From: Arthrobacter agilis
Lineage (GTDB): Bacteria > Actinomycetota > Actinomycetes > Actinomycetales > Micrococcaceae
Assembly: GCF_030816075.1 (NCBI RefSeq)
Contig: NZ_JAUSXO010000001.1
Span: forward strand, 1,922,001 to 1,986,000
Direction of reading: 5' to 3'
Length of the DNA stretch: 64,000 nt
Shown here: piece after piece, positions 1 to 64,000 of the stretch
How the letters are laid out: each line of letters starts with the position of its first letter
How positions within the stretch are numbered: position 1 is the stretch's first letter
Translations under genes and position numbers: made by a program
Notes under the pieces: generated by a model
What the model was told of the DNA's origin: nothing
Database searches by the model: none
Seen by the model: only the letters and a program-made list of their open reading frames with translations

Positions 1-1
1 C

Positions 2-889
2 GAGCAGCACGGCTACCAGGCGATCATGACCGAGAACGTCGTCGAGGCGGGTAAGTGGGGGCCCTTCCCCGCGTGGCTGTACGCGATGGAGACCCTTGGG
101 TACGAGCACCACCAGGTGTACATGAACTCGATGCACGCTCAGGCGTTCGGCAAGGGCGCCCCGCAGTCCCGCGACCGCATGTACGTCGTCTTCTGGAAGA
201 AGGGCAACCAGCGCCCGGACTTCGACAAGCTCCGCCCCTACGCGGAGTGCTCGAAGCACGGCCGGGTGCAGGCGCTGCAGGCGTTCAAGGGGCAGAAGTG
301 GGGGAAGTACCGCACCCAATATCACTGGCGGTGCCCACGGGTGGAGTGCCGCAACGAGATCATCGAGCCTGCAGTCGAGGCAGCGGCAACAGCCATCGAC
401 TGGACGCTCACGGGGAAGCGCATCGGAGACAGGGCGAAGCCTCTCGCCGAGAAGACGCTCGGCCGGATCGTTGACGGGCTGAACCGCTACCCAGCAGCAG
501 ACAACCTGCTCATCACGTACTACGGGAAGTCGAGCCCGGCCACGACCGCGCAGCCGTACTCGACCTTCACCACCCGCGACCGGCACGCCCTGATCGTCCC
601 GCTCCGCCGCAATGGCAAGGCCAAGCCCGCGCTCACCATGCCTTACGACACGTTCGCCGCCGGCGGCAACCACCACTCCCTCGTGGAGTACGACAGCCCC
701 GAAGTCACCGAAGCGCTCATGCGAATGATCCAGCCCCACGAGCAGTCCTGGGGCATGGCATTCCCGCGGGACTACACGATCCTCGGCACGATGAAGGAAC
801 GCACCATGCAGGCAGGCAACGCTGTCACCCCTCCGGCGGCCCGGGACCTCGTCGGAATCGTCTCCGAGTCACTGGCAGTTTCAGCATGA
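2..889 (+). CDS. C5-cytosine DNA methyltransferase, C-terminal part (runs off left edge)
   Basis: Transfers a methyl group from S-adenosylmethionine to cytosine C5 in DNA. The frame is open to the first bases of the window, so the gene starts upstream; the internal ATG at 26 is not its start. Visible family motifs are ENV (motif VI) near the left edge, QSRDRMYVV (motif VIII) and GNAVTPPAARD (motif X) at the C-terminus. The PCQ catalytic motif and the SAM-binding motif must lie outside the window. A Cys/His-rich stretch between VIII and X (CSKHG, later CPRVEC) is probably part of the target-recognition region. It overlaps the next methyltransferase by ATGA. Likely role: protection of phage DNA from host restriction, or an orphan phage methylase. 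Confidence 0.85.
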   Translation, partial: EQHGYQAIMTENVVEAGKWGPFPAWLYAMETLGYEHHQVYMNSMHAQAFGKGAPQSRDRMYVVFWKKGNQRPDFDKLRPYAECSKHGRVQALQAFKGQKWGKYRTQYHWRCPRVECRNEIIEPAVEAAATAIDWTLTGKRIGDRAKPLAEKTLGRIVDGLNRYPAADNLLITYYGKSSPATTAQPYSTFTTRDRHALIVPLRRNGKAKPALTMPYDTFAAGGNHHSLVEYDSPEVTEALMRMIQPHEQSWGMAFPRDYTILGTMKERTMQAGNAVTPPAARDLVGIVSESLAVSA

Positions 890-1638
890 AGCCCTACTAC
901 CAGGACGAGTCGATCGAGCTGTACCTCGGCGATTGCCGCGACGTCCTGCCCGGCATGAGTGCCGACATGGTCCTCGCTGACCCTCCGTACGGTGACACGT
1001 CGTTGGAGTGGGATCACTGGCCCGAAGGGTGGGTGCAAGCTGTCCAGGGCGCCCTGCCGGACGACGCGTCGCTGTGGTGCTTCGGCTCAATGCGAATGCA
1101 CCTTGACCGCCGGAGTGACTTCGCCGCGTGGACGTACGGGCAGGAGCTGATCTGGGAGAAACACAACGGGTCCGGCTTCCACGCCGACCGATTTAAGCGC
1201 GTCCACGAGATCGCCCTGCACTGGTACCGGGGATCGTGGGGCGACGTCTACAAAGACCCGCAGTACACCAACGACGCCCGGGCGCGCACCGTCCGCCGGA
1301 AGACGCGACCAACCCACACCGGAAACATCGAGGCCAGCAGCTACACCTCAGAGGATGGAGGGCCCCGGCTCGTCCGCTCGGTCCTCCAGGTGCGGTCGAT
1401 GCACGGCAAAGCAATCCACCCAACCGAGAAGCCCCTCGGCATCCTCGACCCGATCATCCGCTACTCCTGCCCACCCGGCGGGATAGTCCTCGATCCCACC
1501 GCAGGCTCCGGCTCAACCGGGATGGCGGCCCGCATGTCGGGCCGGAGGGCGATCCTCATCGAAGGCCGCGAGGACTACTGCGAAGCGGCCGCTCAGCGCT
1601 TCACGCAGGCCGAACTGACCTTCGACGCAGCTGTATAG
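886..1638 (+). CDS. Site-specific DNA methyltransferase (N4-cytosine/N6-adenine type)
   Basis: SAM-dependent methyltransferase of 250 residues acting on an exocyclic amino group in DNA. The catalytic DPPY motif is at residues 32-35, and the SAM-binding region DPTAGSGST follows HPTEKP near the C-terminus. The order DPPY, target-recognition region, SAM motif is that of class beta enzymes. The ATG overlaps the stop of the upstream C5 methyltransferase (ATGA), so the two are translationally coupled. No cognate restriction endonuclease is seen nearby. The base methylated cannot be told from these motifs. Confidence 0.9.
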   Translation: MKPYYQDESIELYLGDCRDVLPGMSADMVLADPPYGDTSLEWDHWPEGWVQAVQGALPDDASLWCFGSMRMHLDRRSDFAAWTYGQELIWEKHNGSGFHADRFKRVHEIALHWYRGSWGDVYKDPQYTNDARARTVRRKTRPTHTGNIEASSYTSEDGGPRLVRSVLQVRSMHGKAIHPTEKPLGILDPIIRYSCPPGGIVLDPTAGSGSTGMAARMSGRRAILIEGREDYCEAAAQRFTQAELTFDAAV

Positions 1639-1690
1639 CTCTGCCCTCGCTCATTCCATATAGAATCACCGAACCCAGAAAGGAGGCATC

Positions 1691-3265
1691 GTGAGCTTCC
1701 TCAAGAGCGTCAAGCAGAAGTACGGGGACCCGGTCGGCGATGACGGGCAACCCGCAGCGACCGTCCACCAACTCCTCACCCTCGACGGGGCGACCCCCTA
1801 CGCCCTCGCCGCACTCAACCGCGAATGCGCGAACGTCACCACCGCCCCCGAAGGCACCCGCAACCACGCCCTCAACCGGGCCGCATTCAGCCTCTCCCAA
1901 CTCGTCGCCGGCGGCGAACTCCCCCACCAAACCGTCCACGACCAACTCACCCAAGCCGCCCTCGGCTGCGGGCTCCCCCGCGACGAAATCACCGCCACCC
2001 TCAACTCCGGACTCGGCGCAGGAGCAGAACACCCCCGCCAGGCACCACCGCCCATGCTCCTCCCCGAGACGACCACCATCACCGCACCCACGATCGCCGA
2101 GAAGCCAGCAGGGCTCGAGGAACGCGTCCAAGGCGACGGGGACCTCACCGACGCCGACCGCGCCTACCTCCTCCAACTCCAACGCCACCAGGCAGTACAG
2201 CAAGAAGTCGAACGGGAACGGGCACGCAGGGAAGCGCGGCAGATCCTCGACGCCGAGGAGAACCTCAAGAGCTTCCGTGTCCCACCCTCGAGGCCCACAC
2301 TCACCGCGGAACTCCTCATCGCGGATCCGCCGCTGGACTACGCCGTCGACCAGCTGCTTCCCATGGGCGGCAACGTCCTGCTTACCGCGCAGTTCAAGAC
2401 CGGCAAGTCCACCACCATCAACAACCTCGCCAAGTCTTTCGCCGACCAGATCGACTTCCTCGGCAAGTACGCGGTGCACCCCGACAGCGGCCGCACCGCG
2501 ATCTTCAACTACGAGGTCGACGACCGGCTCTACCGGAAGTGGTTGCGGGAGCTCAACGTCGACAACACCGACATGGTGTCCCTGCTCAACCTCCGCGGCT
2601 TCCGCATGCCCGTCACCGTCAAATACGTCGAGGACTGGATCGTCGGATGGCTCGCCGAGCACGAGATCACGAACTGGATCGTGGACCCCTTCGCCCGAGC
2701 CTTCACCGGTGTCTCGGAGAACGACAACACCGAGGTCGGCAGGTTCCTCGACACCCTCGACGTCATCAAGAACCGGGCCGGCGTCCAGAACCTCATCCTC
2801 CCCACCCACACAGGCAGGGAGAAAGCCGAGCAGGGCGAAGAAAGGGCCCGCGGCGCCACCCGCCTGGACGACTGGGCCGACGTCCGCTGGTTCCTCACCA
2901 AGGACGAAGCCGACATCCGGTACTTCCGTGCGACCGGCCGTGACGTCGACGTCGAGGAGCAGATGCTCTCGTACGACGAGGAGACCCGCTGGCAGACCAT
3001 CGGCGGCGGCGACCGTGCCTGGGAGAAGACGAAGCGCGGCGCCCAGGTCGTCGTCGGACACGTGCAGAACAACCCCGGCTGCTCGCGTGCAGCGATCTAC
3101 GGGGCGCTCCGGGCCTCCGGCTACAAGGGCAAGGAAGAGTCCCTCCAAGGGCACATTGACGCCGCCGTGTTCGAGCACAAGGTCACCGAGATCGCCCCCT
3201 CCGGGCCGGGCAAGGGGTACATCTACCTGCCCCTCGGAGTGACCGTTCTAGGGGCTCCAGCATGA
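1691..3265 (+). CDS. RecA/RepA-family ATPase, probable phage replicative helicase or primase-helicase
   Basis: A 524-residue protein with a P-loop (AQFKTGKSTT, about residue 233-242) and a Walker B-like strand (NWIVDPFARAF, about residue 327), the RepA/DnaB-like AAA_25 arrangement. An N-terminal region of about 220 residues resembles no domain I recognise. The C-terminal 70 residues look like a winged helix (GCSRAAIYGALRASGYKG). Start is GTG with a strong ribosome site (AGGAGG six bases upstream). It probably unwinds or loads at the phage origin. The stop overlaps the next ATG (ATGA). Confidence 0.75.
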   Translation: MSFLKSVKQKYGDPVGDDGQPAATVHQLLTLDGATPYALAALNRECANVTTAPEGTRNHALNRAAFSLSQLVAGGELPHQTVHDQLTQAALGCGLPRDEITATLNSGLGAGAEHPRQAPPPMLLPETTTITAPTIAEKPAGLEERVQGDGDLTDADRAYLLQLQRHQAVQQEVERERARREARQILDAEENLKSFRVPPSRPTLTAELLIADPPLDYAVDQLLPMGGNVLLTAQFKTGKSTTINNLAKSFADQIDFLGKYAVHPDSGRTAIFNYEVDDRLYRKWLRELNVDNTDMVSLLNLRGFRMPVTVKYVEDWIVGWLAEHEITNWIVDPFARAFTGVSENDNTEVGRFLDTLDVIKNRAGVQNLILPTHTGREKAEQGEERARGATRLDDWADVRWFLTKDEADIRYFRATGRDVDVEEQMLSYDEETRWQTIGGGDRAWEKTKRGAQVVVGHVQNNPGCSRAAIYGALRASGYKGKEESLQGHIDAAVFEHKVTEIAPSGPGKGYIYLPLGVTVLGAPA

Positions 3266-3843
3266 ACAACCCGTTCTCAGCGCCCGCACCCACTACCTCT
3301 TCCCCTACATCTAGGGGCGGGAGGAGGTCGGAGGAGGTCAGGAGGAGGTTAGGAGGAGGTCAGGAGGAACCCACCTCCCCCCGACCTTTAGGGAGGGGGG
3401 TGGTAGGTACTGGTGGCCAAACCCAGCCCGCACTCTTCGCAGCACCCACACCGCCAGCCGCGACCACCACGAAAACCCGACGGCGCCAACCACTCAACGC
3501 CTGGGCACACACCACAACCACCGGCCAATGCCCCACCTGTGGCAAGCCCACCCTCAACGCCCTCGAAGACACCCGCACCCTCATCCCCAACACCGCCGAC
3601 CCCCACACCCTCACCAGCACCGACGAACTCACCGCCCTCCTGGCCGGCAGACACACCTACGACTACGACACCCGCAACCGCACACTCCAACGCCGCACCA
3701 TCCACCACATTCGCGGACACCCACCCGAACACGACACCCACCCAGTCGTCCCCCAACACCACTGCACCAACACCCTCGGAACACCACTCCCACCCACACC
3801 ACCAACCAAGGAGACCAGCACCAATGACACCCCACCCTTCTAG
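3262..3843 (+). CDS. Hypothetical phage protein with CPTC zinc-ribbon-like region
   Basis: A 193-residue protein, not recognised. The N-terminal third is low-complexity Arg/Glu/Gly and Pro, encoded by a repeated GGAGGAGGT DNA tract. The middle holds CPTCGK and the C-terminal part HHCTN, which could form a single zinc site. Composition is very rich in Thr, Pro and His because codons are ACC/CCC/CAC heavy, unlike the genes on either side. Its ATG overlaps the stop of the ATPase and its end overlaps the next gene by 20 bases. It is likely part of the replication operon. Confidence 0.6.
   Translation: MNNPFSAPAPTTSSPTSRGGRRSEEVRRRLGGGQEEPTSPRPLGRGVVGTGGQTQPALFAAPTPPAATTTKTRRRQPLNAWAHTTTTGQCPTCGKPTLNALEDTRTLIPNTADPHTLTSTDELTALLAGRHTYDYDTRNRTLQRRTIHHIRGHPPEHDTHPVVPQHHCTNTLGTPLPPTPPTKETSTNDTPPF
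3316..3367 (+). repeat. Tandem Shine-Dalgarno-like repeat tract (GGAGGAGGT units)
   Basis: Four to five imperfect 10-11 base units built on GGAGGAGGT(C/T) stand in tandem inside the 3262-3843 gene. Each contains the core AGGAGGT that matches the anti-Shine-Dalgarno end of 16S rRNA. Directly downstream a C-rich arm (CCACCTCCCC) can pair with any of the units or with a following G-rich arm. Confidence 0.8.
3371..3402 (+). promoter_or_regulatory. Strong intragenic hairpin next to the SD-like repeats
   Basis: CCACCTCCCCCC pairs with GGAGGGGGGTGG across a short GACCTTTA-containing loop, with one G-U pair and one mismatch. It lies inside a coding sequence. Because CCACCTCC is also complementary to GGAGGT, it could sequester the repeat units. 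A regulatory role is inference. Confidence 0.4.
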
Positions 3844-4165
3844 CCCAACCACGCTCTACCTGGCCGGACCGATGTCCGGGCTTCCCGACTTCAACTACCC
3901 GGCCTTCCACGAAGCAGCGGCCAAGCTCCGCGCAGCCGGCTACACCGTTTTGAACCCGGCCGAGAACCCGAAACCGGAGCCTGAGACGTGGCAGGGGTAC
4001 ATGCGCCTCGCCATCGCTCAGCTCATTCAGGCGGACGGCATCGCACTGTTGCCCGGCTGGGAGGTCAGCCGCGGCGCCATGGTCGAGTACACGCTCGCTG
4101 TCGACCTCGAGCTCGACAACAAGCTCGCCTCCGACTGGCTCCACCACGCGAAGCTGGTGGCCTGA
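3824..4165 (+). CDS. DUF4406 domain protein (nucleoside 2-deoxyribosyltransferase-like fold)
   Basis: 113 residues with the typical start YLAGPMSGLPDFNYPAF followed by AAGYTVLNPAE, and later GIALLPGWEVSRGAMVEYTLA. This matches the DUF4406 family of phage and bacterial proteins related to nucleoside 2-deoxyribosyltransferases. Enzymatic activity is unproven for the family. The ATG at 3824 is chosen because of AAGGAG upstream and because the longer in-frame extension to 3413 is a Pro/Thr/Ser shadow of the overlapping gene. TGATG joins it to the next gene. Confidence 0.85.
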   Translation: MTPHPSSPTTLYLAGPMSGLPDFNYPAFHEAAAKLRAAGYTVLNPAENPKPEPETWQGYMRLAIAQLIQADGIALLPGWEVSRGAMVEYTLAVDLELDNKLASDWLHHAKLVA

Positions 4166-4581
4166 TGCCCGGCTACCAGTACGGCGCCCCACGTCGCCCA
4201 GCAGTCCGCCTCGTCATCACCCCGGAGATGGAAGCGCAGATCGAGAAGGAGATCGGTGCCACCGAGCCGCGGAAGCGTGCCGCGTCGAAGGCGAGCGACC
4301 GCGGCCTCAAAACCACCCGCGCCCCGAGGAGCGACCGCCACCCCTGCGGGACGCGTGGAGCGTACTTCCGGCACATGCGCTCCAACGAACGCCCCTGTGA
4401 GCCGTGCACCATCGCCAACCGGGAGTACCGGGCGGCCTCGAAGGCGAGCCGCAGGAAACCCAGGGAACTGAAGCCCTGCGGGACCACTGCCGCCTACCAG
4501 CGTCACCTCGTGCGCGGCGAGAAGCCATGCGAGCCGTGCGCAGAGGCGAACCGCGTGCGACTCAGGAAGGCCGTCGCATGA
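4165..4581 (+). CDS. Phage protein with two CGTxxAYxRH/CExC repeats
   Basis: 138 residues. It contains two copies of a roughly 28-residue Cys/His motif: HPCGTRGAYFRHMRSNERPC followed by EPCTIAN, and KPCGTTAAYQRHLVRGEKPC followed by EPCAEAN. Three cysteines and a His per copy suggest zinc binding. Basic residues around the copies suggest nucleic-acid contact. The start codon overlaps the previous stop (TGATG). The same motif in degenerate form opens the terminase small subunit at 7541. Function unknown. Confidence 0.75.
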   Translation: MPGYQYGAPRRPAVRLVITPEMEAQIEKEIGATEPRKRAASKASDRGLKTTRAPRSDRHPCGTRGAYFRHMRSNERPCEPCTIANREYRAASKASRRKPRELKPCGTTAAYQRHLVRGEKPCEPCAEANRVRLRKAVA

Positions 4582-4943
4582 CCACGTACCACCGGCAGAA
4601 GGGCGCCAGCTTCGAGCGTGGCGTCGCCGACTACCTGCGGGACACCGTGGACGACCGGATCGACAGGCGACCGAAGAACGGGGCGAAGGACCGCGGCGAC
4701 ATCGGCGGCGTCCGAATCCACGGGCAGAAGCTCGTCCTCGAGTGCAAGAACACCGCGAAGATCAGCCTCGGCACCTGGGCGGCCGAAGCCGAAACCGAAC
4801 GAGGCAACGACGACGCACTTGCCGGACTCATCGTCCACAAACGCCACGGGAAGGGGAAGCCGCAGGACCAGTGGGTCACCCTCACCGTCGGCGACCTCGC
4901 CGCCATTCTCAACGGCAACCGCGACCACCTCGAAGGAATCTGA
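4578..4943 (+). CDS. Holliday-junction resolvase-like nuclease (Hjc/PD-(D/E)XK type)
   Basis: 121 residues with the PD-(D/E)XK nuclease pattern: KGASFERGVADYL (conserved Glu in helix 1), KDRGDIGGV (catalytic Asp) and KLVLECKNT (catalytic E-x-K). This spacing and small size fit archaeal-Hjc-type resolvases common in actinophages. It would cut branched replication or recombination intermediates before packaging. The start overlaps the previous stop (ATGA) and the stop overlaps the next start (TGATG). Confidence 0.75.
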   Translation: MTTYHRQKGASFERGVADYLRDTVDDRIDRRPKNGAKDRGDIGGVRIHGQKLVLECKNTAKISLGTWAAEAETERGNDDALAGLIVHKRHGKGKPQDQWVTLTVGDLAAILNGNRDHLEGI

Positions 4944-5161
4944 TGCCACTCAACCCCATCCCCCACACAAACACCTGCAAGCGGGGGTGCTGCTGGACCC
5001 CCTACGGGACGTGTGGGAGGCAGCGCACCTGCAGCCACCACAAGCAGGAGGACGACCAGCGGGCAGCCAGGGAGGCCCGCGCTTCGCTCGCGAGGGAAGC
5101 AGAGAACTTGGCGAACCTGCGAGCCGGGAACCGGAACGGGGCCCGAGCATGGACGCCCTGA
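4943..5161 (+). CDS. Small Cys-rich phage protein
   Basis: 72 residues with an N-terminal cluster TCKRGCCWTPYGTCGRQRTC followed by SHHK, probably a small zinc-binding fold, and then an Arg/Glu/Ala-rich helix. It overlaps the previous gene by TGATG and the next by 13 bases, so it sits in the same operon. No function is recognised. Confidence 0.65.
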   Translation: MPLNPIPHTNTCKRGCCWTPYGTCGRQRTCSHHKQEDDQRAAREARASLAREAENLANLRAGNRNGARAWTP

Positions 5162-5799
5162 CCGAGGTGCACTCCAACGTGCACCAGCTCACCCGTGAAC
5201 ACACCCGCCGACACAAGGCCATGTACCGCGTCGACGGCGAGCTCATCACCGAGGACGTGCACGGCACCGTCCCATCCCTCCTCGACCAGCTCAGGAAGTG
5301 CATCGGGGCATCCGCCGGCGGCAACACCGGCGGCGCTGCGACCGCTGGGCTGCCCCTCGACGTGTCGGCCCTGAACCTCCTCGAGGAGATCAAAGGGAAG
5401 TGCGCGGAGAGGTACCAGACCTGGGCAGGTGTCGCCCGCGTCCCCACGTCCGACGTCGAGGGGAACCTCCGGCGATGGGTGGCTCATCTCTTGTCCGCCG
5501 GCGATAAGGACGTCGAGGACGCCAGGCTCGCAACGGCGGGCTGGGTGTCAGCTATCCTCGCGATCGTTCACCCTCAACGGTCCACCGAGATCGTCGGCGC
5601 CTGCCCGCACTGCGGCTGGGCGAAGCAGGAGGTCGTCGTGGACGGCGAGACGAAGATCTGCTCGGTCCTCATCGCGGTTGGGGGGACGGTGACGTGCCAG
5701 TCATGTGCCGCCCAGTGGGAGGGTGAGCAGCTGCACTGGCTGCGCGATGCCATGAGCGCCAAGGTGCAGGAGAACGATCGACCCAGCGTTGTTGCGTGA
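5149..5799 (+). CDS. Hypothetical phage protein with C-terminal zinc ribbon
   Basis: 216 residues. The N-terminal half is helical (VHSNVHQLTREHTRRHKAMY) and the C-terminal part holds CPHCGW and CQSCAAQW, a four-Cys zinc ribbon. ATG at 5149 is preferred over upstream in-frame codons, which overlap the previous gene out of phase. It is the last gene before the 5880 terminator and therefore probably ends the early operon. It resembles uncharacterised actinophage proteins; no activity can be assigned. Confidence 0.7.
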   Translation: MDALTEVHSNVHQLTREHTRRHKAMYRVDGELITEDVHGTVPSLLDQLRKCIGASAGGNTGGAATAGLPLDVSALNLLEEIKGKCAERYQTWAGVARVPTSDVEGNLRRWVAHLLSAGDKDVEDARLATAGWVSAILAIVHPQRSTEIVGACPHCGWAKQEVVVDGETKICSVLIAVGGTVTCQSCAAQWEGEQLHWLRDAMSAKVQENDRPSVVA

Positions 5800-5879
5800 C
5801 CTGCGTCATTCTGCATAGAATGATCTTGCGCTACCGAAGTGTCTGAATTTTCGGTCGCTGTAGTCTCCTGAATGAGAGG

Positions 5880-5917
5880 CCCGGCACCTGTCCCCCCACA
5901 CGGTGCCGGGCTTCTTC
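5880..5917 (+). terminator. Rho-independent terminator of the early operon
   Basis: A perfect 9-bp stem, CCCGGCACC (5880-5888) with GGTGCCGGG (5902-5910), is followed by CTTCTT. It lies 80 bases after the last early gene. Confidence 0.85.
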
Positions 5918-5932
5918 CATGCAGGGAGCCAT

Positions 5933-6002
5933 GGGGATGTAGCTCAATGGCAGAGCTTGAACTTGGCGCCAAGTGATGCAGGTTCGATTCCTGCCGTTCC
6001 TA
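5933..6002 (+). tRNA. tRNA-like element with aberrant anticodon arm
   Basis: The acceptor GGGGATG can pair with CGTTCCT (three G-U pairs), the D-arm GCTC/GAGC is perfect, and the T-arm GCAGG-TTCGATT-CCTGC is canonical. The region where the anticodon arm should be is a 14-base palindrome (ACTTGGCGCCAAGT) that folds as 5 bp with a 4-base loop, so no 7-base anticodon loop forms. An alternative perfect partner for GGGGAT is ATCCCC at 6007-6012, followed by ACCA. It may be a degenerate phage tRNA or a tRNA mimic. Confidence 0.4.
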
Positions 6003-6016
6003 CTCAATCCCCACCA

Positions 6017-6287
6017 CCGCTGGTTCCTGCTCGTCAGGCTAAGTGCGTGGGTATCTCGTCACGGCCAGCTAGAGCGCCCGCCCCACTCGTCCAGGGCAGC
6101 TCGAGGCACAAGCCGGACGCAACACCGGGCAACCGCCTCAGACCTGCGGCTGATACAGGCAGAGGCTCCAACACTTCACAGATCACGCCCGGGCAGAGTG
6201 TTCGCTACCTATTGCCGTTCGGGGTGAACGGCCCGTGTCAGGGGCCACCTGGTTGGCTGCTCGTCGGGAGACGCCAGCACCCACCAG
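6017..6287. other. Non-coding gap between tRNA-like element and membrane-protein gene
   Basis: No reading frame here has a ribosome site or protein-like composition. The stretch separates the early operon from the packaging module. I see no repeats or clear promoter. Confidence 0.5.
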
Positions 6288-6521
6288 CTACCTGATCAGC
6301 ATGCCCGTCGGATCCGCGTTCAACACGACGCGGTCGACCTTCCGGTTGATCAGACGCACAATCACCACGATGAGCCACAGGCCACCGGTGACGATGCTCA
6401 GCAGGATGTTCCAGAACCAGCCGATGCGACGCTTCTTCGCCATCACGGCCTGAGTATTCGTGCGGGATTCAACGGCGTAACCGCGGCGAACATAGTCGGC
6501 GACAGCAGCATCCAGTGTCAT
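6288..6521 (-). CDS. Small membrane protein (77 aa), only minus-strand gene of the phage core
   Basis: 77 residues: a soluble N-terminus with VADYVRRGYAVESRTNTQAV, then KKRRIGWFWNILLSIVTGGL and WLIVVIVRLI, which form one or two membrane segments, and a short tail. Similar short proteins (degenerate YVRRGYxVES-TQA pattern plus hydrophobic hairpin) are common in actinobacteria and their phages. The ATG at 6521 has GAAGGA seven bases upstream; the longer upstream frame lacks protein character. It is divergent from the packaging genes, so it may be expressed in the lysogen. Function unknown. Confidence 0.7.
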   Translation of the reverse strand: MTLDAAVADYVRRGYAVESRTNTQAVMAKKRRIGWFWNILLSIVTGGLWLIVVIVRLINRKVDRVVLNADPTGMLIR

Positions 6522-6595
6522 TGCATTCCTTCGGTAGAGACCAGTGCACCAAGAGTAAGCCGGGGCACTGACGGACGGATAGGCGGAGGCGAACC

Positions 6596-6709
6596 ATGCG
6601 GCCCTGCACTGCGGACTACTGCCCCAACGTGGGGGAAGCGAACGGGCTGTGTGCTGAGTGCCGGCAGGAACGATCGAAGGCCCGCCCCGTACAGGGGCAG
6701 GGCCGATGA
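6596..6709 (+). CDS. 37-residue Cys-rich protein coupled to HNH gene
   Basis: A short gene with four cysteines (PCTADYC and LCAEC) that could bind one zinc ion. It has GGAGG eight bases upstream of the ATG and ends with ATGA, sharing bases with the HNH start. That coupling supports real translation despite the small size. Confidence 0.55.
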   Translation: MRPCTADYCPNVGEANGLCAECRQERSKARPVQGQGR

Positions 6710-6975
6710 CGTCGAGCATCCGCAACGGCAAGGGACACAGGGCGTACAGGCGGAAGCAGCAACGCCTCCGACGTGAAGGCCGCGACTGTGCCTGGTGTGG
6801 GAAGCCCATCGACTACACGCTCCCAGCCACACACGCCATGTCATTCACCGCTGACCACCCGGACGCGGTGAACAACGGCGGTCACCTGTACGCACAGGAC
6901 CTCGACCCCATGCACCGCCGCTGCAACAGCATCAAGTCCGACAGTGCAGCACCGACCATCCGCCCACCAGGATAA
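6706..6975 (+). CDS. HNH endonuclease (packaging-associated)
   Basis: 89 residues with CAWCGKPID, then FTADHPDAVNNGGHLY and MHRRCNSIKSD, the His-Asn-His nuclease core with two structural CxxC-like zinc knuckles. HNH proteins next to terminase genes are required for DNA cutting and packaging in HK97-type phages. The ATG at 6706 is chosen because it overlaps the preceding stop; the upstream in-frame ATG at 6658 lies inside the previous gene. Confidence 0.85.
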   Translation: MTSSIRNGKGHRAYRRKQQRLRREGRDCAWCGKPIDYTLPATHAMSFTADHPDAVNNGGHLYAQDLDPMHRRCNSIKSDSAAPTIRPPG

Positions 6976-6985
6976 GGACACGACC

Positions 6986-7408
6986 GTGGACAAGACACTG
7001 GTATTCGCAGGCAACAAGCGCGCAGGCGTATGGGCCGCGAAGGAATCCGGCCTCGAGCCTGGCACCTACGAGTACGTGGGCAGCGCAGCCAAGCTCAGGG
7101 GTAGGAGCACAGGCGCCCTGCCTCGCCTCATCGATGACAGCTTCGACCAGCACCCGCAGCACACGGCGATCACTGAGTCCCTCGGGTACTCAGACGCCAC
7201 AGCCAAGCCGCCAGCTGTACCCGACGTAGAGCCAGCACCTGACACGGTCGAGGTCATGATCCTCGGGTACAGGCGAGAAGACGCAGAGCACGAAGCCCGA
7301 CTCGGTGCAGCAGAGAAGGCAGAGCACGTAGGGAAGCTGCTCAGCATCAGACCCACAGTGCACGACGGCATGAGCGCCGACTTCTACACCTTCTCCACCA
7401 AGCACTAG
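6986..7408 (+). CDS. Hypothetical phage protein
   Basis: 140 residues starting at GTG 6986, with AAGGA nine bases upstream. No domain is recognised. It opens VDKTLVFAGNKRAGVWAAKE and ends in a mixed alpha/beta tail (VHDGMSADFYTFSTKH). The central PAVPDVEPAPD stretch is a likely linker. It lies between the HNH gene and the terminase. Confidence 0.6.
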   Translation: MDKTLVFAGNKRAGVWAAKESGLEPGTYEYVGSAAKLRGRSTGALPRLIDDSFDQHPQHTAITESLGYSDATAKPPAVPDVEPAPDTVEVMILGYRREDAEHEARLGAAEKAEHVGKLLSIRPTVHDGMSADFYTFSTKH

Positions 7409-7540
7409 CGAACAGACCCCGGGGGTACCCCCCAACCCCCGATCTCCTGCCTACTTCCCGCCTGCTCGTGGCATTTTTTCCTGCGCACCATTTCGTGTTT
7501 TCGCACCATTTGAGAGGCGCCCACTACCGAGGAGGTCCTG
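7409..7540 (+). other. Pre-terminase intergenic region, candidate cos/packaging site
   Basis: The 132-base gap holds a GC palindrome (GGGGGTACCCCC) followed by CCAACCCCC, and a direct repeat GCACCATTT (CGCACCATTTCG, TTTTCGCACCATTTGA). The position just upstream of the terminase small subunit, next to an HNH gene, is where cos sites usually lie. The assignment rests on position only. AGGAGG at the end is the terminase ribosome site. Confidence 0.35.
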
Positions 7541-7957
7541 ATGCCCCGTGCTAAGGCCCCTTGCGGGACGTATTCGGCCTACAAACGGCATCTCCGGGAT
7601 GGCGAGGCCGTGGATGCGGCTTGCCGGCAGGCTTCGGTGGACCGTTCGCGGGACCAGGTGCGTCAGCGGCGTGAGGACGAGCCCACGGCTGCCGAGAGGC
7701 CTCCTGCTGAGGCTCCGAAGGCTGGGATGACCCGTCAGCAGTCGCTGGAGTGGAATCTGCGCCTGGTGGAGGCCGCGATGGGTGACGTCGAGCCGTCGAA
7801 GCTTGCCCCGCTGTCCAAACGCCACTCCGAGCTGCTGGTAGAGCTCGCTGGCCTGAGTAGTGGCGTGAAGGAGGTCGACCCGTTCGATGAGTTCTTCAAC
7901 GGCGACCTCTCCAACGTTGTTGGGTTCCCAGCGCCCAAGGATCGAGAAGCGTCCTGA
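7541..7957 (+). CDS. Terminase small subunit
   Basis: 138 residues. The N-terminus has a degenerate copy of the Cys motif seen at 4165 (APCGTYSAYKRHLRDGEAVD), then a charged linker and a helical segment (MTRQQSLEWNLRLVEAAMGD). That layout and its position directly before the large terminase fit a DNA-recognition small subunit of actinophages. It starts with AGGAGG seven bases before the ATG. Its 3' end overlaps the large-subunit frame by up to 71 bases. Confidence 0.75.
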   Translation: MPRAKAPCGTYSAYKRHLRDGEAVDAACRQASVDRSRDQVRQRREDEPTAAERPPAEAPKAGMTRQQSLEWNLRLVEAAMGDVEPSKLAPLSKRHSELLVELAGLSSGVKEVDPFDEFFNGDLSNVVGFPAPKDREAS

Positions 7958-9398
7958 TTCTGTCGGCACGCTCGGCCCGAAGGTCTCACAGTTCGCGAAG
8001 CTGTGCGGGATCCTGCTCGATGACTGGCAGTCGTACGTCATCGACGGGCTGTTCGCGGTGGATGAGTCGAACGAGTGGGCGGCGACAGAGTTTGGAGTTC
8101 TCGTTGCCCGCCAGAACGGCAAGGGCGAGATCCTCGTCGCCTACGACCTGGCTCACCTGTTCCTCTTCCCGCGGCTGGACCGGCGGCGGAAGTCGATCCT
8201 GCACACGGCGCACGAGTTCAAGACCGCGATGGACGGGTTCGACCGGCTCCGGGGAGTCATCGAGTCCGTTCCGCGCCTAAATGAGCGTGTGGAGCAGATC
8301 TACAAGGGCAACACCGCCGAGATCCTCCTGAAGCGGCAGCCGGGGCAAAAGAGCCTTGGTAACCGCATCAAATTCGTGGCCCGGTCCAAGAACTCGGGCC
8401 GCGGCTTCTCCGCCGACGTCATCGTGTACGACGAGGCCCAGGAACTGGGCGTCGCAGCTCGTAACGCGCTCACCTACACGCAGTCAGCGGTCCCGAACCG
8501 GCAGGAGCTCTACACGGGCACCGTTCCCGAGGAGGGCCTGAACGACTCCGAGGTGTTCGAGGGTGTCCGCGACCGCGGCCGCTCCCCTGTACGCGATCGG
8601 ACGGGCTGGGCGGAGTGGTCCCCGGAGGGTTCAGAAGACCCGGACCTCGCCGACGTTATCGACCTCTCGAGCGAGCAGGTGTGGGCCGATTCGAACCCTG
8701 CGAAGGACATCCGGATCCGGACGGAGACGATCGCCGAGCAGCACGTTCGGGCAGGGGCCGATAAGTCCTCGTTCGCCCGGGAGCGGTGCAGCGTGTGGCC
8801 GAATCGGCGCCCGGAGCAGGAAGCCATACACAACGAGGTCAAACTCGACGTCTGGAACGGCTCTGCAGACGCTTCGGCTGTTCTGGGGGACCCCCCGGTG
8901 CTGGCGATCAGCCTCGGCAGGGGCGGCGGGTACGCGACAGTGTCCGCTGCGTCGAGGTCCGGCGACAGGATCTTCGTTGAGACCCGCGACACCCGCGTGC
9001 AGACGCTCTGGGTGCCTGCAGCGGTCGCTGCGATGGTCAAGGACCTGAAACCGGCGCTCGTGGTCCTCGATGAGAAGAACTGTGGGCCGATCCTCACGGA
9101 TCTCACGGCGGCCGGCGTGAAGTACATGGCCGTGAATGCCGGCGAGGTCGCTGGGGCGTTTGGCTCGATGGTCGAGTCCATCAACGCTGGCCTCGTCGTC
9201 CACCGCGGGCAGGACGACCTCCTGCAGTCCCTTCGGCACGCGACCACCCGACCACTTGTCGGCGGACTCACGTGGGACCAGTCTGACCCGACCGAGCCGA
9301 TCACGCAGATCCAGTCCGCGACCCTCGCGCACTGGGGCGTCAAGAAGGCAGAAGCCAACCCCGCGAAAGAACCGGGCGTAGTGACAGGAATCAGGTGA
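7887..9398 (+). CDS. Terminase large subunit (ATPase/nuclease)
   Basis: Packaging motor of 503 residues. The adenine/Walker A region is VLVARQNGKGEI (about residues 70-82) and Walker B is DVIVYDEAQEL (about residue 178-188), followed by the coupling TGTVPEE. Acidic nuclease residues are expected in the C-terminal half (AISLGRGGGY, VVLDEKNCGP). The ATG at 7887 overlaps the small subunit and has no good ribosome site; TTG at 7917 or 7920 are alternative starts. It is followed four bases later by the portal gene. Confidence 0.92.
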   Translation: MSSSTATSPTLLGSQRPRIEKRPDSVGTLGPKVSQFAKLCGILLDDWQSYVIDGLFAVDESNEWAATEFGVLVARQNGKGEILVAYDLAHLFLFPRLDRRRKSILHTAHEFKTAMDGFDRLRGVIESVPRLNERVEQIYKGNTAEILLKRQPGQKSLGNRIKFVARSKNSGRGFSADVIVYDEAQELGVAARNALTYTQSAVPNRQELYTGTVPEEGLNDSEVFEGVRDRGRSPVRDRTGWAEWSPEGSEDPDLADVIDLSSEQVWADSNPAKDIRIRTETIAEQHVRAGADKSSFARERCSVWPNRRPEQEAIHNEVKLDVWNGSADASAVLGDPPVLAISLGRGGGYATVSAASRSGDRIFVETRDTRVQTLWVPAAVAAMVKDLKPALVVLDEKNCGPILTDLTAAGVKYMAVNAGEVAGAFGSMVESINAGLVVHRGQDDLLQSLRHATTRPLVGGLTWDQSDPTEPITQIQSATLAHWGVKKAEANPAKEPGVVTGIR

Positions 9399-9402
9399 GA
9401 GC

Positions 9403-10737
9403 GTGGCCCTTAGCAGCAGCGAGCTTTCCGCTCTCATAAGCGACGGCGACATGATGAAGGGCGCCCGCACACAGTGGGCCCGCCTCCGATGGCTGCAGAA
9501 GAGCATCGAGGGCGGCCTGAACAAGACGTGGATGCCCGAGAACGCTGACACCGAGTACAAGGACCTCCTCACGAAGGCCCGCTCCCCCTGGCTGCTGTTC
9601 GTCCGCGACTGCATCGCTCAGGGCACGGCCATCGACGGGTACTCGCATGACGGGACGTGGAAAGAGGCATGGCAGGCCAACGGGATGGACGCCCGGCAGG
9701 TCGTCCTGAACCGCGAGGTCATCGGCCTCGGCTATGGGTACCTCCTCGACCTCCCCGCGGAGGGCGACGGCGTCGTGATGCGGCCTCTGTCGGCGCACAC
9801 CACGTACTCGACCAAGGACGACCCGTGGGACGACTCCCCCACCTACGCCCTGCACAAGGTCAGCGACAAGCGGTGGATGTTCTTCGACTCCGAGGGCCAG
9901 TACACGATCACGGGCACCCCGCAGAAGATCGAGAAGCTCGAGTTCGTCGCCCACGAGATGGGCGTCAACCCGGTCACGATGATCGCGAACGAGTTCGCCA
10001 TGGATGGCTTCCCGAAGTCCTCCATTGAGCCGGCCATCCCGGTCTACAAGCGGATTGTGGACGCCACGTTCACCCTGCAGATGGTGCAGCGGTACGGCGC
10101 GTTCCCGCAGAAGAACCAGTCCGGCGGGAACATCGCCAAGGATGAGGCCGGGAACGCGATGGTCCGCCCGTCCGTGGACTCGCTCCTGCACTCAACGGAC
10201 CCGGAAACCCGGTGGGGGTCGTTCCCTGCGTCGGACATCAAGCAGGTCGCGGACGCCGTCGACACGCACATCAAGCACCTGTCGGCCGTCTGCCAGGTCC
10301 CACCGCACTACCTGCTCGGCGCGATCGTGAACATGAGCGCGGAGGGCATCGCGGCCGCCGAGTCCGGCTACTTCCGGAACATCGCCGACCACCAGGTCGT
10401 CATGGGCGAAGGGTACGAGCTCGCGCTCCGGAAGGCCGCGGCGATCCTCAACTACGACGACGCCGCATCGGATACCTCGTCGCAGGTCCACTGGGCCGAC
10501 ACGTCGACCCGCTCCCTTGCGCAGATCAGCGACTCCATCGTGAAGCTCCAGACCGTTGGTGCGCCGCTGGAGATGCTGTTCGCGATGATCCCGGGCTGGT
10601 CGAAGACCGACGCCCTCGAAGCCGCCGAGTACGTGCGGGAGAACGGCACCCAAGCCCTTCCCGCCGCCGTCCAAGCGAACACCCAACAGACCCTGCAGGG
10701 CCTCACGGACCTGCAGCAGCAGAACCCACCCGAGTAA
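9403..10737 (+). CDS. Portal protein (SPP1 gp6 type)
   Basis: 444 residues forming the dodecameric DNA gate at one capsid vertex. Recognisable portal features are the early helical wing, LNREVIGLGYGYLLDLPAEG, and the long C-terminal stem region with MSAEGIAAAESGYFRNIADH. The start is GTG with GTGAGAG just upstream. Its location between terminase and scaffold is canonical. The C-terminus is Gln-rich (LTDLQQQNPPE). Confidence 0.9.
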   Translation: MALSSSELSALISDGDMMKGARTQWARLRWLQKSIEGGLNKTWMPENADTEYKDLLTKARSPWLLFVRDCIAQGTAIDGYSHDGTWKEAWQANGMDARQVVLNREVIGLGYGYLLDLPAEGDGVVMRPLSAHTTYSTKDDPWDDSPTYALHKVSDKRWMFFDSEGQYTITGTPQKIEKLEFVAHEMGVNPVTMIANEFAMDGFPKSSIEPAIPVYKRIVDATFTLQMVQRYGAFPQKNQSGGNIAKDEAGNAMVRPSVDSLLHSTDPETRWGSFPASDIKQVADAVDTHIKHLSAVCQVPPHYLLGAIVNMSAEGIAAAESGYFRNIADHQVVMGEGYELALRKAAAILNYDDAASDTSSQVHWADTSTRSLAQISDSIVKLQTVGAPLEMLFAMIPGWSKTDALEAAEYVRENGTQALPAAVQANTQQTLQGLTDLQQQNPPE

Positions 10738-10807
10738 CGGGGACGCAGTCACGGCGGCTGCTCAAATCGCCGGTCATATCGACGGATTCACGGAAGAAGG
10801 AACCCAC

Positions 10808-11395
10808 ATGGGCGACACCCAGGGCACCGAGGGCCAGCAGCAGCCCGGCGAGCAGGCCGGACAGCAGCAGGAGAGCGCATTCACGCCTCCCGCGTCACAG
10901 GCTGACCTCGACCGCATCATTCAGGACCGCGTGGCACGCGAACGCAACAAGTTCGCGGACTACGACACCCTGAAGGCCAAGGCCACCGAGTACGACCAGT
11001 TCAAGGAGTCCTCCAAGACGGAGCAGCAGAAAGCAATCGACGCTGCGAAGGCTGAGGGCGCCAACGAGGTCACAGGGAAGTTCACCACCCGGATCGTGAA
11101 CGCCGAGATCAAGGCCACTGCGGCCTCTCTCGACTTCTCCGACCCGAAGGACGCCATCGCCCTGTTCGGTGACATCAGCACCGTCGAGATCGGCGACGAC
11201 GGACCTGACGCGAAAGCGATCAAGGACCGCCTCGAGGCGATCGCGAAGGACAAGCCCTACCTGCTCAAGACCACCGGCGGCCCGGCCGTCCGGCAGCGCC
11301 CGAAGCCCAAGCAGGGTTCCGAATCGACTGAAACCAAGCCCGCGGGGAAGTCCCGTGCGGCTGCTGCGCTCCGCGAATACCGCGGCGGCCAGTAA
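10808..11395 (+). CDS. Capsid scaffold protein
   Basis: 195 residues. The Gln/Gly-rich N-terminus leads into an acidic-basic helical region (DRIIQDRVARERNKFADYDT, then LKAKATEYDQFKESSKTEQQ) typical of phage scaffolds. The basic C-terminus (KPAGKSRAAAALREYRGGQ) would contact the capsid protein. GAAGGAA lies upstream of the ATG. It is located between portal and major capsid. Confidence 0.85.
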   Translation: MGDTQGTEGQQQPGEQAGQQQESAFTPPASQADLDRIIQDRVARERNKFADYDTLKAKATEYDQFKESSKTEQQKAIDAAKAEGANEVTGKFTTRIVNAEIKATAASLDFSDPKDAIALFGDISTVEIGDDGPDAKAIKDRLEAIAKDKPYLLKTTGGPAVRQRPKPKQGSESTETKPAGKSRAAAALREYRGGQ

Positions 11396-11423
11396 CCTCC
11401 CCCGTTCTTGAAGGAGAACCACC

Positions 11424-12344
11424 ATGGCTATCACCCGAGCTGACATTGCTGCTCTCATCGAAGAGGAGTACAGCGACACCCTCCTGAACCGCGCCGCAGC
11501 GACGTCGACCGTCCTGTCCGCGTTCACGACCGTCCCCATGGGCGCGAAGGTGCAGAACATGCCTGCACTGGCGACCCGTCCCACCGCATCGTTCGTCGGT
11601 GAGACCGCGGCGACCCGCAAGAAGCCGAACACGAAGTTCTCGTTCGAGAACAAGCGCCTCGAGGCGCAGGAGATCGCCGCGATCATCGTCCTCAACGAGG
11701 AAGACCTCGAGGACGCCACCGACGACCTGCTCGCCAACGCCGCAGCGCTCGGTGGCGAGGCCGTGGGTCGCACCCTCGACGGCGCGGTCCTGTTCGGCAC
11801 CGGCAAGCCCGCAGCGTGGACGTCCCCGGACCTCTTCGCCGCTGCGACGGCCGCCGGCCAGATCTACCAGGTGGGCGCCGGTGAGGACGACCTCGTCGGG
11901 TCGATCTTCCAGGCAGCCGAGTCCGTGGATGACTCCGGGGCCAACCCGGACGCGTTCCTCGCCCGCGGCGGGTTCAAGTTCAAGCTCGCGAACCTCCGCA
12001 ACGCTGACGGCTCCCCGATCTACCTGCCGTCCCTGTCCTCCGCCGCGGGATCCGTCGACAACGTCGCCGGCCTCGACGCGTACTGGAACAAGAACGGCGC
12101 GTGGGACCGCACCAAGGCCCTCGGCCTCGTCGCGGACACGTCCTCGGTCCTCATCGGTGTCCGCACCGACATCCAGGTGAAGTTCCTCACCGAGGCCACC
12201 ATCGACGGCGTCAACCTCGCGGAGAACGACCAGGTCGCGCTGCGCTTCCGGGCCCGGTACGCCTACACCCTCGCCGACGTCGTCGGCACCGAGGGCACCC
12301 GCCACTCGCCGGTCTCGGCGCTCACTGCAGCATCGGGGGCCTGA
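11424..12344 (+). CDS. Major capsid protein (HK97 fold)
   Basis: 306 residues with the order expected for actinophage capsids: an N-terminal arm (ITRADIAALIEEEYSDTLLN), an E-loop region with NMPALATRPTASFVGE, and a P-domain including AQEIAAIIVLNEEDLEDATD. No long cleavable N-domain is seen, consistent with the separate scaffold gene. It has a strong ribosome site (AAGGAGAACCACC). It forms the icosahedral shell. Confidence 0.92.
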   Translation: MAITRADIAALIEEEYSDTLLNRAAATSTVLSAFTTVPMGAKVQNMPALATRPTASFVGETAATRKKPNTKFSFENKRLEAQEIAAIIVLNEEDLEDATDDLLANAAALGGEAVGRTLDGAVLFGTGKPAAWTSPDLFAAATAAGQIYQVGAGEDDLVGSIFQAAESVDDSGANPDAFLARGGFKFKLANLRNADGSPIYLPSLSSAAGSVDNVAGLDAYWNKNGAWDRTKALGLVADTSSVLIGVRTDIQVKFLTEATIDGVNLAENDQVALRFRARYAYTLADVVGTEGTRHSPVSALTAASGA

Positions 12345-12346
12345 TC

Positions 12347-12652
12347 ATGCCCAACGTCGAACTGAAGCACGAGAAGTCGGGCCGGACGGTCGTCGTTGAC
12401 GAGGATTCGGCCCCGTTCTACACGGAACGGGGCTGGGCCGAGGACACGTCCGCTGCCGACGCCGCGGAGGCCGAGAGGGCCGCCAAGGAAGCGGAAGAGG
12501 CAGCCAAGGCTGCGGAAGCCGAGAAGGAAGCTGAAGCGGCCAAGGCCGCGGAAGCTACCAAGGAAGCGGAGGGTGACAGTGGAACTGACTCTGGCGAAGG
12601 TGACACCCCTCCTGTCAAAACCACCAAGCGCGGCGCAAACACCGCGAGTTGA
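12347..12652 (+). CDS. Small Ala/Glu/Lys-rich head protein
   Basis: 101 residues: a short beta-like start (NVELKHEKSGRTVVVDED, GWAED), a roughly 45-residue helix of Ala/Glu/Lys repeats and an acidic Gly/Asp tail. Such proteins follow the capsid gene in many actinophages. The stop/start distance to the capsid gene is two bases. Its last 74 bases also encode the start of the next gene in another frame. Confidence 0.65.
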   Translation: MPNVELKHEKSGRTVVVDEDSAPFYTERGWAEDTSAADAAEAERAAKEAEEAAKAAEAEKEAEAAKAAEATKEAEGDSGTDSGEGDTPPVKTTKRGANTAS

Positions 12653-13034
12653 GGGTTGGGTCGCTGCACTGAAGGTGCTGCTCGAGCGGCGGTACGGGGC
12701 GAGCCTCACGGCTGACCTCGAACCGCTGTTCCTCGTGACAGTCGCCGACGCAGTGCAGCGGCGTCTCGACAAGCTCAAGCAGATGATCGACTCCGAAGGG
12801 GCTGGCCCGTTCTCCGCACGGTGGAACTCGGCCAGCTCCCTTGGGGCGTGGTTCCTGCCCGCCGAGCTCGAAACCCTCGACTCGATCACCGGGAACACCG
12901 GCACCCGCACCTACCGGACGCCGGCGCCGGACCACATCCGGTTCAACAATCGGGTCGACACGTACGAGCCGGAGACGGAACTCGAGGACATCGCGAACGA
13001 AGCCATCGGGGAGGACCATGTTTCCCCTGCCTGA
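12579..13034 (+). CDS. Head-tail connector (gp6/adaptor type)
   Basis: 151 residues, mainly helical (AALKVLLERRYGASLTADLE, then VADAVQRRLDKLKQMIDSEG), ending with VDTYEPETELEDIAN. It fits the adaptor that binds below the portal. GTG at 12579 is chosen because GGAGGG lies just upstream and the more distal frame is an Arg-rich shadow of the previous gene. It overlaps that gene by 74 bases and the next by 17. Confidence 0.65.
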   Translation: MELTLAKVTPLLSKPPSAAQTPRVEGWVAALKVLLERRYGASLTADLEPLFLVTVADAVQRRLDKLKQMIDSEGAGPFSARWNSASSLGAWFLPAELETLDSITGNTGTRTYRTPAPDHIRFNNRVDTYEPETELEDIANEAIGEDHVSPA

Positions 13035-13368
13035 TGGTGAGACGGTCGTCCGGGTGCGCCGGCGGCTCGTCCTCGACCCGTACTCGAACGAGCAGACGCT
13101 CGGTGACTGGTCGGATCCTGACAGGCTGACGGTGGAGGGCGTGGCGATCGCTGCGTCTTCCACCGTCGAAGCGGTCAACGATTCCCGATCCCAGGTCATC
13201 ACCCAGATGAGCATCTACTGCGGTCCCGACGAGGACATCCGAGCCCACGACCGCATCGAGGCCCGGAGCGGGCTGTGGGAGGTCCAGGGCGACATCCTGA
13301 CCAGCCCGAACCCGTTCACCGGCTGGTCACCGGGCAGCGAGTTCGCCATCCGGAAGGTGGACGGCTGA
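13018..13368 (+). CDS. Head-tail stopper/connector protein
   Basis: 116 residues, predicted mostly beta: ETVVRVRRRLVLDPYSNEQT, then MSIYCGPDEDIRAHDRIEAR and a closing SEFAIRKVDG. Size and location match the stopper proteins of siphoviruses. The ATG at 13018 has GGGAGGACC directly before it. The stop overlaps the next start (TGATG). Confidence 0.65.
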   Translation: MFPLPDGETVVRVRRRLVLDPYSNEQTLGDWSDPDRLTVEGVAIAASSTVEAVNDSRSQVITQMSIYCGPDEDIRAHDRIEARSGLWEVQGDILTSPNPFTGWSPGSEFAIRKVDG

Positions 13369-13643
13369 TGCCTTTCGAACCCAACGACTCGTTCTTCTCC
13401 GAGATCGGTACCGGGCCCGAGCTGACGCAGATGTGCGTCGACAAGGCCGAGCAGATCCGCTCTGCTGCTGTGTCGTCCGCCCCGGTCGACTCCGGCGCAT
13501 ACAAGGGCAGCATCACGGTAAAGGTGAAGCGCAGCGCACGACGGAACGTCGCGGTAGTCGAGGCATCGGACCCGAAGAGCCTGCTCATCGAGTCACGGAC
13601 CGGGAACATGGCTAGGGCGGTCAGGGGCGTGAAGCGTGGCTAG
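13368..13643 (+). CDS. Neck protein (HK97 gp10-like)
   Basis: 91 residues with a helix (LTQMCVDKAEQIRSAAVSSA) followed by APVDSGAYKGSITVKVKRSA, the signature of HK97 gp10-like head-tail joining proteins (P-V-D-S/T-G followed by basic beta strands). The stop overlaps the GTG of the next gene by eight bases. Confidence 0.7.
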   Translation: MPFEPNDSFFSEIGTGPELTQMCVDKAEQIRSAAVSSAPVDSGAYKGSITVKVKRSARRNVAVVEASDPKSLLIESRTGNMARAVRGVKRG

Positions 13644-14043
13644 CGTCATTCATGCAGACCTCGAGCTGTGGCTGACCGGGTACATCCGCCGGGAACTAGC
13701 CCTGCGCCCCGAGGCGTACGCGGCCGGGGTGTTCGTATCCGACGAGTTCCCCAGCCCAGCCAAGCCCCGCACGGTGGTCGTCCGGTACGACGGCGGCCCG
13801 GACACGTCCGTGGTCACCGCTGAGGCCGCTGTGGGCGTCACGATCCTCGCCGCGAACAAGCAGGAAGCGGCGAACCTGTCCCGCCTGGTCGCCGCGATCA
13901 TCCGCGACTGTGCCCGGGTCGAGCCCGGCAACCCAGTCGCCGCGGTGCTCGGGGTGAACGGGCCCTACAAGGCGCCCGAGGAATCGACCCAGTCCCGGCG
14001 GTACCTGACCGCGACCCTGTCCGTCGTCGGACAGCCCCTCTAG
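13636..14043 (+). CDS. Tail terminator protein
   Basis: 135 residues with an alpha/beta pattern: ADLELWLTGYIRRELALRPE, TVVVRYDGG, AAVGVTILAANKQEAANLSR and a closing strand YLTATLSVVGQPL. This is the usual layout of the tail terminator that caps the tube before joining to the head. GTG start inside the previous gene. A 72-base gap with AAAGGAG leads to the tail tube gene. Confidence 0.65.
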   Translation: MASVIHADLELWLTGYIRRELALRPEAYAAGVFVSDEFPSPAKPRTVVVRYDGGPDTSVVTAEAAVGVTILAANKQEAANLSRLVAAIIRDCARVEPGNPVAAVLGVNGPYKAPEESTQSRRYLTATLSVVGQPL

Positions 14044-14115
14044 CCCCATCACAGCAATACCCTCCATCCCGGCCGTCCAAACGTGGGCGGCACTTCCATT
14101 CAAAGGAGCCTTGTC

Positions 14116-14682
14116 ATGGCGAATGACGTAACAAAAGTTGGAGTGCCGGTCACTGGTTTCATCGGCCTCGCACCCTTCGGTACCGACATCCCGTCCCCTT
14201 CCGAGGGAGGTGTCATCGGCTTCACCCTGCCGGCCGCCTACAAGGTGCCGGGCCTGTTCACCACGGACGGCGCCCCCGAATGGGCCATGGAAGCCGACGG
14301 GGACCCGATCGAGTTCTTCCAGGAGGGCTTCTCGATCCCGTCCGGCCTGGCGAACGTCACGATCAGCGTGACCCTCGCCCAGACCGACCCGGTCGTCCGC
14401 GAGCTCACCCGCGGCAAGACGTACGACGCGAACGGCTACATGACCGTCGACGGCGGTGGCACAGACGTCAAGTACGTCGCGTTCACGGAGATCATCTTCA
14501 AGAACGGCGCCATCGAGCGACGCGTCGCCCCCAACGTGTCCATCCAGTCCGTGACGGAGCAGCGGAACACCCGCGGCGAGGTCCGCGGCACGGAGGTCGT
14601 CTTCAACGTCTCCCGCTCCGAGGAGCTCGACAACGACCACTTCGCGGAGTGGAACACCCTCGCCGTCGCGGCTGCCGGCTAA
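14116..14682 (+). CDS. Major tail tube protein
   Basis: 188 residues, beta-rich. It opens MANDVTKVGVPVTGFIGLAP and ends with ERRVAPNVSIQSVTEQRNTR, then VVFNVSRSEELDN, typical of siphovirus tail tube subunits. The ATG at 14116 has CAAAGGAG upstream; the in-frame ATG at 14083 lacks a ribosome site. Its place between connectors and the frameshifted chaperones is canonical. Confidence 0.85.
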   Translation: MANDVTKVGVPVTGFIGLAPFGTDIPSPSEGGVIGFTLPAAYKVPGLFTTDGAPEWAMEADGDPIEFFQEGFSIPSGLANVTISVTLAQTDPVVRELTRGKTYDANGYMTVDGGGTDVKYVAFTEIIFKNGAIERRVAPNVSIQSVTEQRNTRGEVRGTEVVFNVSRSEELDNDHFAEWNTLAVAAAG

Positions 14683-14701
14683 CCTCCGGCCCCTTCTAGA
14701 C

Positions 14702-14740
14702 CTGTGGCCCGTGTCCCTGATGGGTGGACACGGGCCACAG
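14702..14740 (+). terminator. 15-bp perfect hairpin after the tail tube gene
   Basis: CTGTGGCCCGTGTCC (14702-14716) pairs perfectly with GGACACGGGCCACAG (14726-14740) around a 9-base loop. There is no T-run, so it may be a partial terminator or an mRNA-end stabiliser that sets high tail tube expression. Confidence 0.65.
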
Positions 14741-14778
14741 CTACACCCATCGCACCCATCACCAGCTAGGAGCCCATC

Positions 14779-15171
14779 ATGACCGACCCCAAGAAAAAGC
14801 CCGAACCCGGCCCCAAGCCGAAGTTCCAGGTGGTCGAAACCAACCTGAAGTGCCAGACCTACGACGGCGAGAAGTCCGTCAGCCTCCTCGTCCCGTTCGA
14901 TCGCCTCATGCAGATGATGAAGATCGATGACGTCGAAGAGACCGAAGCGCCCGAGTTCATCATGAACAGCATCATGTCCGAGGACGACGCGAAGATGCTC
15001 CGCGGGCTCTCCGATGGTGCCGAAGCCATACAGATCCTCATGCAGTTCTCCGAGGCCCTCGGCAAGCGGTTCGGAGCGAGCCTGGGGGAATCGCAGGGCT
15101 CCTCAGACTCATCGGGGAGCACCGACCAGCCCTCACCTACGACTTCCGGCACCGATTCGGAACCTCAGTAG
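14779..15171 (+). CDS. Tail assembly chaperone, short form (gpG-like)
   Basis: 130 residues. The acidic helical region (FDRLMQMMKIDDVEETEAPE, then SEDDAKMLRGLSDGAEAIQI) is followed by a Ser/Asp-rich tail. It precedes the tape measure gene, as lambda gpG does. A GGGGGAA run near codon 103 permits a -1 shift into the frame that continues to 15482. AGGAG lies upstream of the ATG. Confidence 0.85.
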   Translation: MTDPKKKPEPGPKPKFQVVETNLKCQTYDGEKSVSLLVPFDRLMQMMKIDDVEETEAPEFIMNSIMSEDDAKMLRGLSDGAEAIQILMQFSEALGKRFGASLGESQGSSDSSGSTDQPSPTTSGTDSEPQ

Positions 15172-15482
15172 GCGAAGTCGGCAAGAGCATCCCCTTCCCT
15201 GAAGCGATCGACCTCGTCGCTGAGCTTCAGAAGGACCAGAGCTCCCACTTCTTCGCTTCGCTCGCGGGCTGGAAGTACCCCATGAGCCGTGAAGAGTTCT
15301 ACGCCGGCATGACCCTCCTCCGGGTGCACCAAGCCACCCGGGGCGAGAAGGAACAGCCGCTCGAGCTCGACTGGCCGTGGCCCGACGCCGAAGCCGAAGT
15401 CACCGACGAAGAACGCGCAGTACTCGTGCAGCGACTCCGCGCTTCCAGCGCTTTCGCGCAGATCCGCAACCCTGAGGAGTAA
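14779..15482 (+). CDS. Tail assembly chaperone, -1 frameshift product (gpG-T-like)
   Basis: Joining 14779-15090 to 15090-15482 gives a protein of about 234 residues. The downstream frame has no stop from 15063 to 15479 and encodes protein-like sequence (LLRLIGEHRPALTYDFRHRF, FASLAGWKYPMSREEF). It has no start codon with a ribosome site before 15282. The slip site is probably G-GGG-GAA at 15084-15090. Conserved -1 shifts at this locus are established for siphoviruses; the exact site here is inferred. The stop lies three bases before the tape measure GTG. Confidence 0.8.
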
Positions 15483-15485
15483 CCC

Positions 15486-18400
15486 GTGGCTGAAGTCGGA
15501 AATGCAACAATCCCGGTCTTTCCGACGTTCAAGGGCTTCCGCTCCGCAGTCACCTCCGAGGTCGATGGGGCGGGCAAGGAATCGGCCAGCAGGTTCGGCC
15601 GGATCTTCTCGTCCGCCTCATCGTCCGCGGGCCAGTCGTCGGGACGGGCGTTCTCGTCCGCGTTCACGACTGGCGCCGGGAACGTCGGCGCCGATTCCGC
15701 GAAGAAGCTGCAGGCTTCAGTGGCGAGTGCGTCCAAGGCGCTGTCCACGGCCCGCCTGCAGGAGCAGGACGCCGCAGGCAAGGTCCGTGTCGCTGAGGCG
15801 GCCCTCGCGGACGTACGGGCCAAGGGGGAGGCCGGTTCGGCACGCCTGGTGGCCGCTGAGGAGCGCCTCGAGGGCGCGAAACGGAAGCTCACCACCGCGC
15901 AGGACAAGACGAAGGCATCCTCGGAGACCCTGCAGGCTTCACAAAAGCAGCTCGCGGACGCGACCGAAGAGGTTGGGACGTCGTCCGAGATCGCTTCGAG
16001 CCGCTTCGCCCGCGGCTGGGACGGGCTCAAGGGGAAGCTGAACATCTCCAAGGCCGTCAAAGACGAGGCCGACGACGCTGTCCGCGTCTCGGACTCGGGT
16101 GGCCGGGAGTCCGGTAGCGCCTTCGTGTCCGGCATCAAGAAGGCCATGGGAGCCCTCGCCGCAGTGTTCGCGGTCGACCAGGCGGTCAGCTTCTTCAAGT
16201 CCAGCATCACCAGTGCCGCCGAGCTCGAGCAGTCGGTCGGTGCTGTCAGCGCGATCTTCAAGGACAGCTCGGGCCAGATCAACGCGTGGGCCTCGAGCGC
16301 CGCGACCGACGTCGGGCTGACGAAGAACGAGTACAACGAGCTCGGGACGCTCATCGGTGCGCAGCTGAAAAACGGCGGCACCGCCATGGAGGAGCTCGCC
16401 CCCAAGACGAATGACCTCATCGGGCTTGGCGCGGATCTCGCGTCGATGTTCGGTGGGACGACGTCGGACGCTGTCGGCGCCCTGTCGTCGGCCCTCAAGG
16501 GTGAGCGGGACCCGATCGAGAAGTACGGGGTGTCGCTGTCACAGGCGAAGATCGACGCGGAGGCGGCTGCCCTCGGCTTCGAGAAGGTCGATGGTGCGCT
16601 GTCCGCTGAAGCCCAGCAGGCGGCGACCCTGTCTCTGGTGATGAAGCAGACTGCGGACGCTCATGGGAACTTCGCGAAGGAGTCCAACACCCTCGCCGGC
16701 CAGCAGCAGCGCCTCAACTCGCTGTGGGGCAACGCGAAAGCCTCGCTCGGCACAGCATTCCTCCCAGCCATCACGGCGGTCACCACGGCCCTCGTGAATG
16801 GCTTCCCGAAGGCTGAGGCGGCCGTCAAGGGGACCGTGGAGCGGATAGGTCTCGGCTTCACTGGTCTTCGCGACCTCTTCGGGAAGGGCGACTTCACCGG
16901 AGCCTTCCGAGAGGCCTTCGGCGTCGAGGAAGACTCCCCCGTCGTCGGCGCCCTGTTCCGGATCCGCGAAGCGTTCATCACCTCGGTCAACTTCGTCAAG
17001 ACCATCATCGGCGGCTTCAAGATGCCGGCGGACGTCGCAGCGAGCTACGGCGCAAACCTGAACCCCATCCTGGCGTTCGGGCAGACACTCCGAGGTGCCT
17101 TCGATGGGGTCATCGGGGCGGCGAAGGACTTCTGGGCCGGGCTGAGTAACCCGACCGGGTTCAGTGGCGGCGGGCCTTTCGAGGCCATTGGCACCACCAT
17201 CCGGACCGTGATCGACACGATCATCACCGCTTTCCAAACCCTCGGGCCGCAGGTGCTGGGTCTCCTGCCGATGCTGTCCCCATTCGGGCTGGTATTCCAA
17301 GCACTCCTGCCGGTCCTCCCACAGATCGCCGGCATGATCCAGGCACTGGCCGCTCAGATCGGGCCCGTGCTCGGGGCCACTCTCGCGCAGGTCACACCGT
17401 TGTTCTCGCAGCTCGTCGGGATCCTCTCCGGCGTGCTCGTGGCCCTCCTGCCCACCATCGGGACCCTTATCGGGATGGTAGGGCAGGCGTTCACCACGCT
17501 CGTCCCGGTGATCCTCGGCGTCGTCACGGCGGTCATCCCGCTGATTACGACGCTGGTGGGGCAGCTCGCGCCGATCCTGATCAACCTCGTGACGGCGATC
17601 CTGCCGCCTGTGGTGTCCATCTTCGGGGCGCTCATCGGCGCCATCGCGCCCCTGATCACCCAGATCGCGGGCACGCTGATCCCGATCATCCAGGCGCTCC
17701 TGCCAGTCGTCGTGACCGTGTTTCAGGTCATCGCGACGGTGATCATGGCAGCGATGCAGATCATCCAGGGCATCATCCAGGTCGTCACCGGCCTCATCAC
17801 CGGGAACTGGTCGCAGGTGTGGGACGGCATCAAGAACATCGTCCAGGGTGTCTTCAACACTGTGGTCGCGATCATCACCGGGGCCCTCGCGATCGTCGGG
17901 TCCATCGTGCGGGCGGGCCTCACGGCGGTGAAGGGCGTCTGGGATTCGATCTGGAACGGCATCGTGTCGTTCGTGCAGTCCATCCCGGGGCGCGTGCAGG
18001 CCGGCATCGCTGGTCTTGGCGCCATTGGGCGGATCGTCGGCGGTTACGTCGAGGATGCCCGGTCCGCTGCGGTCGGCAAGTTCACGGACCTCGTCTCGTT
18101 CGTCATGGGCGTGCCGGGGAAGATCACCGGCGCGCTCGGGAACCTCGGTGGCCTCCTCATCAACTCGGGACGGTCGCTGATGCAGGGCTTCCTCGACGGC
18201 ATCACCGGGATGATCGGGAACATCACCAGCGCGGTCGGGAACGCCATGGACCGCGTCCGCGAGTTCTTCCCGTTCTCCCCGGCCAAGCGTGGCCCGTTCT
18301 CTGGTCGCGGGTACACCACGTACTCCGGCAAGGCACTGGTCAACGACTTCGCTGACGCGATCGAAGGCCAGGCCGGGAGGGTACAGCAGGCGGCCGCACG

Positions 18401-18602
18401 GGTCACCGGCGCGGCCTCCCTCTCGGGCACCTCCTCGGTCGCAGGTGGGGGTTCCGCCGGCGGGGCTGGGGCAGCGGGTGTGCAGGTGAACTTCAACGGG
18501 CCGGTCTACGGCAACCCGGAGCACATCGTGGACGAGTTCAAAACCGAAGTCCGCCGCGGCGTGACACTCAACGACCTGAGAAGGGTGGCACGAGTCGGAT
18601 GA
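15486..18602 (+). CDS. Tape measure protein
   Basis: 1038 residues, the longest phage gene; its length sets tail length. The N-terminal 200 residues are helical with Ala/Ser/Lys heptads. Residues about 230-400 hold the conserved PhageMin tail segment (AELEQSVGAVSAIFKDSSGQ, then LGADLASMFGGTTSDAVGAL). The middle (about 560-800) is a long run of hydrophobic Ile/Val/Leu helices, and the end is Gly/Ser-rich with PFSPAKRGPFSG. GTG start. The stop overlaps the next ATG (ATGA). Confidence 0.93.
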   Translation: MAEVGNATIPVFPTFKGFRSAVTSEVDGAGKESASRFGRIFSSASSSAGQSSGRAFSSAFTTGAGNVGADSAKKLQASVASASKALSTARLQEQDAAGKVRVAEAALADVRAKGEAGSARLVAAEERLEGAKRKLTTAQDKTKASSETLQASQKQLADATEEVGTSSEIASSRFARGWDGLKGKLNISKAVKDEADDAVRVSDSGGRESGSAFVSGIKKAMGALAAVFAVDQAVSFFKSSITSAAELEQSVGAVSAIFKDSSGQINAWASSAATDVGLTKNEYNELGTLIGAQLKNGGTAMEELAPKTNDLIGLGADLASMFGGTTSDAVGALSSALKGERDPIEKYGVSLSQAKIDAEAAALGFEKVDGALSAEAQQAATLSLVMKQTADAHGNFAKESNTLAGQQQRLNSLWGNAKASLGTAFLPAITAVTTALVNGFPKAEAAVKGTVERIGLGFTGLRDLFGKGDFTGAFREAFGVEEDSPVVGALFRIREAFITSVNFVKTIIGGFKMPADVAASYGANLNPILAFGQTLRGAFDGVIGAAKDFWAGLSNPTGFSGGGPFEAIGTTIRTVIDTIITAFQTLGPQVLGLLPMLSPFGLVFQALLPVLPQIAGMIQALAAQIGPVLGATLAQVTPLFSQLVGILSGVLVALLPTIGTLIGMVGQAFTTLVPVILGVVTAVIPLITTLVGQLAPILINLVTAILPPVVSIFGALIGAIAPLITQIAGTLIPIIQALLPVVVTVFQVIATVIMAAMQIIQGIIQVVTGLITGNWSQVWDGIKNIVQGVFNTVVAIITGALAIVGSIVRAGLTAVKGVWDSIWNGIVSFVQSIPGRVQAGIAGLGAIGRIVGGYVEDARSAAVGKFTDLVSFVMGVPGKITGALGNLGGLLINSGRSLMQGFLDGITGMIGNITSAVGNAMDRVREFFPFSPAKRGPFSGRGYTTYSGKALVNDFADAIEGQAGRVQQAAARVTGAASLSGTSSVAGGGSAGGAGAAGVQVNFNGPVYGNPEHIVDEFKTEVRRGVTLNDLRRVARVG

Positions 18603-19546
18603 TCAACCTCGCCTACGCCGCACCATACGTACCGGTCATCCCAGCCCTCCTGAAGCGCTGGCGCGGAGTGCGCCATACGTGGACGGGCTGGGATGGCTCG
18701 GTGTGGGAGATCTCCGACCCGACCACCGGTGTCGCCCTGGCAGCGGAGGGCCTCGAGGGGCTTGGGATGCCGGAGCTCGTGAACTACACGCACGACTCCC
18801 CGGTCGTGCACGGCGTCGAGTGGGACGGCTGGCTCGCCACAGGCCGCAAGGTCTACTGGAACATCATCATCTACACCGGCACGGCGACCGATGACATCCC
18901 GTCGACGGATGCGTGGGTGGAACGGCACCGGGCGTTCTGGAAGACGCTCCGTCCGGGTAAGACGGGCGTGTGGACGGTCGAGATTCCCTCGAGGGGCGAG
19001 AAGTTCTCGCTCACCCTCCGCCTGGGCAGCCCGGACAGCTACGTCTACGACCGGGACCCGGGCAGGCGCGGGTGGATGGCCTACGGCATTCCACTCCTGC
19101 CTGAGCAGCCGTTCTGGGAGGACGAGCCGGTCATTAAGGTGTGGGAGACCGGTGAGCAGGTCGACTTCTTCGGGCCCACCGGGTATGGGCCGGACTTCTT
19201 CATCAGCCCTTCCTCGAACCTCGCGTCGGCTGTCGTCACGAACAGGGGCGACGTCGAGTCGTACGCGAAGTGGACGGTCTTCGGGCCCACGAAGACCGTC
19301 GAGGTCGGCGTCGCCGGCGTCGTGACACCCATCGACTTCCCCATCCCCGAAGGATCGAAGCTGATCCTCAACTCCGACCCCCTCGACCTCATCGCCGAAC
19401 TCGACGGAGACGACGTCATGGACCAGCTGCCCGACTTCGGGCCGCCGCCCATCCCTCCGGGTGAGGACGTGAAGCTGAGCCTCGCCATGGACGGCACCGG
19501 CAAGGTGCAGGTCGAGTTCACACCGCTGCGCCTGATGGGGGTCTGA
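18599..19546 (+). CDS. Distal tail protein (Dit-like)
   Basis: 315 residues. The early motif VRHTWTGWDGSVWEISDPTT and the later PEQPFWEDEPVIKVWE with NRGDVESYAKWTVFGP are hallmarks of the distal tail protein family in actinophages (N-terminal ring domain, C-terminal galectin-like domain). It directly follows the tape measure, overlapping it by four bases, and is joined to the next gene by one shared base. Confidence 0.8.
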   Translation: MINLAYAAPYVPVIPALLKRWRGVRHTWTGWDGSVWEISDPTTGVALAAEGLEGLGMPELVNYTHDSPVVHGVEWDGWLATGRKVYWNIIIYTGTATDDIPSTDAWVERHRAFWKTLRPGKTGVWTVEIPSRGEKFSLTLRLGSPDSYVYDRDPGRRGWMAYGIPLLPEQPFWEDEPVIKVWETGEQVDFFGPTGYGPDFFISPSSNLASAVVTNRGDVESYAKWTVFGPTKTVEVGVAGVVTPIDFPIPEGSKLILNSDPLDLIAELDGDDVMDQLPDFGPPPIPPGEDVKLSLAMDGTGKVQVEFTPLRLMGV

Positions 19547-20658
19547 TGTTCCAGTTCGCGATCTTCGACAGGAACTACCAGTGGCGGGCGCCGCTGGGGA
19601 GCGTGACCTCGCTGAAGGCCACGATCCGGCACAACGCGATCAGCGAGGCTACGTTTTCGATTCCGGCGAACCACAAGCGGGCCGGCATGCTGATCGAGCC
19701 GGGCACACGGCTGCGAATTCGGTACCGGGGCGAGCACCTCATCTCCGGGCCCGTGCGCCTGGCCAGTGGGAGCAGCGAGCCTCCGAGGACGCTTGAGTTC
19801 AGCGTCCAGTCGGACTTCCGTCTGTTGTCGAACTTCCTCGGCTGGCCAGCGCCCATGAAGGCGATCACCCAGCAGGGCGACGACGGCGCGTACTGGACAA
19901 TGCGAGACAACGCCGAGTCCGTGGTGAAGGCCGCGGCACGGCAGAACATCCTTCACCGGTCCGAATACCCACTGACGGTCGCCCCGGACCAGTCCCGAGG
20001 CGGCTTGGTGGACGTGTCCCTGCGGATGCACCCTCTGTTCGACCGGCTGTTTCCCGCGGTCGACGCCGCCGGGATCGGGGTGTCCGTGGAGATGATCCCC
20101 GGCGGGCTGCTGTTGGACTGCTACGTGCCGAAGGTGCGGGTCACGAAGCTGACTGAGCAGTCGAGGGTGGTCAGGAAGTGGCAGTTCTCCCGGGCCGCAC
20201 CGGAAGCTACCCGCGGCGTAATCGGCGCGCAGGGATCCGGGGACCTCCGCGAGTTCATCCCCTTCGCCTCCGCCGCCCGCGAGGCTGAATGGGGCGACGT
20301 CATCGAGGTCTTCCAAGACGCCCGGGACACGGCTGACTCGGTCACCCACGCGATGCGCGGGCAGGAAGCACTGAACGAGACAGCGCCCGTAGCAACGCTG
20401 ACCGTGGACCTGGCGGAGTCAAACAACTTCCGGATCTTCGGGCCGAAGGGCGTGAAGCCGGGAGACATCGTCACCGCCGTCGTGGGCCCCGGCATCGAGG
20501 TCACCGACGTCGTGCGGGAAGTCAGCCTCGACTGGTCACGATCGAACGGCCTGTCCCTTTCAGCGGTCATCGGGCCGAAGGACGACCCCATGGAGCAACT
20601 CATGAAAGCCATCACGACCCTCGCCAGAGGCGTCACCGATCTGAGAGTAGGCACGTAA
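19546..20658 (+). CDS. Tail tip protein, Gp37-like (tail hub)
   Basis: 370 residues. Segments such as ISEATFSIPANHKRAGMLIE, GTRLRIRYRGEHLISGPVRL and PKGVKPGDIVTAVVGPGIEV fit the ReqiPepy6 Gp37-like family of tail hub proteins. One base is shared with each neighbour. It is probably the structural base for receptor-binding parts. Confidence 0.75.
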   Translation: MFQFAIFDRNYQWRAPLGSVTSLKATIRHNAISEATFSIPANHKRAGMLIEPGTRLRIRYRGEHLISGPVRLASGSSEPPRTLEFSVQSDFRLLSNFLGWPAPMKAITQQGDDGAYWTMRDNAESVVKAAARQNILHRSEYPLTVAPDQSRGGLVDVSLRMHPLFDRLFPAVDAAGIGVSVEMIPGGLLLDCYVPKVRVTKLTEQSRVVRKWQFSRAAPEATRGVIGAQGSGDLREFIPFASAAREAEWGDVIEVFQDARDTADSVTHAMRGQEALNETAPVATLTVDLAESNNFRIFGPKGVKPGDIVTAVVGPGIEVTDVVREVSLDWSRSNGLSLSAVIGPKDDPMEQLMKAITTLARGVTDLRVGT

Positions 20659-21518
20659 TGGCAGGAGCACCTGAAAGCTACGGCTACCCGGGGTCGGTGA
20701 ACTCGGCGATCCTCGCCGACTGGCTGACCCGCGTGTCCGGCGCCCGATTCAGCGTCGGTGGCGAGGAGGACTGGAAGGTCACCGTGCAGCCCGGGCTGGA
20801 CCGCGGGATCCGCATCAACGGGGGCATCGGCGTCGGCGACGGTGTCATGGACGACTTCCCCGACTACGACACGCGATCCCTGCCCCTGGTTGCATCGGGG
20901 TCGCAGTGGTTCCTGCTCGCAGCCCGCCGCAACTGGTCAACGCCGGCATCCACGAATTTCGTGATCATCCCTGGCACCGCGGAGAAGAAGATCCCCGCGC
21001 ACGAGAACGCGCCGGGACAGATTAGTGATCAGGAAATCGCACTGGTCCGAATCCAGGCCGGGAACACGGTCGTGCAGGACATCGTGGATCTCCGGGCGTG
21101 GGCCGGGAACGGTGGCGTTGAGGCGGCTGAGGTGTTGGGTCGTGACCAGCTGCAGCGCGAAGGCGCCCGGGTGAAAATCGGGTCGAACCTCCACTGCTAC
21201 GAGTACGACGCCGCGAACGGGGGGTCGTTCGCATGGAAGGTGTACCCGCTGCAGGCCCAGCCCCTGCAGGCGAAGCTCATTCCCGTGGATGGGACATCGA
21301 ATGCGAACGCGGAGGTCGACACGTTCTTCCCCGCGTTCCCCAACGCTGTCACCGCGGTCCTGTTCACCGATCAGACGTTCGGCGGTGGGGCGTCCAAGGA
21401 CTACCGCAAGGTCGAGCTCGTGAACGGGCGGGTCCGGTGGCGCCTCTACAGGGGCGATACCGGGGCCAAGGACCCGAACGCTGGCTTCACCGTCGACGTC
21501 GTCGTCCTGGGCTACTAA
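20658..21518 (+). CDS. Minor tail protein, possible receptor-binding or baseplate protein
   Basis: 286 residues. The N-terminal region (YGYPGSVNSAILADWLTRVS, VQPGLDRGIRINGGIGVGDG) occurs in actinophage minor tail proteins. The C-terminal 90 residues look like a beta-rich tip (ANAEVDTFFPAFPNAVTAVL, VELVNGRVRWRLYRGD). It ends the tail operon before a strong terminator. The exact role is not determinable. Confidence 0.65.
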   Translation: MAGAPESYGYPGSVNSAILADWLTRVSGARFSVGGEEDWKVTVQPGLDRGIRINGGIGVGDGVMDDFPDYDTRSLPLVASGSQWFLLAARRNWSTPASTNFVIIPGTAEKKIPAHENAPGQISDQEIALVRIQAGNTVVQDIVDLRAWAGNGGVEAAEVLGRDQLQREGARVKIGSNLHCYEYDAANGGSFAWKVYPLQAQPLQAKLIPVDGTSNANAEVDTFFPAFPNAVTAVLFTDQTFGGGASKDYRKVELVNGRVRWRLYRGDTGAKDPNAGFTVDVVVLGY

Positions 21519-21523
21519 GAGGC

Positions 21524-21560
21524 GTGGCCCGTCGTGCGCTAACACGACGGGCCACTCACC
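21524..21560 (+). terminator. Terminator after tail operon
   Basis: 13-bp perfect stem GTGGCCCGTCGTG (21524-21536) with CACGACGGGCCAC (21543-21555), loop CGCTAA. No clear T-run. Confidence 0.7.
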
Positions 21561-21590
21561 CGCACGAACACAACGAATCGAGAAAACGAT

Positions 21591-22103
21591 ATGCCCGCAC
21601 GGGTACCGGAGACATTACACGAGACCTTGGAGGCCCATGTGGCTCCCCATAAGACACGGCGGACAGCCCGCGCCCTGAAACGGCTGACCCCCGTCCACTG
21701 GGCTTACATCCACTTCAAGTTCGCCCTCGGCGTCGTGTGGCCCACGGTCCTGTGGCTGCTCACCCCAACCGCAGTGAACGACGCCCTGCAGCGCACCATC
21801 GTCACCACCATGGCGGGCGCGACCATCCTTGGCGGGATCATGAGCATCACCGGCCTGATCATGACCGCACAACGCGGCCGGGTCCGCACGATCGGGGTGA
21901 GTATCGAACTCGCCGGCATCGCCCTGCTGTCCTCGGGTCCCCTGTCTTACTTCTTCACTCAGGCGTACCTCGCACTCAGCAACTATGAGCGTGCCGCCCT
22001 CGCCGTGTTCGCATACGCGATGCTCGCCGCCCTAATCTGCCGGTTCGTGATGCTCCTCCCCTGGTTCATCCGGGAGGCGCAGGCCGAGGGGAAGGACGTC
22101 TAA
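21591..22103 (+). CDS. Phage membrane protein with four hydrophobic segments
   Basis: 170 residues. The basic N-terminus is followed by hydrophobic stretches FKFALGVVWPTVLWLLTP, AGATILGGIMSITGLIM, IELAGIALLSSGPLSYFF and LAVFAYAMLAALICRFVM, about four membrane spans. It stands at the head of the lysis gene group, 0 bases from the next gene, so a role in lysis (holin-like) or superinfection exclusion is possible but unproven. Confidence 0.65.
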   Translation: MPARVPETLHETLEAHVAPHKTRRTARALKRLTPVHWAYIHFKFALGVVWPTVLWLLTPTAVNDALQRTIVTTMAGATILGGIMSITGLIMTAQRGRVRTIGVSIELAGIALLSSGPLSYFFTQAYLALSNYERAALAVFAYAMLAALICRFVMLLPWFIREAQAEGKDV

Positions 22104-22514
22104 GTGGACTTCATCCAAGGCCTCGCCGGCGGCGGGCTCGCGGCGACCGTGATCGGCGCCCTCGGCGTCCTGATCAAGCTCGTGCTGGACAAAAAGATGC
22201 GTACCCCGGCTGATCAGCAGTCGGAGACCATGAACGTCTTCACGATCCTGTCCAAGACGATCGAGGACAACCGCACTGACCGCGCCGCCCTTGAGGGCAC
22301 GATCCGGGATCTTCGCTCCTACGCGGAGAAAGCGGACACGGACGCCCGGCAGGACCAGGAGCTCATCCGGTCGCTGCACATGCGTATCGGGGAGCTCGAG
22401 GACATCATCCGCACCAAGGACCGTCGCATTGACGAGCTGGAGCGGGAGCTCGCGAAGCACGCGCAGAAGCTCGGCAATGAAATCCACGACAGCTACGGGC
22501 AGACCGTCATCTAG
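22104..22514 (+). CDS. Membrane-anchored coiled-coil protein
   Basis: 136 residues: one N-terminal hydrophobic segment (GLAATVIGALGVLIKLVL), then a long charged coiled coil (SLHMRIGELEDIIRTKDRRI, then DELERELAKHAQKL). GTG start directly abutting the previous stop. The arrangement resembles phage spanin-like or DUF2746-type proteins. Assignment is uncertain. Confidence 0.6.
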   Translation: MDFIQGLAGGGLAATVIGALGVLIKLVLDKKMRTPADQQSETMNVFTILSKTIEDNRTDRAALEGTIRDLRSYAEKADTDARQDQELIRSLHMRIGELEDIIRTKDRRIDELERELAKHAQKLGNEIHDSYGQTVI

Positions 22515-22522
22515 GAGACCCC

Positions 22523-23107
22523 ATGAGCGTATTCGTCCGGCACCCGGTCGACGTCCCATCCATCAGCAACGGCTTCGGCGACGTGGGATGGCGCATCCAC
22601 TACGGCATCGACTACACGCCACCCACGCCCGGGCAGCAGGGCGTAATCGTCTACGCACCCGCGGACATGTTCATCGTCTGGGCGCGGGGCGAGGGCTTCG
22701 CCGCTAACAACCCGTGGGAGCAGTTGCCCAACAACGGGGACAACGGAAACAGCATCATCGCCGCCCACCCCGCCCCGAATCAGGCTGTCTACTCGATGTA
22801 CTGCCACCTGGCTGAGATCTGGGTCAAAGAAGGCCAGTTCGTCAAAGCGGGCACCCCGATTGGGGTCATGGGGTGGACCGGCTACATCCTCCCGAAGAAC
22901 CAGAACGGAACGCACCTGCACTGGGAAGTCTTCATCGACTACGCAGACGGCGCCTATCCGGAGGGCACGTTCTATGGGCGGGTCGACCCGCTCGACTATT
23001 TCGCGATCGAGACGGTCGTCCCCATCGCACCCGGCGGCGAGGGCGCCAGTTCGGTCGGCACACCAGAGCCACTCCTCATCGAGGGCATTGAAGGCATCTA
23101 CGCATAG
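22523..23107 (+). CDS. Endolysin, M23 family metallopeptidase
   Basis: 194 residues. Zinc-peptidase motifs of the M23 (lysostaphin/LytM) family are visible: IHYGIDYTPP (HxxxD) and GTHLHWEVFIDY (HxH), with SMYCHLAEIWVKEGQFVKAG (core Y-x-H-L) between them. It would cleave peptide cross-links in peptidoglycan at the end of the lytic cycle. There is no signal peptide and no separate cell-wall-binding domain, so a holin is needed. AGGAGACC precedes the ATG. Confidence 0.9.
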   Translation: MSVFVRHPVDVPSISNGFGDVGWRIHYGIDYTPPTPGQQGVIVYAPADMFIVWARGEGFAANNPWEQLPNNGDNGNSIIAAHPAPNQAVYSMYCHLAEIWVKEGQFVKAGTPIGVMGWTGYILPKNQNGTHLHWEVFIDYADGAYPEGTFYGRVDPLDYFAIETVVPIAPGGEGASSVGTPEPLLIEGIEGIYA

Positions 23108-23119
23108 AAGGGCTCCACC

Positions 23120-23509
23120 ATGGCAGATCACCCGAACCTCACCATGCTCAAGCAAATCTGGGGCGGCCTCTTCGGAGACAACCAGACCAAGCTGTTCACC
23201 CGGGTCGGCGAGGTCGCCGGCCCTGTCATCGCCCCGTTCGTCCTGAACGCTCAGGTGTCCCGCCGGTCGGATGGTAAGCCGACTACGTGGGCCACGGAAC
23301 TGTCGTGGCTGTCGGTGAACTTCGCGCAGCTGCGCGCCGAGCAGCAGGCCACCCGCGAGGTGATCCTCGCCGCCCTCGCCAATCAGACCGGCGGCGTCGA
23401 CGTCGCCGACCTCGTCGCCCAGGTCGAGGCGGCCACCACCCGGGCATTCGAGAAGAACCTCAAGGGCATCACCGCCGACGTCACCCTCACCGTCGCCAAG
23501 GAGTCCTGA
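23120..23509 (+). CDS. Hypothetical protein of the lysis cassette
   Basis: 129 residues. N-terminal LKQIWGGLFGDNQTKLFTRV, middle FAQLRAEQQATREVILAALA and a C-terminal acidic helix and strand (GITADVTLTVAKES). No transmembrane segment is evident. It is one base from the holin start (TGATG overlap). Not recognised; possibly a lysis accessory protein. Confidence 0.55.
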   Translation: MADHPNLTMLKQIWGGLFGDNQTKLFTRVGEVAGPVIAPFVLNAQVSRRSDGKPTTWATELSWLSVNFAQLRAEQQATREVILAALANQTGGVDVADLVAQVEAATTRAFEKNLKGITADVTLTVAKES

Positions 23510-23766
23510 TGTTCACGACAGAGTTCTGGCGCGGCGCCGCCGAGCGTGCCCTGAAGTCCGGCGCTCAGTTCGCCCTCCTCACCCTCGGGGTGGGTGTCGT
23601 CGCCGGCGGGGTGGATGGTGAGACGGCGGAGGTGATCAACGCGTTCACGATCAACTTCGCGACCCTGGGTGGCGCGTTCCTCGGCGGCTGCCTCGTGTCC
23701 GTCCTGACCTCACTCGCGATCCCGGGCCCTGTCCCTGACGGCACGGGCCGGCGCCGCAACGTCTAA
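23509..23766 (+). CDS. Holin
   Basis: 85 residues with two hydrophobic segments (GAQFALLTLGVGVVAGGV; FATLGGAFLGGCLVSVLTSL) and a basic tail (DGTGRRRNV), matching small actinophage holins that form membrane lesions to release the endolysin. The start overlaps the previous stop (TGATG). Confidence 0.8.
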   Translation: MFTTEFWRGAAERALKSGAQFALLTLGVGVVAGGVDGETAEVINAFTINFATLGGAFLGGCLVSVLTSLAIPGPVPDGTGRRRNV

Positions 23767-23784
23767 CCCCGCCCCTGCTCCAAC

Positions 23785-23806
23785 GGCCCCTGATGGGGCC
23801 TTCTCC
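23785..23806 (+). terminator. Terminator after holin
   Basis: GGCCCC-TGAT-GGGGCC stem (23785-23800) followed by TTCTCC. Confidence 0.7.
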
Positions 23807-23836
23807 ACTTAAGCGTCCCATCAGGAAGGCCCACTC

Positions 23837-25657
23837 ATGGCTGAGTTCGACCAGATCTTCGCGAACGACCCGAACAACCCGCAGAACGTCGCCGAGAACG
23901 GCGTCATCAGCATCTACGCCCCGGGCACCCGCACCCTCCTCGCCCTGAAGACGGTGACGGGCGGACCGCTGTCCAACCCGCTGCAGCTCAACTCCCGCGG
24001 CTTCGGGCCCGCGTTCATCGCTGACGGGTACACGCTCGTGGCGTGGGAGGCGGTCGCCCCGGGTGAGGTGTTCCAGGGGACGTTCAAGTCCTACACGGGA
24101 GTGCTGCAGGAGGCTGTTGCGGCGAAGACGGCGGCGCAGGGCGCTCTCGGGCAGCTCGAAGTGGCAGTGCCCGAGCGTGTTTCCGCTGAGGTCGCGGAGG
24201 TCGTCGCAAGCGGTGTCCTCAAGGGCGAGCCCGGCAAGGACGGGGCGAACGTCGCCACGACCAGGGCGGCTGTCGCAGGGGAACTGCAGGATCCCACCAG
24301 CCCGTCCCGCGCTGTACTAAGTGCCACAATTGCCAATGCGACCGTTGGCAGCAAGGGGCGCCGCGCACCTCTCGCGAAGTTCAAGCAGCGCGCCGCCAAC
24401 AGTAGGACGCAGGCGGTCGCCATCGTTTTTGACGGATCCTCCACGACAGCAGGAGGCAATGCAACCACCCCTGCTCGACGGTATGTGAACAGGCTTACTG
24501 CGATCATCCAGGGCGAATACCCCAGCGGCGCTGGCGCCGAGTCAACGCCAGTGATCCTCGACGACTCGTTCACCGCCCCGATCAACACCCCGGGCATCCA
24601 CGCCTACAACGCTGGCATCCCCGGAGCGAGGACCGACGTGTACGTCTCGCCGATCCGGGCGACGCAGATTGGCCTCATAAAGCCCGCGCTCGTCATCCAC
24701 ATGCCCACGTCGAACGACTGGACAGCTGGCTACGACCCCGCAACATCCAAGGCGAACATCCTCGATGCAATAGCGCGCATGGATGCCGCAGGGGCATCCG
24801 ATGCTGTCCACCTTCTAATCAACCAGTTCCAGCGCTTCGACTACTTCGGGCCGCGGCTCTGGCAGGACTACGGCGCGATCATGAAGGAAATTGCCGACAG
24901 CAACCCAGAGCGGTTCTGGTACATCGACTTGAACCCGACCTACCTGGCACTCGACGTGCCGGGGGCGGACCCGCTCGATGTGATCGACATCGACCGGACG
25001 CACCAGAACGACAAGGGCCACGAGCTCATGGCTGACCTCCTGCGGGCCGAGTTCGAGATCCCGGCGCAGATCAGTGTTGGGACCGCCCTTGTGTCCACGG
25101 TCGACGTTCTTACCCGGACGGCCCCTGTTGCCGGCGTTCGTGACTCGTTCGATAGGGCGGACGCCGCGAACCTTGGCACCGCCGACAGCGGCCAACCATG
25201 GGGCGCCGGAGGTTTCGCCATCGTCGCGGGGAAAGCTGTACCCGTCACGGGCGGCAATACGTTCCTCACCTGGGCGCAGAAAGACTTCGATCTCCGTGTG
25301 AACCTCACATGGGCTGCGGGTACGGCGCCGGGCGTCTTGTTCCGCAGCTTTGACGGCGGCAACAGGATGGGAGCCTTCGTCGATAGCGGCGGGGTGTTCC
25401 TCGCGATCACGAAGAGCGCAGCCAGCACCAACGTGCTGGGGCTTCGCTTCGCCCCCGTCGCGGGAACAACGTACGCACTCAGGGTTGTGGCGCGGGGGAA
25501 CCAGTTGAACGCCTACCTCGATGGCCGGCTGGCTCTCGCCCACACGCTTACTGTGGACGACCTGGCGTACTTCACGGCCGGCACCCAATATGGTTTCCGT
25601 TGCGCGGCGGCTTCCTCGGCTGTTGCGTTCGACGCTTTGACTGCGCGGGTCATCTAA
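23837..25657 (+). CDS. Tail fibre/tailspike with SGNH-hydrolase domain
   Basis: 606 residues. Residues about 1-90 form a tail-attachment part (ANDPNNPQNVAENGVISIYA). A collagen-like GEPGKDG follows, then an SGNH esterase domain with nucleophile region FDGSSTTAGG, HMPTSNDW (block III Asn) and IDRTHQNDKGH (Asp-His). The C-terminal 180 residues resemble a beta-sandwich (FDRADAANLGTADSGQPWGA, YLDGRLALAHTL). It probably deacetylates or de-esterifies a surface glycan during adsorption. The usual GDS is here DGSS. Confidence 0.8.
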   Translation: MAEFDQIFANDPNNPQNVAENGVISIYAPGTRTLLALKTVTGGPLSNPLQLNSRGFGPAFIADGYTLVAWEAVAPGEVFQGTFKSYTGVLQEAVAAKTAAQGALGQLEVAVPERVSAEVAEVVASGVLKGEPGKDGANVATTRAAVAGELQDPTSPSRAVLSATIANATVGSKGRRAPLAKFKQRAANSRTQAVAIVFDGSSTTAGGNATTPARRYVNRLTAIIQGEYPSGAGAESTPVILDDSFTAPINTPGIHAYNAGIPGARTDVYVSPIRATQIGLIKPALVIHMPTSNDWTAGYDPATSKANILDAIARMDAAGASDAVHLLINQFQRFDYFGPRLWQDYGAIMKEIADSNPERFWYIDLNPTYLALDVPGADPLDVIDIDRTHQNDKGHELMADLLRAEFEIPAQISVGTALVSTVDVLTRTAPVAGVRDSFDRADAANLGTADSGQPWGAGGFAIVAGKAVPVTGGNTFLTWAQKDFDLRVNLTWAAGTAPGVLFRSFDGGNRMGAFVDSGGVFLAITKSAASTNVLGLRFAPVAGTTYALRVVARGNQLNAYLDGRLALAHTLTVDDLAYFTAGTQYGFRCAAASSAVAFDALTARVI

Positions 25658-25679
25658 TACGTTGGACTGCGCGGGCGTT

Positions 25680-25714
25680 GGCCCCCACCCTTTACGGGGT
25701 GGGGGCCTTCTCTT
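25680..25714. terminator. Bidirectional terminator between tail fibre and acyltransferase
   Basis: 11-bp perfect stem GGCCCCCACCC (25680-25690) with GGGTGGGGGCC (25697-25707), followed by TTCTCTT. It sits between two convergent genes, and its right part lies inside the last codons of the acyltransferase. Confidence 0.85.
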
Positions 25715-26666
25715 CGTTTGTCTGTGTCCGCCGCTTCTGGCCTGATTCTGGGAGGGCGAACAGCCAGCTCGTTACCGGGCGTCGTGATAGGAATACGCCA
25801 ACGTACCCGGCGCCTACGGCTGTGAGTAGTAGGGCCGGGGCGGTGATTTGCCACCACGTCACGCCAAGGCGCCCCAAGAGCGCGGAGGCCGTCATGATGA
25901 CGAGGAAATGGGTTACGTAGAAGACCAGTGACCCTGCCCCTATGCACTGCAGGAAGATGGGCTGGATACGGAGGGCTAGCCGGTACATGACGAGGAAGCC
26001 CGCGATGGGGACGACTACGAAGATCGGGGAGAAGCTGACCGCCACTCCTGCGACGGACAGGGCAGCCCCCGCGCCGCCGATCAGAATGGACACTAGGAGG
26101 ACCCATGGGTTCTTCGCGGCGGCGTCGAACTTGGTGCGGTTGTTGGCGATGATCTGCCCGAGGAAGAAGAACCCGATGAGGTAGGTGAATCGTTCGGCGT
26201 TGGTCAGCGGGCCGACGAAGGCCCAGTCAACGGCGAAGGATGACAGCCACCCTAGTAGTCCGATCAAGGGGTGGAACCTGGATGGCACGAGTAGGGCGAT
26301 GAGGTAGTAGACGAAGAGGATCGCCAGGTACCAGAGGTAGGTGGGCGGGTCGTAGAGGATGAGCGCATAGTCCGTCAGGTCCAGCCCGCCGCCGTAGAGC
26401 CCGACCGCTGAAACGACGATCACGGACCACAGCAGATAGGGCCAGAGCACTTTGCCGGCTTTCCCTGACAGGAACTCGGCGGGCGACTTCGCGAGCGAGC
26501 GAGGCAGCAGCATGCCGGAGAGGATCATGAGCGCTGGCATGCGGAACGGGTCTAGAAAGTCATCGAGGGAGAGTAGGGCGCGGGGAACGTCTGAGATTGT
26601 GGCCGCTTGCCCGATGCCGTGGTGGTAGACAACGAGGAGGATGGCTAACCCGCGCAGGGCGTCCAT
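25692..26666 (-). CDS. Acyltransferase 3 family membrane protein (OafA/OatA type)
   Basis: At least 324 residues with about ten membrane segments. The family signature near the start is MDALRGLAILLVVYHHGIGQ (R-x-x-A-x-x-x-V-x-x-x-H), followed by FRMPALMILSGMLLPRSLAK. Such proteins O-acetylate cell-surface or secreted glycans. The frame is open to 26909, but that extension overlaps the next gene; ATG 26666 lacks a clear ribosome site, so the start is uncertain. At the prophage edge and on the opposite strand it looks like a lysogenic-conversion gene. Confidence 0.8.
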   Translation of the reverse strand: MDALRGLAILLVVYHHGIGQAATISDVPRALLSLDDFLDPFRMPALMILSGMLLPRSLAKSPAEFLSGKAGKVLWPYLLWSVIVVSAVGLYGGGLDLTDYALILYDPPTYLWYLAILFVYYLIALLVPSRFHPLIGLLGWLSSFAVDWAFVGPLTNAERFTYLIGFFFLGQIIANNRTKFDAAAKNPWVLLVSILIGGAGAALSVAGVAVSFSPIFVVVPIAGFLVMYRLALRIQPIFLQCIGAGSLVFYVTHFLVIMTASALLGRLGVTWWQITAPALLLTAVGAGYVGVFLSRRPVTSWLFALPESGQKRRTQTNEEKAPTP

Positions 26667-26778
26667 CCACTGTTCGTGTTCTTTGCGTGGTTTAGCGGCG
26701 GCTGACTCGTGTGCTGTTGAGATAAGGCCCCAGCCCCTTGCCTGATGTCGTGCCTGCGGGCATCGTGCCCGGTGTTGC

Positions 26779-26973
26779 TTAGAGCGCTTCGGCTTGCGCG
26801 TCTGCGTCTTGTTCCTGGCATCCCAGCGAGCAGTAGAAGTAGCTTCCTTCTGGTCGGATGGGGGCGCCAGCTTCACCGCAGCGCCGGCACACGTCTGGTT
26901 GTTCACCAACCCGGCTCCACCATGCGCGGATGTGGTCGATCGGCGCGAGCTTCCCCATCAGCATGCGTGTCAT
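26779..26973 (-). CDS. Small zinc-binding protein
   Basis: 64 residues with CRRCGEAG and FYCSLGC, a four-Cys zinc knuckle, and an N-terminal helix MGKLAPIDHIRAWWSRVG. Starts at 26973, 26964 or 26958 are all possible (three ATGs close together). It is upstream of and probably co-transcribed with the acyltransferase. Function unknown. Confidence 0.55.
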   Translation of the reverse strand: MTRMLMGKLAPIDHIRAWWSRVGEQPDVCRRCGEAGAPIRPEGSYFYCSLGCQEQDADAQAEAL

Positions 26974-27031
26974 CCTATCCGTTGCCCCTGGCCTTTCGGG
27001 CGTGGGGCGTGTCCGTGTTTGGCGGTGTTGC

Positions 27032-27166
27032 TTAGGTGAGTTGCAGGGCGGCGATCGCGAGGAACAAGGTTCCTGCGCCAAGGAGCGCTGCTCCCAGGAT
27101 TGTGAGCCGCCTGCTCGTGTTGGTGTTCCGCCAGACCCGTCGCATGTGTGCAATTTGTCTCCCCAT
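27032..27166 (-). CDS. Very small membrane protein (44 aa)
   Basis: 44 residues: a basic N-terminus (MGRQIAHMRRVWRNTNTSRR) followed by one membrane span (LTILGAALLGAGTLFLAIAA). The ribosome site is weak. The start context AGCGCATG is shared with the small gene at 46682-46819 in the tRNA-Leu element, which hints at related organisation. Confidence 0.45.
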   Translation of the reverse strand: MGRQIAHMRRVWRNTNTSRRLTILGAALLGAGTLFLAIAALQLT

Positions 27167-27247
27167 GCGCTGAAGCTTACGGCGTTCGTGTGTCTGCGGC
27201 GTTTCGCGTGGCTGGTGCTCTCCACATGCTGGCTCGACTCCGCCATA

Positions 27248-27263
27248 GATCCGGCTTAGTGCA
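27248..27263. repeat. 16-base element shared with the tRNA-Leu remnant
   Basis: GATCCGGCTTAGTGCA occurs here, again at 46674-46689, and as a near copy at about 46917-46930. Each prophage copy lies close to a CGCCCCCACCC hairpin. It marks homology between the two elements. Confidence 0.7.
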
Positions 27264-27267
27264 GTGC

Positions 27268-27300
27268 CGCCCCCACCCTTCATCGGGTGGGGGCGTTCTG
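27268..27300. terminator. Hairpin terminator upstream of the 27328 gene
   Basis: 11-bp stem CGCCCCCACCC (27268-27278) with GGGTGGGGGCG (27285-27295), then TTCTG. Confidence 0.75.
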
Positions 27301-27327
27301 TCGTTGGCGGGCGCTACGGTCGCAGGC

Positions 27328-27639
27328 ATGGAAGAACGCAAGCCCCGCCCAGGGTGGCACGGGATCCCGCCCTCACGGGACAGGTTCGTACCGCCCATCA
27401 GCCTCCCCGAGCCCACGGAGGGCGTCACCAGGACCACGGAGAAGGCGCCACCCATCTGGTGCGAGCTCATCTACCCCGATGGTCAGACGCAGACGGTCAA
27501 GGGCTTCGCGATGGCGTGGACGAACAGCCTCGTCCTCTGCCAGTGGGTGGAGTACTCGATGGCTCGCGAGGCTTGGGTGGACGCTGGGGTGGTGAAGCGC
27601 CGGCAGGTCGAGGATCCGCGGCCGCATCGGGACGGTTGA
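27328..27639 (+). CDS. Hypothetical prophage-end protein, intact paralogue of the 47858 pseudogene
   Basis: 103 residues, not recognised. Proline-rich N-terminus (RPGWHGIPPSRDRFVPPISL) and a compact C-terminal part ([20 protein letters not shown], then QWVEYSMAREAWVDAGVV). The TANNNT box TACGGT (27315-27320) lies seven bases before the ATG, so the mRNA is probably leaderless and expressed in the lysogen. A broken copy of the same gene occurs at 47858-48177. Confidence 0.65.
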   Translation: MEERKPRPGWHGIPPSRDRFVPPISLPEPTEGVTRTTEKAPPIWCELIYPDGQTQTVKGFAMAWTNSLVLCQWVEYSMAREAWVDAGVVKRRQVEDPRPHRDG

Positions 27640-27667
27640 CCCCAGTTCGTCCCACTAGGATCAGGTC

Positions 27668-27901
27668 ATGGCCGATCAACCCCGTTTCATGACCCTGCCC
27701 GATGTCGCCGCGGAGCTCGCAGTCAGTCAGTCGCAGATGTACGCGCTCGTGAAGTCCGGCGACCTGCCGGCCATCCAGGTGGGTGGGCGAGGGCAGTGGC
27801 GTGTGGAGCGGGTGAAGCTCGAGGAGTACATCGCTCGCATGTACGAGCAGGCCGAGAAGCAGCGCGGGAAGCTGGCGCCGGAGGACGTCGCCGGCGAGTA
27901 G
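27668..27901 (+). CDS. Excisionase-like HTH DNA-binding protein
   Basis: 77 residues of the HTH_17/excisionase family: FMTLPDVAAELAVSQSQMYA, LVKSGDLPAIQVGG, WRVERVKLEEYI. The pattern (helix, turn, recognition helix, wing with GxW-R) is that of MerR/AlpA-type Xis proteins. A TAGGAT -10 box six bases upstream of the ATG indicates a leaderless transcript. Being the last gene before the attR-like tRNA fragment, it probably directs excision with an integrase at the other end. Confidence 0.75.
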   Translation: MADQPRFMTLPDVAAELAVSQSQMYALVKSGDLPAIQVGGRGQWRVERVKLEEYIARMYEQAEKQRGKLAPEDVAGE

Positions 27902-28069
27902 CCCCGGCAGGCTCTGGCTCTGAGTTAAGTCTAAGTTTTTTCCCGAACGGGACAGTCATAGAATGAACGACTCTAAGCGGAATTGAGGGCCGAGACACCC
28001 TAATCCGCGCGTTCTAGGGGCAGAATCGGGCACTAACCGTTCACTCACTGATCTGTCAAAGGACTCTGG
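27902..28069. other. Non-coding prophage end
   Basis: This stretch has lower GC than its surroundings and contains a T6 run and AACCGTTCACTCACTG-like sequence. I see no gene. It is a likely site of integrase/Xis arm binding, by position only. Confidence 0.35.
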
Positions 28070-28111
28070 TTCTCCTTCAATGGGTTCCGGGTTCAAGTCC
28101 CGGGGGGTGCA
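28070..28111 (+). other. tRNA 3' fragment, probable prophage attR
   Basis: GGGTTCCGGGTTCAAGTCCC, then GGGGGGTGCAC, has a complete T-arm (CCGGG-TTCAAGT-CCCGG), a 3' acceptor strand (GGGGTGC) and discriminator A. No matching 5' acceptor (GCACCCC) exists upstream in the window. Integration into the 3' end of a tRNA leaves such a fragment at one end of a prophage. The intact tRNA and attL should lie left of the window. Confidence 0.65.
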
Positions 28112-28114
28112 CGT

Positions 28115-28160
28115 CGAATCCCCGTTCGCCAGGTCTCGCCGCCTGGAGGACGGGGATTCG
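28115..28160 (+). terminator. Hairpin downstream of the tRNA fragment
   Basis: CGAATCCCCGT (28115-28125) pairs with ACGGGGATTCG (28150-28160), with an inner CCAGG/CCTGG stem. It is probably the original terminator of the host tRNA gene, now separated from the promoter by the prophage. Confidence 0.65.
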
Positions 28161-28223
28161 TTCATTTCCCGGCCCGGCCGGAAGCTCTCCGGGTTCGACC
28201 CGGCTCGGGCCTACGATGGACCC

Positions 28224-28922
28224 GTGAACGAAATCCTGTCCTTCGCCGGCAGCTACTGGTGGCTCGTCTTCCCGCTGTCGGGCGTCTTCGCGATCTGGGG
28301 CAGGTCATGGTCGGAGGCCACCGAGCGGCGGCACCGGCGCAAGGTGGAGATGTACCGCCTGAAGCACCCGGGAGCCCTGCACGGGGCACACGCCCGGCCG
28401 GACGCCGCCCCCGAGCAGCCCCAGAACCGCGAACGGGATGTCCGGCACGTCGAGCGCATGCATGACGAGGTCGACCGGAAGTGGCTGTCCTACGAGCTCG
28501 ACGCCGCGAAACTCATCGACTACCCCACCATGACGGATGTGCGGGAGCCGCTCACCGTCGCCTTCCTCCGCGCCAAGCGCGTGGCCGACTCCCTGCGTCC
28601 CGAGGACCCCGCCGAGATGTCCGCCGAGGATCTCGCGGAGTACCGCTCGGCCGTCACCTCGTACGACGTCGCGTTCCAGGTGGCCGAGACCGAGGCCCGG
28701 CGCGTGCGGGCGAGCGGCTTCACCCCCGAGGAACGGCAGCGGCTGGAGACGGCCAGGAAGCTCGTCACGGTGGCGATCGACGACGCCGCGACGGCCGCAG
28801 AACGCCAGACCGCGTACCGGCGGGCGCGCCGGGAGCTCGACGGGCTGATCGTCCTGCCGGACGCGACGATCACCGATCTCGAGGAGAGGATCGCGGGCGC
28901 GATCGACCAGCGCCGGCCCTGA
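28224..28922 (+). CDS. Membrane-anchored hypothetical protein
   Basis: 232 residues. One N-terminal hydrophobic segment (SFAGSYWWLVFPLSGVFAIW) is followed by a charged helical cytoplasmic part (ATERRHRRKVEMYRLKHPGA and later TAAERQTAYRRARRELDGLI). GTG at 28224 is chosen because a TACGAT -10 box stands six bases upstream, giving a leaderless mRNA. The longer frame runs through the tRNA fragment. It is the first chromosomal gene after the prophage. Function unknown. Confidence 0.7.
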   Translation: MNEILSFAGSYWWLVFPLSGVFAIWGRSWSEATERRHRRKVEMYRLKHPGALHGAHARPDAAPEQPQNRERDVRHVERMHDEVDRKWLSYELDAAKLIDYPTMTDVREPLTVAFLRAKRVADSLRPEDPAEMSAEDLAEYRSAVTSYDVAFQVAETEARRVRASGFTPEERQRLETARKLVTVAIDDAATAAERQTAYRRARRELDGLIVLPDATITDLEERIAGAIDQRRP

Positions 28923-29007
28923 TCTTCCCAGCCCGCGGTCCCTGGGCGATAATCGCACCTGTCATCACGGAGGCGTGGCCCAGGTCACCCGGCAGGAAGC
29001 GGACATC

Positions 29008-29463
29008 ATGGCAGCGACGATCAACACCTACCTCAGTTTCAAGGACACCGCGGCGCAGGCGATGGAGTTCTACCGGTCCGTGTTCGGCGGGGAGCTGCAG
29101 AGCACCACCTTCGGGGAGTTCCAGATGAGCGAGGACCCGGCCGAGCAGGACAAGATCATGCACTCGATGCTGACCACCCCCTCGGGCCAGGTGATCATGG
29201 CGGCCGACACACCCAACAGCATGGAGTTCACGCCCCCGGCCGGCCACTCGATCTCGATCAGCGGTGACGACGAGGCCGAGCTCCGCGGCTACTGGGACGC
29301 CCTCGCCGGCAGCGGCAGCGCGGTCCTCCCCCTGTCGGAGTCGCCCTGGGGCGACAGCTTCGGCATGTGCGTCGACCGCTTCGGCATCAGCTGGATGGTC
29401 AACATCGCGGGGACCGCGGCCAGGGCGCAGGCGGCCGGGGACGGTGCGTCCAGCATCGCCTGA
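29008..29463 (+). CDS. VOC/glyoxalase-fold protein, PhnB-like
   Basis: 151 residues of the PhnB-like (3-demethylubiquinone-9 3-methyltransferase-like) VOC family: YLSFKDTAAQAMEFYRSVFG near the start, GHSISISGDDEAELRGYWDA in the middle and WGDSFGMCVDRFGISWMVNI at the end. Members bind small molecules or metals; the substrate here is unknown. AGGAAG lies upstream of the ATG at 29008; an earlier in-frame start at 28975 is weaker. Confidence 0.85.
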   Translation: MAATINTYLSFKDTAAQAMEFYRSVFGGELQSTTFGEFQMSEDPAEQDKIMHSMLTTPSGQVIMAADTPNSMEFTPPAGHSISISGDDEAELRGYWDALAGSGSAVLPLSESPWGDSFGMCVDRFGISWMVNIAGTAARAQAAGDGASSIA

Positions 29464-29508
29464 GACGGCCGCCCGGGTCCACCGGGCCGCCCGGGCGGTC
29501 CGCCCGGG

Positions 29509-30516
29509 TCAGCTCCGTGTGCCGGCGTCGAGTTCCAGCGTCGGCTCGTCGGGCGTGGAGAGGGTGAGCACGGCCTCCTCGATGCGCTCGTGGTCCTCGA
29601 TGTCGCGCTCGACGGCACGGAGGGCCACGGCGACGTCGTGCTCCAGGCGGTCGCCCACCAGGTCCACCGCGGCCACGAGGTACAGCCGCTCCGGCCCCAC
29701 GTACTCCAGGTGCAGGTAGGTCACGCGGTCGATGCTCGCGTGCGCGCCCAGCCGTCCGGCGACCGATGCGAGCAGCGCCGGTGACACCGCCTGGCCCACG
29801 AGGAAGCGCCGGTTGCGGTCGATCAGGATCACCGCGATCACCCCGAGGAGCACGCCGACCAGGATGGACCCGATGGCGTCCGCTGCGGACGAGCCCGTGA
29901 GCTGGTGCAGCAGGATGCCGAGGAAGGCGATGACCAGGCCGAGGAGTGCGGCCGCGTCCTCCGCGAAGACCGCGCGGAGGGTGGGGTTCGAGGTCGTCGA
30001 CACGCTCTGCAGCGTGCTGGTGCCCCGCTCCTGCCCGGCCTTCCGCGCCTGCCGGAAGGCCTGCGTGAACGAGATGCCCTCGAGGACGAAGGCGATGGCG
30101 AGGACGGCGTAGGCGATCCCGTAGTCGCCGGCCGGTTCGGGCTCGAGCAGTTGCTGGATGCCGTGCGTGATGGAGACGACAGCACCGGCGGTGAACAGCC
30201 CGAAGGCCGCGAACATCGACCAGACGTACGCCTCGCGCCCGTACCCCATGGGGTGCGACCGGTCGCGGCGGCGCCGTGACTTGCGTTCGGCGACGAGCAG
30301 GAAGATCTGGTTGCCGGTGTCGGCCCACGAGTGGGCGGCCTCGGCCGTCATGGAGGCGGAGCCGGTGATCATCGCGGCGACCGTCTTCGCGCCCGCGACG
30401 AGGAGATTCGCGATGAACGCGATGATGACGGTCACGGGTTTCTCGCCGCCCGATGACTCCTGCTGCTCCTTCCCGGGGCGGGTCCCGTCCGCTGCCTGCG
30501 TTGCCGTGTTCTTCAT
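29509..30516 (-). CDS. Cation diffusion facilitator (CDF) transporter
   Basis: 335-residue inner-membrane antiporter for divalent metals (Zn, Fe, Mn or Co). Six membrane spans are visible. The metal-site motifs are AEAAHSWADTGNQ (H-x-x-x-D) in span 2 and AVFAEDAAALLG in span 5, where the family's second HxxxD is E-D here. A His/Arg-rich loop (RRRRDRSHPMGYGREAY) follows span 2. The C-terminal cytoplasmic domain ends TLSTPDEPTLELDAG. GGAAGG lies upstream of the ATG. Confidence 0.88.
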   Translation of the reverse strand: MKNTATQAADGTRPGKEQQESSGGEKPVTVIIAFIANLLVAGAKTVAAMITGSASMTAEAAHSWADTGNQIFLLVAERKSRRRRDRSHPMGYGREAYVWSMFAAFGLFTAGAVVSITHGIQQLLEPEPAGDYGIAYAVLAIAFVLEGISFTQAFRQARKAGQERGTSTLQSVSTTSNPTLRAVFAEDAAALLGLVIAFLGILLHQLTGSSAADAIGSILVGVLLGVIAVILIDRNRRFLVGQAVSPALLASVAGRLGAHASIDRVTYLHLEYVGPERLYLVAAVDLVGDRLEHDVAVALRAVERDIEDHERIEEAVLTLSTPDEPTLELDAGTRS

Positions 30517-30583
30517 TGCCGTCCTTCCGGAAGGGCGGGTGACGGGAGGGTGCGCCGTCGGGCACTCTCCCGTCGCCCTCGTA

Positions 30584-30772
30584 CTACTTGGACGCTTCCT
30601 TGTTCACATCGGTCGGCGAATCGAACTCCCGGTCGGGGAGGTTCTCCAGCGTCTCGAGGACCGCGCCGTCCGCGCCCTTGTCCTTCGCGTGCCGGACGAG
30701 GTCCTCCTTGGAGGCCGGGTAGTCCATGCCGCCCAGCGCCTTCTGGATGTCGATCGGACTCGGATCTGCCAT
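30584..30772 (-). CDS. DUF2795 domain protein
   Basis: 62 residues: DIQKALGGMDYPASKEDLVR, then HAKDKGADGAVLETLENLPD matches the small DUF2795 family common in actinobacteria (helical, no known function). The second ATG (30772) is chosen because AAGGAG, part of the upstream in-frame Met-Lys-Glu codons, is correctly spaced from it. It follows the glycosyltransferase on the same strand. Confidence 0.8.
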   Translation of the reverse strand: MADPSPIDIQKALGGMDYPASKEDLVRHAKDKGADGAVLETLENLPDREFDSPTDVNKEASK

Positions 30773-30829
30773 CTGGTGCTCCTTCATGTCGGTTCGTTCT
30801 CCTGTGGTGCTCCCGCGGCGGGAGCACCG

Positions 30830-31694
30830 TCACTGGCCCAGGATCACCCGGGCAGCGTCTATCTCCCGGTCCGGCACCGTGGTGGGCGCCTCGAGGTGCA
30901 CGGCCCCGGACGGGAGGATGCCCGCCCCGCCGTACCGCTCCATGACGCGCCACTGGGCGGCGACGTCCTCGCCGGCGTGCCCGGGCGGGGAGCCTCTCCC
31001 AGAAGTCGAAGCCTCCGCACTCCACGAGGGCCTTCCGGTCGAACAGGACGCAGCCGCCCACCCAGGCGACGCGGTACAGCCTCCAGTCGCCGGGTGGGAT
31101 GGCGAGGTCCGCGGCGGCGTGGGCCAGGTTCGCGGCGTTGTGCAGCGGCCAGCGCGCGAAGCCCTCGGTGTCCGGGCGGATCCGCTCCGGCAGCACCTCG
31201 TTCCCGGGCCACAGCGCGAGCCCGGTGCGTTCGTGGGGCCGGCGGTCGCCGAGATAGGACAGCCCCTGGACCGCGGACCCGACGAATCCGCAGCCGGCCG
31301 TCCGCAGCGCCCGGACCATGCGGTCCAGCGTGCCGGGCTCGAGCCAGACGTCGTTGTCGAGGAAGAGGACGAAGGGCGCACGCGCCAGTCCCAGGAGGTA
31401 GTGCCGGTGCTCGGCCAGTCCCCTGCGGGGCAGGTGCCGTTCGAGCCGGACCGACCGCCCCTGGGCCTCGAGGACCCGCACCATCGCCCGGACCGCGGGC
31501 TGGATCCAGGACGCGGCCTCGCCGTCCGTCTGGTCGCTCACGATCACGCGGAAGGGCACGCCCTCCTGCGCGGCGAGGCCCGCGAGTGTCACGGCGAGTT
31601 CCGCCGGGCGCCCGAAGGAGGGGATCAGGACGTCGACGGCGGGCTCGTCCGCCGGCGCGTCCGATGCCCACTCGCCCGACCAGCGCGGCGTCAC
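30830..31694 (-). pseudogene. Glycosyltransferase family 2, interrupted by a +1 frameshift
   Basis: A GT-A fold transferase of about 287 residues. DVLIPSFGRPAELAVTLAGL, VIVSDQTDG and APFVLFLDNDVWLEPGTLDR (DxD-like DND) are in the first frame. After GFDFWERL the reading moves to a second frame that continues GHAGEDVAAQWRVMERYGGA to ILGQ. The shift lies in the CCCC run at 30987-30990 (plus-strand GGGG); removing one base restores one protein. GTG start overlaps the hldE stop (GTGA). It probably adds a sugar to an envelope glycan. Confidence 0.8.
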
Positions 31695-33251
31695 GGCGCG
31701 TCGTCCCTCAGTGGTGCGGACCGGATCCTGCGGACGACGGCCGCCGTGGAGCGTTCCGGGACGTAGTCGAGGATGCTGACGCGTCCGCCGCAGGCCTCGA
31801 CGGCCGGCGCCTCCTCGAGCATCTGCGCGGTGTAGTCGCCGCCCTTGGCGTACACGTCGGGCCGGAGCAGTTCGATCAGCGGCACGAGGGTGTCCGTGGT
31901 GAAGACGGTGACGTAGTCGACACAGCTCAGGGACGCGATGATGCCCGCGCGGTCCGCGATGGGGTTGATGGGCCGGTCGGGGCCCTTGAGCCTGCGCACC
32001 CCGTCGTCGTCGTTCAGCGCGACGACGAGGACGTCGCCGAGCTGCTTGGCCTGGTTGAGGGAGCGGGTGTGCCCCCGGTGCAGGACGTCGAAGCACCCGT
32101 TCGTCAGGACGATGCGCTTGCCGGCCGCGCGGTCCTCCGCCACCCTCCGCAGGAGCTCCTCGATGGTCAGAGCGGTGTCCGCGACCTGCTGCAGGTGGCC
32201 GGTGAGGTCAGCCGTCGTGCACACGGAGGTGCCCGGGCGGTGGACGACGACGTCGGCGGCGGCCTGCGCCAGATCCAGGCTCGTGGTGAGTGGCAGGCCC
32301 GCGGCCCGCGCGGCGGTGAGGCTCGCGACGAAGGTGTCCCCCGCACCGGAGGCCTGCTTCTCGGTGGCGGGCCGGGCCCAGGTGCGGTGCTCCTCGCCGT
32401 CCTGCCCGAGCAGCACCGTGCCGTCCCGGTCCAGGGTGACCACGACGGCGGCGGCGTTCGTCGATGCGAGGAGATCGGCCCTCCGCGCCGGTGACGGTCG
32501 CGGCCCGGTCCGAGCGCGGGTCGAGGCGCACGGCGAGGACCTGCGCGGCCTCCTGCGCATTGGGCGTGACGATGTCCGGGCCGAGCGCTGCCCAGGCGGC
32601 GGTGTCGTGGGCGTCGACGACGACGAGGGTGCCCGGATCGATGCTCGAGGCATGCCCGAGCGCCGCGCGGACCTCCTCGCCGAGCGCGCCCGAGCCGTAG
32701 TCGCAGACGACGACGGCGTCGGCGCCCGCGACGGCGGCGGGGATCGTGGCGGCGAGGTCGGTGAGCGCCGACGACGGCAGGTCGCCGTGCGTGTCGTCGA
32801 GGCGGAGCATGACCTGGTCACCGCCGAGGATGCGGTACTTCGTGGTGGTGCCCACCCGGGGGTCCTGCAGGAGATGGGTGGTGTCGACGCCGGCGTCCTC
32901 GAGGATGCCGCGCAGGCGCTGCCCGGCGTCGTCGGTGCCGATCAGGCCGCACATGCGCACGTCGGCGCCGAGGGCGGCGAGGTTCATCGCCGTGTTCGCC
33001 GCCCCGCCGGCGGCGTAGTCGCGCCGCGTGATGTCCACGACCGGCGCCGGCGCCTCCCGGCAGAAGCGCTCGATGGTGCCGCTCCACCAGCCGTCCAGCA
33101 TGGCGTCGCCGATCACGGTGATGCTCGGCGCGCGGTCGGCGATGGCCGCGGGGACCCAGGCGGCGAGGCCCCGGACCTCGGAGAGGTCCTCCCCGGCGTC
33201 CTGTGCCGCGGGTGCGATGCCCCCGGGCAGGTTCTGCAGCGCGTCGTCCAT
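31691..33251 (-). pseudogene. hldE: Bifunctional heptose-7-phosphate kinase/heptose-1-phosphate adenylyltransferase, copy 1, frameshifted
   Basis: HldE phosphorylates D-glycero-D-manno-heptose 7-phosphate and later transfers AMP to heptose 1-phosphate. The N-terminal PfkB-type kinase (AAGGAANTAMNLAALGADVR) and the C-terminal cytidylyltransferase domain (LTNGCFDVLHRGHTRSLNQA) are both present. Between them, near 32485-32490, the frame shifts by one base just before GAGDTF. Removing one G or C restores one protein of about 520 residues. The start overlaps the aldehyde dehydrogenase stop (ATGA) and the stop overlaps the GT2 start (GTGA). A second, intact copy lies at 36863. Confidence 0.85.
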
Positions 33252-34663
33252 CAGGCGCCCTCCTGCGGAGGCGCGCTGATGTGCACGACCTTCACGAGGG
33301 CGAACTCGTCGAGCAGTTCGGGCCCGTAGCCGAACCCAGCCCCGCTGATGCCGCGGGGCTGGGCCGATCCGCCGGGCGCACCGCCGAAGACGGCGTTGAC
33401 CTTGACCGTGCCGACCGCGAGCCCGGCGATGGCCTGCTGCGCGTGGGCGATGCCGCCCGTCAGCACGGACGCCGCGAGCCCGTACGGACCGGCCGCGGCG
33501 AGGCGCAGGGCGTCGTCGAAGCTGTCCACGACGGTCACCGGCGCCACCGGGCCGAAGGTCTCCTCGGTCATGACCGTCATGGCATCGGTGCAGTCCGCGA
33601 GCACCGTGGCCGGGTAGTGGGCGCCCGGGCCGCCCGGCACCTGCCCGCCCTCGAGGCACCGCGCGCCGAGGCTGATCGCCTCCGTCACCTGCGCGTCCAC
33701 GATGTCCCGCATGCGCCGGTCGACGAGCGGCGCGAAGTCACCGCCCGTGTTGCGGCTGTGGGCCTCGGCCGCGAGGGCGGCCAGGAAGGGTTCGGCGATG
33801 GCGCGGTGCACGTAGATGCGCTCCACGGACGTGCAGATCTGCCCGCTGTTGGCGAAGGCGCCGAGGGCCGCCTGGCCCGCGGCCCACACGGGGTCGACGT
33901 CGGCGTCGACGATCAGGGGATCGTTGCCGCCGTTCTCCCGGATGACGTGCGCGCCGGTGAGGGACGCCGCCCGGGCGATCCGCGCCCCGGTGGCACTCGA
34001 GCCGACGTGGGCGAAGACGTCCACCCCCGTCTCCATCGTGATCATCTGCCCCACTCCGGCGCCGCCGGTCAGGGTGGTGAGGACGCCGTCGGGGAAGGCC
34101 GGCTGCAGCAGGCGCCCGAGCAGTTCGCCCACGTGGGGGCACCGCTCGCTCGGCTTGTGGATGACGGTGTTGCCCGTCACCAGGGCGGCACCGATGAGCC
34201 CGGCGGCCACGGCCACGGGGTCGTTCCACGGCGTCAGGAGCGCGGCGACCCCGCGCGGCTCGGCGACCGTGTAGTCGGTGGCGGTCACCGCTCCGCGCAG
34301 GCTGAGCCCGCGGTGCACGGGGCCGAGTTCCGCGTACTGCTCGAGCGTGGCGATCCCGGCCTCGACGCCGCCGAGTGCGTCCCCGAGGGGCTTGCCGGTC
34401 TCGCGCGTGTTCAGTTCCGCCAGCTCACGGGCACCCTCCCGCAGTGCCGCGGCGGCCCGCCGCAGGGCGGCACCCCGGTCGGCCGGGCTGGTGGCGGCCC
34501 ATTCGGGCTGCACGGTCCGCGCCAGGCCGACGGCGAGCGCCACCTGGTCCCGGTTGGCGGACGGCAGCGTCCCCACCTCGCTCCCGTCGCGGGGATCGAG
34601 GATGGTGAGGGACTCGTCGTCCTGCACATCAAGCAGGGTGTGTGCCTGGGAGTTGATGGACAT
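33251..34663 (-). CDS. Aldehyde dehydrogenase family protein
   Basis: 470 residues of NAD(P)-dependent aldehyde dehydrogenase. Cofactor and active-site motifs are LTPWNDPVAVAAGLIGAALV (TPWN-like), GSSATGARIARAA (GSxxxG), RENGGNDPLIV (general base Glu in an unusual ENGG in place of ELGG) and NSGQICTSVERIYV (nucleophile Cys). The substrate is unknown. It is the first gene of a minus-strand operon with hldE and GT2, which suggests sugar or aldehyde metabolism linked to the glycan. Confidence 0.88.
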   Translation of the reverse strand: MSINSQAHTLLDVQDDESLTILDPRDGSEVGTLPSANRDQVALAVGLARTVQPEWAATSPADRGAALRRAAAALREGARELAELNTRETGKPLGDALGGVEAGIATLEQYAELGPVHRGLSLRGAVTATDYTVAEPRGVAALLTPWNDPVAVAAGLIGAALVTGNTVIHKPSERCPHVGELLGRLLQPAFPDGVLTTLTGGAGVGQMITMETGVDVFAHVGSSATGARIARAASLTGAHVIRENGGNDPLIVDADVDPVWAAGQAALGAFANSGQICTSVERIYVHRAIAEPFLAALAAEAHSRNTGGDFAPLVDRRMRDIVDAQVTEAISLGARCLEGGQVPGGPGAHYPATVLADCTDAMTVMTEETFGPVAPVTVVDSFDDALRLAAAGPYGLAASVLTGGIAHAQQAIAGLAVGTVKVNAVFGGAPGGSAQPRGISGAGFGYGPELLDEFALVKVVHISAPPQEGA

Positions 34664-34936
34664 TGCGCTCCTCGATGTCGTGTACCGCCGCGGCGTGGTC
34701 CCGCGGCACGGCTAGTGGTCCCGTACCCGCCTCCCGTGCTTTCACACAGGGCGCCCGCCGATTTCTACGCCACACCCGCGCGGTCATCAGCACGCTTAGC
34801 ATATGGTGGCACGGGAAGGGGCAGCGGGTCTCCTGCTCCCGGCGAAGGCATTGACAGCATGGCGCAGGCCTGCCGCTGGGGGCACCGGGGGCCTGCTGCT
34901 CGAGGCACCGCGATCAGCGACAGGAACGGGGAGAAC
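34664..34936. other. Divergent intergenic region
   Basis: The 273 bases between the divergent aldehyde dehydrogenase and GT9 genes should hold both promoters. I see no convincing operator or ORF. AGGAACGGGGAGAAC precedes the GT9 start. Confidence 0.4.
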
Positions 34937-36095
34937 GTGACACAGCAGGCGGACACGACAGCGGATTTCGGCGGTCGCCAGGACGAGGCGAGGTCGGTGG
35001 GGCCGGTGCTCGCGCCGTTCGAGGACGTCCGACGGATCGCCGTCCTGCGCGGTGGCGGCCTCGGCGACCTCATGTTCGCGCTGCCCGCCATCGCCGCTCT
35101 CGAGGACCGCTATCCCGGGGCGGAGATCACCCTCCTCGGGATGCCCGGGCACGCCGCGCTGCTCGAGGGCAGGCCCGGCCCGGTGTCCGCGGTGCTGGAG
35201 CTGCCCGTCTCCCCCGGCGTCCGACCCGGCGAGGAGGATCCGGAGGCGGTGGAGCGGTTCTTCGCCGCCGTGCGCGGGTCCTTCGACCTCGCCGTGCAGC
35301 TGCATGGGGGCGGACGCAACTCCAACCCGTTCCTGCTGCGGCTGGAGGCCCGCCACACCATCGGCACGCGCACGCCCGACGCCGTGGGACTGGAACGGAC
35401 CATCCCGTACGTCTACTACCAGCACGAGGTGTTCCGCGCCCTCGAGGTGGTGGGGCTGGCCGGGGCGGTGCCGCGGGACCTCGAGCCGGCGGGTCGAGGT
35501 GCTGCCCGCGGAGGCGGAGCGTGCCGCGCAGCTGACCGGCCCGGGACCCGTGATCGCACTGCACCCCGGCGCCACCGACCCGCGCCGGCGATGGCCGTCG
35601 TCGTCGTTCGCGGAGATCGCGGTGCGCGCCGCGGCGGACGGCTGCGAGGTGGTGGTGGTCGGCGACGCCTCCGACGCACCGACGGCCGAGGAGATCGTCC
35701 GCCTGGCACGCGCGAAACACCCGTCGGCGGACGTGCGGTCGCTCGCGGGCCGGCTGACCCTCGGCGAACTGACGGGCGTGCTGGCGCGCAGCGCGGTGAT
35801 GGTGGGCAACGACAGCGGCCCGCGCCATCTGGCGCAGGCCGTCGGCACGCCGACCGTCGGTGTCTACTGGATCGGCAACGTCATCAACGCCGGGGCGATG
35901 GGACGCAGCCTCCACCGCGTGCACTTCTCCTGGGTGGCGCACTGCCCGGTGTGCGGCGTGGACGTCACCCAGGTCGGGTGGACGGCCCAACGCTGCGAGC
36001 ACGACGACTCGTTCGTTGCGACCGTCCAGCCCGACGCCGTCTACGCGGACGTGGCGGAACTCAGGGCCACGAGCCTTCTTCTGCGTGGGCGATGA
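34937..36095 (+). pseudogene. Glycosyltransferase family 9 (heptosyltransferase-like), frameshifted
   Basis: About 385 residues of the ADP-heptose:LPS heptosyltransferase family. The first frame holds RIAVLRGGGLGDLMFALPAI, the family start with the GDL motif. The second frame holds VIALHPGATDPRRRWPSSSF and VGNDSGPRHLAQAVGTPTVG, the NDP-sugar-binding C-terminal half, and WVAHCPVCGVDV. The shift is at about 35486-35493 (GAGCCGGCGGGTCGAG); dropping one G gives continuous DLEPRVEVLPAEAER. GTG start. Its 3' end overlaps the convergent SDR by 35 bases. Confidence 0.82.
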
Positions 36096-36798
36096 CCATC
36101 TCGCGGATCTCGCAGCTCTTGGGCTGCGACAGCGCGAAGAGGATCGCCTCGGCCACGCGCTCGGGGTCGTTGAGGCGTGAATCGTCCTGCGGCTTGTACT
36201 GCTCGTCGCGGTCGTCGAAGAACCGGGTCTTCATGCCGCCGGGGATGATCGTGGTGACGCCGATCTGCCCGGCGGTCTCCGCGGCGAGGGCCTGTGAGAA
36301 GCCCATCACCCCGAACTTGGAGGCGCAGTAGGCCGTCGCGTCGCCCACGGCCTTGATGCCCAGCGTGGAGGCGATGGTGACCACGCGGCCGTGCGTCTGC
36401 TTCAGGTAGGGCAGGGCGGCGCGGGCGGTGGACGCGGTGCCCATCAGGTTGACGCCGATCACCTTCTCCCACTGGTCCGCGGGCACCGTGTCGAGCGCCC
36501 CGCACCGGTCGATGCCGGCTGCCGTGACGACGGCGTCGAGGCCGTCCATCGTCTCGGCCGCCTCCCGCACCGCCGCCTCCACGGCCTCGCGGTCCGCGAC
36601 GTCGACCTCGAAGGCCTTGACGCCGGTCACGCGGCTGATGTCGCGGTCGAGCACCACGGGGGTACCCCCTGCGGCGAGCACGCCCTGCACGATGGCCGCG
36701 CCGAGGCCGGAGCCTCCACCGGTCACCAGGACGCGTCCCGGGTTGAAGCCGTTGCCTGCCGGTGTCGCTGCCGTGCCTGCTGTCGTGTTCTCGGTCAT
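36061..36798 (-). CDS. Short-chain dehydrogenase/reductase
   Basis: 245-residue classical SDR. NAD(P) motif VTGGGSGLGAAIVQGV, VTAAGID (NAG-like), Ser in ASTLGI and catalytic Y-x-x-x-K in ATAYCASKFGVMGFS. It begins with a low-complexity Thr/Ala tract. ATG 36798 has a strong ribosome site (AAAGGAAC). Size and motifs are those of a classical SDR, not of the extended epimerase HldD, so it cannot simply be assigned as the heptose epimerase. It stands downstream of hldE copy 2. Confidence 0.85.
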   Translation of the reverse strand: MTENTTAGTAATPAGNGFNPGRVLVTGGGSGLGAAIVQGVLAAGGTPVVLDRDISRVTGVKAFEVDVADREAVEAAVREAAETMDGLDAVVTAAGIDRCGALDTVPADQWEKVIGVNLMGTASTARAALPYLKQTHGRVVTIASTLGIKAVGDATAYCASKFGVMGFSQALAAETAGQIGVTTIIPGGMKTRFFDDRDEQYKPQDDSRLNDPERVAEAILFALSQPKSCEIREMVIAHAEEGSWP

Positions 36799-36862
36799 GC
36801 TGTTCCTTTCGTTGCGTTGCTCCCGGCCTGCTGGATCGGACCGGGTGCGGTTCTGCAGCGCG

Positions 36863-38227
36863 TCAGCCGACTCGGGCGAGCGCGGCTGCAAGTCTGGTGG
36901 TGGAGCGGGCCGGGATGTAGGGGACGGTGACCGTCCTGCCGCCCCAGCTGCTCACGAGCGCCGCCTCGGGCAGGTCCTCGGCCGCGTAGTCGCCGCCCTT
37001 GACCCAGATGTCCGGCTGGAGGCGGGAGATGGCGTTCTCCGGCGTGGACTCCCCGAAGACGAGCACGGCGTCCACGCACTCCAGGGCGGAGAGCAGTTCG
37101 GCGCGGTCCTCCTGCTTGATGATGGGACGGCTCTCGCCCTTCAGCCCTCGCACGGACTCGTCCGAGTTGAGGAGGACGATCAGGCAGTCGCCGAGCTGCC
37201 GTGCCGCCGCGAGGGTGCGGGCATGGCCCGCGTGGAGGAGGTCGAAGCACCCGCCGGTCGCCACGACGGTGCCGCCCGCCTCCCGCGTGCGGCGCGCGAC
37301 GTCGAGGGCATCGAGGCCGTCGACGGGCAGCTGCCGCGGCGTGTCCTGCCGGCGGCCCATGGCGCCCACTCCCCCGGAGCCGAGGAAGCGCGCGGCGGCC
37401 TCCGTGGCCCGCTGGGCCGCGGTGTCGATCGGCTCCCCCGAGGCGAGGCCGACGGCGAGCGCTGAGGCGAACCGGTCGCCCGCCCCGCAGGGGTCCGCGG
37501 CGGTGACGCGGGGTGCGGGGACCACCTGCGGCAGGAGGCCCGGCGCGGCGACGAGGGCCCCGTGTTCGCCCATCGTGACGAGCACCGCGCGGCTGCGCCA
37601 GGTGGCCAGGAGGACGTCCGCGGCAGCCGCGGCGGCGCGCGTGCCGGAGCCCTGGACGTCGGCGAAGCGGAGCGCCTCCCCGAGGTTGGGGGTCACGGCG
37701 GCGACGCCGGGGACAGGCTGCGCCCCGGAGGGGTGTGGGTCCCACACCACCGGGGTCGACGCGGCGAGGGCTTCGAGGCGGGCGCGCAGCGCGGGATCGG
37801 CCAGCAGCCCCCGCCCGTAGTCCGCCGCGATGACCGCGTCGGCCCCGTCGAGCGCCGCCAGCATGGCGTCGGTGCATCCGGGGACGGGCGGTGTGGCGCA
37901 TCCCTCGTCGAAGCGCACCACGGGCTGCCCGGACGCCCGGACCCGGGTCTTGACGGGTGTCGGGGCGCCGGAGGGGCCGGCGACGACGGCGATGCCCTCG
38001 AGCTCGGCACGGAGCAGCCCTGCGGCGTCGTCCTCCCCGAGGACCGTCACGAGGACGGCCTCGTGGCCGTCGGCCTCCAGCATGCGGGCCACGAGTCCTG
38101 CACCGCCGGCACGGCGCCGGACGGCGTCGACGTCGACGACGGGCACGGGCGCGTCGGGCGACAGGCGCCCGGCATCACCCGAGAGGTCCGTGTCGAGCAG
38201 GACGTCACCGACCACAACGATCCTCAT
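36863..38227 (-). CDS. hldE: Bifunctional heptose-7-phosphate kinase/heptose-1-phosphate adenylyltransferase, copy 2
   Basis: 454 residues. The N-terminal ribokinase-like domain (MRIVVVGDVLLDTDLSGDAG, FDEG, DPCGAGDRFASALAVGL with the catalytic GAGD Asp) is fused to a nucleotidyltransferase domain (VVATGGCFDLLHAGHARTLA, later VKGGDYAAEDLPE). It makes heptose 1,7-bisphosphate, and after GmhB acts forms ADP-heptose. The start overlaps gmhA (ATGA). The intact frame contrasts with copy 1, and the two copies share only family-level similarity. Confidence 0.88.
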   Translation of the reverse strand: MRIVVVGDVLLDTDLSGDAGRLSPDAPVPVVDVDAVRRRAGGAGLVARMLEADGHEAVLVTVLGEDDAAGLLRAELEGIAVVAGPSGAPTPVKTRVRASGQPVVRFDEGCATPPVPGCTDAMLAALDGADAVIAADYGRGLLADPALRARLEALAASTPVVWDPHPSGAQPVPGVAAVTPNLGEALRFADVQGSGTRAAAAAADVLLATWRSRAVLVTMGEHGALVAAPGLLPQVVPAPRVTAADPCGAGDRFASALAVGLASGEPIDTAAQRATEAAARFLGSGGVGAMGRRQDTPRQLPVDGLDALDVARRTREAGGTVVATGGCFDLLHAGHARTLAAARQLGDCLIVLLNSDESVRGLKGESRPIIKQEDRAELLSALECVDAVLVFGESTPENAISRLQPDIWVKGGDYAAEDLPEAALVSSWGGRTVTVPYIPARSTTRLAAALARVG

Positions 38228-38937
38228 CGCTGCTCCTCCTGGCGGCGGCGGTGCACCTCGGCGTCGAAGGCCCGGCAGATCGCGTGGAGGGCGATCAGGT
38301 GGCCCTCCTGCGCATTGGCGGACTTCGCCTCGATCGCCACGAAGTCGTCGACGCGCTCGGTCAGCGGATTGGGTCCCGCCGCGGTGAGGGCCCACGTGGT
38401 CACGCCGGCCGCCCGGGCCGCGTCCACGGCGTGCAGCAGGTTGGGGCTCCTGCCGCTCGTGCTCAGGAGCAGCAGGATGTCTCCCGGGCGCCCGTGCGCG
38501 GTCACCTGGCGGGCGAACATGCGGTCGAACCCGTAGTCGTTGGAGATCGCCGTGACGGCCGAGCTCTCGGCATGGAGGGAGATCGCCGAGAACGGCTCGC
38601 GTTCGCCGTCGAACCGGCCCACGAGTTCGGCGGTGAGGTGCTGCGCCTCCGCGGCGGAGCCGCCGTTGCCGGCGGCGAGCAGGCGCTGGCCGGCCATCAG
38701 CCGCTCGGCCATCTCCACCCCCCAGCCGGCGAGGGTGCCGACGTTCTGCAGCAGCGACTCGATGGCCGGGCCCACGGAGCGCAGGTGGTCCGTCACGATC
38801 CGGCGGGAGTCCTCCCCGGGAGGGGCCGTGCTGCCCGGCGCGCCGGGGGTGTGCGGGCGTGGACCACGGACGGGTGCCGCGGTATCGACAGGACCGGTGG
38901 TCCTGTCCTCGGATACGTCGGTGATGTGAGTGGTCAC
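38224..38937 (-). CDS. gmhA: Phosphoheptose isomerase (SIS domain)
   Basis: 237 residues. Sedoheptulose 7-phosphate isomerase, the first committed step of heptose synthesis. SIS-domain motifs are LLAAGNGGSAAEAQHLTAEL, LLLLSTSGRSPNLLHAVDAA and QEGHLIALHAICRAFDAEV (closing His/Glu region). The N-terminal 45 residues are a Pro/Gly-rich extension. GTG start with AGGCAGGG upstream. It overlaps the GT4 gene by GTGA and hldE by ATGA. Confidence 0.88.
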   Translation of the reverse strand: MTTHITDVSEDRTTGPVDTAAPVRGPRPHTPGAPGSTAPPGEDSRRIVTDHLRSVGPAIESLLQNVGTLAGWGVEMAERLMAGQRLLAAGNGGSAAEAQHLTAELVGRFDGEREPFSAISLHAESSAVTAISNDYGFDRMFARQVTAHGRPGDILLLLSTSGRSPNLLHAVDAARAAGVTTWALTAAGPNPLTERVDDFVAIEAKSANAQEGHLIALHAICRAFDAEVHRRRQEEQR

Positions 38938-40226
38938 AGTGCCCTGCCTCCCGTGCTCTCGAGTCGACGCGCGGCGCTCCGCCGCGCTGTGGCCGGCTGT
39001 GCGGGCGCTGCCGCATTCAGGGCCGTCTGGTACGCCTTCTCCGTGTCGGCCGCGATCCGGCTCCACGAGTAGCGGGCCTTCACACGGCGGTAGCCGTTGC
39101 CGCCGAGCTCGCCGGCCCAGTCGGGATCCGACACCACCTCGGCGATGGCCGCCGCGATGGCCGCGGGGTCCTGCGGCGGGACGTGGAGGCCGGTCTTGCC
39201 GTGCACCACGGTGTCGACGAGTCCCCCGACGGCGGCGGCGATCACGGGGACGCCGCACGCCATCGCCTCGAGCGGCACGATGCCGAACGGTTCGTACCAG
39301 GGCGCGCAGACCACGGCGTCGGCGCTCCTGAGGACCGCCGGCATCTCCGCGCGGGAGACCTGGCCCCGCAGGACCACGCGGTCGCCGACACCGAGTTCGG
39401 CGGCCAGGGCGGTGAGCCGCTGCGCCTCGGGATCCTCCTCGAGGCTGGCCGAGTTGCCGGCGCCGCCCACGATGACGAGTTCGACGTCGTCGCGTCCCGT
39501 GGTGGCGAGCTCCGCCAGGGCCCGGATGACGAGATCCATGCCCTTGCGTGGCACGAGCCGCCCCACGCTGACGATGCGGTGGGCGCGGCCGCGCGCCTCG
39601 ACGGGTCCCTGCGGGCTGAACAGCTCGAGGTCGACGCCGCAGGGGGCGATGGACACGTGGCTGCCCGGCACGCCCATGGCCTTGAGCTCGAACACCTCGT
39701 CGGAGCAGGTGGCGACGATGCGGTCGGCGCTGCGGCCCACCATCGCCTCGAGCATGAGCCGCTCGGACGGGCTGGTGTCCTCCGAGCCCTGGTGGCGGCG
39801 CTTGACCGTCCCGAGCGCGTGGAAGGTCTGGACGACCTGCACGGGGCGGCCGGCGCTGCGCGACTGGCGGGCGGCGTCGAGTGCTGCGATGCCGGACATC
39901 CAGAAGTGCCCGTGGACGATGTCCGGTGCCTGCTCGCCCCAGTCCTCGACGATGCCCTCGGCGAGCTCGCTCATGTAGGGCAGCAGCATGTCCTTCGGGA
40001 CGCTGCGGACCGGGCCCGCCGTGACGTGCACGACCTCCAGCCGGGGGTGCGTCCGCACCCGGTCGGGCAGTGCGGCGTCGTCGCGGCGGGTGTACACCGT
40101 GACGTCGTGTCCGCGGCGGGCGAGCGCGAGAGACAGTTCCGCCACGTGGACGTTCTGTCCGCCGGCATCGACGCCCCCCAGTGCCGCGAGCGGGCTGGCG
40201 TGCTCGGAGACCATCGATATCCTCAC
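38934..40226 (-). CDS. Glycosyltransferase family 4
   Basis: 430-residue GT-B retaining transferase. Acceptor-side motifs MVSEHASPLAALGGVDAGGQ and NVHVAELSLALARRGHDVTV lie at the N-terminus, and the donor-side EX7E is in APWYEPFGIVPLEAMACGVP. SVGRLVPRKGMDLVIRAL is the usual start of the second Rossmann domain. The organisation resembles glycogen-synthase-like and MshA-type transferases. GTG start with GAAAGGAAAG upstream. It is part of the overlapping heptose operon. Confidence 0.88.
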   Translation of the reverse strand: MRISMVSEHASPLAALGGVDAGGQNVHVAELSLALARRGHDVTVYTRRDDAALPDRVRTHPRLEVVHVTAGPVRSVPKDMLLPYMSELAEGIVEDWGEQAPDIVHGHFWMSGIAALDAARQSRSAGRPVQVVQTFHALGTVKRRHQGSEDTSPSERLMLEAMVGRSADRIVATCSDEVFELKAMGVPGSHVSIAPCGVDLELFSPQGPVEARGRAHRIVSVGRLVPRKGMDLVIRALAELATTGRDDVELVIVGGAGNSASLEEDPEAQRLTALAAELGVGDRVVLRGQVSRAEMPAVLRSADAVVCAPWYEPFGIVPLEAMACGVPVIAAAVGGLVDTVVHGKTGLHVPPQDPAAIAAAIAEVVSDPDWAGELGGNGYRRVKARYSWSRIAADTEKAYQTALNAAAPAQPATARRSAARRLESTGGRAL

Positions 40227-41225
40227 TGCGCTTTCCTTTCTGTCGAGGCCAGGACCCGGTGCCGCAGCGGCGCCCGCTCCAGGACGTCGTCCCAGTCGGC
40301 GAGGAACCGGGCGAGCCCGTACCGTGCCAGTGCCGCTTCCCGTGCCACCAGCCCCCGGGCCCGGGCTTCGTCCGGGTCCTCGAGGAGGCGGGACGCCATC
40401 CGGACGAGGTCGTCGATGCTCGTCGAGATCGCGCCGGCCTCGGGCGGGACGGCCCGGGCGGCCTCCGTCGTCGCGAGCGCCAGCACGGGGGAGCCCCACG
40501 TGCATGGCCTCGAGGAGCGAGAGCCCGAGGGACGTCCACCGCAGGGGATGCACGTAGGCCCGGGAACGCCCGAGCCGGGCGTGCAGCCGCGCCGTGGGGA
40601 GGTCGCCGCCGATCCGCAGCTCCCCGGGACCGAGGTCCAGGGCGTCGGCGAGCCGGTCGGTGCCCATGCCGAAGACCTCCAGCGGGGCGACGCCGGCGAA
40701 CCGCGGCAGCAGGTCCGTCCCCGTGATCCTCCCGCGTCGGACGGGTTCGTTGATGACGGCGGCGAGCTGCTCGAGCTCCCCCGTGTAGAGGTAGCCCGGA
40801 TCGACGATGCCGTGCTCGATCACCGTGGTCCTGGCGACGCCGTTGTCCCAGAAGAGCTCGTTGAAGTGGGTCACGTGCACCACCGGGATGTCCGTCTGCT
40901 CCGCGAGCGGGTGCACCGTGCCGACGATGTCGCGGCGCGGCGTGTTGTGCTCGAGGAAGACGGCCGGCAGGTCGCGTCCGGGGGTGCGGCCGAGGAGGCG
41001 CTCGCACTCGGCGATCTCCTCGACGCGCTGCAGGACGACGGCGTCGATGCCGGCGTCGGCGAGGTCGGAGGGCGCCACCTCGATGACGGAGGCGGGCCAG
41101 TCGCGGCCCGCCCGGCCGAGTCCCCAAGCGCCGCCGTCGGGCGTGGTGGGCAGCACGTAGGTGTGATCACCTCGCACGAAGGCGTCGGTCCACCCTCCGT
41201 GCACATGCCATAACAGGATCCTCAT
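40223..41225 (-). pseudogene. Glycosyltransferase (GT4-like), frameshifted
   Basis: About 333 residues. The first frame begins MRILLWHVHGGWTDAFVRGD and holds HVTHFNELFWDNGVA and YVHPLRWTSLGLSLLEAMHV, the donor-site E-x-x-E region. After a run of five C (plus-strand 40487-40491) the frame changes and continues ALATTEAARAVPPEAGAIST to the stop. Removing one C gives HVGLPVLALAT, the usual family continuation. The ATG overlaps the GT9 stop (ATGA) and the stop overlaps the GT4 start. Confidence 0.82.
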
Positions 41226-42325
41226 CGGTTTCCCCTCGTTGTTCTGCGGCCGTCGGTGCGGCCGATGCTGCGGCGTGAGCCGAGTGACGATACTCCGGAG
41301 CTGAGGCGGAGGACGGCGTCGACGACGTCCTCCGGGGAGACGGTGGACAGGCACGGGTGACCCTGCACGGGGCAGATCCGGGCCCTGCTGAGCGCGCAGG
41401 CGGCGTTCTGGTCGCCGAGCAGCTCGACGGGGACGCGATACGGTGCCCAGCGGATCGCCGGCACCACGGGCGAGAACAGGCAGACCACGGGCGTGCCCAC
41501 GGCGGCCGCGAGATGTGCCGGGCCGGTGTTGCCCGTGATCACCACCGAGGCGCCCGCGAGGACGGAGCCCAGGGCGGCGAGGTCGGTGCGCCCGCCGAGG
41601 TCCAGCGCCTCCGGTCCGGCGACGGTGGAGGTCAGGTCGGTCTCGCCCGGCCCGCCCGTGACCACCACGCGGAAGCCGGCCGCGGTGAGGAGCTCGACGG
41701 CGGCCGCGTGGTGGAGCGGCGGCCAGGCCCGTGCCGGCACGGACGCGCCGGGGTGGACGACGACGTAGGGGCCCTTGCCCACCAGGTCCGAGGCGTCGGT
41801 GAGTCCCGTGACCTGGAGGCGGCCGTCGTCGCCGGGCGGCAGGGCGTAGCCCGCGGCCTCCGCGATGCCGAGCGCGCGTTCCGCCTCGGGCTGGTCCTCG
41901 GGGAAGTCCTCGCCGGGCTTGAGCCGGACGTCGAGGAGGGATCCCGCGTAGTCCACGGAGGCGCCCGCGATCCGGCGGATGCCGGCGAGCCGGAGGAGCA
42001 GGGCCAGCGGCAGGGGTGACTGGTGGAACGAGGTCAGCAGGACCGCCTCGTCGACGCCGAGGCCCGCGACGGCGTCGTGCAGCTCGCGGACGAGCTCCGG
42101 TGTGGGCTCGGGGGCGGGGTCCACGATCCAGGGCGCGGACCACGTGACGACGTCGACGACCCCCGGGAGGAGGCGGGCCGCGGCCGCACCCTGCGGGCCG
42201 CACAGCATGACGACGTCGTTCGGCGAATCGCCGTGGTCGCCGGCCGCGACGGCGCGGACGGCCGGACCCGCGAGCAGGACGTCTCCGGCGCTGTCGAGGC
42301 GGGCGACGAGGACACGCCGCCTCAC
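41222..42325 (-). CDS. Glycosyltransferase family 9 (heptosyltransferase-like)
   Basis: 367 residues. N-terminal VLVARLDSAGDVLLAGPAVR (GD motif of heptosyltransferases) and C-terminal YVVVHPGASVPARAWPPLHH, ITGNTGPAHLAAAVGTPVVC and FSPVVPAIRWAPYRVP. The acceptor is unknown; in Gram-negatives the family extends LPS inner core. GTG start overlaps the gmhB stop (GTGA). CALSRARICPVQGHPC adds a Cys pair seen in many actinobacterial members. Confidence 0.88.
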   Translation of the reverse strand: MRRRVLVARLDSAGDVLLAGPAVRAVAAGDHGDSPNDVVMLCGPQGAAAARLLPGVVDVVTWSAPWIVDPAPEPTPELVRELHDAVAGLGVDEAVLLTSFHQSPLPLALLLRLAGIRRIAGASVDYAGSLLDVRLKPGEDFPEDQPEAERALGIAEAAGYALPPGDDGRLQVTGLTDASDLVGKGPYVVVHPGASVPARAWPPLHHAAAVELLTAAGFRVVVTGGPGETDLTSTVAGPEALDLGGRTDLAALGSVLAGASVVITGNTGPAHLAAAVGTPVVCLFSPVVPAIRWAPYRVPVELLGDQNAACALSRARICPVQGHPCLSTVSPEDVVDAVLRLSSGVSSLGSRRSIGRTDGRRTTRGNR

Positions 42326-42870
42326 GGGGTGCCCGCCCAGAGGGACTCGACGGCCTCGGCGAGGTCCCGGGCGACGGCCGGGGCATCCCGGATCTCCTCG
42401 TCCAGGGTGATGTCGGTCGGCACCAGCACGCCGCGGGCCCCGGCGGCCGCGGCGGCGCCCATGTCCGCTCCGATGTCCCCGATCACGGCGACCTCCGCCG
42501 GGTCGAGGCCGAGCCGCTCGCTGGCGGAGAGGACCATCCCGGGGCCGGGCTTGCGGCACCGGCAGCCGTCGTCCGCGCCGTGGGGGCAGACCTCCCACAC
42601 CGCGAACGGACCGAGCAGGTCCTCGACCCGGGCGTTGACGGCATCGACCTGTTCGCGTGTGACGTAGCCCCGTGCGATGCCCGACTGGTTGGTGACCACG
42701 CCCACCGGGATGCCGCGCGAGCGCAGCCCGTCGAGGACCTCGCGGGCGCCCGGCATGGGCCGCACCAGCGAGGGGTCGCCGTTGTACGGGACGTCCACGA
42801 CGATGGTCCCGTCGCGGTCGAACAGGACCGCCTGGGGGGCTGTCCGCGGGAGTCCGGCCGAAGTATGCAT
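42322..42870 (-). CDS. gmhB: D-glycero-D-manno-heptose 1,7-bisphosphate phosphatase (HAD)
   Basis: 182 residues. HAD-IIIA phosphatase: the nucleophile motif VLFDRDGTIV, then VVTNQSGIARG, and a zinc-binding loop CPHGADDGCRCRKPGPGM with three Cys and one His, diagnostic of GmhB. It removes the 7-phosphate between the two HldE reactions. First gene of the minus-strand operon, transcribed away from the GT9 at 42978. Confidence 0.88.
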   Translation of the reverse strand: MHTSAGLPRTAPQAVLFDRDGTIVVDVPYNGDPSLVRPMPGAREVLDGLRSRGIPVGVVTNQSGIARGYVTREQVDAVNARVEDLLGPFAVWEVCPHGADDGCRCRKPGPGMVLSASERLGLDPAEVAVIGDIGADMGAAAAAGARGVLVPTDITLDEEIRDAPAVARDLAEAVESLWAGTP

Positions 42871-42977
42871 ACTGGCTTAGTTCCCGAGAAGAAGCAGTAC
42901 TAAACACCTGACGCCGAACTTCTTCTCCCGGCGTCGAGCGGCGGCGGCAGCGGGAGGCCGTCCCAACCTCTGGCAGG

Positions 42978-43994
42978 ATGATTCGCATGACTTCCGAGGG
43001 CACCACCGCCACGGGCATCCGGCCCGCCTCCGCTCCCGTCCAGATCCCGGCCTCGACGCCCGCCCCGGACGGACGCCCCGAGATCCTGGCCCTGCGCGCG
43101 CTGAAGCTCGGGGACCTCCTCGTGGCGGTGCCCGCCCTCAAAGGGCTGCGCCGTGCGTTCCCCGAGCACCGCATCCTCTACGCGGCGCAGGAATGGCTGC
43201 GGCCCATCGTCGGCCTCACCGAGGCCATCGACGACCTGCTGCCCACGCACGGACTGGATGATCCCCTGCCCATCGAGCACGGGCGGATCGACCTGGCCGT
43301 GAACCTGCACGGCAGCGGGGGCGAGAGCAGGGGCCGCCTCGAGGAGATCGGCGCCAAGCGGCGCATGGGCCACCGCTCCCCCGGCTGGGACGGGCCCGAA
43401 TGGCGCGACGGCATCCTCGAACGGGAGCGCTGGGCGTCGCTCGTCTCCTGGCACGGCGTCCCGGCGGACCCGCTCGACTGCCGCCTGCGGGTGCCGGACG
43501 GCGGGAGCCCGGCACCTGACGCCGTGGTCGTCCATGTGGGGGCGGCGTACGGCAGCCGCCTCTGGCCGGTGGAGCGGTTCGCGACGGTGGCACACACCCT
43601 GGCTGCCGCCGGGCACCAGGTGCTGTTCACCGGTAGCGCGAAGGAACGGCCCCGGGCGCTCGCCGTCGCCGACGCCGCCGGCCTGCCGGCGGAGACCGTG
43701 GCGGCCGGGCACCTTCCGCTGGACCGGTTCGCCGCCCTGATCGCCGGCGCCTCCCTCGTCATCTCCGCCGACACCGGGGCCGCGCACCTGGCGTCGGCGT
43801 ACGCCCGGCCGTCCGTGGTGCTGTTCGGACCGGCCCCCGCGTCCGAGTGGGGACCGCCACCCGGGCCGCACACCGTGCTGACCGACGAATCGCTGCGCCT
43901 GGGTGAGACGTTCTCACCGACGCCGGATCCCGCGCTGATGGCGGTGACCGTGGAGCAGGTGTTGGCGGCGGCGGCCGACCACGGCATCTCCTAG
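42978..43994 (+). CDS. Glycosyltransferase family 9
   Basis: 338 residues. EILALRALKLGDLLVAVPAL (family start), GAAYGSRLWPVERFATVAHT and ISADTGAAHLASAYARPSVV match heptosyltransferases. The N-terminal 30 residues are Pro/Ala-rich. ATG 42987 is an equally good start; the ribosome site (GGCAGGATG) favours it slightly. Divergent from gmhB across about 107 bases that probably hold both promoters. Confidence 0.87.
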   Translation: MIRMTSEGTTATGIRPASAPVQIPASTPAPDGRPEILALRALKLGDLLVAVPALKGLRRAFPEHRILYAAQEWLRPIVGLTEAIDDLLPTHGLDDPLPIEHGRIDLAVNLHGSGGESRGRLEEIGAKRRMGHRSPGWDGPEWRDGILERERWASLVSWHGVPADPLDCRLRVPDGGSPAPDAVVVHVGAAYGSRLWPVERFATVAHTLAAAGHQVLFTGSAKERPRALAVADAAGLPAETVAAGHLPLDRFAALIAGASLVISADTGAAHLASAYARPSVVLFGPAPASEWGPPPGPHTVLTDESLRLGETFSPTPDPALMAVTVEQVLAAAADHGIS

Positions 43995-44035
43995 GGCCGC
44001 CCTCGGGTGTGCGCCGCGCAGGGTTTCCGGGCGTC

Positions 44036-44905
44036 TCAGGCGATGCCGGTGCGCGCGGGACGCTGACCCTGCGCGGCGGGGGCGTCGAGGAGCCGTTTCT
44101 GCAGTTTGACCAGGATGCGCGCGAGGGTCCGGGAGACCTGCATCTGCGACATCCCGAGCTCGTCCCCGATCCCCTGCTGGGTCTGCTCCATGAAGTAGCG
44201 GCGGTAGAGCAGCTCCTTCTCACCGGCGTCGAGTTCGTTGACGGCGCCGCGGAGCGAGATCATGTCATCGCTGCGCTCCATCCCGTTGGAATCGCTCGCC
44301 AGCGTGTCGGCCCAGGTGCGTCCCTCGGTCGGTGCGTCGAGGGAGTCGGGACGCAGGCTCGAGTGGGAGGCCTGTGCTTCGAGGATCTTGTTCTCCGGCC
44401 AGCCGAGCTCCAGCCCCAGCTCCCGTGCCGTGGCCTCGCGCCCGAGCCGCTGAGCCATCGCGGGAGCGGTGCGGGCGATCTCCGTGCGCAGATCCTGCAC
44501 GGCGCGTGGCGGTCGGACCACCCAGCACGAGTCCCGCAGATAGCGCTTGATCTCCCCGGTGATGGTGGGTACCGCGAACGAGGCGAACGGGATGCCCCGG
44601 CCCGGGTTGAAGCGCTGCACCGCCTTGATGAGTCCGAGATAGGCGACCTGCCGGATGTCCGAGGCCTCGGGCCCCGAGAACGCGAACGAGCGGGCCACCG
44701 ATTCGGCGATGTCCATGTGCCGCAGGGCGATGTCATCCTGCAGGGCCGCCTTGAGGGGACGCTCGGGGTACGCGCCGTCCGTTTCCGGGGCGTCGGCCTC
44801 CGTGTCCTCGCCGGGAGCCTGCGTGCCCTCGCCGGGACAGGCGGGGGTGACCGCGCGGACGGCAGGGGGCTCCGCGGCGGAATCGGGGTCGGCGGTACCG
44901 GGCAT
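44036..44905 (-). CDS. RNA polymerase sigma factor, SigB/SigF family
   Basis: 289 residues. Regions 2 to 4 of sigma-70 group 3 are present: AFSGPEASDIRQVAYLGLIK with FNPGRGIPFASFAVPTITGE (region 2), RELGLELGWPENKILEAQAS (region 3) and IGDELGMSQMQVSRTLARIL (region 4 HTH). The family controls the general stress response. An acidic Pro/Glu-rich N-terminus of about 55 residues precedes region 2. ATG 44905 has CGGAG upstream; GTG 44935 is an alternative. No anti-sigma gene is adjacent. Confidence 0.88.
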   Translation of the reverse strand: MPGTADPDSAAEPPAVRAVTPACPGEGTQAPGEDTEADAPETDGAYPERPLKAALQDDIALRHMDIAESVARSFAFSGPEASDIRQVAYLGLIKAVQRFNPGRGIPFASFAVPTITGEIKRYLRDSCWVVRPPRAVQDLRTEIARTAPAMAQRLGREATARELGLELGWPENKILEAQASHSSLRPDSLDAPTEGRTWADTLASDSNGMERSDDMISLRGAVNELDAGEKELLYRRYFMEQTQQGIGDELGMSQMQVSRTLARILVKLQKRLLDAPAAQGQRPARTGIA

Positions 44906-45065
44906 GCTGTTCTCCGTCAGGCGTTGGACACTCACGCTTCCCAACAAAACATCAGTCTGCTTAGTACGCAAGACCCTTTCCGCGAACAATCCGATTCTGC
45001 AGGGGTCTTCCCTTTTCCCGGCGGTGCGGGTAGAAGCGTTCCGCGCGCCGGCCGCGGCGGGAACG

Positions 45066-45096
45066 GAAAAGCCCCCTACCCGGAGGGCAAGGGGCT
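45066..45096 (-). terminator. Terminator of the MarR gene
   Basis: On the minus strand AGCCCC (45096-45091) pairs with GGGGCT (45075-45070) and is followed by TTTTCC. It lies 30 bases after the MarR stop. Confidence 0.75.
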
Positions 45097-45125
45097 CGAC
45101 GGACCTCTGCGGTCCAGGGAGGTGC

Positions 45126-45635
45126 TCAGCTCGACAGGGTCGCTGCGGGGCCCGCGGCACCGGGGCCTTCGAGGGCCACCCCGTCCTTCGCGCCGGCGCT
45201 GCCCGCCGTCCAGTTCCACCGGGGCGCACCCAGCTCCCGGATGACTCTCTGCAGGTGCCCGCGCAGCTCGTCGGACACGAGCCCCCCACCGGCCACGAGG
45301 GTGCGCTCGATGTCCTCCGCGGCGTCGAGGACCCTGCGTCCCGCCGGCGAGATGGACACGGTGTGCGAGCGCCGGTCCAGGTCGTTCCGGACGCGCGTCA
45401 CATGGCCGCGCGTCTCGAGCCGCGAGAGGGTCTTCCCCATCGTCTGCGCCTGGACCCTGACGATCTGGGCGAGGCTCGCCTGCGTCATGGCACCCTGATC
45501 CGCGAGGACGCCGAGGGCGATCACGCCTGCATGCGTCACGCCAATGTCGACGAGCCGCTCGTTCCAGGCATGCTCGACAAGACGCGCCGCCGTCGTCAGC
45601 AGTCGTCCGGTGGGCCATTGCTCCAGATCGGGCAT
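45126..45635 (-). CDS. MarR-family transcriptional regulator
   Basis: 169 residues with a winged helix: MTQASLAQIVRVQAQTMGKT (recognition helix), LETRGHVTRVRNDLDRRSHT (wing with DxRxH), then an Ala-rich tail. Divergent from the bcp peroxiredoxin, so it may sense peroxide or electrophiles, by context. The ATG at 45635 has AGAGGAAG upstream; the longer form to 45683 is weaker. A TAGCT-n5-AGCTA palindrome lies in the shared promoter region. Confidence 0.82.
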   Translation of the reverse strand: MPDLEQWPTGRLLTTAARLVEHAWNERLVDIGVTHAGVIALGVLADQGAMTQASLAQIVRVQAQTMGKTLSRLETRGHVTRVRNDLDRRSHTVSISPAGRRVLDAAEDIERTLVAGGGLVSDELRGHLQRVIRELGAPRWNWTAGSAGAKDGVALEGPGAAGPAATLSS

Positions 45636-45700
45636 AGACCGTGCACTTCCTCTCGATCGCAGATCGGGTCCCGTCTCCGGCACCGGATCTCCCCCTATGA

Positions 45701-45715
45701 TAGCTAGGCCAGCTA
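45701..45715. promoter_or_regulatory. Palindromic operator candidate between MarR and bcp
   Basis: TAGCTAGGCCAGCTA has 5-bp arms and overlaps a TTGACT -35-like hexamer read toward the MarR gene. This position suits autorepression. Confidence 0.5.
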
Positions 45716-45800
45716 GTCAATTTCTCCCGGCCGGGCCCGGAGGCCTTGCCGGGAGACGGCTGCACCCCCGCCCCACCCCAGCCGAACCCCAGGAGTATGC

Positions 45801-46274
45801 ATGACGCAACGACTCGCTACCGGTGATAGTGCCCCCGACTTTACGCTCTTGGATGCCGAAGGCAACAAGGTCTCGCTCTCGTCGCTCAGGGGCGGAAATG
45901 TCGTCGTGTACTTCTATCCGGCGGCCGCCACCCCCGGGTGCACCACCGAGGCCTGCGACTTCCGGGACAATCTCGCCTCGCTCGGCGCCGCGGGGTACCG
46001 CGTGCTGGGCATCTCGCCCGACCCGGTCCGGAAGCTGGCAGCGTTCTCCGAGCAGGAGTCCCTGACCTTCCCCCTGCTGTCCGACGAGGACCACGCCGTC
46101 GCGGAGGCCTACGGAGCCTGGGGTGAGAAGAAGAACTACGGCAAGACGTACGAGGGCCTCATCCGGTCCACGGTCGTCGTCGACGCCGAGGGCAGGGTCG
46201 CCCTCGCGCAGTACAACGTCCGCGCGACCGGCCATGTCGCGAAGCTGCGGCGCGACCTCGGCATCGACCGGTAG
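45801..46274 (+). CDS. bcp: Thiol peroxidase, BCP/peroxiredoxin Q type
   Basis: 157 residues reducing hydrogen peroxide and organic peroxides. APDFTLLDAEGNKVSLSSLR opens the domain; the active-site motif YPAAATPGCTTEACDFRD contains the peroxidatic Cys and the resolving Cys five residues later, the hallmark of the PrxQ/BCP group. The conserved Tyr-Gly-Lys appears as NYGKTYEGLIRSTVVV. CAGGAG lies before the ATG. Confidence 0.9.
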   Translation: MTQRLATGDSAPDFTLLDAEGNKVSLSSLRGGNVVVYFYPAAATPGCTTEACDFRDNLASLGAAGYRVLGISPDPVRKLAAFSEQESLTFPLLSDEDHAVAEAYGAWGEKKNYGKTYEGLIRSTVVVDAEGRVALAQYNVRATGHVAKLRRDLGIDR

Positions 46275-46367
46275 GCAGCCGCGAGCCACCGCACACCGGG
46301 TCGCCCTGGCACGGCGCGGTGGCGATAGAGTGGATCCGACCGGATGCCCTCCCTGCGAGGCATCCGA

Positions 46368-46449
<82 letters not shown>

Positions 46450-46451
46450 CA

Positions 46452-46681
46452 GTAGAGCTTCTAGTCAGGGGCGCATCGGCCGGGTCGTTATTGATGAAGT
46501 TGGCGGAAGTGTTGATGGGGGCGACGATCTCGAACAGGTCCAACCACTGCTCGAGGTCAGGGTAGGCGTTGTCTAAGCGGCGGTAGACCTGAAGTACGCG
46601 GGTTTGTCTTCGGATGCATGGCTCAAGAAGATACGGGTCATGGAACGGCGGTATCCGACCGCCTCCACACATGGATCCGGC
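46452..46681. other. Unassigned start of the element
   Basis: An open minus-strand frame here reads NAYPDLEQWLDLFEIVAPIN, SANFINNDPADAP, which looks protein-like but is continuous with tRNA sequence and has no recognisable family. It may be the fragment of a lost gene. Confidence 0.25.
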
Positions 46682-46819
46682 TTAGTGCAATCGGTCGAGC
46701 CGGTACCTTGCCTGGGCTATGAGGTCTTCCTGGTCTAGGCGCGACAGGGCAGGCCACGGGTCATCGCACACGACGTTGTGCTCCACGAACCGGTGCACTG
46801 CTTCTAGTAGCCGTTTCAT
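46682..46819 (-). CDS. Small hypothetical protein (45 aa)
   Basis: Reads MKRLLEAVHRFVEHNVVCDD, then PWPALSRLDQEDLIAQARYR and LDRLH: one amphipathic helical protein. It begins in the context AGCGCATG, as does the 44-residue gene at the main prophage end, and its stop lies in the shared GATCCGGCTTAGTGCA element. No function is known. Its ribosome site is weak. Confidence 0.45.
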   Translation of the reverse strand: MKRLLEAVHRFVEHNVVCDDPWPALSRLDQEDLIAQARYRLDRLH

Positions 46820-46936
46820 GCGCTGACGCTAAAGCTCGGGGCCAGCGCCTCAACAGCGTGTGCGGTACTCCACATGTGCTCCTACTACTCGGATCCACCC
46901 GAGAGGAGTCCATGAATCCGGCTCAGTGCAGTGACA

Positions 46937-46970
46937 CGCCCCCACCCTCCTCGTGAGGGTGGGGCGCTTT
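46937..46970. terminator. Hairpin matching the prophage-end terminator
   Basis: CGCCCCCACCCTC (46937-46949) pairs with GAGGGTGGGGCG (46955-46966) with one bulge, followed by CTTTCG. It resembles the hairpin at 27268-27295. Confidence 0.65.
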
Positions 46971-47044
46971 CGTCGTTGGCGATCAGTTACTCCTCATTAG
47001 ACGAGGGCCTGTGCGATGGCCAGCTGGTTCGGTGAGGGTTCGGC

Positions 47045-47656
47045 CTAACTCCGGGCACCAGCCTGCAGGTGCCTGATCCTCAGCGATATGCCCGCTGCCG
47101 CCAGGACTATGCCTCCGCCAAGGGCGACGATTCCTAGGTTGGTGGGTTGTTCGTCGGTGGTAGGGACTCCGGTGTCAACGCCACCAATGGGCACCTGACT
47201 GACCTGTGGAGTAGACGTACCGATGGCAGGGAGCTGCGTGGTCGACGCCGTCACCTCAACGGTCTGGTCAACTTTCAACACCCGTCCGCTTCCGCCGTCG
47301 ACCCAGTAACCCCTGATCAAATAGGTGCCCGGTACGGGGAAGGTCACGTGTGTGGAGAACACCCCGTTGGCGTCGGAGATGATCGTCTGCTGCGGTGGGA
47401 GGTCAGGATTCGTGTACCGCTCCTCGTCAATGAACGCCAACTTCCGAGGCTCATCGAAGTCGATCCACACCTCGGTATTCGGGTACGCGTTGATCCCACC
47501 AAACGTGATGGTCGTCCCGGCCTCGAAAACCGTCGCCGAAATCGTCGGTTCCTGGCGTGGCGGGATTTCCAATGCGCCCGCGGCGGGAATGCCCGACAGC
47601 AAGATCAGGATTGAAATCCCAAGGGCGGCAGCGCTGGACACCATCAATTTCTTCAT
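47045..47656 (-). CDS. Secreted, membrane-anchored surface protein
   Basis: 203 residues. A signal peptide (KKLMVSSAAALGISILILLS) ends near GIPAAGALEI. The mature part is beta-rich (ISATVFEAGTTITFGGINAY, VDGGSGRVLKVDQTVEVTAS). A C-terminal hydrophobic segment (LGIVALGGGIVLAAAGISLR) with basic tail resembles a wall-anchor signal, but no LPxTG is present, so membrane anchoring is more likely. GGGGGAAG precedes the ATG. It is cargo of the tRNA-Leu element. Function unknown. Confidence 0.7.
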   Translation of the reverse strand: MKKLMVSSAAALGISILILLSGIPAAGALEIPPRQEPTISATVFEAGTTITFGGINAYPNTEVWIDFDEPRKLAFIDEERYTNPDLPPQQTIISDANGVFSTHVTFPVPGTYLIRGYWVDGGSGRVLKVDQTVEVTASTTQLPAIGTSTPQVSQVPIGGVDTGVPTTDEQPTNLGIVALGGGIVLAAAGISLRIRHLQAGARS

Positions 47657-47857
47657 ACTTCCCCCATTTCACAAGGCACCGCCGGAGGCGGGACGCCTGA
47701 GTTTGTCGAGTGTGCCTGTTTGCGACCTCGCTTCTCAATGTAGTTGTTGGGTGGAACCCGTGCCCGCGTTGTGCTCCCGGTTCCATCACGATCTGAAAGC
47801 GTGAGCCTCATCCGGGGGCGGCCCCTTCCGTCATTGGTGGGTGCAACCCTGCTCGGG

Positions 47858-48177
47858 ATGAGTGATCGATCCCAGGGCGGGCACGGGTACCACTGGCATG
47901 GGTATGCCCCGTCTGCTGACCGGTTCGTCCGCCCGAGTCCATGCCGGGGCCGGCCGAGAGCGTGCACTGGACGACGGAGGAGGCACCGGCTGTGTGGGTA
48001 GACCTGACCTACCCCGGCGACGTCGTGCAGACGGTGAAGGGCTTCGCTATGGCGTGGCCGAAGGAGCTCGCGCAGGTCCAGTGGGTGGAGTTTTCGATGG
48101 TTCGTGAAGCGTAGGTGCCCCCTGGCGTCGTGCGCCGGCGGCAACTCGAGGAGCGAGGTCCGCATCGGGACGGGTGA
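47858..48177 (+). pseudogene. Broken paralogue of the 27328 prophage gene
   Basis: It starts with SDRSQGGHGYHWHGYAPSAD, then RFVR, matching the N-terminus of the 27328 protein. After a frameshift near 47935 it continues [20 protein letters not shown] and [11 protein letters not shown]. There a TAG (48112-48114) replaces the Trp codon of the intact copy; the frame then resumes [20 protein letters not shown], as in the intact copy's end. Two inactivating changes show true decay. Confidence 0.8.
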
Positions 48178-48318
48178 CGAGGGGACCGTGGTCCCTTCGC
48201 CTGGCCTGTTGATGCCATCAACGCCACCCGGATTCCGGACACTCCGGGGACCCTCTCAGTTTCCGCCGTTACCCAGCGCGGTCCTCGGGGTGGGAGCCGA
48301 AAAGGGCCAAGAGGAGTT

Positions 48319-48340
48319 TTCAAGTCCCCTCTCGCGCACA
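48319..48340 (+). repeat. attR-type repeat of the tRNA-Leu 3' end
   Basis: 22 bases identical to 46430-46451. The bases before it (GGAGT versus AGGGG) do not match the tRNA, so only the 3' core is duplicated, as expected for integration rather than gene duplication. Confidence 0.85.
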
Positions 48341-48377
48341 CGACACAGCGGCGGCACCGGCCTCCGGGTCGCTCACG

Positions 48378-48411
48378 AAAGCCCCGCCGGGCACCGATCC
48401 GGCGGGGCTTT
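48378..48411 (+). terminator. Terminator, probably of the original tRNA-Leu transcript
   Basis: 13-bp perfect stem AAAGCCCCGCCGG (48378-48390) with CCGGCGGGGCTTT (48399-48411). Confidence 0.85.
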
Positions 48412-48640
48412 CCGCTGGCCGCGGCGGCGCCGGGAGGCACAACGCGGCAGGTCGTGCGCGCATCGGGGAGGGCCCGTGCGTGCCCGCCCGACGGCGGCCG
48501 GCGGACTCCTTCTCGAAGATCCCACCCATCCACCCCCGCGGGGCATCCGAAGTACCTCCGAGACATCGACACGATGTGTTTCACCGCAAACCACAGCCCA
48601 CAGGCGCCCTTCCGGGGTGCCATGTACGGAGGACAATCTC
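48412..48640. other. Promoter region of the fasciclin gene
   Basis: No gene is seen. It should hold the promoter of the fasciclin lipoprotein; GGAGGACAATCTC is its ribosome site. Confidence 0.4.
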
Positions 48641-49348
48641 ATGGAAACCACCAAGCGTAGGAACCTCTCGATCCTCGGGATCGCAGCCATCTCGATGCTG
48701 AGCCTGGCGGCCTGTGGCGGAGGCGACGAGGCATCGTCCGAGTCCAGCCCGAGCAGCGCGGCCGGCGAGAGCAGCATGGCCAGCGAGTCCGCGACGCCGG
48801 AGGCGGAGATGAGCCCCTCGGCTTCCGCCGACGCCATGATGGACCCCGCGGCCAACCTGGTCGGACCGGGCTGCGCCGGCTACGCCGAGCAGGTCCCCGA
48901 CGGTGCCGGCTCCGTCGAGGGCATGGCGCTCGATCCCGTCGCCACCGCCGCGTCCAACAACCCCATCCTGACCCAGCTGACCGCTGCGGTCTCCGGCGGG
49001 ATCAACCCGGACGTCGACCTCGTCGACACCCTCAACGGCGGCGAGTTCACGGTCTTCGCACCCGTCGACGACGCCTTCAAGGCCCTGGATCCCGCGACGC
49101 TCGAGACCCTGAAGACGGACTCGGCCATGCTCTCCAGCATCCTCACCTACCACGTCGTCCCGGGCAAGATCCAGCCCGCCGAGCTCGAGGGCACCACCCA
49201 GACCACGGTCCAGGGCGCGACGCTCGAGGTCACCGGCTCCGGTGACGCCCTGAAGGTCAACGACGCCAACATCGTCTGCGGCGGCGTCCAGACCGCCAAC
49301 GCCGTCGTGTACCTGGTGGACGGCGTCCTCACGCCTCCCGCCGGCTGA
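48641..49348 (+). CDS. Fasciclin (FAS1) domain lipoprotein
   Basis: 235 residues. Lipobox [12 protein letters not shown] (lipidated Cys after AA), then a Ser/Ala/Glu-rich linker of about 60 residues with several Met, and one FAS1 domain ([57 protein letters not shown]). MPT70-like secreted adhesion-type protein of actinobacteria. ATG 48641 has GGAGGACAA upstream; the open frame before it is noncoding. Confidence 0.9.
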
Positions 49349-49400
49349 GCATCGGAAGCGTCCCTGGCGCACACCTCTGACATGCTCCAGGGCAACGGAC

Positions 49401-49433
49401 GGACCCCCTCACCGCGGTGAGGGGGTCCGTTCG
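49401..49433 (+). terminator. Terminator after the fasciclin gene
   Basis: 13-bp stem GGACCCCCTCACC (49401-49413) with GGTGAGGGGGTCC (49416-49428), then GTTCG. Confidence 0.8.
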
Positions 49434-49542
49434 CTCGTCCGGCCGCGGTCCGGGCAGCGCGGACAGGACCATCACCTAGACTTGAGGATCAGAAACCCGG
49501 ACCGCGTCGGACCGGGAACCACTGCCCTTCGGAGATCCTGCT

Positions 49543-51261
49543 GTGAAGACCCCTGCCGCGCGCCGCATCGGCCCTGGACGCGCCCGTCGCGGCGTTCTCC
49601 CGCTCACGGCGGTCCTCACGGCGGCCTCGCTGGTCTCCTGCACGGCGGGTGAGGTGTCCCCTCCCCAGCCGTCCGCGGCCGCGACCACCCCGGCCGCGGA
49701 GGCGTCGACGTTCACGTTCGGCACCGCGGCCGACCCCCGTACGCTCGACCCGGCACTCGCCAACGACACCGAGTCCTACCGGGTGTCGCAGCAGATCATG
49801 GAGGGACTGGTCGGCGTCGATCCGCTCACCTCCGAACCGACGCCGCTCCTGGCCGAGGCGTGGGAGGAACAGGACGACGGACGGACCTACGAGTTCACAC
49901 TCAGGGACGACGTCGTCTTCCACGACGGCCTGCCGTTCGACGCGCAGGCGGTGTGCGCCAACTTCGACCGCTGGTACCAGCTGCCCGCCGCCGCCCGCGC
50001 GGGCGCCTCCCGCCTGCCGTTCGAGAACGTGTTCAAGGCGTTCTCCGACCGGCCCGAGGCGACCCTCTACGAGGGGTGCACCGCGACGGCCGAGCACACC
50101 GTGGACCTGCACCTGCGCAAGCGGATCACCGGGCTCATCCCGGCGCTCGCCGCTCCGGCCTTCGCCATCTCCTCCCCGGCGGCACTCCGGTCCGGGGCCG
50201 CCGACGAGCTCAGCGAGACCCGTGACGGCATGGCCATCTCCCGGTACGGCCTCGCTCCGGTGGGTACCGGGCCCTTCAGCCTCGTCTCCTGGACGCCGGG
50301 CGCCGTCGACCTCGCCGCCTTCCCCCGGTACTGGGGGGAGCGCGGCGAGATCCAGAAGGTCGCCTTCACCACCATCCCGAACCCGGACTCCCGCGCGCGG
50401 GCCCTCACCTCGGGTCGGATCGACGGTTACGACTTCGTCAGCGTGGACAGCGCCGTCGACCTCGCCCGGAACGGCCTCCAGTTCCTGCAGCGCGACCCGT
50501 ACTCCGTGCTGTACCTCGGGATGAACCAGGCCTTCCCGGGAGTCGACGACCCCCTCTTCCGCCAGGCCGTCGCCCACGCCATCGACAAGGACGCCCTGAT
50601 CGACGGCCGCTTCCTCAACGGCACCAAGCCGGCGCGCCAGTTCGTCCCGGAGAAGCTCGGTGTGAGCAACGACACCGTGGCGGACTACGGGTACGACCTC
50701 GACCTCGCCAAGGAACTGCTGGAGGAATCCGGGTACGACGGGCGCGAACTGCCCTTCTACTACCCGCGCAACGTCTCCCGCGCCTACCTGCCCTCGCCGG
50801 AGAAGGCCTATGCGGAGCTCAGCCGCCAGCTCACCGAGGCCGGCTTCAACATCAAGCCCGTCCCCGTCGAGTGGAGCGACGGCTATGTGGCGGCGGTGCA
50901 GAAGCCGGGCGACCGGGCCTTCCACCTCCTCGGCTGGAGCGGGAGCTACGAGGACCCCGACAACTTCGTCGGCGCGCTCTTCGGCAGCCGCAACGACGAG
51001 TTCGGCTATGACGACCCGCAGCTGTTCAGCAAGATCAACCGCGCCCGCGGACTGCCGAACGGCGAGGACCGGACGACGGCGTACGCGAGCATCAGCTCGC
51101 AGATCGCAGGACGGATCCCCGCCGTGCCCCTGGCCTTCCCCATCTCGGCGCTGGCCATGAGCGCCCGCGTGACGTCCTATCCGGTCAGCCCAGTGATGCG
51201 CGAGGTCTTCAACCGGATCGACCTCGCCGACGCCGAACCCCTGCCCGACCCCTCGGACTGA
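49543..51261 (+). CDS. ABC-transporter substrate-binding lipoprotein (SBP_bac_5, peptide/nickel type)
   Basis: 572 residues. N-terminal signal with lipobox LVSCTAGE, then the family 5 solute-binding core: GTAADPRTLDPALANDTESY, LAEAWEEQDDGRTYEFTLRD, VVFHDGLPFDAQAVCANFDR and SVLYLGMNQAFPGVDDPLFR with QAVAHAIDKDAL. It would capture oligopeptides or similar ligands outside the membrane. No permease or ATPase genes are adjacent, so it works with a transporter encoded elsewhere. GTG start with GGAG upstream. Confidence 0.9.
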   Translation: MKTPAARRIGPGRARRGVLPLTAVLTAASLVSCTAGEVSPPQPSAAATTPAAEASTFTFGTAADPRTLDPALANDTESYRVSQQIMEGLVGVDPLTSEPTPLLAEAWEEQDDGRTYEFTLRDDVVFHDGLPFDAQAVCANFDRWYQLPAAARAGASRLPFENVFKAFSDRPEATLYEGCTATAEHTVDLHLRKRITGLIPALAAPAFAISSPAALRSGAADELSETRDGMAISRYGLAPVGTGPFSLVSWTPGAVDLAAFPRYWGERGEIQKVAFTTIPNPDSRARALTSGRIDGYDFVSVDSAVDLARNGLQFLQRDPYSVLYLGMNQAFPGVDDPLFRQAVAHAIDKDALIDGRFLNGTKPARQFVPEKLGVSNDTVADYGYDLDLAKELLEESGYDGRELPFYYPRNVSRAYLPSPEKAYAELSRQLTEAGFNIKPVPVEWSDGYVAAVQKPGDRAFHLLGWSGSYEDPDNFVGALFGSRNDEFGYDDPQLFSKINRARGLPNGEDRTTAYASISSQIAGRIPAVPLAFPISALAMSARVTSYPVSPVMREVFNRIDLADAEPLPDPSD

Positions 51262-51370
51262 GCCGCCACGGACCCCGCACCCCGTGCTGCCCGGGCGCCC
51301 CGCGGATTTAGGGAGTGTCACTGCCAGAGGCTAGGCTTTCCTTGCTACGACCTTGCGACTGGAGACAACG

Positions 51371-52864
51371 TTGACCACTAATACTCTGGGCTCCCCTGCC
51401 AAGACCACCGACGTTGTGCTGATCGGCGGTGGGATCATGAGCGCCACGCTCGGCGCGTTCCTCCGTCAGCTCCAGCCCGAGTGGGACATCTCGCTCTTCG
51501 AGAGGCTCGACGTCGCCGGCCTCGAGAGCTCCGACCCCTGGAACAACGCCGGCACGGGCCACTCCGCCCTGTGCGAGCTGAACTACTCCCCCGCCGGCAA
51601 GGACGGCTCCGTGGACCCGGCCAAGGCCGTCGCCATCAACGAGCAGTTCCAGGTGTCGCGTCAGTTCTGGTCGCACATGGTGTCCGAGGGCCATGTCGGC
51701 GATCCCCGGACCTTCATCAACCCCGTGCCCCACATGAGCTTCGTCTGGGGTCAGGCGAACGCGCAGTACCTCCGCCGGCGCTACGAGGCGCTCAGCGCCC
51801 AGCCGCTCTTCAGCACCATGGAGCACAGCGAGGACCACGACACCATCGCGGGATGGACGCCGCTCGTCATGCAGGGCCGCAACCCCTCGCAGCCCGTCGC
51901 CGCGTCACGCGTCGAGGGCGGCACCGACGTCGACTTCGGTGCCCTGACCCGCCAGCTGACCGGCTACCTGGAGGGGACCGGCGTCGACCTGCACTACGGC
52001 TTCGACGTGCTCGACGTCGCCCGCGCCACCGACGGACGCTGGGACGTCAAGGTCAGGAACAGGACCACCGGCGAGACCAGCACGGTCACCACGAAGTTCG
52101 TCTTCATCGGTGCCGGCGGCGGCGCCCTGCACCTGCTGCAGCGCAGCGGCATCCCCGAGGGCAAGGGCTTCGCAGGGTTCCCCGTGTCCGGCCAGTTCCT
52201 CCGCTGCACCGATCCCGAGCTCGTGGGCCGGCACAACGCCAAGGTCTACGGCCAGGCGTCGGTCGGAGCTCCGCCCATGTCCGTGCCGCACCTGGACACG
52301 CGCTTCGTCAAGGGCGAGCGCTCCCTCCTGTTCGGACCGTACGCCGGCTTCTCCACGAAGTTCCTGAAGCGCGGTTCCTACCTGGACCTGCCCACTTCCA
52401 TCCGCACCTCGAACCTGGTGCCCATGCTGGCCGTCGCCAAGGACAACATGTCCCTGACCAAGTACCTCATCACCGAGGTGCTGAAGAACCGGGACGCGAA
52501 GAACGAGGCGCTCACCGACTTCCTCCCGACGGCCGACGGCGGCAGCTGGGAACTGATCTCGGCGGGCCAGCGGGTGCAGGTCATCAAGAAGGCCCCCAAG
52601 AAGGGTGGCGTGCTGCAGTTCGGCACCGAGGTCATCACGTCCGCGGACGGCTCCGTCGGCGCCCTGCTCGGCGCCTCCCCCGGCGCCTCCACCGCCGCGC
52701 CCATCATGGTGGAGCTGCTGAAGCGCTGCTTCCCCGCCAAGATGACCGACTGGGAGCCCAAGCTCAAGGAGATGCTGCCCGGGTACGGAGTCAGGCTCAA
52801 CGAGAACCCGTCCCTGGCCACCGAGGTCCAGACGCTCACCGACCGGGTCCTCAAGCTCAAATAA
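51371..52864 (+). CDS. mqo: Malate:quinone oxidoreductase
   Basis: 497 residues. FAD-dependent membrane-associated enzyme oxidising malate to oxaloacetate with quinone as acceptor (TCA cycle). FAD motif [20 protein letters not shown], then the typical [47 protein letters not shown] and [23 protein letters not shown] 51371 is chosen as start because GGAG lies seven bases upstream; TTG 51353 is an alternative. Confidence 0.92.
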
Positions 52865-52915
52865 CGACGGCGGTGCCGGGCAGCCGGACGCCCGCCAGCA
52901 CCGAAGGCAGGTTCC

Positions 52916-55900
52916 TTGTTCCGTCTGGCCCATCTCTCCCTCGGTAACCGCGCGCTCATCGCGCTGATCACCATCCTCGCGTCGGTGTTCGGCGTGATCA
53001 CCCTCGGGTCGCTCAAGCAGGAGCTCATCCCCTCGCTCGAGTTCCCGCAGATCACGGTGCTGTCCTCCGTGCCGGGGGCGTCCCCCGCGTACCTCGACCA
53101 GCAGGTGAGCGAACCCCTCGAGGCGGCACTCAGCGGTGTCGAGGGGCTCGAGTCGTCGTCCTCCACCTCCCGCACCGGCGTCTCCACCGTCAGCCTCGTG
53201 TTCGTGTACGGCACCGATCTCGACCGGGCACGCGCGCAGGTGGACCGGGCCATCTCCACGGTGCGCCCCACCCTCCCGGAGGACGTCGAGCCGCAGGCCC
53301 TCGCGGGCAGCATCAGCGACCTGCCCATCGTGTTCATGGCCGTGTCCTCGGACCAGTCCCTCAGCGAGCTCAACGGCGACCTCTCCCGGCTGACCGTCCC
53401 CCGGCTGCAGAAGATCGAGGGCGTACGCACCGCCGAGGTCTCCGGTGGGACCACGCAGCACGTCGCCGTCCTGCCCCGGGACGGCGCACTCGCCGCTGCC
53501 GGGCTCACCGTCGCCGACCTCACCAGCACCCTCGAGGACAACGGCGCGCTGTTCCCGGTCGGGACGCTGGAGGAGGACCCCCGGTCCCTGACGATCCAGG
53601 CGGGAAGCCGGATCGAATCGCTCGACGACATCAAGGCGCTCCCGGTCCTCCCGTCGTCCTCGACCTCCTCGTCGTCGCCGACGACCTCGCCGACGTCGCC
53701 GACGTCGCCGCCACCGTCGGCACCGTCGGCACCGGGCGGTGCCGCAGCCGCTCCTGCGGCTCCGGCTCCGGCTCCCGGTTCCGGTTCCGGTCCGGTCGTG
53801 ACCATCGGGGAGATCGCCGACGTCAGCCTGGCCGACGACGCCGCCACCTCCATCACGCGCACGAACGGCGTGGAGACCCTCGCCCTCGCGGTGACCAAGG
53901 TGCCGGACGGCGACACCGTGCAGATCTCGCAGCAGATCGTGGACCTCGTGCCGGACCTGGAGGCCGAACTCGGCAACGCCGCCGACATCACCGTGGTGTT
54001 CGACCAGGCGCCCTTCATCGAGAGCAGCATCAACGACCTCACCACGGAGGGCATCCTCGGTCTCGTCTTCGCCGTCCTCATCATCCTGGTCTTCCTGCTC
54101 TCGGTTCGTTCCACCCTCGTGACCGCCATCTCCATCCCCCTGTCACTGCTCATCACGTTCATCGGGCTCTACGCGGCGGGCTATTCCCTGAACCTGCTGA
54201 CCCTCGGCGCCCTGACGATCGCGATCGGGCGCGTGGTGGACGACTCGATCGTCGTGATCGAGAACATCAAGAGGCACCTCGGCTACGGGGAGGACAAGCG
54301 CGAGGCGATCCTGACGGCTGTCCGTGAGGTGGCAGGAGCCATCACCGCCTCGACCCTGACCACCGTCGCGGTGTTCGCCCCCATCGGGTTCGTCGGCGGT
54401 CTCGCGGGCGAACTCTTCCGGCCCTTCGCCGTCACGACGGGGATCGCGCTGCTGGCATCCCTCGCCGTGGCGCTGACCATCATCCCGGTGCTGGCCTACT
54501 GGTTCCTCCCCAGCACCATGCCCTCACGCCGGGGAGCACGCCACGCCGCCGCGGTGCCGGAGGACGGAGCCCGGGAGGCTCCCGCGTCCGAGCGGCCGTC
54601 CCTCCTCCAGCGCGGCTACCTGCCCATCCTGTCCGGCACGCAGCGTCACCCCGTCGTCACGCTCGTCAGCGGCCTGATCGTGCTCGGCGCGACGGCGGCG
54701 ATGGTCCCGTTCCTCCCCACGAACCTCCTCGGCGGCTCGGGCCAGAACAGCTTCTCCCTCACGCAGACGCTGGCACCGGGCTCCAGCCTCACGACGACAG
54801 CGGAGGCGGCCGCCCGCACGGAGGACATCCTGGCCGCCGATCCCCGGATCCGGGACGTCCAGCTCACCGTCGGCAACGCGGAGGGCGGCTTCGCCGCCCA
54901 GTTCTCCGGCGGTGCCTCGGTGGCGACGTTCACCGTCATCACCGACGAGGAGGCCGACCAGGAGGAGCTCCAGGAGTCGGTCCGCCAGGAGCTCGACGGC
55001 CTCCAGGACGCCGGCACCTTCTCCGTGTCGAGTCAGCAGGGCGGCTTCGGGACGTCCAGCACCATCGACGTCGACATCACAGCTCCCGTTCCCGAGGACC
55101 TTGCCTCGGCCAACGCCGCCGTCCTCGACGGCCTGCAGGGCATCGAGGGCGCAGGCGAGGTCACGAGCAACCTGTCGGCTGCGAAGCCGCAGGTCCAGAT
55201 CGACGTGGACCGCGCGGCCGCCGTCGAGGCGGGCCTCAGCGAAGGCCAGATCGCCGGCCTGCTCGGCGGGAGCATCAGTCCCGTGCCCGCAGGGTCCGTG
55301 CGCTTCGACGCCGACGACTTCCCGGTCCTGATCGGGGAGGGCACACCCATCACGAGCCTCGACCAGCTCCGTGCCCTCCGGATCCCGACGGCGCAGGGGC
55401 CCGTCCCCCTGACGGATGTCGCATCCGTCGAGGAGGTGGAGGTGCCGCTCTCGGTCACGAGCACCAACGGGGAGCGGACGGCACGCGTCTCGATCACCCC
55501 CGCCGGGGACGACCTCGGTGGCCTGACGACGGCGGTGAACGAGCGGCTCGCGGGCGTCGACCTGCCCGCCGGCGCGACGGCGACCGTCGGCGGCGCCTCG
55601 AGCCAGCAGACCGAGTCCTTCGACCAGCTGTTCCTGGCGCTCTGGGCGGCCGTCGCCATCGTCTACGTGATCATGGTGGCGACGTTCAAGAGCCTCGTGC
55701 AGCCCCTGATCCTGCTCGTGTCGATCCCCTTCGCCGCCACGGGCGCCATCGCTCTGCTGCTGATCACGCGGATCCCGCTCGGACTGCCCTCGCTCATCGG
55801 CATGCTGATGCTCGTCGGCATCGTCGTCACCAACGCGATCGTGCTGATCGACCTCATCAACCAGTACCGCCTGCCGCGGAACGGAGCGCCGGGACTGCCC

Positions 55901-56168
55901 GTCGCGGACGCGATCCGCGAGGGCGCCCGCCAGCGCCTCCGGCCCATCCTCATGACAGCCCTCGCCACCATCTTCGCGCTCACGCCGATGGGCGCTCGGG
56001 CTCACAGGCGAGGGAGGCTTCATCTCGCAGCCGCTGGCGGTCGTCGTGATCGGCGGACTCGTCTCGTCGACGGCGCTGACGCTCATCCTCGTCCCGGTCC
56101 TGTACCGGCTCGTCGAGGGGCGCCGTGAGGAACGGGCCCGGCGAAGGGCGGCCGCCGCAACCGCCTGA
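52916..56168 (+). pseudogene. RND-family efflux permease, frameshifted near the C-terminus
   Basis: About 1083 residues of the AcrB/HAE1 RND superfamily: N-terminal span and LPSLEFPQITVLSSVPGASP, DQ-rich transmembrane region IGRVVDDSIVVIENIKRHLG (charged relay Asp pair), and GIVVTNAIVLIDLINQYRLP. A 50-residue Ser/Thr/Pro/Ala linker (about residues 243-295) interrupts the first porter domain. At about 55990 an extra G in ATGGGCGCTC shifts the frame; with one G removed the protein continues ALGLTGEGGFISQPLAVVVI and ends ERARRRAAAATA. TTG start with GAAGG upstream. MarR gene downstream. Confidence 0.85.
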
Positions 56169-56212
56169 CGCCCCGAGGGCTCCCGCGTGCAGCCCGCCCC
56201 GGCCGCGTAGAA

Positions 56213-56230
56213 TGGATGCATACGTATCCA
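56213..56230. promoter_or_regulatory. MarR operator candidate
   Basis: TGGATGCATACGTATCCA is an imperfect palindrome with 5-bp arms TGGAT/ATCCA. It starts at the last base of a TAGAAT -10 box (56208-56213), so a bound regulator would block transcription. Confidence 0.55.
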
Positions 56231-56267
56231 ATGGCCGGTGGAACCGGCGGGAGGCCGGGGAACAGCC

Positions 56268-56774
56268 ATGCGCGACCAGTCGAACACCGCAGGGAAGCCG
56301 ATGGCCGCCGGCCAGGACGGCGAGGCCGCGTCCGGTCCGTCGACCCGGCAGGCCTCGGAGACCTGGGAGTCGCTCTTCCGCGCGCAGGTCGGCGTCATGC
56401 GCCGCCTCCGCCAGGACCCCGTGTTCCGGGAACTGCCCATCGGCGAGTACGACGTCCTGTTCAACCTGAGCCGCTGTCCGGGAGGCTGGACGCGGCTCAA
56501 CGAACTCAATCATCACCTCCTGATCAGCCAGCCCAGCCTCAGTCGCATGGTGGACCGCCTCGAGGCGAGGAACCTGGTGCGGAGGCGCCCTGCGGAGACC
56601 GACCAGCGCGGCGTCGAACTGGCCCTCACGGACGAGGGCCGGGCGCTGCAGCGGCGGATCGGATCGGCCCACGTCCACCGCATCCAGGACGTGCTCGCGC
56701 CCGTTCTGGACCCGGCCGAGATGGCACAGCTCAAGGCCCTGACGGACAAGATCAACGCGGGCCTCGGGCAGTAG
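56268..56774 (+). CDS. MarR-family transcriptional regulator
   Basis: 168 residues with winged helix: LNELNHHLLISQPSLSRMVD (recognition helix), LEARNLVRRRPAETDQRGVE (wing, D-x-R) and a dimerisation helix at each end. ATG 56268 has GGAGGCCGGGG upstream; the earlier in-frame ATG 56238 is weaker. Close behind the RND pump and with its own palindromic operator, it may control drug or stress efflux; the ligand is unknown. Confidence 0.85.
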   Translation: MRDQSNTAGKPMAAGQDGEAASGPSTRQASETWESLFRAQVGVMRRLRQDPVFRELPIGEYDVLFNLSRCPGGWTRLNELNHHLLISQPSLSRMVDRLEARNLVRRRPAETDQRGVELALTDEGRALQRRIGSAHVHRIQDVLAPVLDPAEMAQLKALTDKINAGLGQ

Positions 56775-56822
56775 GTCAGGCTCTGCCCCTCGCGCCCGGC
56801 AGCCCCCGCCGTGACTTCGGAA

Positions 56823-57626
56823 TCAGCGCAGGGATGCCCGGTCGGCGGCGCGTTCGACGGGCAGCGCGTCGACGGTGGCGGTCACCGTGAGGCGCGTGAG
56901 CTGCAGCGAACCGCCCACGGTCGAGACGAATGCCGTGTCCGTCGCGTCCCTGCCCGTCGCGATCCGCAGCATCGAGGCCCGCGGCGCGAGGCCTGTCGCA
57001 TCGAGCAGGTGCCAGGTGCCGTCGACCCAGGCCTCCACGACCGCGTGGAAGTCCATCGGGCTGAGTCCCGGAGCGTACACGGAGGCGAGGCGCGCGGGGA
57101 TGTCCCGCGCCCGCAGGAGGGCGATCAGCAGGTGCGCGTAGTCCCGGCAGACACCCCTGCGCGCGAGCAGGGTGTCCACGGCACCGTCCGTGAAGCGGGA
57201 CGACCCCGAGACGTAGGACAGCTCCTCGGCGACCCAGTCCCGCATGCCCTGGACGAGATCCGGCCCCCGGAGGTCGGGCAGCACGGCATAGGCGGTGGGC
57301 AGGATCCTGTCGGATTCGCAGTAGCGGCTCGGACGCACATGGCGCACCAGGTCGACGTCGTCCCCGGGGGCTGGAGCCGCCTGTCCTGCCACCGTCGCCC
57401 GGTAGTGAACGGCGACCGAGGAGGCCCGAGGCGTGGTGAGCAGGTGGAGCCGGCCGCCATCGCCGTCCTGCTTCGCGCGGACCGCGGTCGGTTCGCCGTC
57501 GACCAGCACCGTCAGCTGCTCCTCGACCGACGCGTAGGCCTCCGGGGCGGCCACGGCGATCGACAGGACGATCTCGGTGCCGGCGGTCGTGGTGGCTTCG
57601 AGATCGGCGGAGACAGTGCGCTGCAT
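56823..57626 (-). CDS. Transglutaminase-like cysteine protease family protein
   Basis: 267 residues. N-terminal beta domain (bacterial transglutaminase-like N) followed by the catalytic core: LLARRGVCRDYAHLLIALLR (Cys), GLSPMDFHAVVEAWVDGTWH (His) and HLLDATGLAPRASMLRIATG (Asp). All three residues are present, so it should be active, but the substrate is unknown. ATG 57626 has GGGAGCAACGA upstream; the longer frame to 57746 is not favoured. Confidence 0.87.
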   Translation of the reverse strand: MQRTVSADLEATTTAGTEIVLSIAVAAPEAYASVEEQLTVLVDGEPTAVRAKQDGDGGRLHLLTTPRASSVAVHYRATVAGQAAPAPGDDVDLVRHVRPSRYCESDRILPTAYAVLPDLRGPDLVQGMRDWVAEELSYVSGSSRFTDGAVDTLLARRGVCRDYAHLLIALLRARDIPARLASVYAPGLSPMDFHAVVEAWVDGTWHLLDATGLAPRASMLRIATGRDATDTAFVSTVGGSLQLTRLTVTATVDALPVERAADRASLR

Positions 57627-57748
57627 GGTTCGTTGCTCCCGGTAGGCGGTTCGTTCGGTCCCAACTCTATGCTGGGGCGGGAGCGGTATCCTCGACGCCG
57701 GGCGGGCATCCCCCGGCCGGGCAGGACGCCCATGCAGGAAAGGCACAC

Positions 57749-58669
57749 ATGAGCGACTTCACAGCGGATTCGATCGGCGACCTGTCGGGACGGCGCGTGG
57801 TCATCACCGGCGCCAACAGCGGGCTGGGGCTGCAGACCGCCGTCGCGCTGGCAAGGAAGGGCGCGCACGTGGTCCTCGCATGCCGCAACGAGCAACGCGG
57901 GCGCGAGGCCGAGGGGCGGGTCCGCTCCCTGACCGGCAGTGAGAGCGTCGAGATGCGCGTGCTGGACCTCGCGAGCCTTTCCTCGATCCGCGACTTCGCG
58001 GCGGGCCTCGACGGTCCGGTGCACATCCTGGTGAACAACGCCGGTGTCATGGCCACGCCGAAAGGCACCACGGCCGACGGTTTCGAACTGCAGTTCGGCA
58101 CCAACCATCTGGGCCATTTCGCCTTGACGGGGCTCCTGCTGCCGAACCTCCAGGAGGCGGGCTCGTCCCGCGTCGTGACGCTGTCCAGCCTCGCGCACAA
58201 GCGGGGGCGCATCGATTTCGGGGACCTGCAGTCGGAACGCCGCTACCGCCGCTGGAGCGCGTACGGCCAGAGCAAGATCGCGAACCTCTACTTCATGGTG
58301 GAACTCGACCGTCGGGCGCGCGCCGCGGGCTGGGACCTGACCTCCGTGGCGGCACATCCCGGACTGGCCAACACGAACCTGACCGCGGGCATGCAGGCAC
58401 CCGCGCTGCTCGACGCCTTCGGCGGCTTCTTCCGGCTGATGGGCCAGTCCGACGCCGCCGGGGCGTCGCCCACCCTGTACGCGGCGACCGCCCCGGACGT
58501 CCGTGGCGGTGACTACTTCGGCCCCTCCGGGCCGGGCGAGACCCGGGGCGGCCCCCGCCTCGTGGCCCCCGTGCCGCGGGTGCTGGACCGGGACATCGCG
58601 GTGAGACTCTGGAACCGCAGCGTCGAACTGACCGGGGTGGACTACGCCACCCTGCAGCCCGCGGTCTGA
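57749..58669 (+). CDS. SDR family oxidoreductase (retinol-dehydrogenase-like)
   Basis: 306 residues. NAD(P) motif VVITGANSGLGLQTAVALAR, VLACRNEQRGREAEGRVRSL, HILVNNAGVMATPKGTTADG, FGTNHLGHFALTGLLLP and catalytic YGQSKIANLYFMVELDRRAR. The C-terminal 70 residues (GDYFGPSGPGETRGGPR) are typical of this SDR subgroup. Substrate unknown. Divergent from the transglutaminase; convergent with the lipoprotein gene. Confidence 0.88.
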   Translation: MSDFTADSIGDLSGRRVVITGANSGLGLQTAVALARKGAHVVLACRNEQRGREAEGRVRSLTGSESVEMRVLDLASLSSIRDFAAGLDGPVHILVNNAGVMATPKGTTADGFELQFGTNHLGHFALTGLLLPNLQEAGSSRVVTLSSLAHKRGRIDFGDLQSERRYRRWSAYGQSKIANLYFMVELDRRARAAGWDLTSVAAHPGLANTNLTAGMQAPALLDAFGGFFRLMGQSDAAGASPTLYAATAPDVRGGDYFGPSGPGETRGGPRLVAPVPRVLDRDIAVRLWNRSVELTGVDYATLQPAV

Positions 58670-58677
58670 CCCTCGGC

Positions 58678-59460
58678 CTAACTCGCCGGAGCGGCCCCGA
58701 CCTGGACGGAGAGGATCATCTCGCGGATGGTCGCGAACTCCGGGCCGGCATAGTAGGCCTCCGCCTCGCCGATGGTGCCGAAGGAGACCGTCCCCGGACC
58801 GGTCTCCGCGGGCACCTTGGGTGCGAGCACCTCGAGATCGCCGAAACTGAACCGGCCGAGGGCGTCGCTCCCCTGAACGGTGTTCGACAGCGAGCACGCC
58901 AGCCCGTCGGGTCCGCCGACCTGATCGGCGATCCCGTACGAGCCGAAGAAGCGGAAGCCGGTGATGAGCCGGACGACGAAGCGGGGTTCGAGGTCCGCGG
59001 TGGCCGGAGCTCCGACGGTGGGATCGAGCGGTTCGCTGCCGATGACGTAATAGGGTGTGCGTTGCGGCTCGGGGCACGGAGGCTCGGGCGTCACGATGCC
59101 GGTGTGCAGTTCGGCGGCGGTCACCCCCTCCGGCGTGCGGACCGCGTAGTGCAGCGAGCCCGGCGCATAGCTGCCCACGGCCGGCTCGAGCGGCTGCACC
59201 ACCCATGCCTCGGGCAGTTCGAAACTCACGAGCCGCCCGGGATCGGTGAACACCTTCCATCCCTCGCGGGCCTCCCGCAGCGGCGCTGCCGTCGGTTCCG
59301 GCGTGCTGGAGGCGGACGCAGGCGGCGAGACGGATCCCTCGTCGTCCTGCGGCGCGGAGCACGACGTCAGCAGCAGGCCGGCGAGCGCCGCGGCGAGGAC
59401 GGCCTGCCGTGCCCGTCGTCCCGGTCGGATCTCCTGCACGATCGTCCTGGGCTTCATCAT
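58678..59460 (-). CDS. Lipoprotein of unknown function
   Basis: 260 residues. Lipobox LLLTSCSAPQDD with a 30-residue signal region, then a Ser/Pro linker and a globular part (LVSFELPEAWVVQPLEPAVG, YAVRTPEGVTAAELHTGIV, SFGTIGEAEAYYAGPEFATI). A dozen beta strands are likely. Ribosome site GGGGGAGG precedes the first ATG (59460); a second ATG follows directly. No family is recognised. Membrane-bound outside the cell. Confidence 0.75.
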   Translation of the reverse strand: MMKPRTIVQEIRPGRRARQAVLAAALAGLLLTSCSAPQDDEGSVSPPASASSTPEPTAAPLREAREGWKVFTDPGRLVSFELPEAWVVQPLEPAVGSYAPGSLHYAVRTPEGVTAAELHTGIVTPEPPCPEPQRTPYYVIGSEPLDPTVGAPATADLEPRFVVRLITGFRFFGSYGIADQVGGPDGLACSLSNTVQGSDALGRFSFGDLEVLAPKVPAETGPGTVSFGTIGEAEAYYAGPEFATIREMILSVQVGAAPAS

Positions 59461-59574
59461 GACGCCTCCCCCTCCATGGCACGGGTATCTCCGGTGACAC
59501 CCGTGCCGCTCCCTGCCGCTAACTGCCGCTCCGTGCCGTCCGCTCTGCCTCGCGCGTCGCTCGATGCCGCCAGT

Positions 59575-60747
59575 CTAGGCTTCGGCGAAGCTGCCGTCCG
59601 GGTGTGCCGCGCCGAGCGACCGCACGGCACGCACGGACGCGACGACGGCCTGGGCGGCCACCTCGAGATCCCCCTCCGGCGTGCCCTGGGTCCATGAGAG
59701 CCGCACGGCGGTCGATGCGGTCTCCTCGTCGAGGCCGAGCGCCAGCAGCACGGCCGACGGCTCGGTGGAGCCGGCCGCGCAGGCCGATCCGCTCGAGCAG
59801 ACGACCCCGCGGCGTTCGAGCTCCAGGAGGACCGCCTCACCGTTCACGCCGGGGAAGCAGAACGAGGCGAGGTTCGGCAGCCGATGCTCGGCGTCGCCGG
59901 TCAGGATCGCCCCGGGAACGCCCTGGAGGACCGCGGCGATGAACGCGTCCCGGGCGGTCGCTGCCGTGACTGCGACGCCCGGCAGGGAGCCCTGCGCGAG
60001 TTCGAGCGCCCGTGCGAGGCCTACGGCACCGGCGACGTTCTCCGTGCCGGACCGGCGCCCGCGCTCCTGGCCGCCGCCGTGCAGCACGGGCTCGCACGGC
60101 GTCCCGGCGCGGAGGTACAGCAGCCCTATGCCCTTCGGCGTACCGAGCTTGTGGCCCGAGATGCTGAGGGCCGTGACTCCCAGACGTCCGACGTCGAGGG
60201 GAAGCCAGCCCGCGGCCTGGACGGCGTCGGAGTGGAAGGGGACGCCTGCGCGGCGGCAGACGTCGGCCAGCGCTGCGACGTCCTGCACCGTGCCCACCTC
60301 GTTGTTCGCGTACATCACGCTGCAGAGCGTCGTGGTGTCCTCGAGCGCGTCGCCCAGCACGGCCGGCGAGACGAGGCCCGTGCGGGAGACCGGCAGGACG
60401 GTGATGCGGAAGCCGTGGAAGCGGCGGAGGTGGTCGAGTACTTCCAGGACCGCCGGGTGCTCGATCGCACTCGTGACGATATGCCGTCCCCGCGGGGCGG
60501 CGAGGGCCATCCCCTTGAGCGCGAGGTTGTCGGCCTCGGTGCCACCCGAGGTGAAGACGATCTCCGACGGACGGCAGCCGAGCAGCGCCGCGATGCGCGA
60601 GCGGGCCCGTGAGAACTCGGCCGCTGCCGCCTCGCCGTAGGTGTGGTGGCTCGAGGGGTTCCCGAAGGTGGTTGTCAGGAGGGGCCACATCTCCTCGAGG
60701 ACCTCGCGCCGCGCCGGTGCGGTCGCGGCGGCGTCAAGGTAGATCAT
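59575..60747 (-). CDS. Cysteine desulfurase (NifS/IscS family), NAD-operon member
   Basis: 390 residues, PLP-dependent, releases sulfur from cysteine. YLDAAATAPARREVLEEMWP at the start; SGGTEADNLALKG; SIEH-like TSAIEHPAVLEVL; Schiff-base Lys in SISGHKLGTPKGIG; active-site Cys in VVCSSGSACAAGSTEPSAVL. The 14-base overlap with nadC shows co-transcription, so it probably supplies sulfur for the Fe-S cluster of NadA, as NadS does in other bacteria. Confidence 0.9.
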   Translation of the reverse strand: MIYLDAAATAPARREVLEEMWPLLTTTFGNPSSHHTYGEAAAAEFSRARSRIAALLGCRPSEIVFTSGGTEADNLALKGMALAAPRGRHIVTSAIEHPAVLEVLDHLRRFHGFRITVLPVSRTGLVSPAVLGDALEDTTTLCSVMYANNEVGTVQDVAALADVCRRAGVPFHSDAVQAAGWLPLDVGRLGVTALSISGHKLGTPKGIGLLYLRAGTPCEPVLHGGGQERGRRSGTENVAGAVGLARALELAQGSLPGVAVTAATARDAFIAAVLQGVPGAILTGDAEHRLPNLASFCFPGVNGEAVLLELERRGVVCSSGSACAAGSTEPSAVLLALGLDEETASTAVRLSWTQGTPEGDLEVAAQAVVASVRAVRSLGAAHPDGSFAEA

Positions 60748-61681
60748 GGCGGCCGTCCGGCCGACCAGCCCGTGGGCCCGGCACCTGGACGAAGTCCAGC
60801 CCGAGGTCCAGGGAGCGGACGCTGTGGGTGAGGGCCCCGGCGGAGATGATGTCCACGCCGGTCGCGGCGATGGCGGCCACGGTGTCCAGCCGGACGTTGC
60901 CGCTCGCCTCCACGAGCGCGCGTCCGTCGATGAGGCGTACGCCCGCGGCGAGGTCGTCGAGGCCGAAGTTGTCGAGCATGATGGTGTCCACCCCTGCGGC
61001 GAGGACCGGGCCGAGCTGGTCCAGCCGGTCGACCTCGACCTCGACGTGCACGGTGTGCGGCACCCGCGATCGCAGGGTCAGCAGGGTGTCCGTGAGGGCC
61101 TCGGGGCCGTCGACGGCGAGGAGGGCCAGGTGGTTGTCCTTGACCATGACGGCGTCGGACAGTCCGGACCGATGATTGGATCCACCGCCGCACCGGACCG
61201 CCCAGCGCTCCAGGACCCGGAGCCCGGGCGTGGTCTTGCGGGTATCGACGATGCGCGCGTGCGTGCCGGATGCGGCGTCCACGAACGAGCGTGTGAGGGT
61301 GGCGATCCCGCTGAGGCGCTGGGCGATGTTGAGTGCTGTCCGTTCGGCCGTGAGGATCCCGGCCGCCGGTCCGCTGATCTCGGCGAGGACGTCACCGGCT
61401 GCGAACCTGGAACCGTCCGCCAGCGGGAGGTCGACGCGGATGCGCGGGTCCGTCAGACGCATCGCGGCCTCGATCGCGGCGGTCCCGCAGAGGGTGCCCG
61501 GTTCGCGCGCCGTGACGGTCGCCGTCGCCTGCAGGTCGGGATGGATGAGCGCCTGGCACGTGATGTCGCCCCACGGGGCGTCCTCGGCGAGTGCAGCGGT
61601 GACGATCGCGTCGATCAGGTGCTGCGGCGGCGGGGTGGTCGACAGGGCCGTGGAGGGCGGGGTGGCGGCAGTACGGGTCAT
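60734..61681 (-). CDS. nadC: Quinolinate phosphoribosyltransferase (nicotinate-nucleotide pyrophosphorylase)
   Basis: 315 residues. Converts quinolinate and PRPP to nicotinate mononucleotide. AEDAPWGDITCQALI at the start, LNIAQRLSGIATLTRSFVDA, IVDTRKTTPGLRVLERWAVR, CGGGSNHRSGLSDAVMVKDN and VEVEVDRLDQLG hold the substrate- and phosphate-binding residues. ATG overlaps the nadB stop (ATGA). The C-terminal tail (GPRAGRPDGRHDLP) runs past the usual family end and overlaps the desulfurase start. Confidence 0.93.
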   Translation of the reverse strand: MTRTAATPPSTALSTTPPPQHLIDAIVTAALAEDAPWGDITCQALIHPDLQATATVTAREPGTLCGTAAIEAAMRLTDPRIRVDLPLADGSRFAAGDVLAEISGPAAGILTAERTALNIAQRLSGIATLTRSFVDAASGTHARIVDTRKTTPGLRVLERWAVRCGGGSNHRSGLSDAVMVKDNHLALLAVDGPEALTDTLLTLRSRVPHTVHVEVEVDRLDQLGPVLAAGVDTIMLDNFGLDDLAAGVRLIDGRALVEASGNVRLDTVAAIAATGVDIISAGALTHSVRSLDLGLDFVQVPGPRAGRPDGRHDLP

Positions 61682-63441
61682 GGCGTTGCTCCTTCGGTGG
61701 CTCGGACGTAGGACCGGCGCGGGGCGGGATGGCGGGGCGCGTCGTCGGGCTCGTCGGCGCGGAAGTGCGCACCGCAGGAGCCGGACCTGTTCGCGGCCGC
61801 GTGGACGAGGAGCCGGGCGCACAGCAGGAGGTTGGCGTTCTCGGGGTCGGGGCCGGAGCGGTAGGAGGAGAGGTGCTTGCGGGCGAGGTCGAGCCCGTCG
61901 TGCGTTCGCAGGATGCCCGCGTGGTCGGACATCAGCACCTGCAGATCGCGCCGGGTGAAGGGCTGGGTGGGTGCCTGCCCGTCCAGGTCCACGGGCTCGG
62001 CATCGAAGCGGGGCGCGTCCCCGCCGCCGCCGCCGGCGATCGCGGCCGCACAGCGGGCGCCGAAGACGACCCCTTCGAGCAGGCTGTTCGAGGCGAGCCT
62101 GTTGGCGCCGTGCACGCCGGTGCAGGCCGCCTCGCCGACGGCGAACAGCCCGGGGACGGAGGTCCGTCCGTCCGGATCGGTCCGGACGCCACCCATCCAG
62201 TAATGGGCGGCGGGGACGACCGGGACCGGTTCCGTGGACCAGTCGAACCCGTGCCGGGCGGTGAGCGCGGTCAGGGACGGGAAGCGCCGGGCCAGGAACG
62301 CGCCACCGAGCGCCGTCGCATCGAGGAGGACCCGCGGTGTCGGGCCGGTCGAGCTCTCGGATGGCTGCCGGGCGGGCCGGGAAGCGGCCTGGGTGGTGCG
62401 GGACGCAAGGTGTCCGGCGATGCCCCGGGCGACGACGTCGCGGGGCGCGAGGTCGCCGTCCGGGTGGTGGTCCGTCATGAAGGCACGGCCCTCGGCGTCG
62501 ACGAGCCGGGCCCCCTCCCCCCGCACGGCCTCCGAGAGAAGCGGGTTCCCGGGGACGTCGAGCGACGTGGGATGGAACTGGAAGAACTCGAGGTCCGCGA
62601 CCACGGCCCCCGCGCGCCACGCCAGTGCGACACCGTCACCCGTGCTGATCACGGGGTTGGTGGTGTGCTCGAACAGCTGGCCCGCGCCCCCGGTCGCCAG
62701 CACGACGGCGTCGGCCCCGATCCGCCGCACGCCCTCGTCCGTGAGGACCTCGACCCCGGTGGCGCGTGGAGCACTGCCGGGTGCCTCGTCGAGCAGCACC
62801 CGCGTCACGAAGGTGTGCTCCAGGACGCGGATCCCCTCGTCCCCGCGGACGGCTGCGGTGAGTGCGTCCACGAGTCCGGCTCCGGTGGCGTCGCCGCCGA
62901 TGTGGAGGATCCGGGCAGCCGAGTGGGCGGCCTCCCGGCCTCGTGCCAGGGTCTCGTGGGTGCCGGTTCCGCCCACTCCGGCCGGCCGGGGTCCGATGTG
63001 CTCGGTGGCTGGGGAATGTGCCGCGCCTGTCGCGCCTGTCGCCGCCCGTGCCGCACCGGAGGTGTCGAAGACGACCCCCGCCCGCTCCAGGGCGTCGATA
63101 CCGTCCGCGGCACCACGGCAGAGGACCGCGACGGCGTGCGGATCCGCCAGCCCGGCGCCGGCCGCGAGCGTGTCGGAGATGTGCGACAGCACCGTGTCCT
63201 CCGGGGCACCCGCCGTCGGGCGGTGGTCCGGACGGTCCGGCACGACGGCTGCGATCCCGCCCTGGGCGTACCTGGTGTTGCTCTCGGCGAGGGCCGCCTT
63301 CGAGAGCAGGACCACCTCCCGGCGGGGATCGAGACGGCGGAGCACCAGCGCCGTCTGCAGTCCCGCGACTCCGGCGCCGACGACGACGGCCCGGTGGGCA
63401 CCGTCGTCCGGCCGCGCGCGGACCGGGCGTCCCGGTGTCAT
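61678..63441 (-). CDS. nadB: L-aspartate oxidase
   Basis: 587 residues. FAD enzyme oxidising aspartate to iminoaspartate. FAD motif VVVGAGVAGLQTALVLRRLD, SNTRYAQGGIAAVV (substrate arm), VLATGGAGQLFEHTTNPVIS, FFQFHPTSLDVPGNPLLSEA, HYWMGGVRTDPDGRTSVPGL and GANRLASNSLLEGVVFGARC. The helical C-terminal domain ends with a Pro/His/Arg-rich tail. ATG overlaps nadA (ATGA) and the stop overlaps nadC. Confidence 0.93.
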   Translation of the reverse strand: MTPGRPVRARPDDGAHRAVVVGAGVAGLQTALVLRRLDPRREVVLLSKAALAESNTRYAQGGIAAVVPDRPDHRPTAGAPEDTVLSHISDTLAAGAGLADPHAVAVLCRGAADGIDALERAGVVFDTSGAARAATGATGAAHSPATEHIGPRPAGVGGTGTHETLARGREAAHSAARILHIGGDATGAGLVDALTAAVRGDEGIRVLEHTFVTRVLLDEAPGSAPRATGVEVLTDEGVRRIGADAVVLATGGAGQLFEHTTNPVISTGDGVALAWRAGAVVADLEFFQFHPTSLDVPGNPLLSEAVRGEGARLVDAEGRAFMTDHHPDGDLAPRDVVARGIAGHLASRTTQAASRPARQPSESSTGPTPRVLLDATALGGAFLARRFPSLTALTARHGFDWSTEPVPVVPAAHYWMGGVRTDPDGRTSVPGLFAVGEAACTGVHGANRLASNSLLEGVVFGARCAAAIAGGGGGDAPRFDAEPVDLDGQAPTQPFTRRDLQVLMSDHAGILRTHDGLDLARKHLSSYRSGPDPENANLLLCARLLVHAAANRSGSCGAHFRADEPDDAPRHPAPRRSYVRATEGATP

Positions 63442-64000
63442 GGCCGCACCGCGAGCATCCGGTTCAGGGCCACGCGGGCGGGGACGGCGACGGCGTCGGG
63501 GACGGTGATCCGGTTGAGGACCCGCCCCTCGACGAGCCCTTCGAGGACCCACGCGAGGTACCCGGGGTGGATGCGGTACATCGTGGAGCAGGGGCAGATG
63601 ACGGGGTCGAGGCAGAAGATGGTGTGCTCCGGGTACTGCGCGGCGAGCCGGTTCACCATGTTGATCTCCGTCCCGATCGCGAATGTGCTGCCGGGCGCGG
63701 CCGCGGCGATCGCCTTCTGGATGTAGTCGGTGGAGCCCGACTCGTCGGCGGCGTCCACCACGGGCATGGGGCACTCCGGGTGCACGATCACACGGACACC
63801 GGGGAATTCCGCGCGCGCCTGCTCGATCTGCGCGACGGTGAACCGCCGGTGCACGGAGCAGAACCCGTGCCAGAGGATCACGCGGGAGTCGCGCAGCGTC
63901 TGCTCGTCCGTCCCGCCCCAGGGCTTGCGTGGATTCCACATCGGCATCTGCTCGAGCGGCACGCCCATGGCCTTGGCCGTGTTGCGCCCGAGATGCTGAT
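63438..64000 (-). CDS. nadA: Quinolinate synthase, C-terminal part (runs off right edge)
   Basis: The visible 187 residues of NadA, the 4Fe-4S enzyme that condenses iminoaspartate with DHAP to quinolinate. ILWHGFCSVHRRFTVAQIEQ (cluster Cys), VHPECPMPVVDAADESGSTD (Cys), IGTEINMVNRLA and CLDPVICPCSTMYRIHPGYL (Cys) match the family. The frame is open to the right edge, reading QHLGRNTAKAMG before the first internal ATG, so the start is outside the window. Confidence 0.93.
   Translation of the reverse strand, partial: QHLGRNTAKAMGVPLEQMPMWNPRKPWGGTDEQTLRDSRVILWHGFCSVHRRFTVAQIEQARAEFPGVRVIVHPECPMPVVDAADESGSTDYIQKAIAAAAPGSTFAIGTEINMVNRLAAQYPEHTIFCLDPVICPCSTMYRIHPGYLAWVLEGLVEGRVLNRITVPDAVAVPARVALNRMLAVRP

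Follow-up and report, generated by a model that had tools for sequence, protein, structure and literature searches.

The stretch of DNA analysed here (the window, 64,000 nt) comes from the genome of Arthrobacter agilis, a single contig of 3.86 Mb. The sequences were used to test what the genes encode, which residues they share with known enzymes, how they descend, how far they are conserved, whether they are homologous to the Streptomyces cwg operon, and whether the promoter motif co-occurs with a sigma gene. An earlier note on this DNA had listed gmhA, gmhB and two hldE genes together with three GT9, two GT4 and one GT2 glycosyltransferase genes; profile matches located all of them at 30830-43994, with a heptose family as the best match for gmhA, gmhB and both hldE. 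To this list we add a short-chain dehydrogenase/reductase (SDR), an aldehyde dehydrogenase, a SigB/F-type sigma factor gene and four frame breaks (Table 1). A first minus-strand set runs from 42870 down to 36061 in the order gmhB, GT9-B, GT4-B, GT4-A, gmhA, hldE-B and SDR, a second one from 34663 down to 30830 comprises the aldehyde dehydrogenase, hldE-A and GT2, and the plus strand carries GT9-A and GT9-C. Within both sets, gmhB is separated from GT9-B by 8 bases and hldE-B from the SDR gene by 64; all other neighbours overlap slightly, by a few bases. HldE-B is 95% identical to its counterpart in Arthrobacter sp. B0490 and 93% to that of A. ruber. A scan of the window for RNA families found two tRNAs only.

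Table 1. Features of the heptose gene cluster and its flank (window coordinates).
Feature	Position	Strand	Basis or remark
GT2 glycosyltransferase, weakly MftF-like, frame break near 30975-31000	30830..31694	-	
hldE-A, second bifunctional kinase/nucleotidyltransferase, two frames, break near 32470, YVPERSTA	31691..33251	-	separate descent
Aldehyde dehydrogenase, first gene of second set	33251..34663	-	PF00171, 354 bits
GT9-A, WaaF-like, heptosyltransferase family, CxxC-x13-CxH finger, frame break near 35492	34937..36095	+	
SDR, after hldE-B	36061..36798	-	family match
hldE-B, bifunctional heptose kinase/nucleotidyltransferase, intact, YIPARSTT	36863..38230	-	lineage common to Streptomyces
gmhA, sedoheptulose 7-phosphate isomerase (SIS fold)	38224..38937	-	family match and E. 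coli GmhA alignment
GT4-A, MshA/Tll1590-like glycosyltransferase	38934..40226	-	family and PDB matches
GT4-B glycosyltransferase, frame break near 40480	40223..41225	-	in frame in L028
GT9-B, heptosyltransferase-family glycosyltransferase	41222..42313	-	PF01075, 81.4 bits
gmhB, D,D-heptose-1,7-bisphosphate 7-phosphatase (HAD-IIIA)	42322..42870	-	family match and E. coli GmhB alignment
SigB/SigF-type promoter-like site, GTTTAG-N14-GGGAAC	42880..42905	-	10-35 bases before gmhB start
GT9-C, heptosyltransferase family, divergent from gmhB	42978..43994	+	heptosyltransferase I best NCBIfam match
SigB/SigF/SigG-family sigma factor gene, possible regulator	44036..44905	-	TIGR02980, 196 bits, cut-off 234

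Heptose belongs to textbook Gram-negative chemistry, as a building block of the outer membrane. The likeness of the A. agilis cluster to the Gram-negative ADP-heptose pathway (GmhA, HldE, GmhB, HldD, with WaaC and WaaF) extends over the four steps leading to NDP-D,D-heptose. None of the heptose enzymes of the cluster reached the curated equivalog cut-offs of NCBIfam, which counts against the envelope-glycan reading proposed below: GmhA scored 155.9 bits as phosphoheptose isomerase (cut-off 276), GmhB 117.1 bits as D,D-heptose-1,7-bisphosphate phosphatase (cut-off 178), and the two HldEs 177.8 and 179.3 bits for TIGR02199 (cut-off 181.5), with 154.8 bits of HldE-B for TIGR02198 (cut-off 345). 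Still, a heptose family was the top NCBIfam match for every biosynthetic enzyme, and both HldEs contain the kinase and the nucleotidyltransferase domain. The enzymes were aligned with E. coli GmhA, GmhB, HldE, WaaC and WaaF, using for GT9-A the sequence of the related locus L028. GmhA keeps a glutamate and a histidine of the E. coli enzyme, which we take to be catalytic, GmhB keeps DRDGT, NQSGIARG and the C/H/C-x-C set, and the HldE kinases share the GAGD and T-K-R...Q...R-D signature. Isomerase, kinase, phosphatase and nucleotidyltransferase all combine shared residues with scores below the equivalog cut-offs. The likeness to WaaC and WaaF consists in the GT9 fold and a glycine-aspartate pair conserved in GT9-A, GT9-B and GT9-C, the last of which scored 85 bits for heptosyltransferase I, its best NCBIfam match (cut-off 185).

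What sets A. agilis apart from the LPS core pathway is the lack of recognisable LpxC and HldD. As the earlier note had supposed from the window, a lipid A gene appears to be missing, with no LpxC match at E ≤ 1 in the whole genome, and so does an HldD-type epimerase, the best of 15 genome matches reaching 89.5 bits against a cut-off of 274.6. The D,D-heptose route without HldD that it proposed agrees with the predicted gene set, and because no such epimerase scored above the cut-off, the heptose is probably used directly in its D,D form.

To examine the descent of the two HldEs, 44 kinase domains were placed in a maximum-likelihood tree, in which HldE-B of the window was included and the broken HldE-A was represented by orthologues from relatives; one PfkB kinase of this genome, L121 (no clean frame), and a short one, L124, stayed outside. 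The HldE-B group (27 rows including the window, support 98/92) and the HldE-A group (12 rows from relatives, 100/97) were separate, therefore a recent duplication is not what the pair resembles; they look like genes of separate descent. E. coli HldE was joined by the HldE-A group (100/93), a placement limited by long branches. The heptose kinases, E. coli HldE among them, were set apart (97/93) from the four further PfkB kinases that represent this genome in the tree; a position with non-heptose PfkB kinases, which the earlier note had named as refuting its reading, was thus not observed.

Both HldEs of the window carry an arginine at the place of position 5 in the STTR5 motif (YIPARSTT in HldE-B, YVPERSTA in HldE-A), where E. 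coli HldE has a cysteine. In heptose nucleotidyltransferases promiscuous for the NTP this motif is (F/L)xxGRSTT, and the arginine at position 5 is reported to permit CTP and UTP (PMC11573728); the window motifs differ from it at positions 1 and 4. When the residue was counted over related loci, with the E. coli enzyme as control, HldE-B had the arginine in 55 of 79 (8 had no anchor motif and 6 no ST), and HldE-A in 12 of 37, all Arthrobacter, the other 25 having histidine. Thus, across the 37 loci, HldE-A keeps the arginine in Arthrobacter only, which counts against our preferred explanation. ADP-heptose, the product put forward earlier, fits the four-step gene route but may not be the sole donor: as both nucleotidyltransferases carry the arginine reported to permit CTP and UTP, the donor possibly includes CDP- and UDP-heptose as well.

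The cluster is not an oddity of this strain, an idea that was discarded because an HldE nucleotidyltransferase above 120 bits occurs in 34 of 120 genomes of the family (A. agilis included) and one at E ≤ 1e-30 in 94 of 394 genomes of the class, from 46 of 138 genera. A laxer threshold (E ≤ 0.001) gives 99 of the 120 family genomes, including much weaker matches. Two strong HldE nucleotidyltransferases were present in 27 of the 34 genomes, on the same contig and 3.6-11.4 kb apart. GT9 was found in 36 of the 120 family genomes, 33 of which also have the strong HldE. The remaining three are G104, with an HldE match split in two, G105, in 350 contigs, and G114, which is marginal. One genome (G006) has HldE without GT9.

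Gene content was then compared over 79 named loci (80 less L069), some on short stretches. These were picked by their HldE-B match, therefore the counts indicate which genes accompany HldE-B and not how frequent the cluster is. Loci that combine GmhA, GmhB, HldE and at least one GT9 make up 18 of the 19 from Micrococcaceae, all 27 from Microbacteriaceae and 25 of the 33 others. The gene set recurs in many genera with its order largely kept, which speaks against a chance grouping. GT9-A was restricted in this set to Micrococcaceae (18/19) and Microbacteriaceae (26/27), with 0/33 in the others. HldE-A followed the same pattern (15/19, 22/27 and 0/33), as counted at a lowered threshold (a stricter one gives 8/27 in Microbacteriaceae) and with some stretches ending before the gene position.

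Among the closest known systems is the cwg operon of S. coelicolor (SCO6179-6190), which the available parts of two sources describe as a vancomycin-induced target of sigma-E/CseBC, the cell-envelope stress sigma factor system, with a cell wall glycan as product by prediction only, SCO6186 as putative phosphoheptose isomerase and SCO6187 as bifunctional synthase/transferase (PMC6767563, PMC5839063). In the accessible text on cwg, heptose is named only in the 'phosphoheptose isomerase' of SCO6186, and our literature search returned no heptose glycan described for Arthrobacter or cwg. We searched the published 29-base cwg promoter, allowing up to 3 mismatches, in 392 genomes from the genus to which G242 belongs, taken as Streptomyces. 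Nine matched: G740 (8.63 Mb contig) exactly, the other eight at 1-3 mismatches, and the region behind the promoter was read in four of the nine. Behind the exact promoter (L134) lie, in this order, genes for an epimerase, a carbamoyltransferase, GT2, GmhB, GT9-B, GT4-B, GT4-A, GmhA, HldE and GT9-C, 46-67% identical to the queries. L135 (1 mismatch) keeps this order throughout, although some of its genes are in two pieces. In L136 (1 mismatch), the matches were limited to GT2, part of GmhB and parts of GT4, with no GmhA or HldE, and in L137 (3 mismatches) no query matched; therefore the cwg promoter is not always trailed by heptose genes, a point against our reading, as is the merely predicted nature of the cwg product.

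Even so, the Arthrobacter core and the cwg operon found behind the exact promoter are homologous: GmhB-GT9-B-GT4-B-GT4-A-GmhA-HldE stand in the same order on one strand, and a GT9-C homologue is present too. This homology argues for the envelope role suggested in the earlier note, cwg being a predicted 'cell wall glycan' operon (PMC6767563, as far as its available text goes), while the view that such a product is wholly undescribed was not supported. The two arrangements also differ. In Streptomyces the epimerase/dehydratase, the carbamoyltransferase and GT2 come first, GT9-C follows HldE and no SDR matched there, whereas Arthrobacter has a divergent GT9-C at the other end and, in addition, the SDR, the second HldE, the aldehyde dehydrogenase and GT9-A. 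The front genes, of the NAD-dependent epimerase/dehydratase (L074, L077) and NodU-type carbamoyltransferase (L088) families, would fit a carbamoylated heptose, a sugar present in Pseudomonas LPS. In A. agilis, the best genome match to the carbamoyltransferase profile PF16861 was 15.3 bits (cut-off 27), and no NDP-sugar epimerase was identified among the cluster genes.

The promoter type differs as well, being of predicted SigB/F type in Arthrobacter and sigma-E in cwg. Between gmhB and GT9-C the window has no sigma-E-like site, with seven pattern matches elsewhere in 29-46 kb; a conserved site in this intergenic region was rejected, since only 2 of 22 relatives gave a match there, a single one facing GT9-C in L028 and a single one facing gmhB in L032. 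Among nine non-Micrococcales loci, the motif was absent before the first gene in Streptomyces L077, L081, L093 and L104. Single matches in L074 and L094 were taken as chance. The cwg link therefore rests on the promoter-anchored genome search and the gene order behind it.

The site before gmhB has one change per box from the SigB consensus GTTTAA-N12-14-GGG(A/T)A(A/T), and the box GGGAAC is present in a published SigB/F-dependent promoter (available text of PMC8346170). The pattern, which was set after the site had been seen, occurs once in the window against a mean of 0.02 in shuffles. Genome-wide there were nine matches, compared to one for the reversed control pattern; eight of the nine are two sequences at four places about 3.6 kb apart, presumably rRNA operons. 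The gmhB start was readable in 70 loci. Of the 21 that have a SigB/F-type gene no more than 4 kb away, 17 show the motif before gmhB, compared with 0 of the 49 that lack such a gene. All 17 are Arthrobacter or Paenarthrobacter, so the association follows phylogeny and, as the loci are closely related, is suggestive and not independent evidence. The main operon, from gmhB to SDR, is probably read by the adjacent sigma factor. Autoregulation of the sigma gene was discarded, the motif being absent from its upstream region in 14 of 14 aligned; this absence and the phylogenetic pattern both count against our reading.

Taken together, we consider it likely that the cluster serves an envelope glycan whose synthesis depends on NDP-heptose, and that it represents, in Micrococcaceae, a widespread actinobacterial locus homologous to cwg. 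From the sequences we infer the enzyme activities, product, acceptor, export and sigma-promoter pairing as follows. The main operon would be transcribed from the SigB/SigF-type promoter. GmhA would convert sedoheptulose 7-phosphate to D,D-heptose 7-phosphate, the HldE kinase domain would produce the 1,7-bisphosphate, GmhB would take off the 7-phosphate, and the nucleotidyltransferase domain would yield NDP-D,D-heptose (ADP-heptose, possibly also CDP- or UDP-heptose). The three GT9 enzymes would attach heptose to a cytoplasmic acceptor, the GT4 and GT2 enzymes would add other sugars to the same acceptor, and the glycan would end up in the envelope.

It is fairly unlikely, in our view, that heptose goes instead onto a diffusible small molecule or glycolipid of septacidin or hygromycin type, with GT4-A acting on a sugar-phosphate or inositol acceptor. 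Among the scanned cluster genes, no flippase, polymerase or ligase was recognised, which is in line with a small product and counts against the envelope glycan. Moreover, the closest PDB match of GT4-A is Tll1590 (234 bits), presumably a sucrose-phosphate-synthase-type enzyme, followed by 3c48/3c4q (168 bits), which we take to be MshA, and the MshA family match reached 244.5 bits (cut-off 462.5). In favour of this rival, actinobacteria are reported to make heptose from sedoheptulose 7-phosphate and to use it for septacidin and hygromycin B (work cited in PMC10948575). The actinobacterial NDP-heptose synthetases of this kind include tridomain enzymes; Arthrobacter has a separate GmhA and a didomain HldE in a conserved glycosyltransferase cluster. 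The presence in many families with conserved order is unlike a typical species-specific product cluster, and the placing of cwg under an envelope stress sigma factor, according to the portions of PMC6767563 and PMC5839063 cited above, also speaks against it.

Decay of the cluster in this strain, the four frame breaks being true mutations, appears unlikely. GT2, HldE-A, GT9-A and GT4-B have one frame change each and are in frame in L028, and their broken state here also weighs against the envelope-glycan reading; nevertheless, the broken genes keep 82-95% identity to L028 and L030, and comparison with 77 kb of the L028 contig gave three more candidate splits outside the cluster, near 48.6, 56.0 and 57.7 kb, in two cases involving a piece that matches weakly (63-64%). 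Because candidate breaks also occur outside the cluster, residual assembly indels seem likelier than decay.

Very unlikely is the heptosylation of exported proteins by GT9-A in the manner of TibC. GT9-A has the GT9 fold and a Cys/His finger, CxxC-x13-CxH, with three cysteines and one histidine conserved, recalling the cysteine-containing finger of the autotransporter heptosyltransferases TibC and Aah; it is structurally less similar to these than to WaaF, and its pieces gave no match to TIGR04414. That the enzymes produce another C7 or a non-heptose sugar, as scores under the curated cut-offs might suggest, is likewise very unlikely in view of the best NCBIfam matches, the kinase tree and the residues shared with the E. 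coli enzymes.

For the envelope glycan locus, the SigB/SigF-type promoter before gmhB, the two HldEs of separate descent, the arginine in both and the GT9-A finger are newly noted here. More tentatively, and with rather less confidence than doubt, we suggest that monoderm actinobacteria share a stress-induced NDP-heptose envelope glycan, identical to the cwg product, with lineage-specific sigma wiring, and that the Micrococcaceae/Microbacteriaceae form was diversified by the second HldE of separate descent and the metal-finger heptosyltransferase, possibly using CDP-/UDP-heptose. The functions of NDP-heptose enzymes beyond a few known uses have been described as elusive (PMC11573728). If our reading is true, it would offer a physiological role for them, and a conserved heptose glycan in about a quarter of the sampled class genomes would be an overlooked envelope component. 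It would also supply a testable chemical identity for the vancomycin-induced cwg product, and ALPK1 agonists could originate from Gram-positive actinobacteria as well.

Positions 1-28000 of the window are prophage-like. The GC content of this region is lower, no synteny with the related Arthrobacter sp. B0490 was found for it, and the genes recognised there are collected in the table. It also contains, at 5933-6003, a tRNA-like gene whose anticodon is unclear.

Genes of the prophage-like region, with positions in the window
Feature	Position	Location
Terminase large subunit	7887-9395	
Portal	9403-10734	
Tape measure	15486-18599	
Minor tail protein	19546-20655	
GDSL-type protein	23837-25654	close to right end
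Acyltransferase-3 family gene	25695-26909	close to right end

Outside the heptose cluster, candidate frame splits were detected, by comparison with a close relative, near 48.6, 56.0 and 57.7 kb, and they look as if they were residual indels of the assembly.

Among the loci compared with the window's heptose cluster, an Arthrobacter-type cluster was located on a 9.5 kb contig (L069) deposited as Vibrio cholerae strain 35D; its pieces of HldE-B, a bifunctional heptose kinase/nucleotidyltransferase, are 85-90% identical, and contamination of the 35D assembly is the most likely origin. In the set of loci surveyed, orthologues of the WaaF-like protein GT9-A carrying an invariant CxxC-x13-CxH finger (e.g. 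L028:12145-13227) were observed only in Micrococcaceae and Microbacteriaceae.

A carbamoyltransferase family of NodU type, as identified by the Pfam match of one member (L088:5252-6907), adjoins the heptose genes in 18 of the 31 representative loci, mostly ahead of the phosphatase gene gmhB, and all 18 fall outside Micrococcaceae and Microbacteriaceae. The family is also present in L134, the locus behind an exact match to the Streptomyces coelicolor cwg promoter. Its position next to the heptose genes hints at a carbamoylated heptose glycan in these loci.
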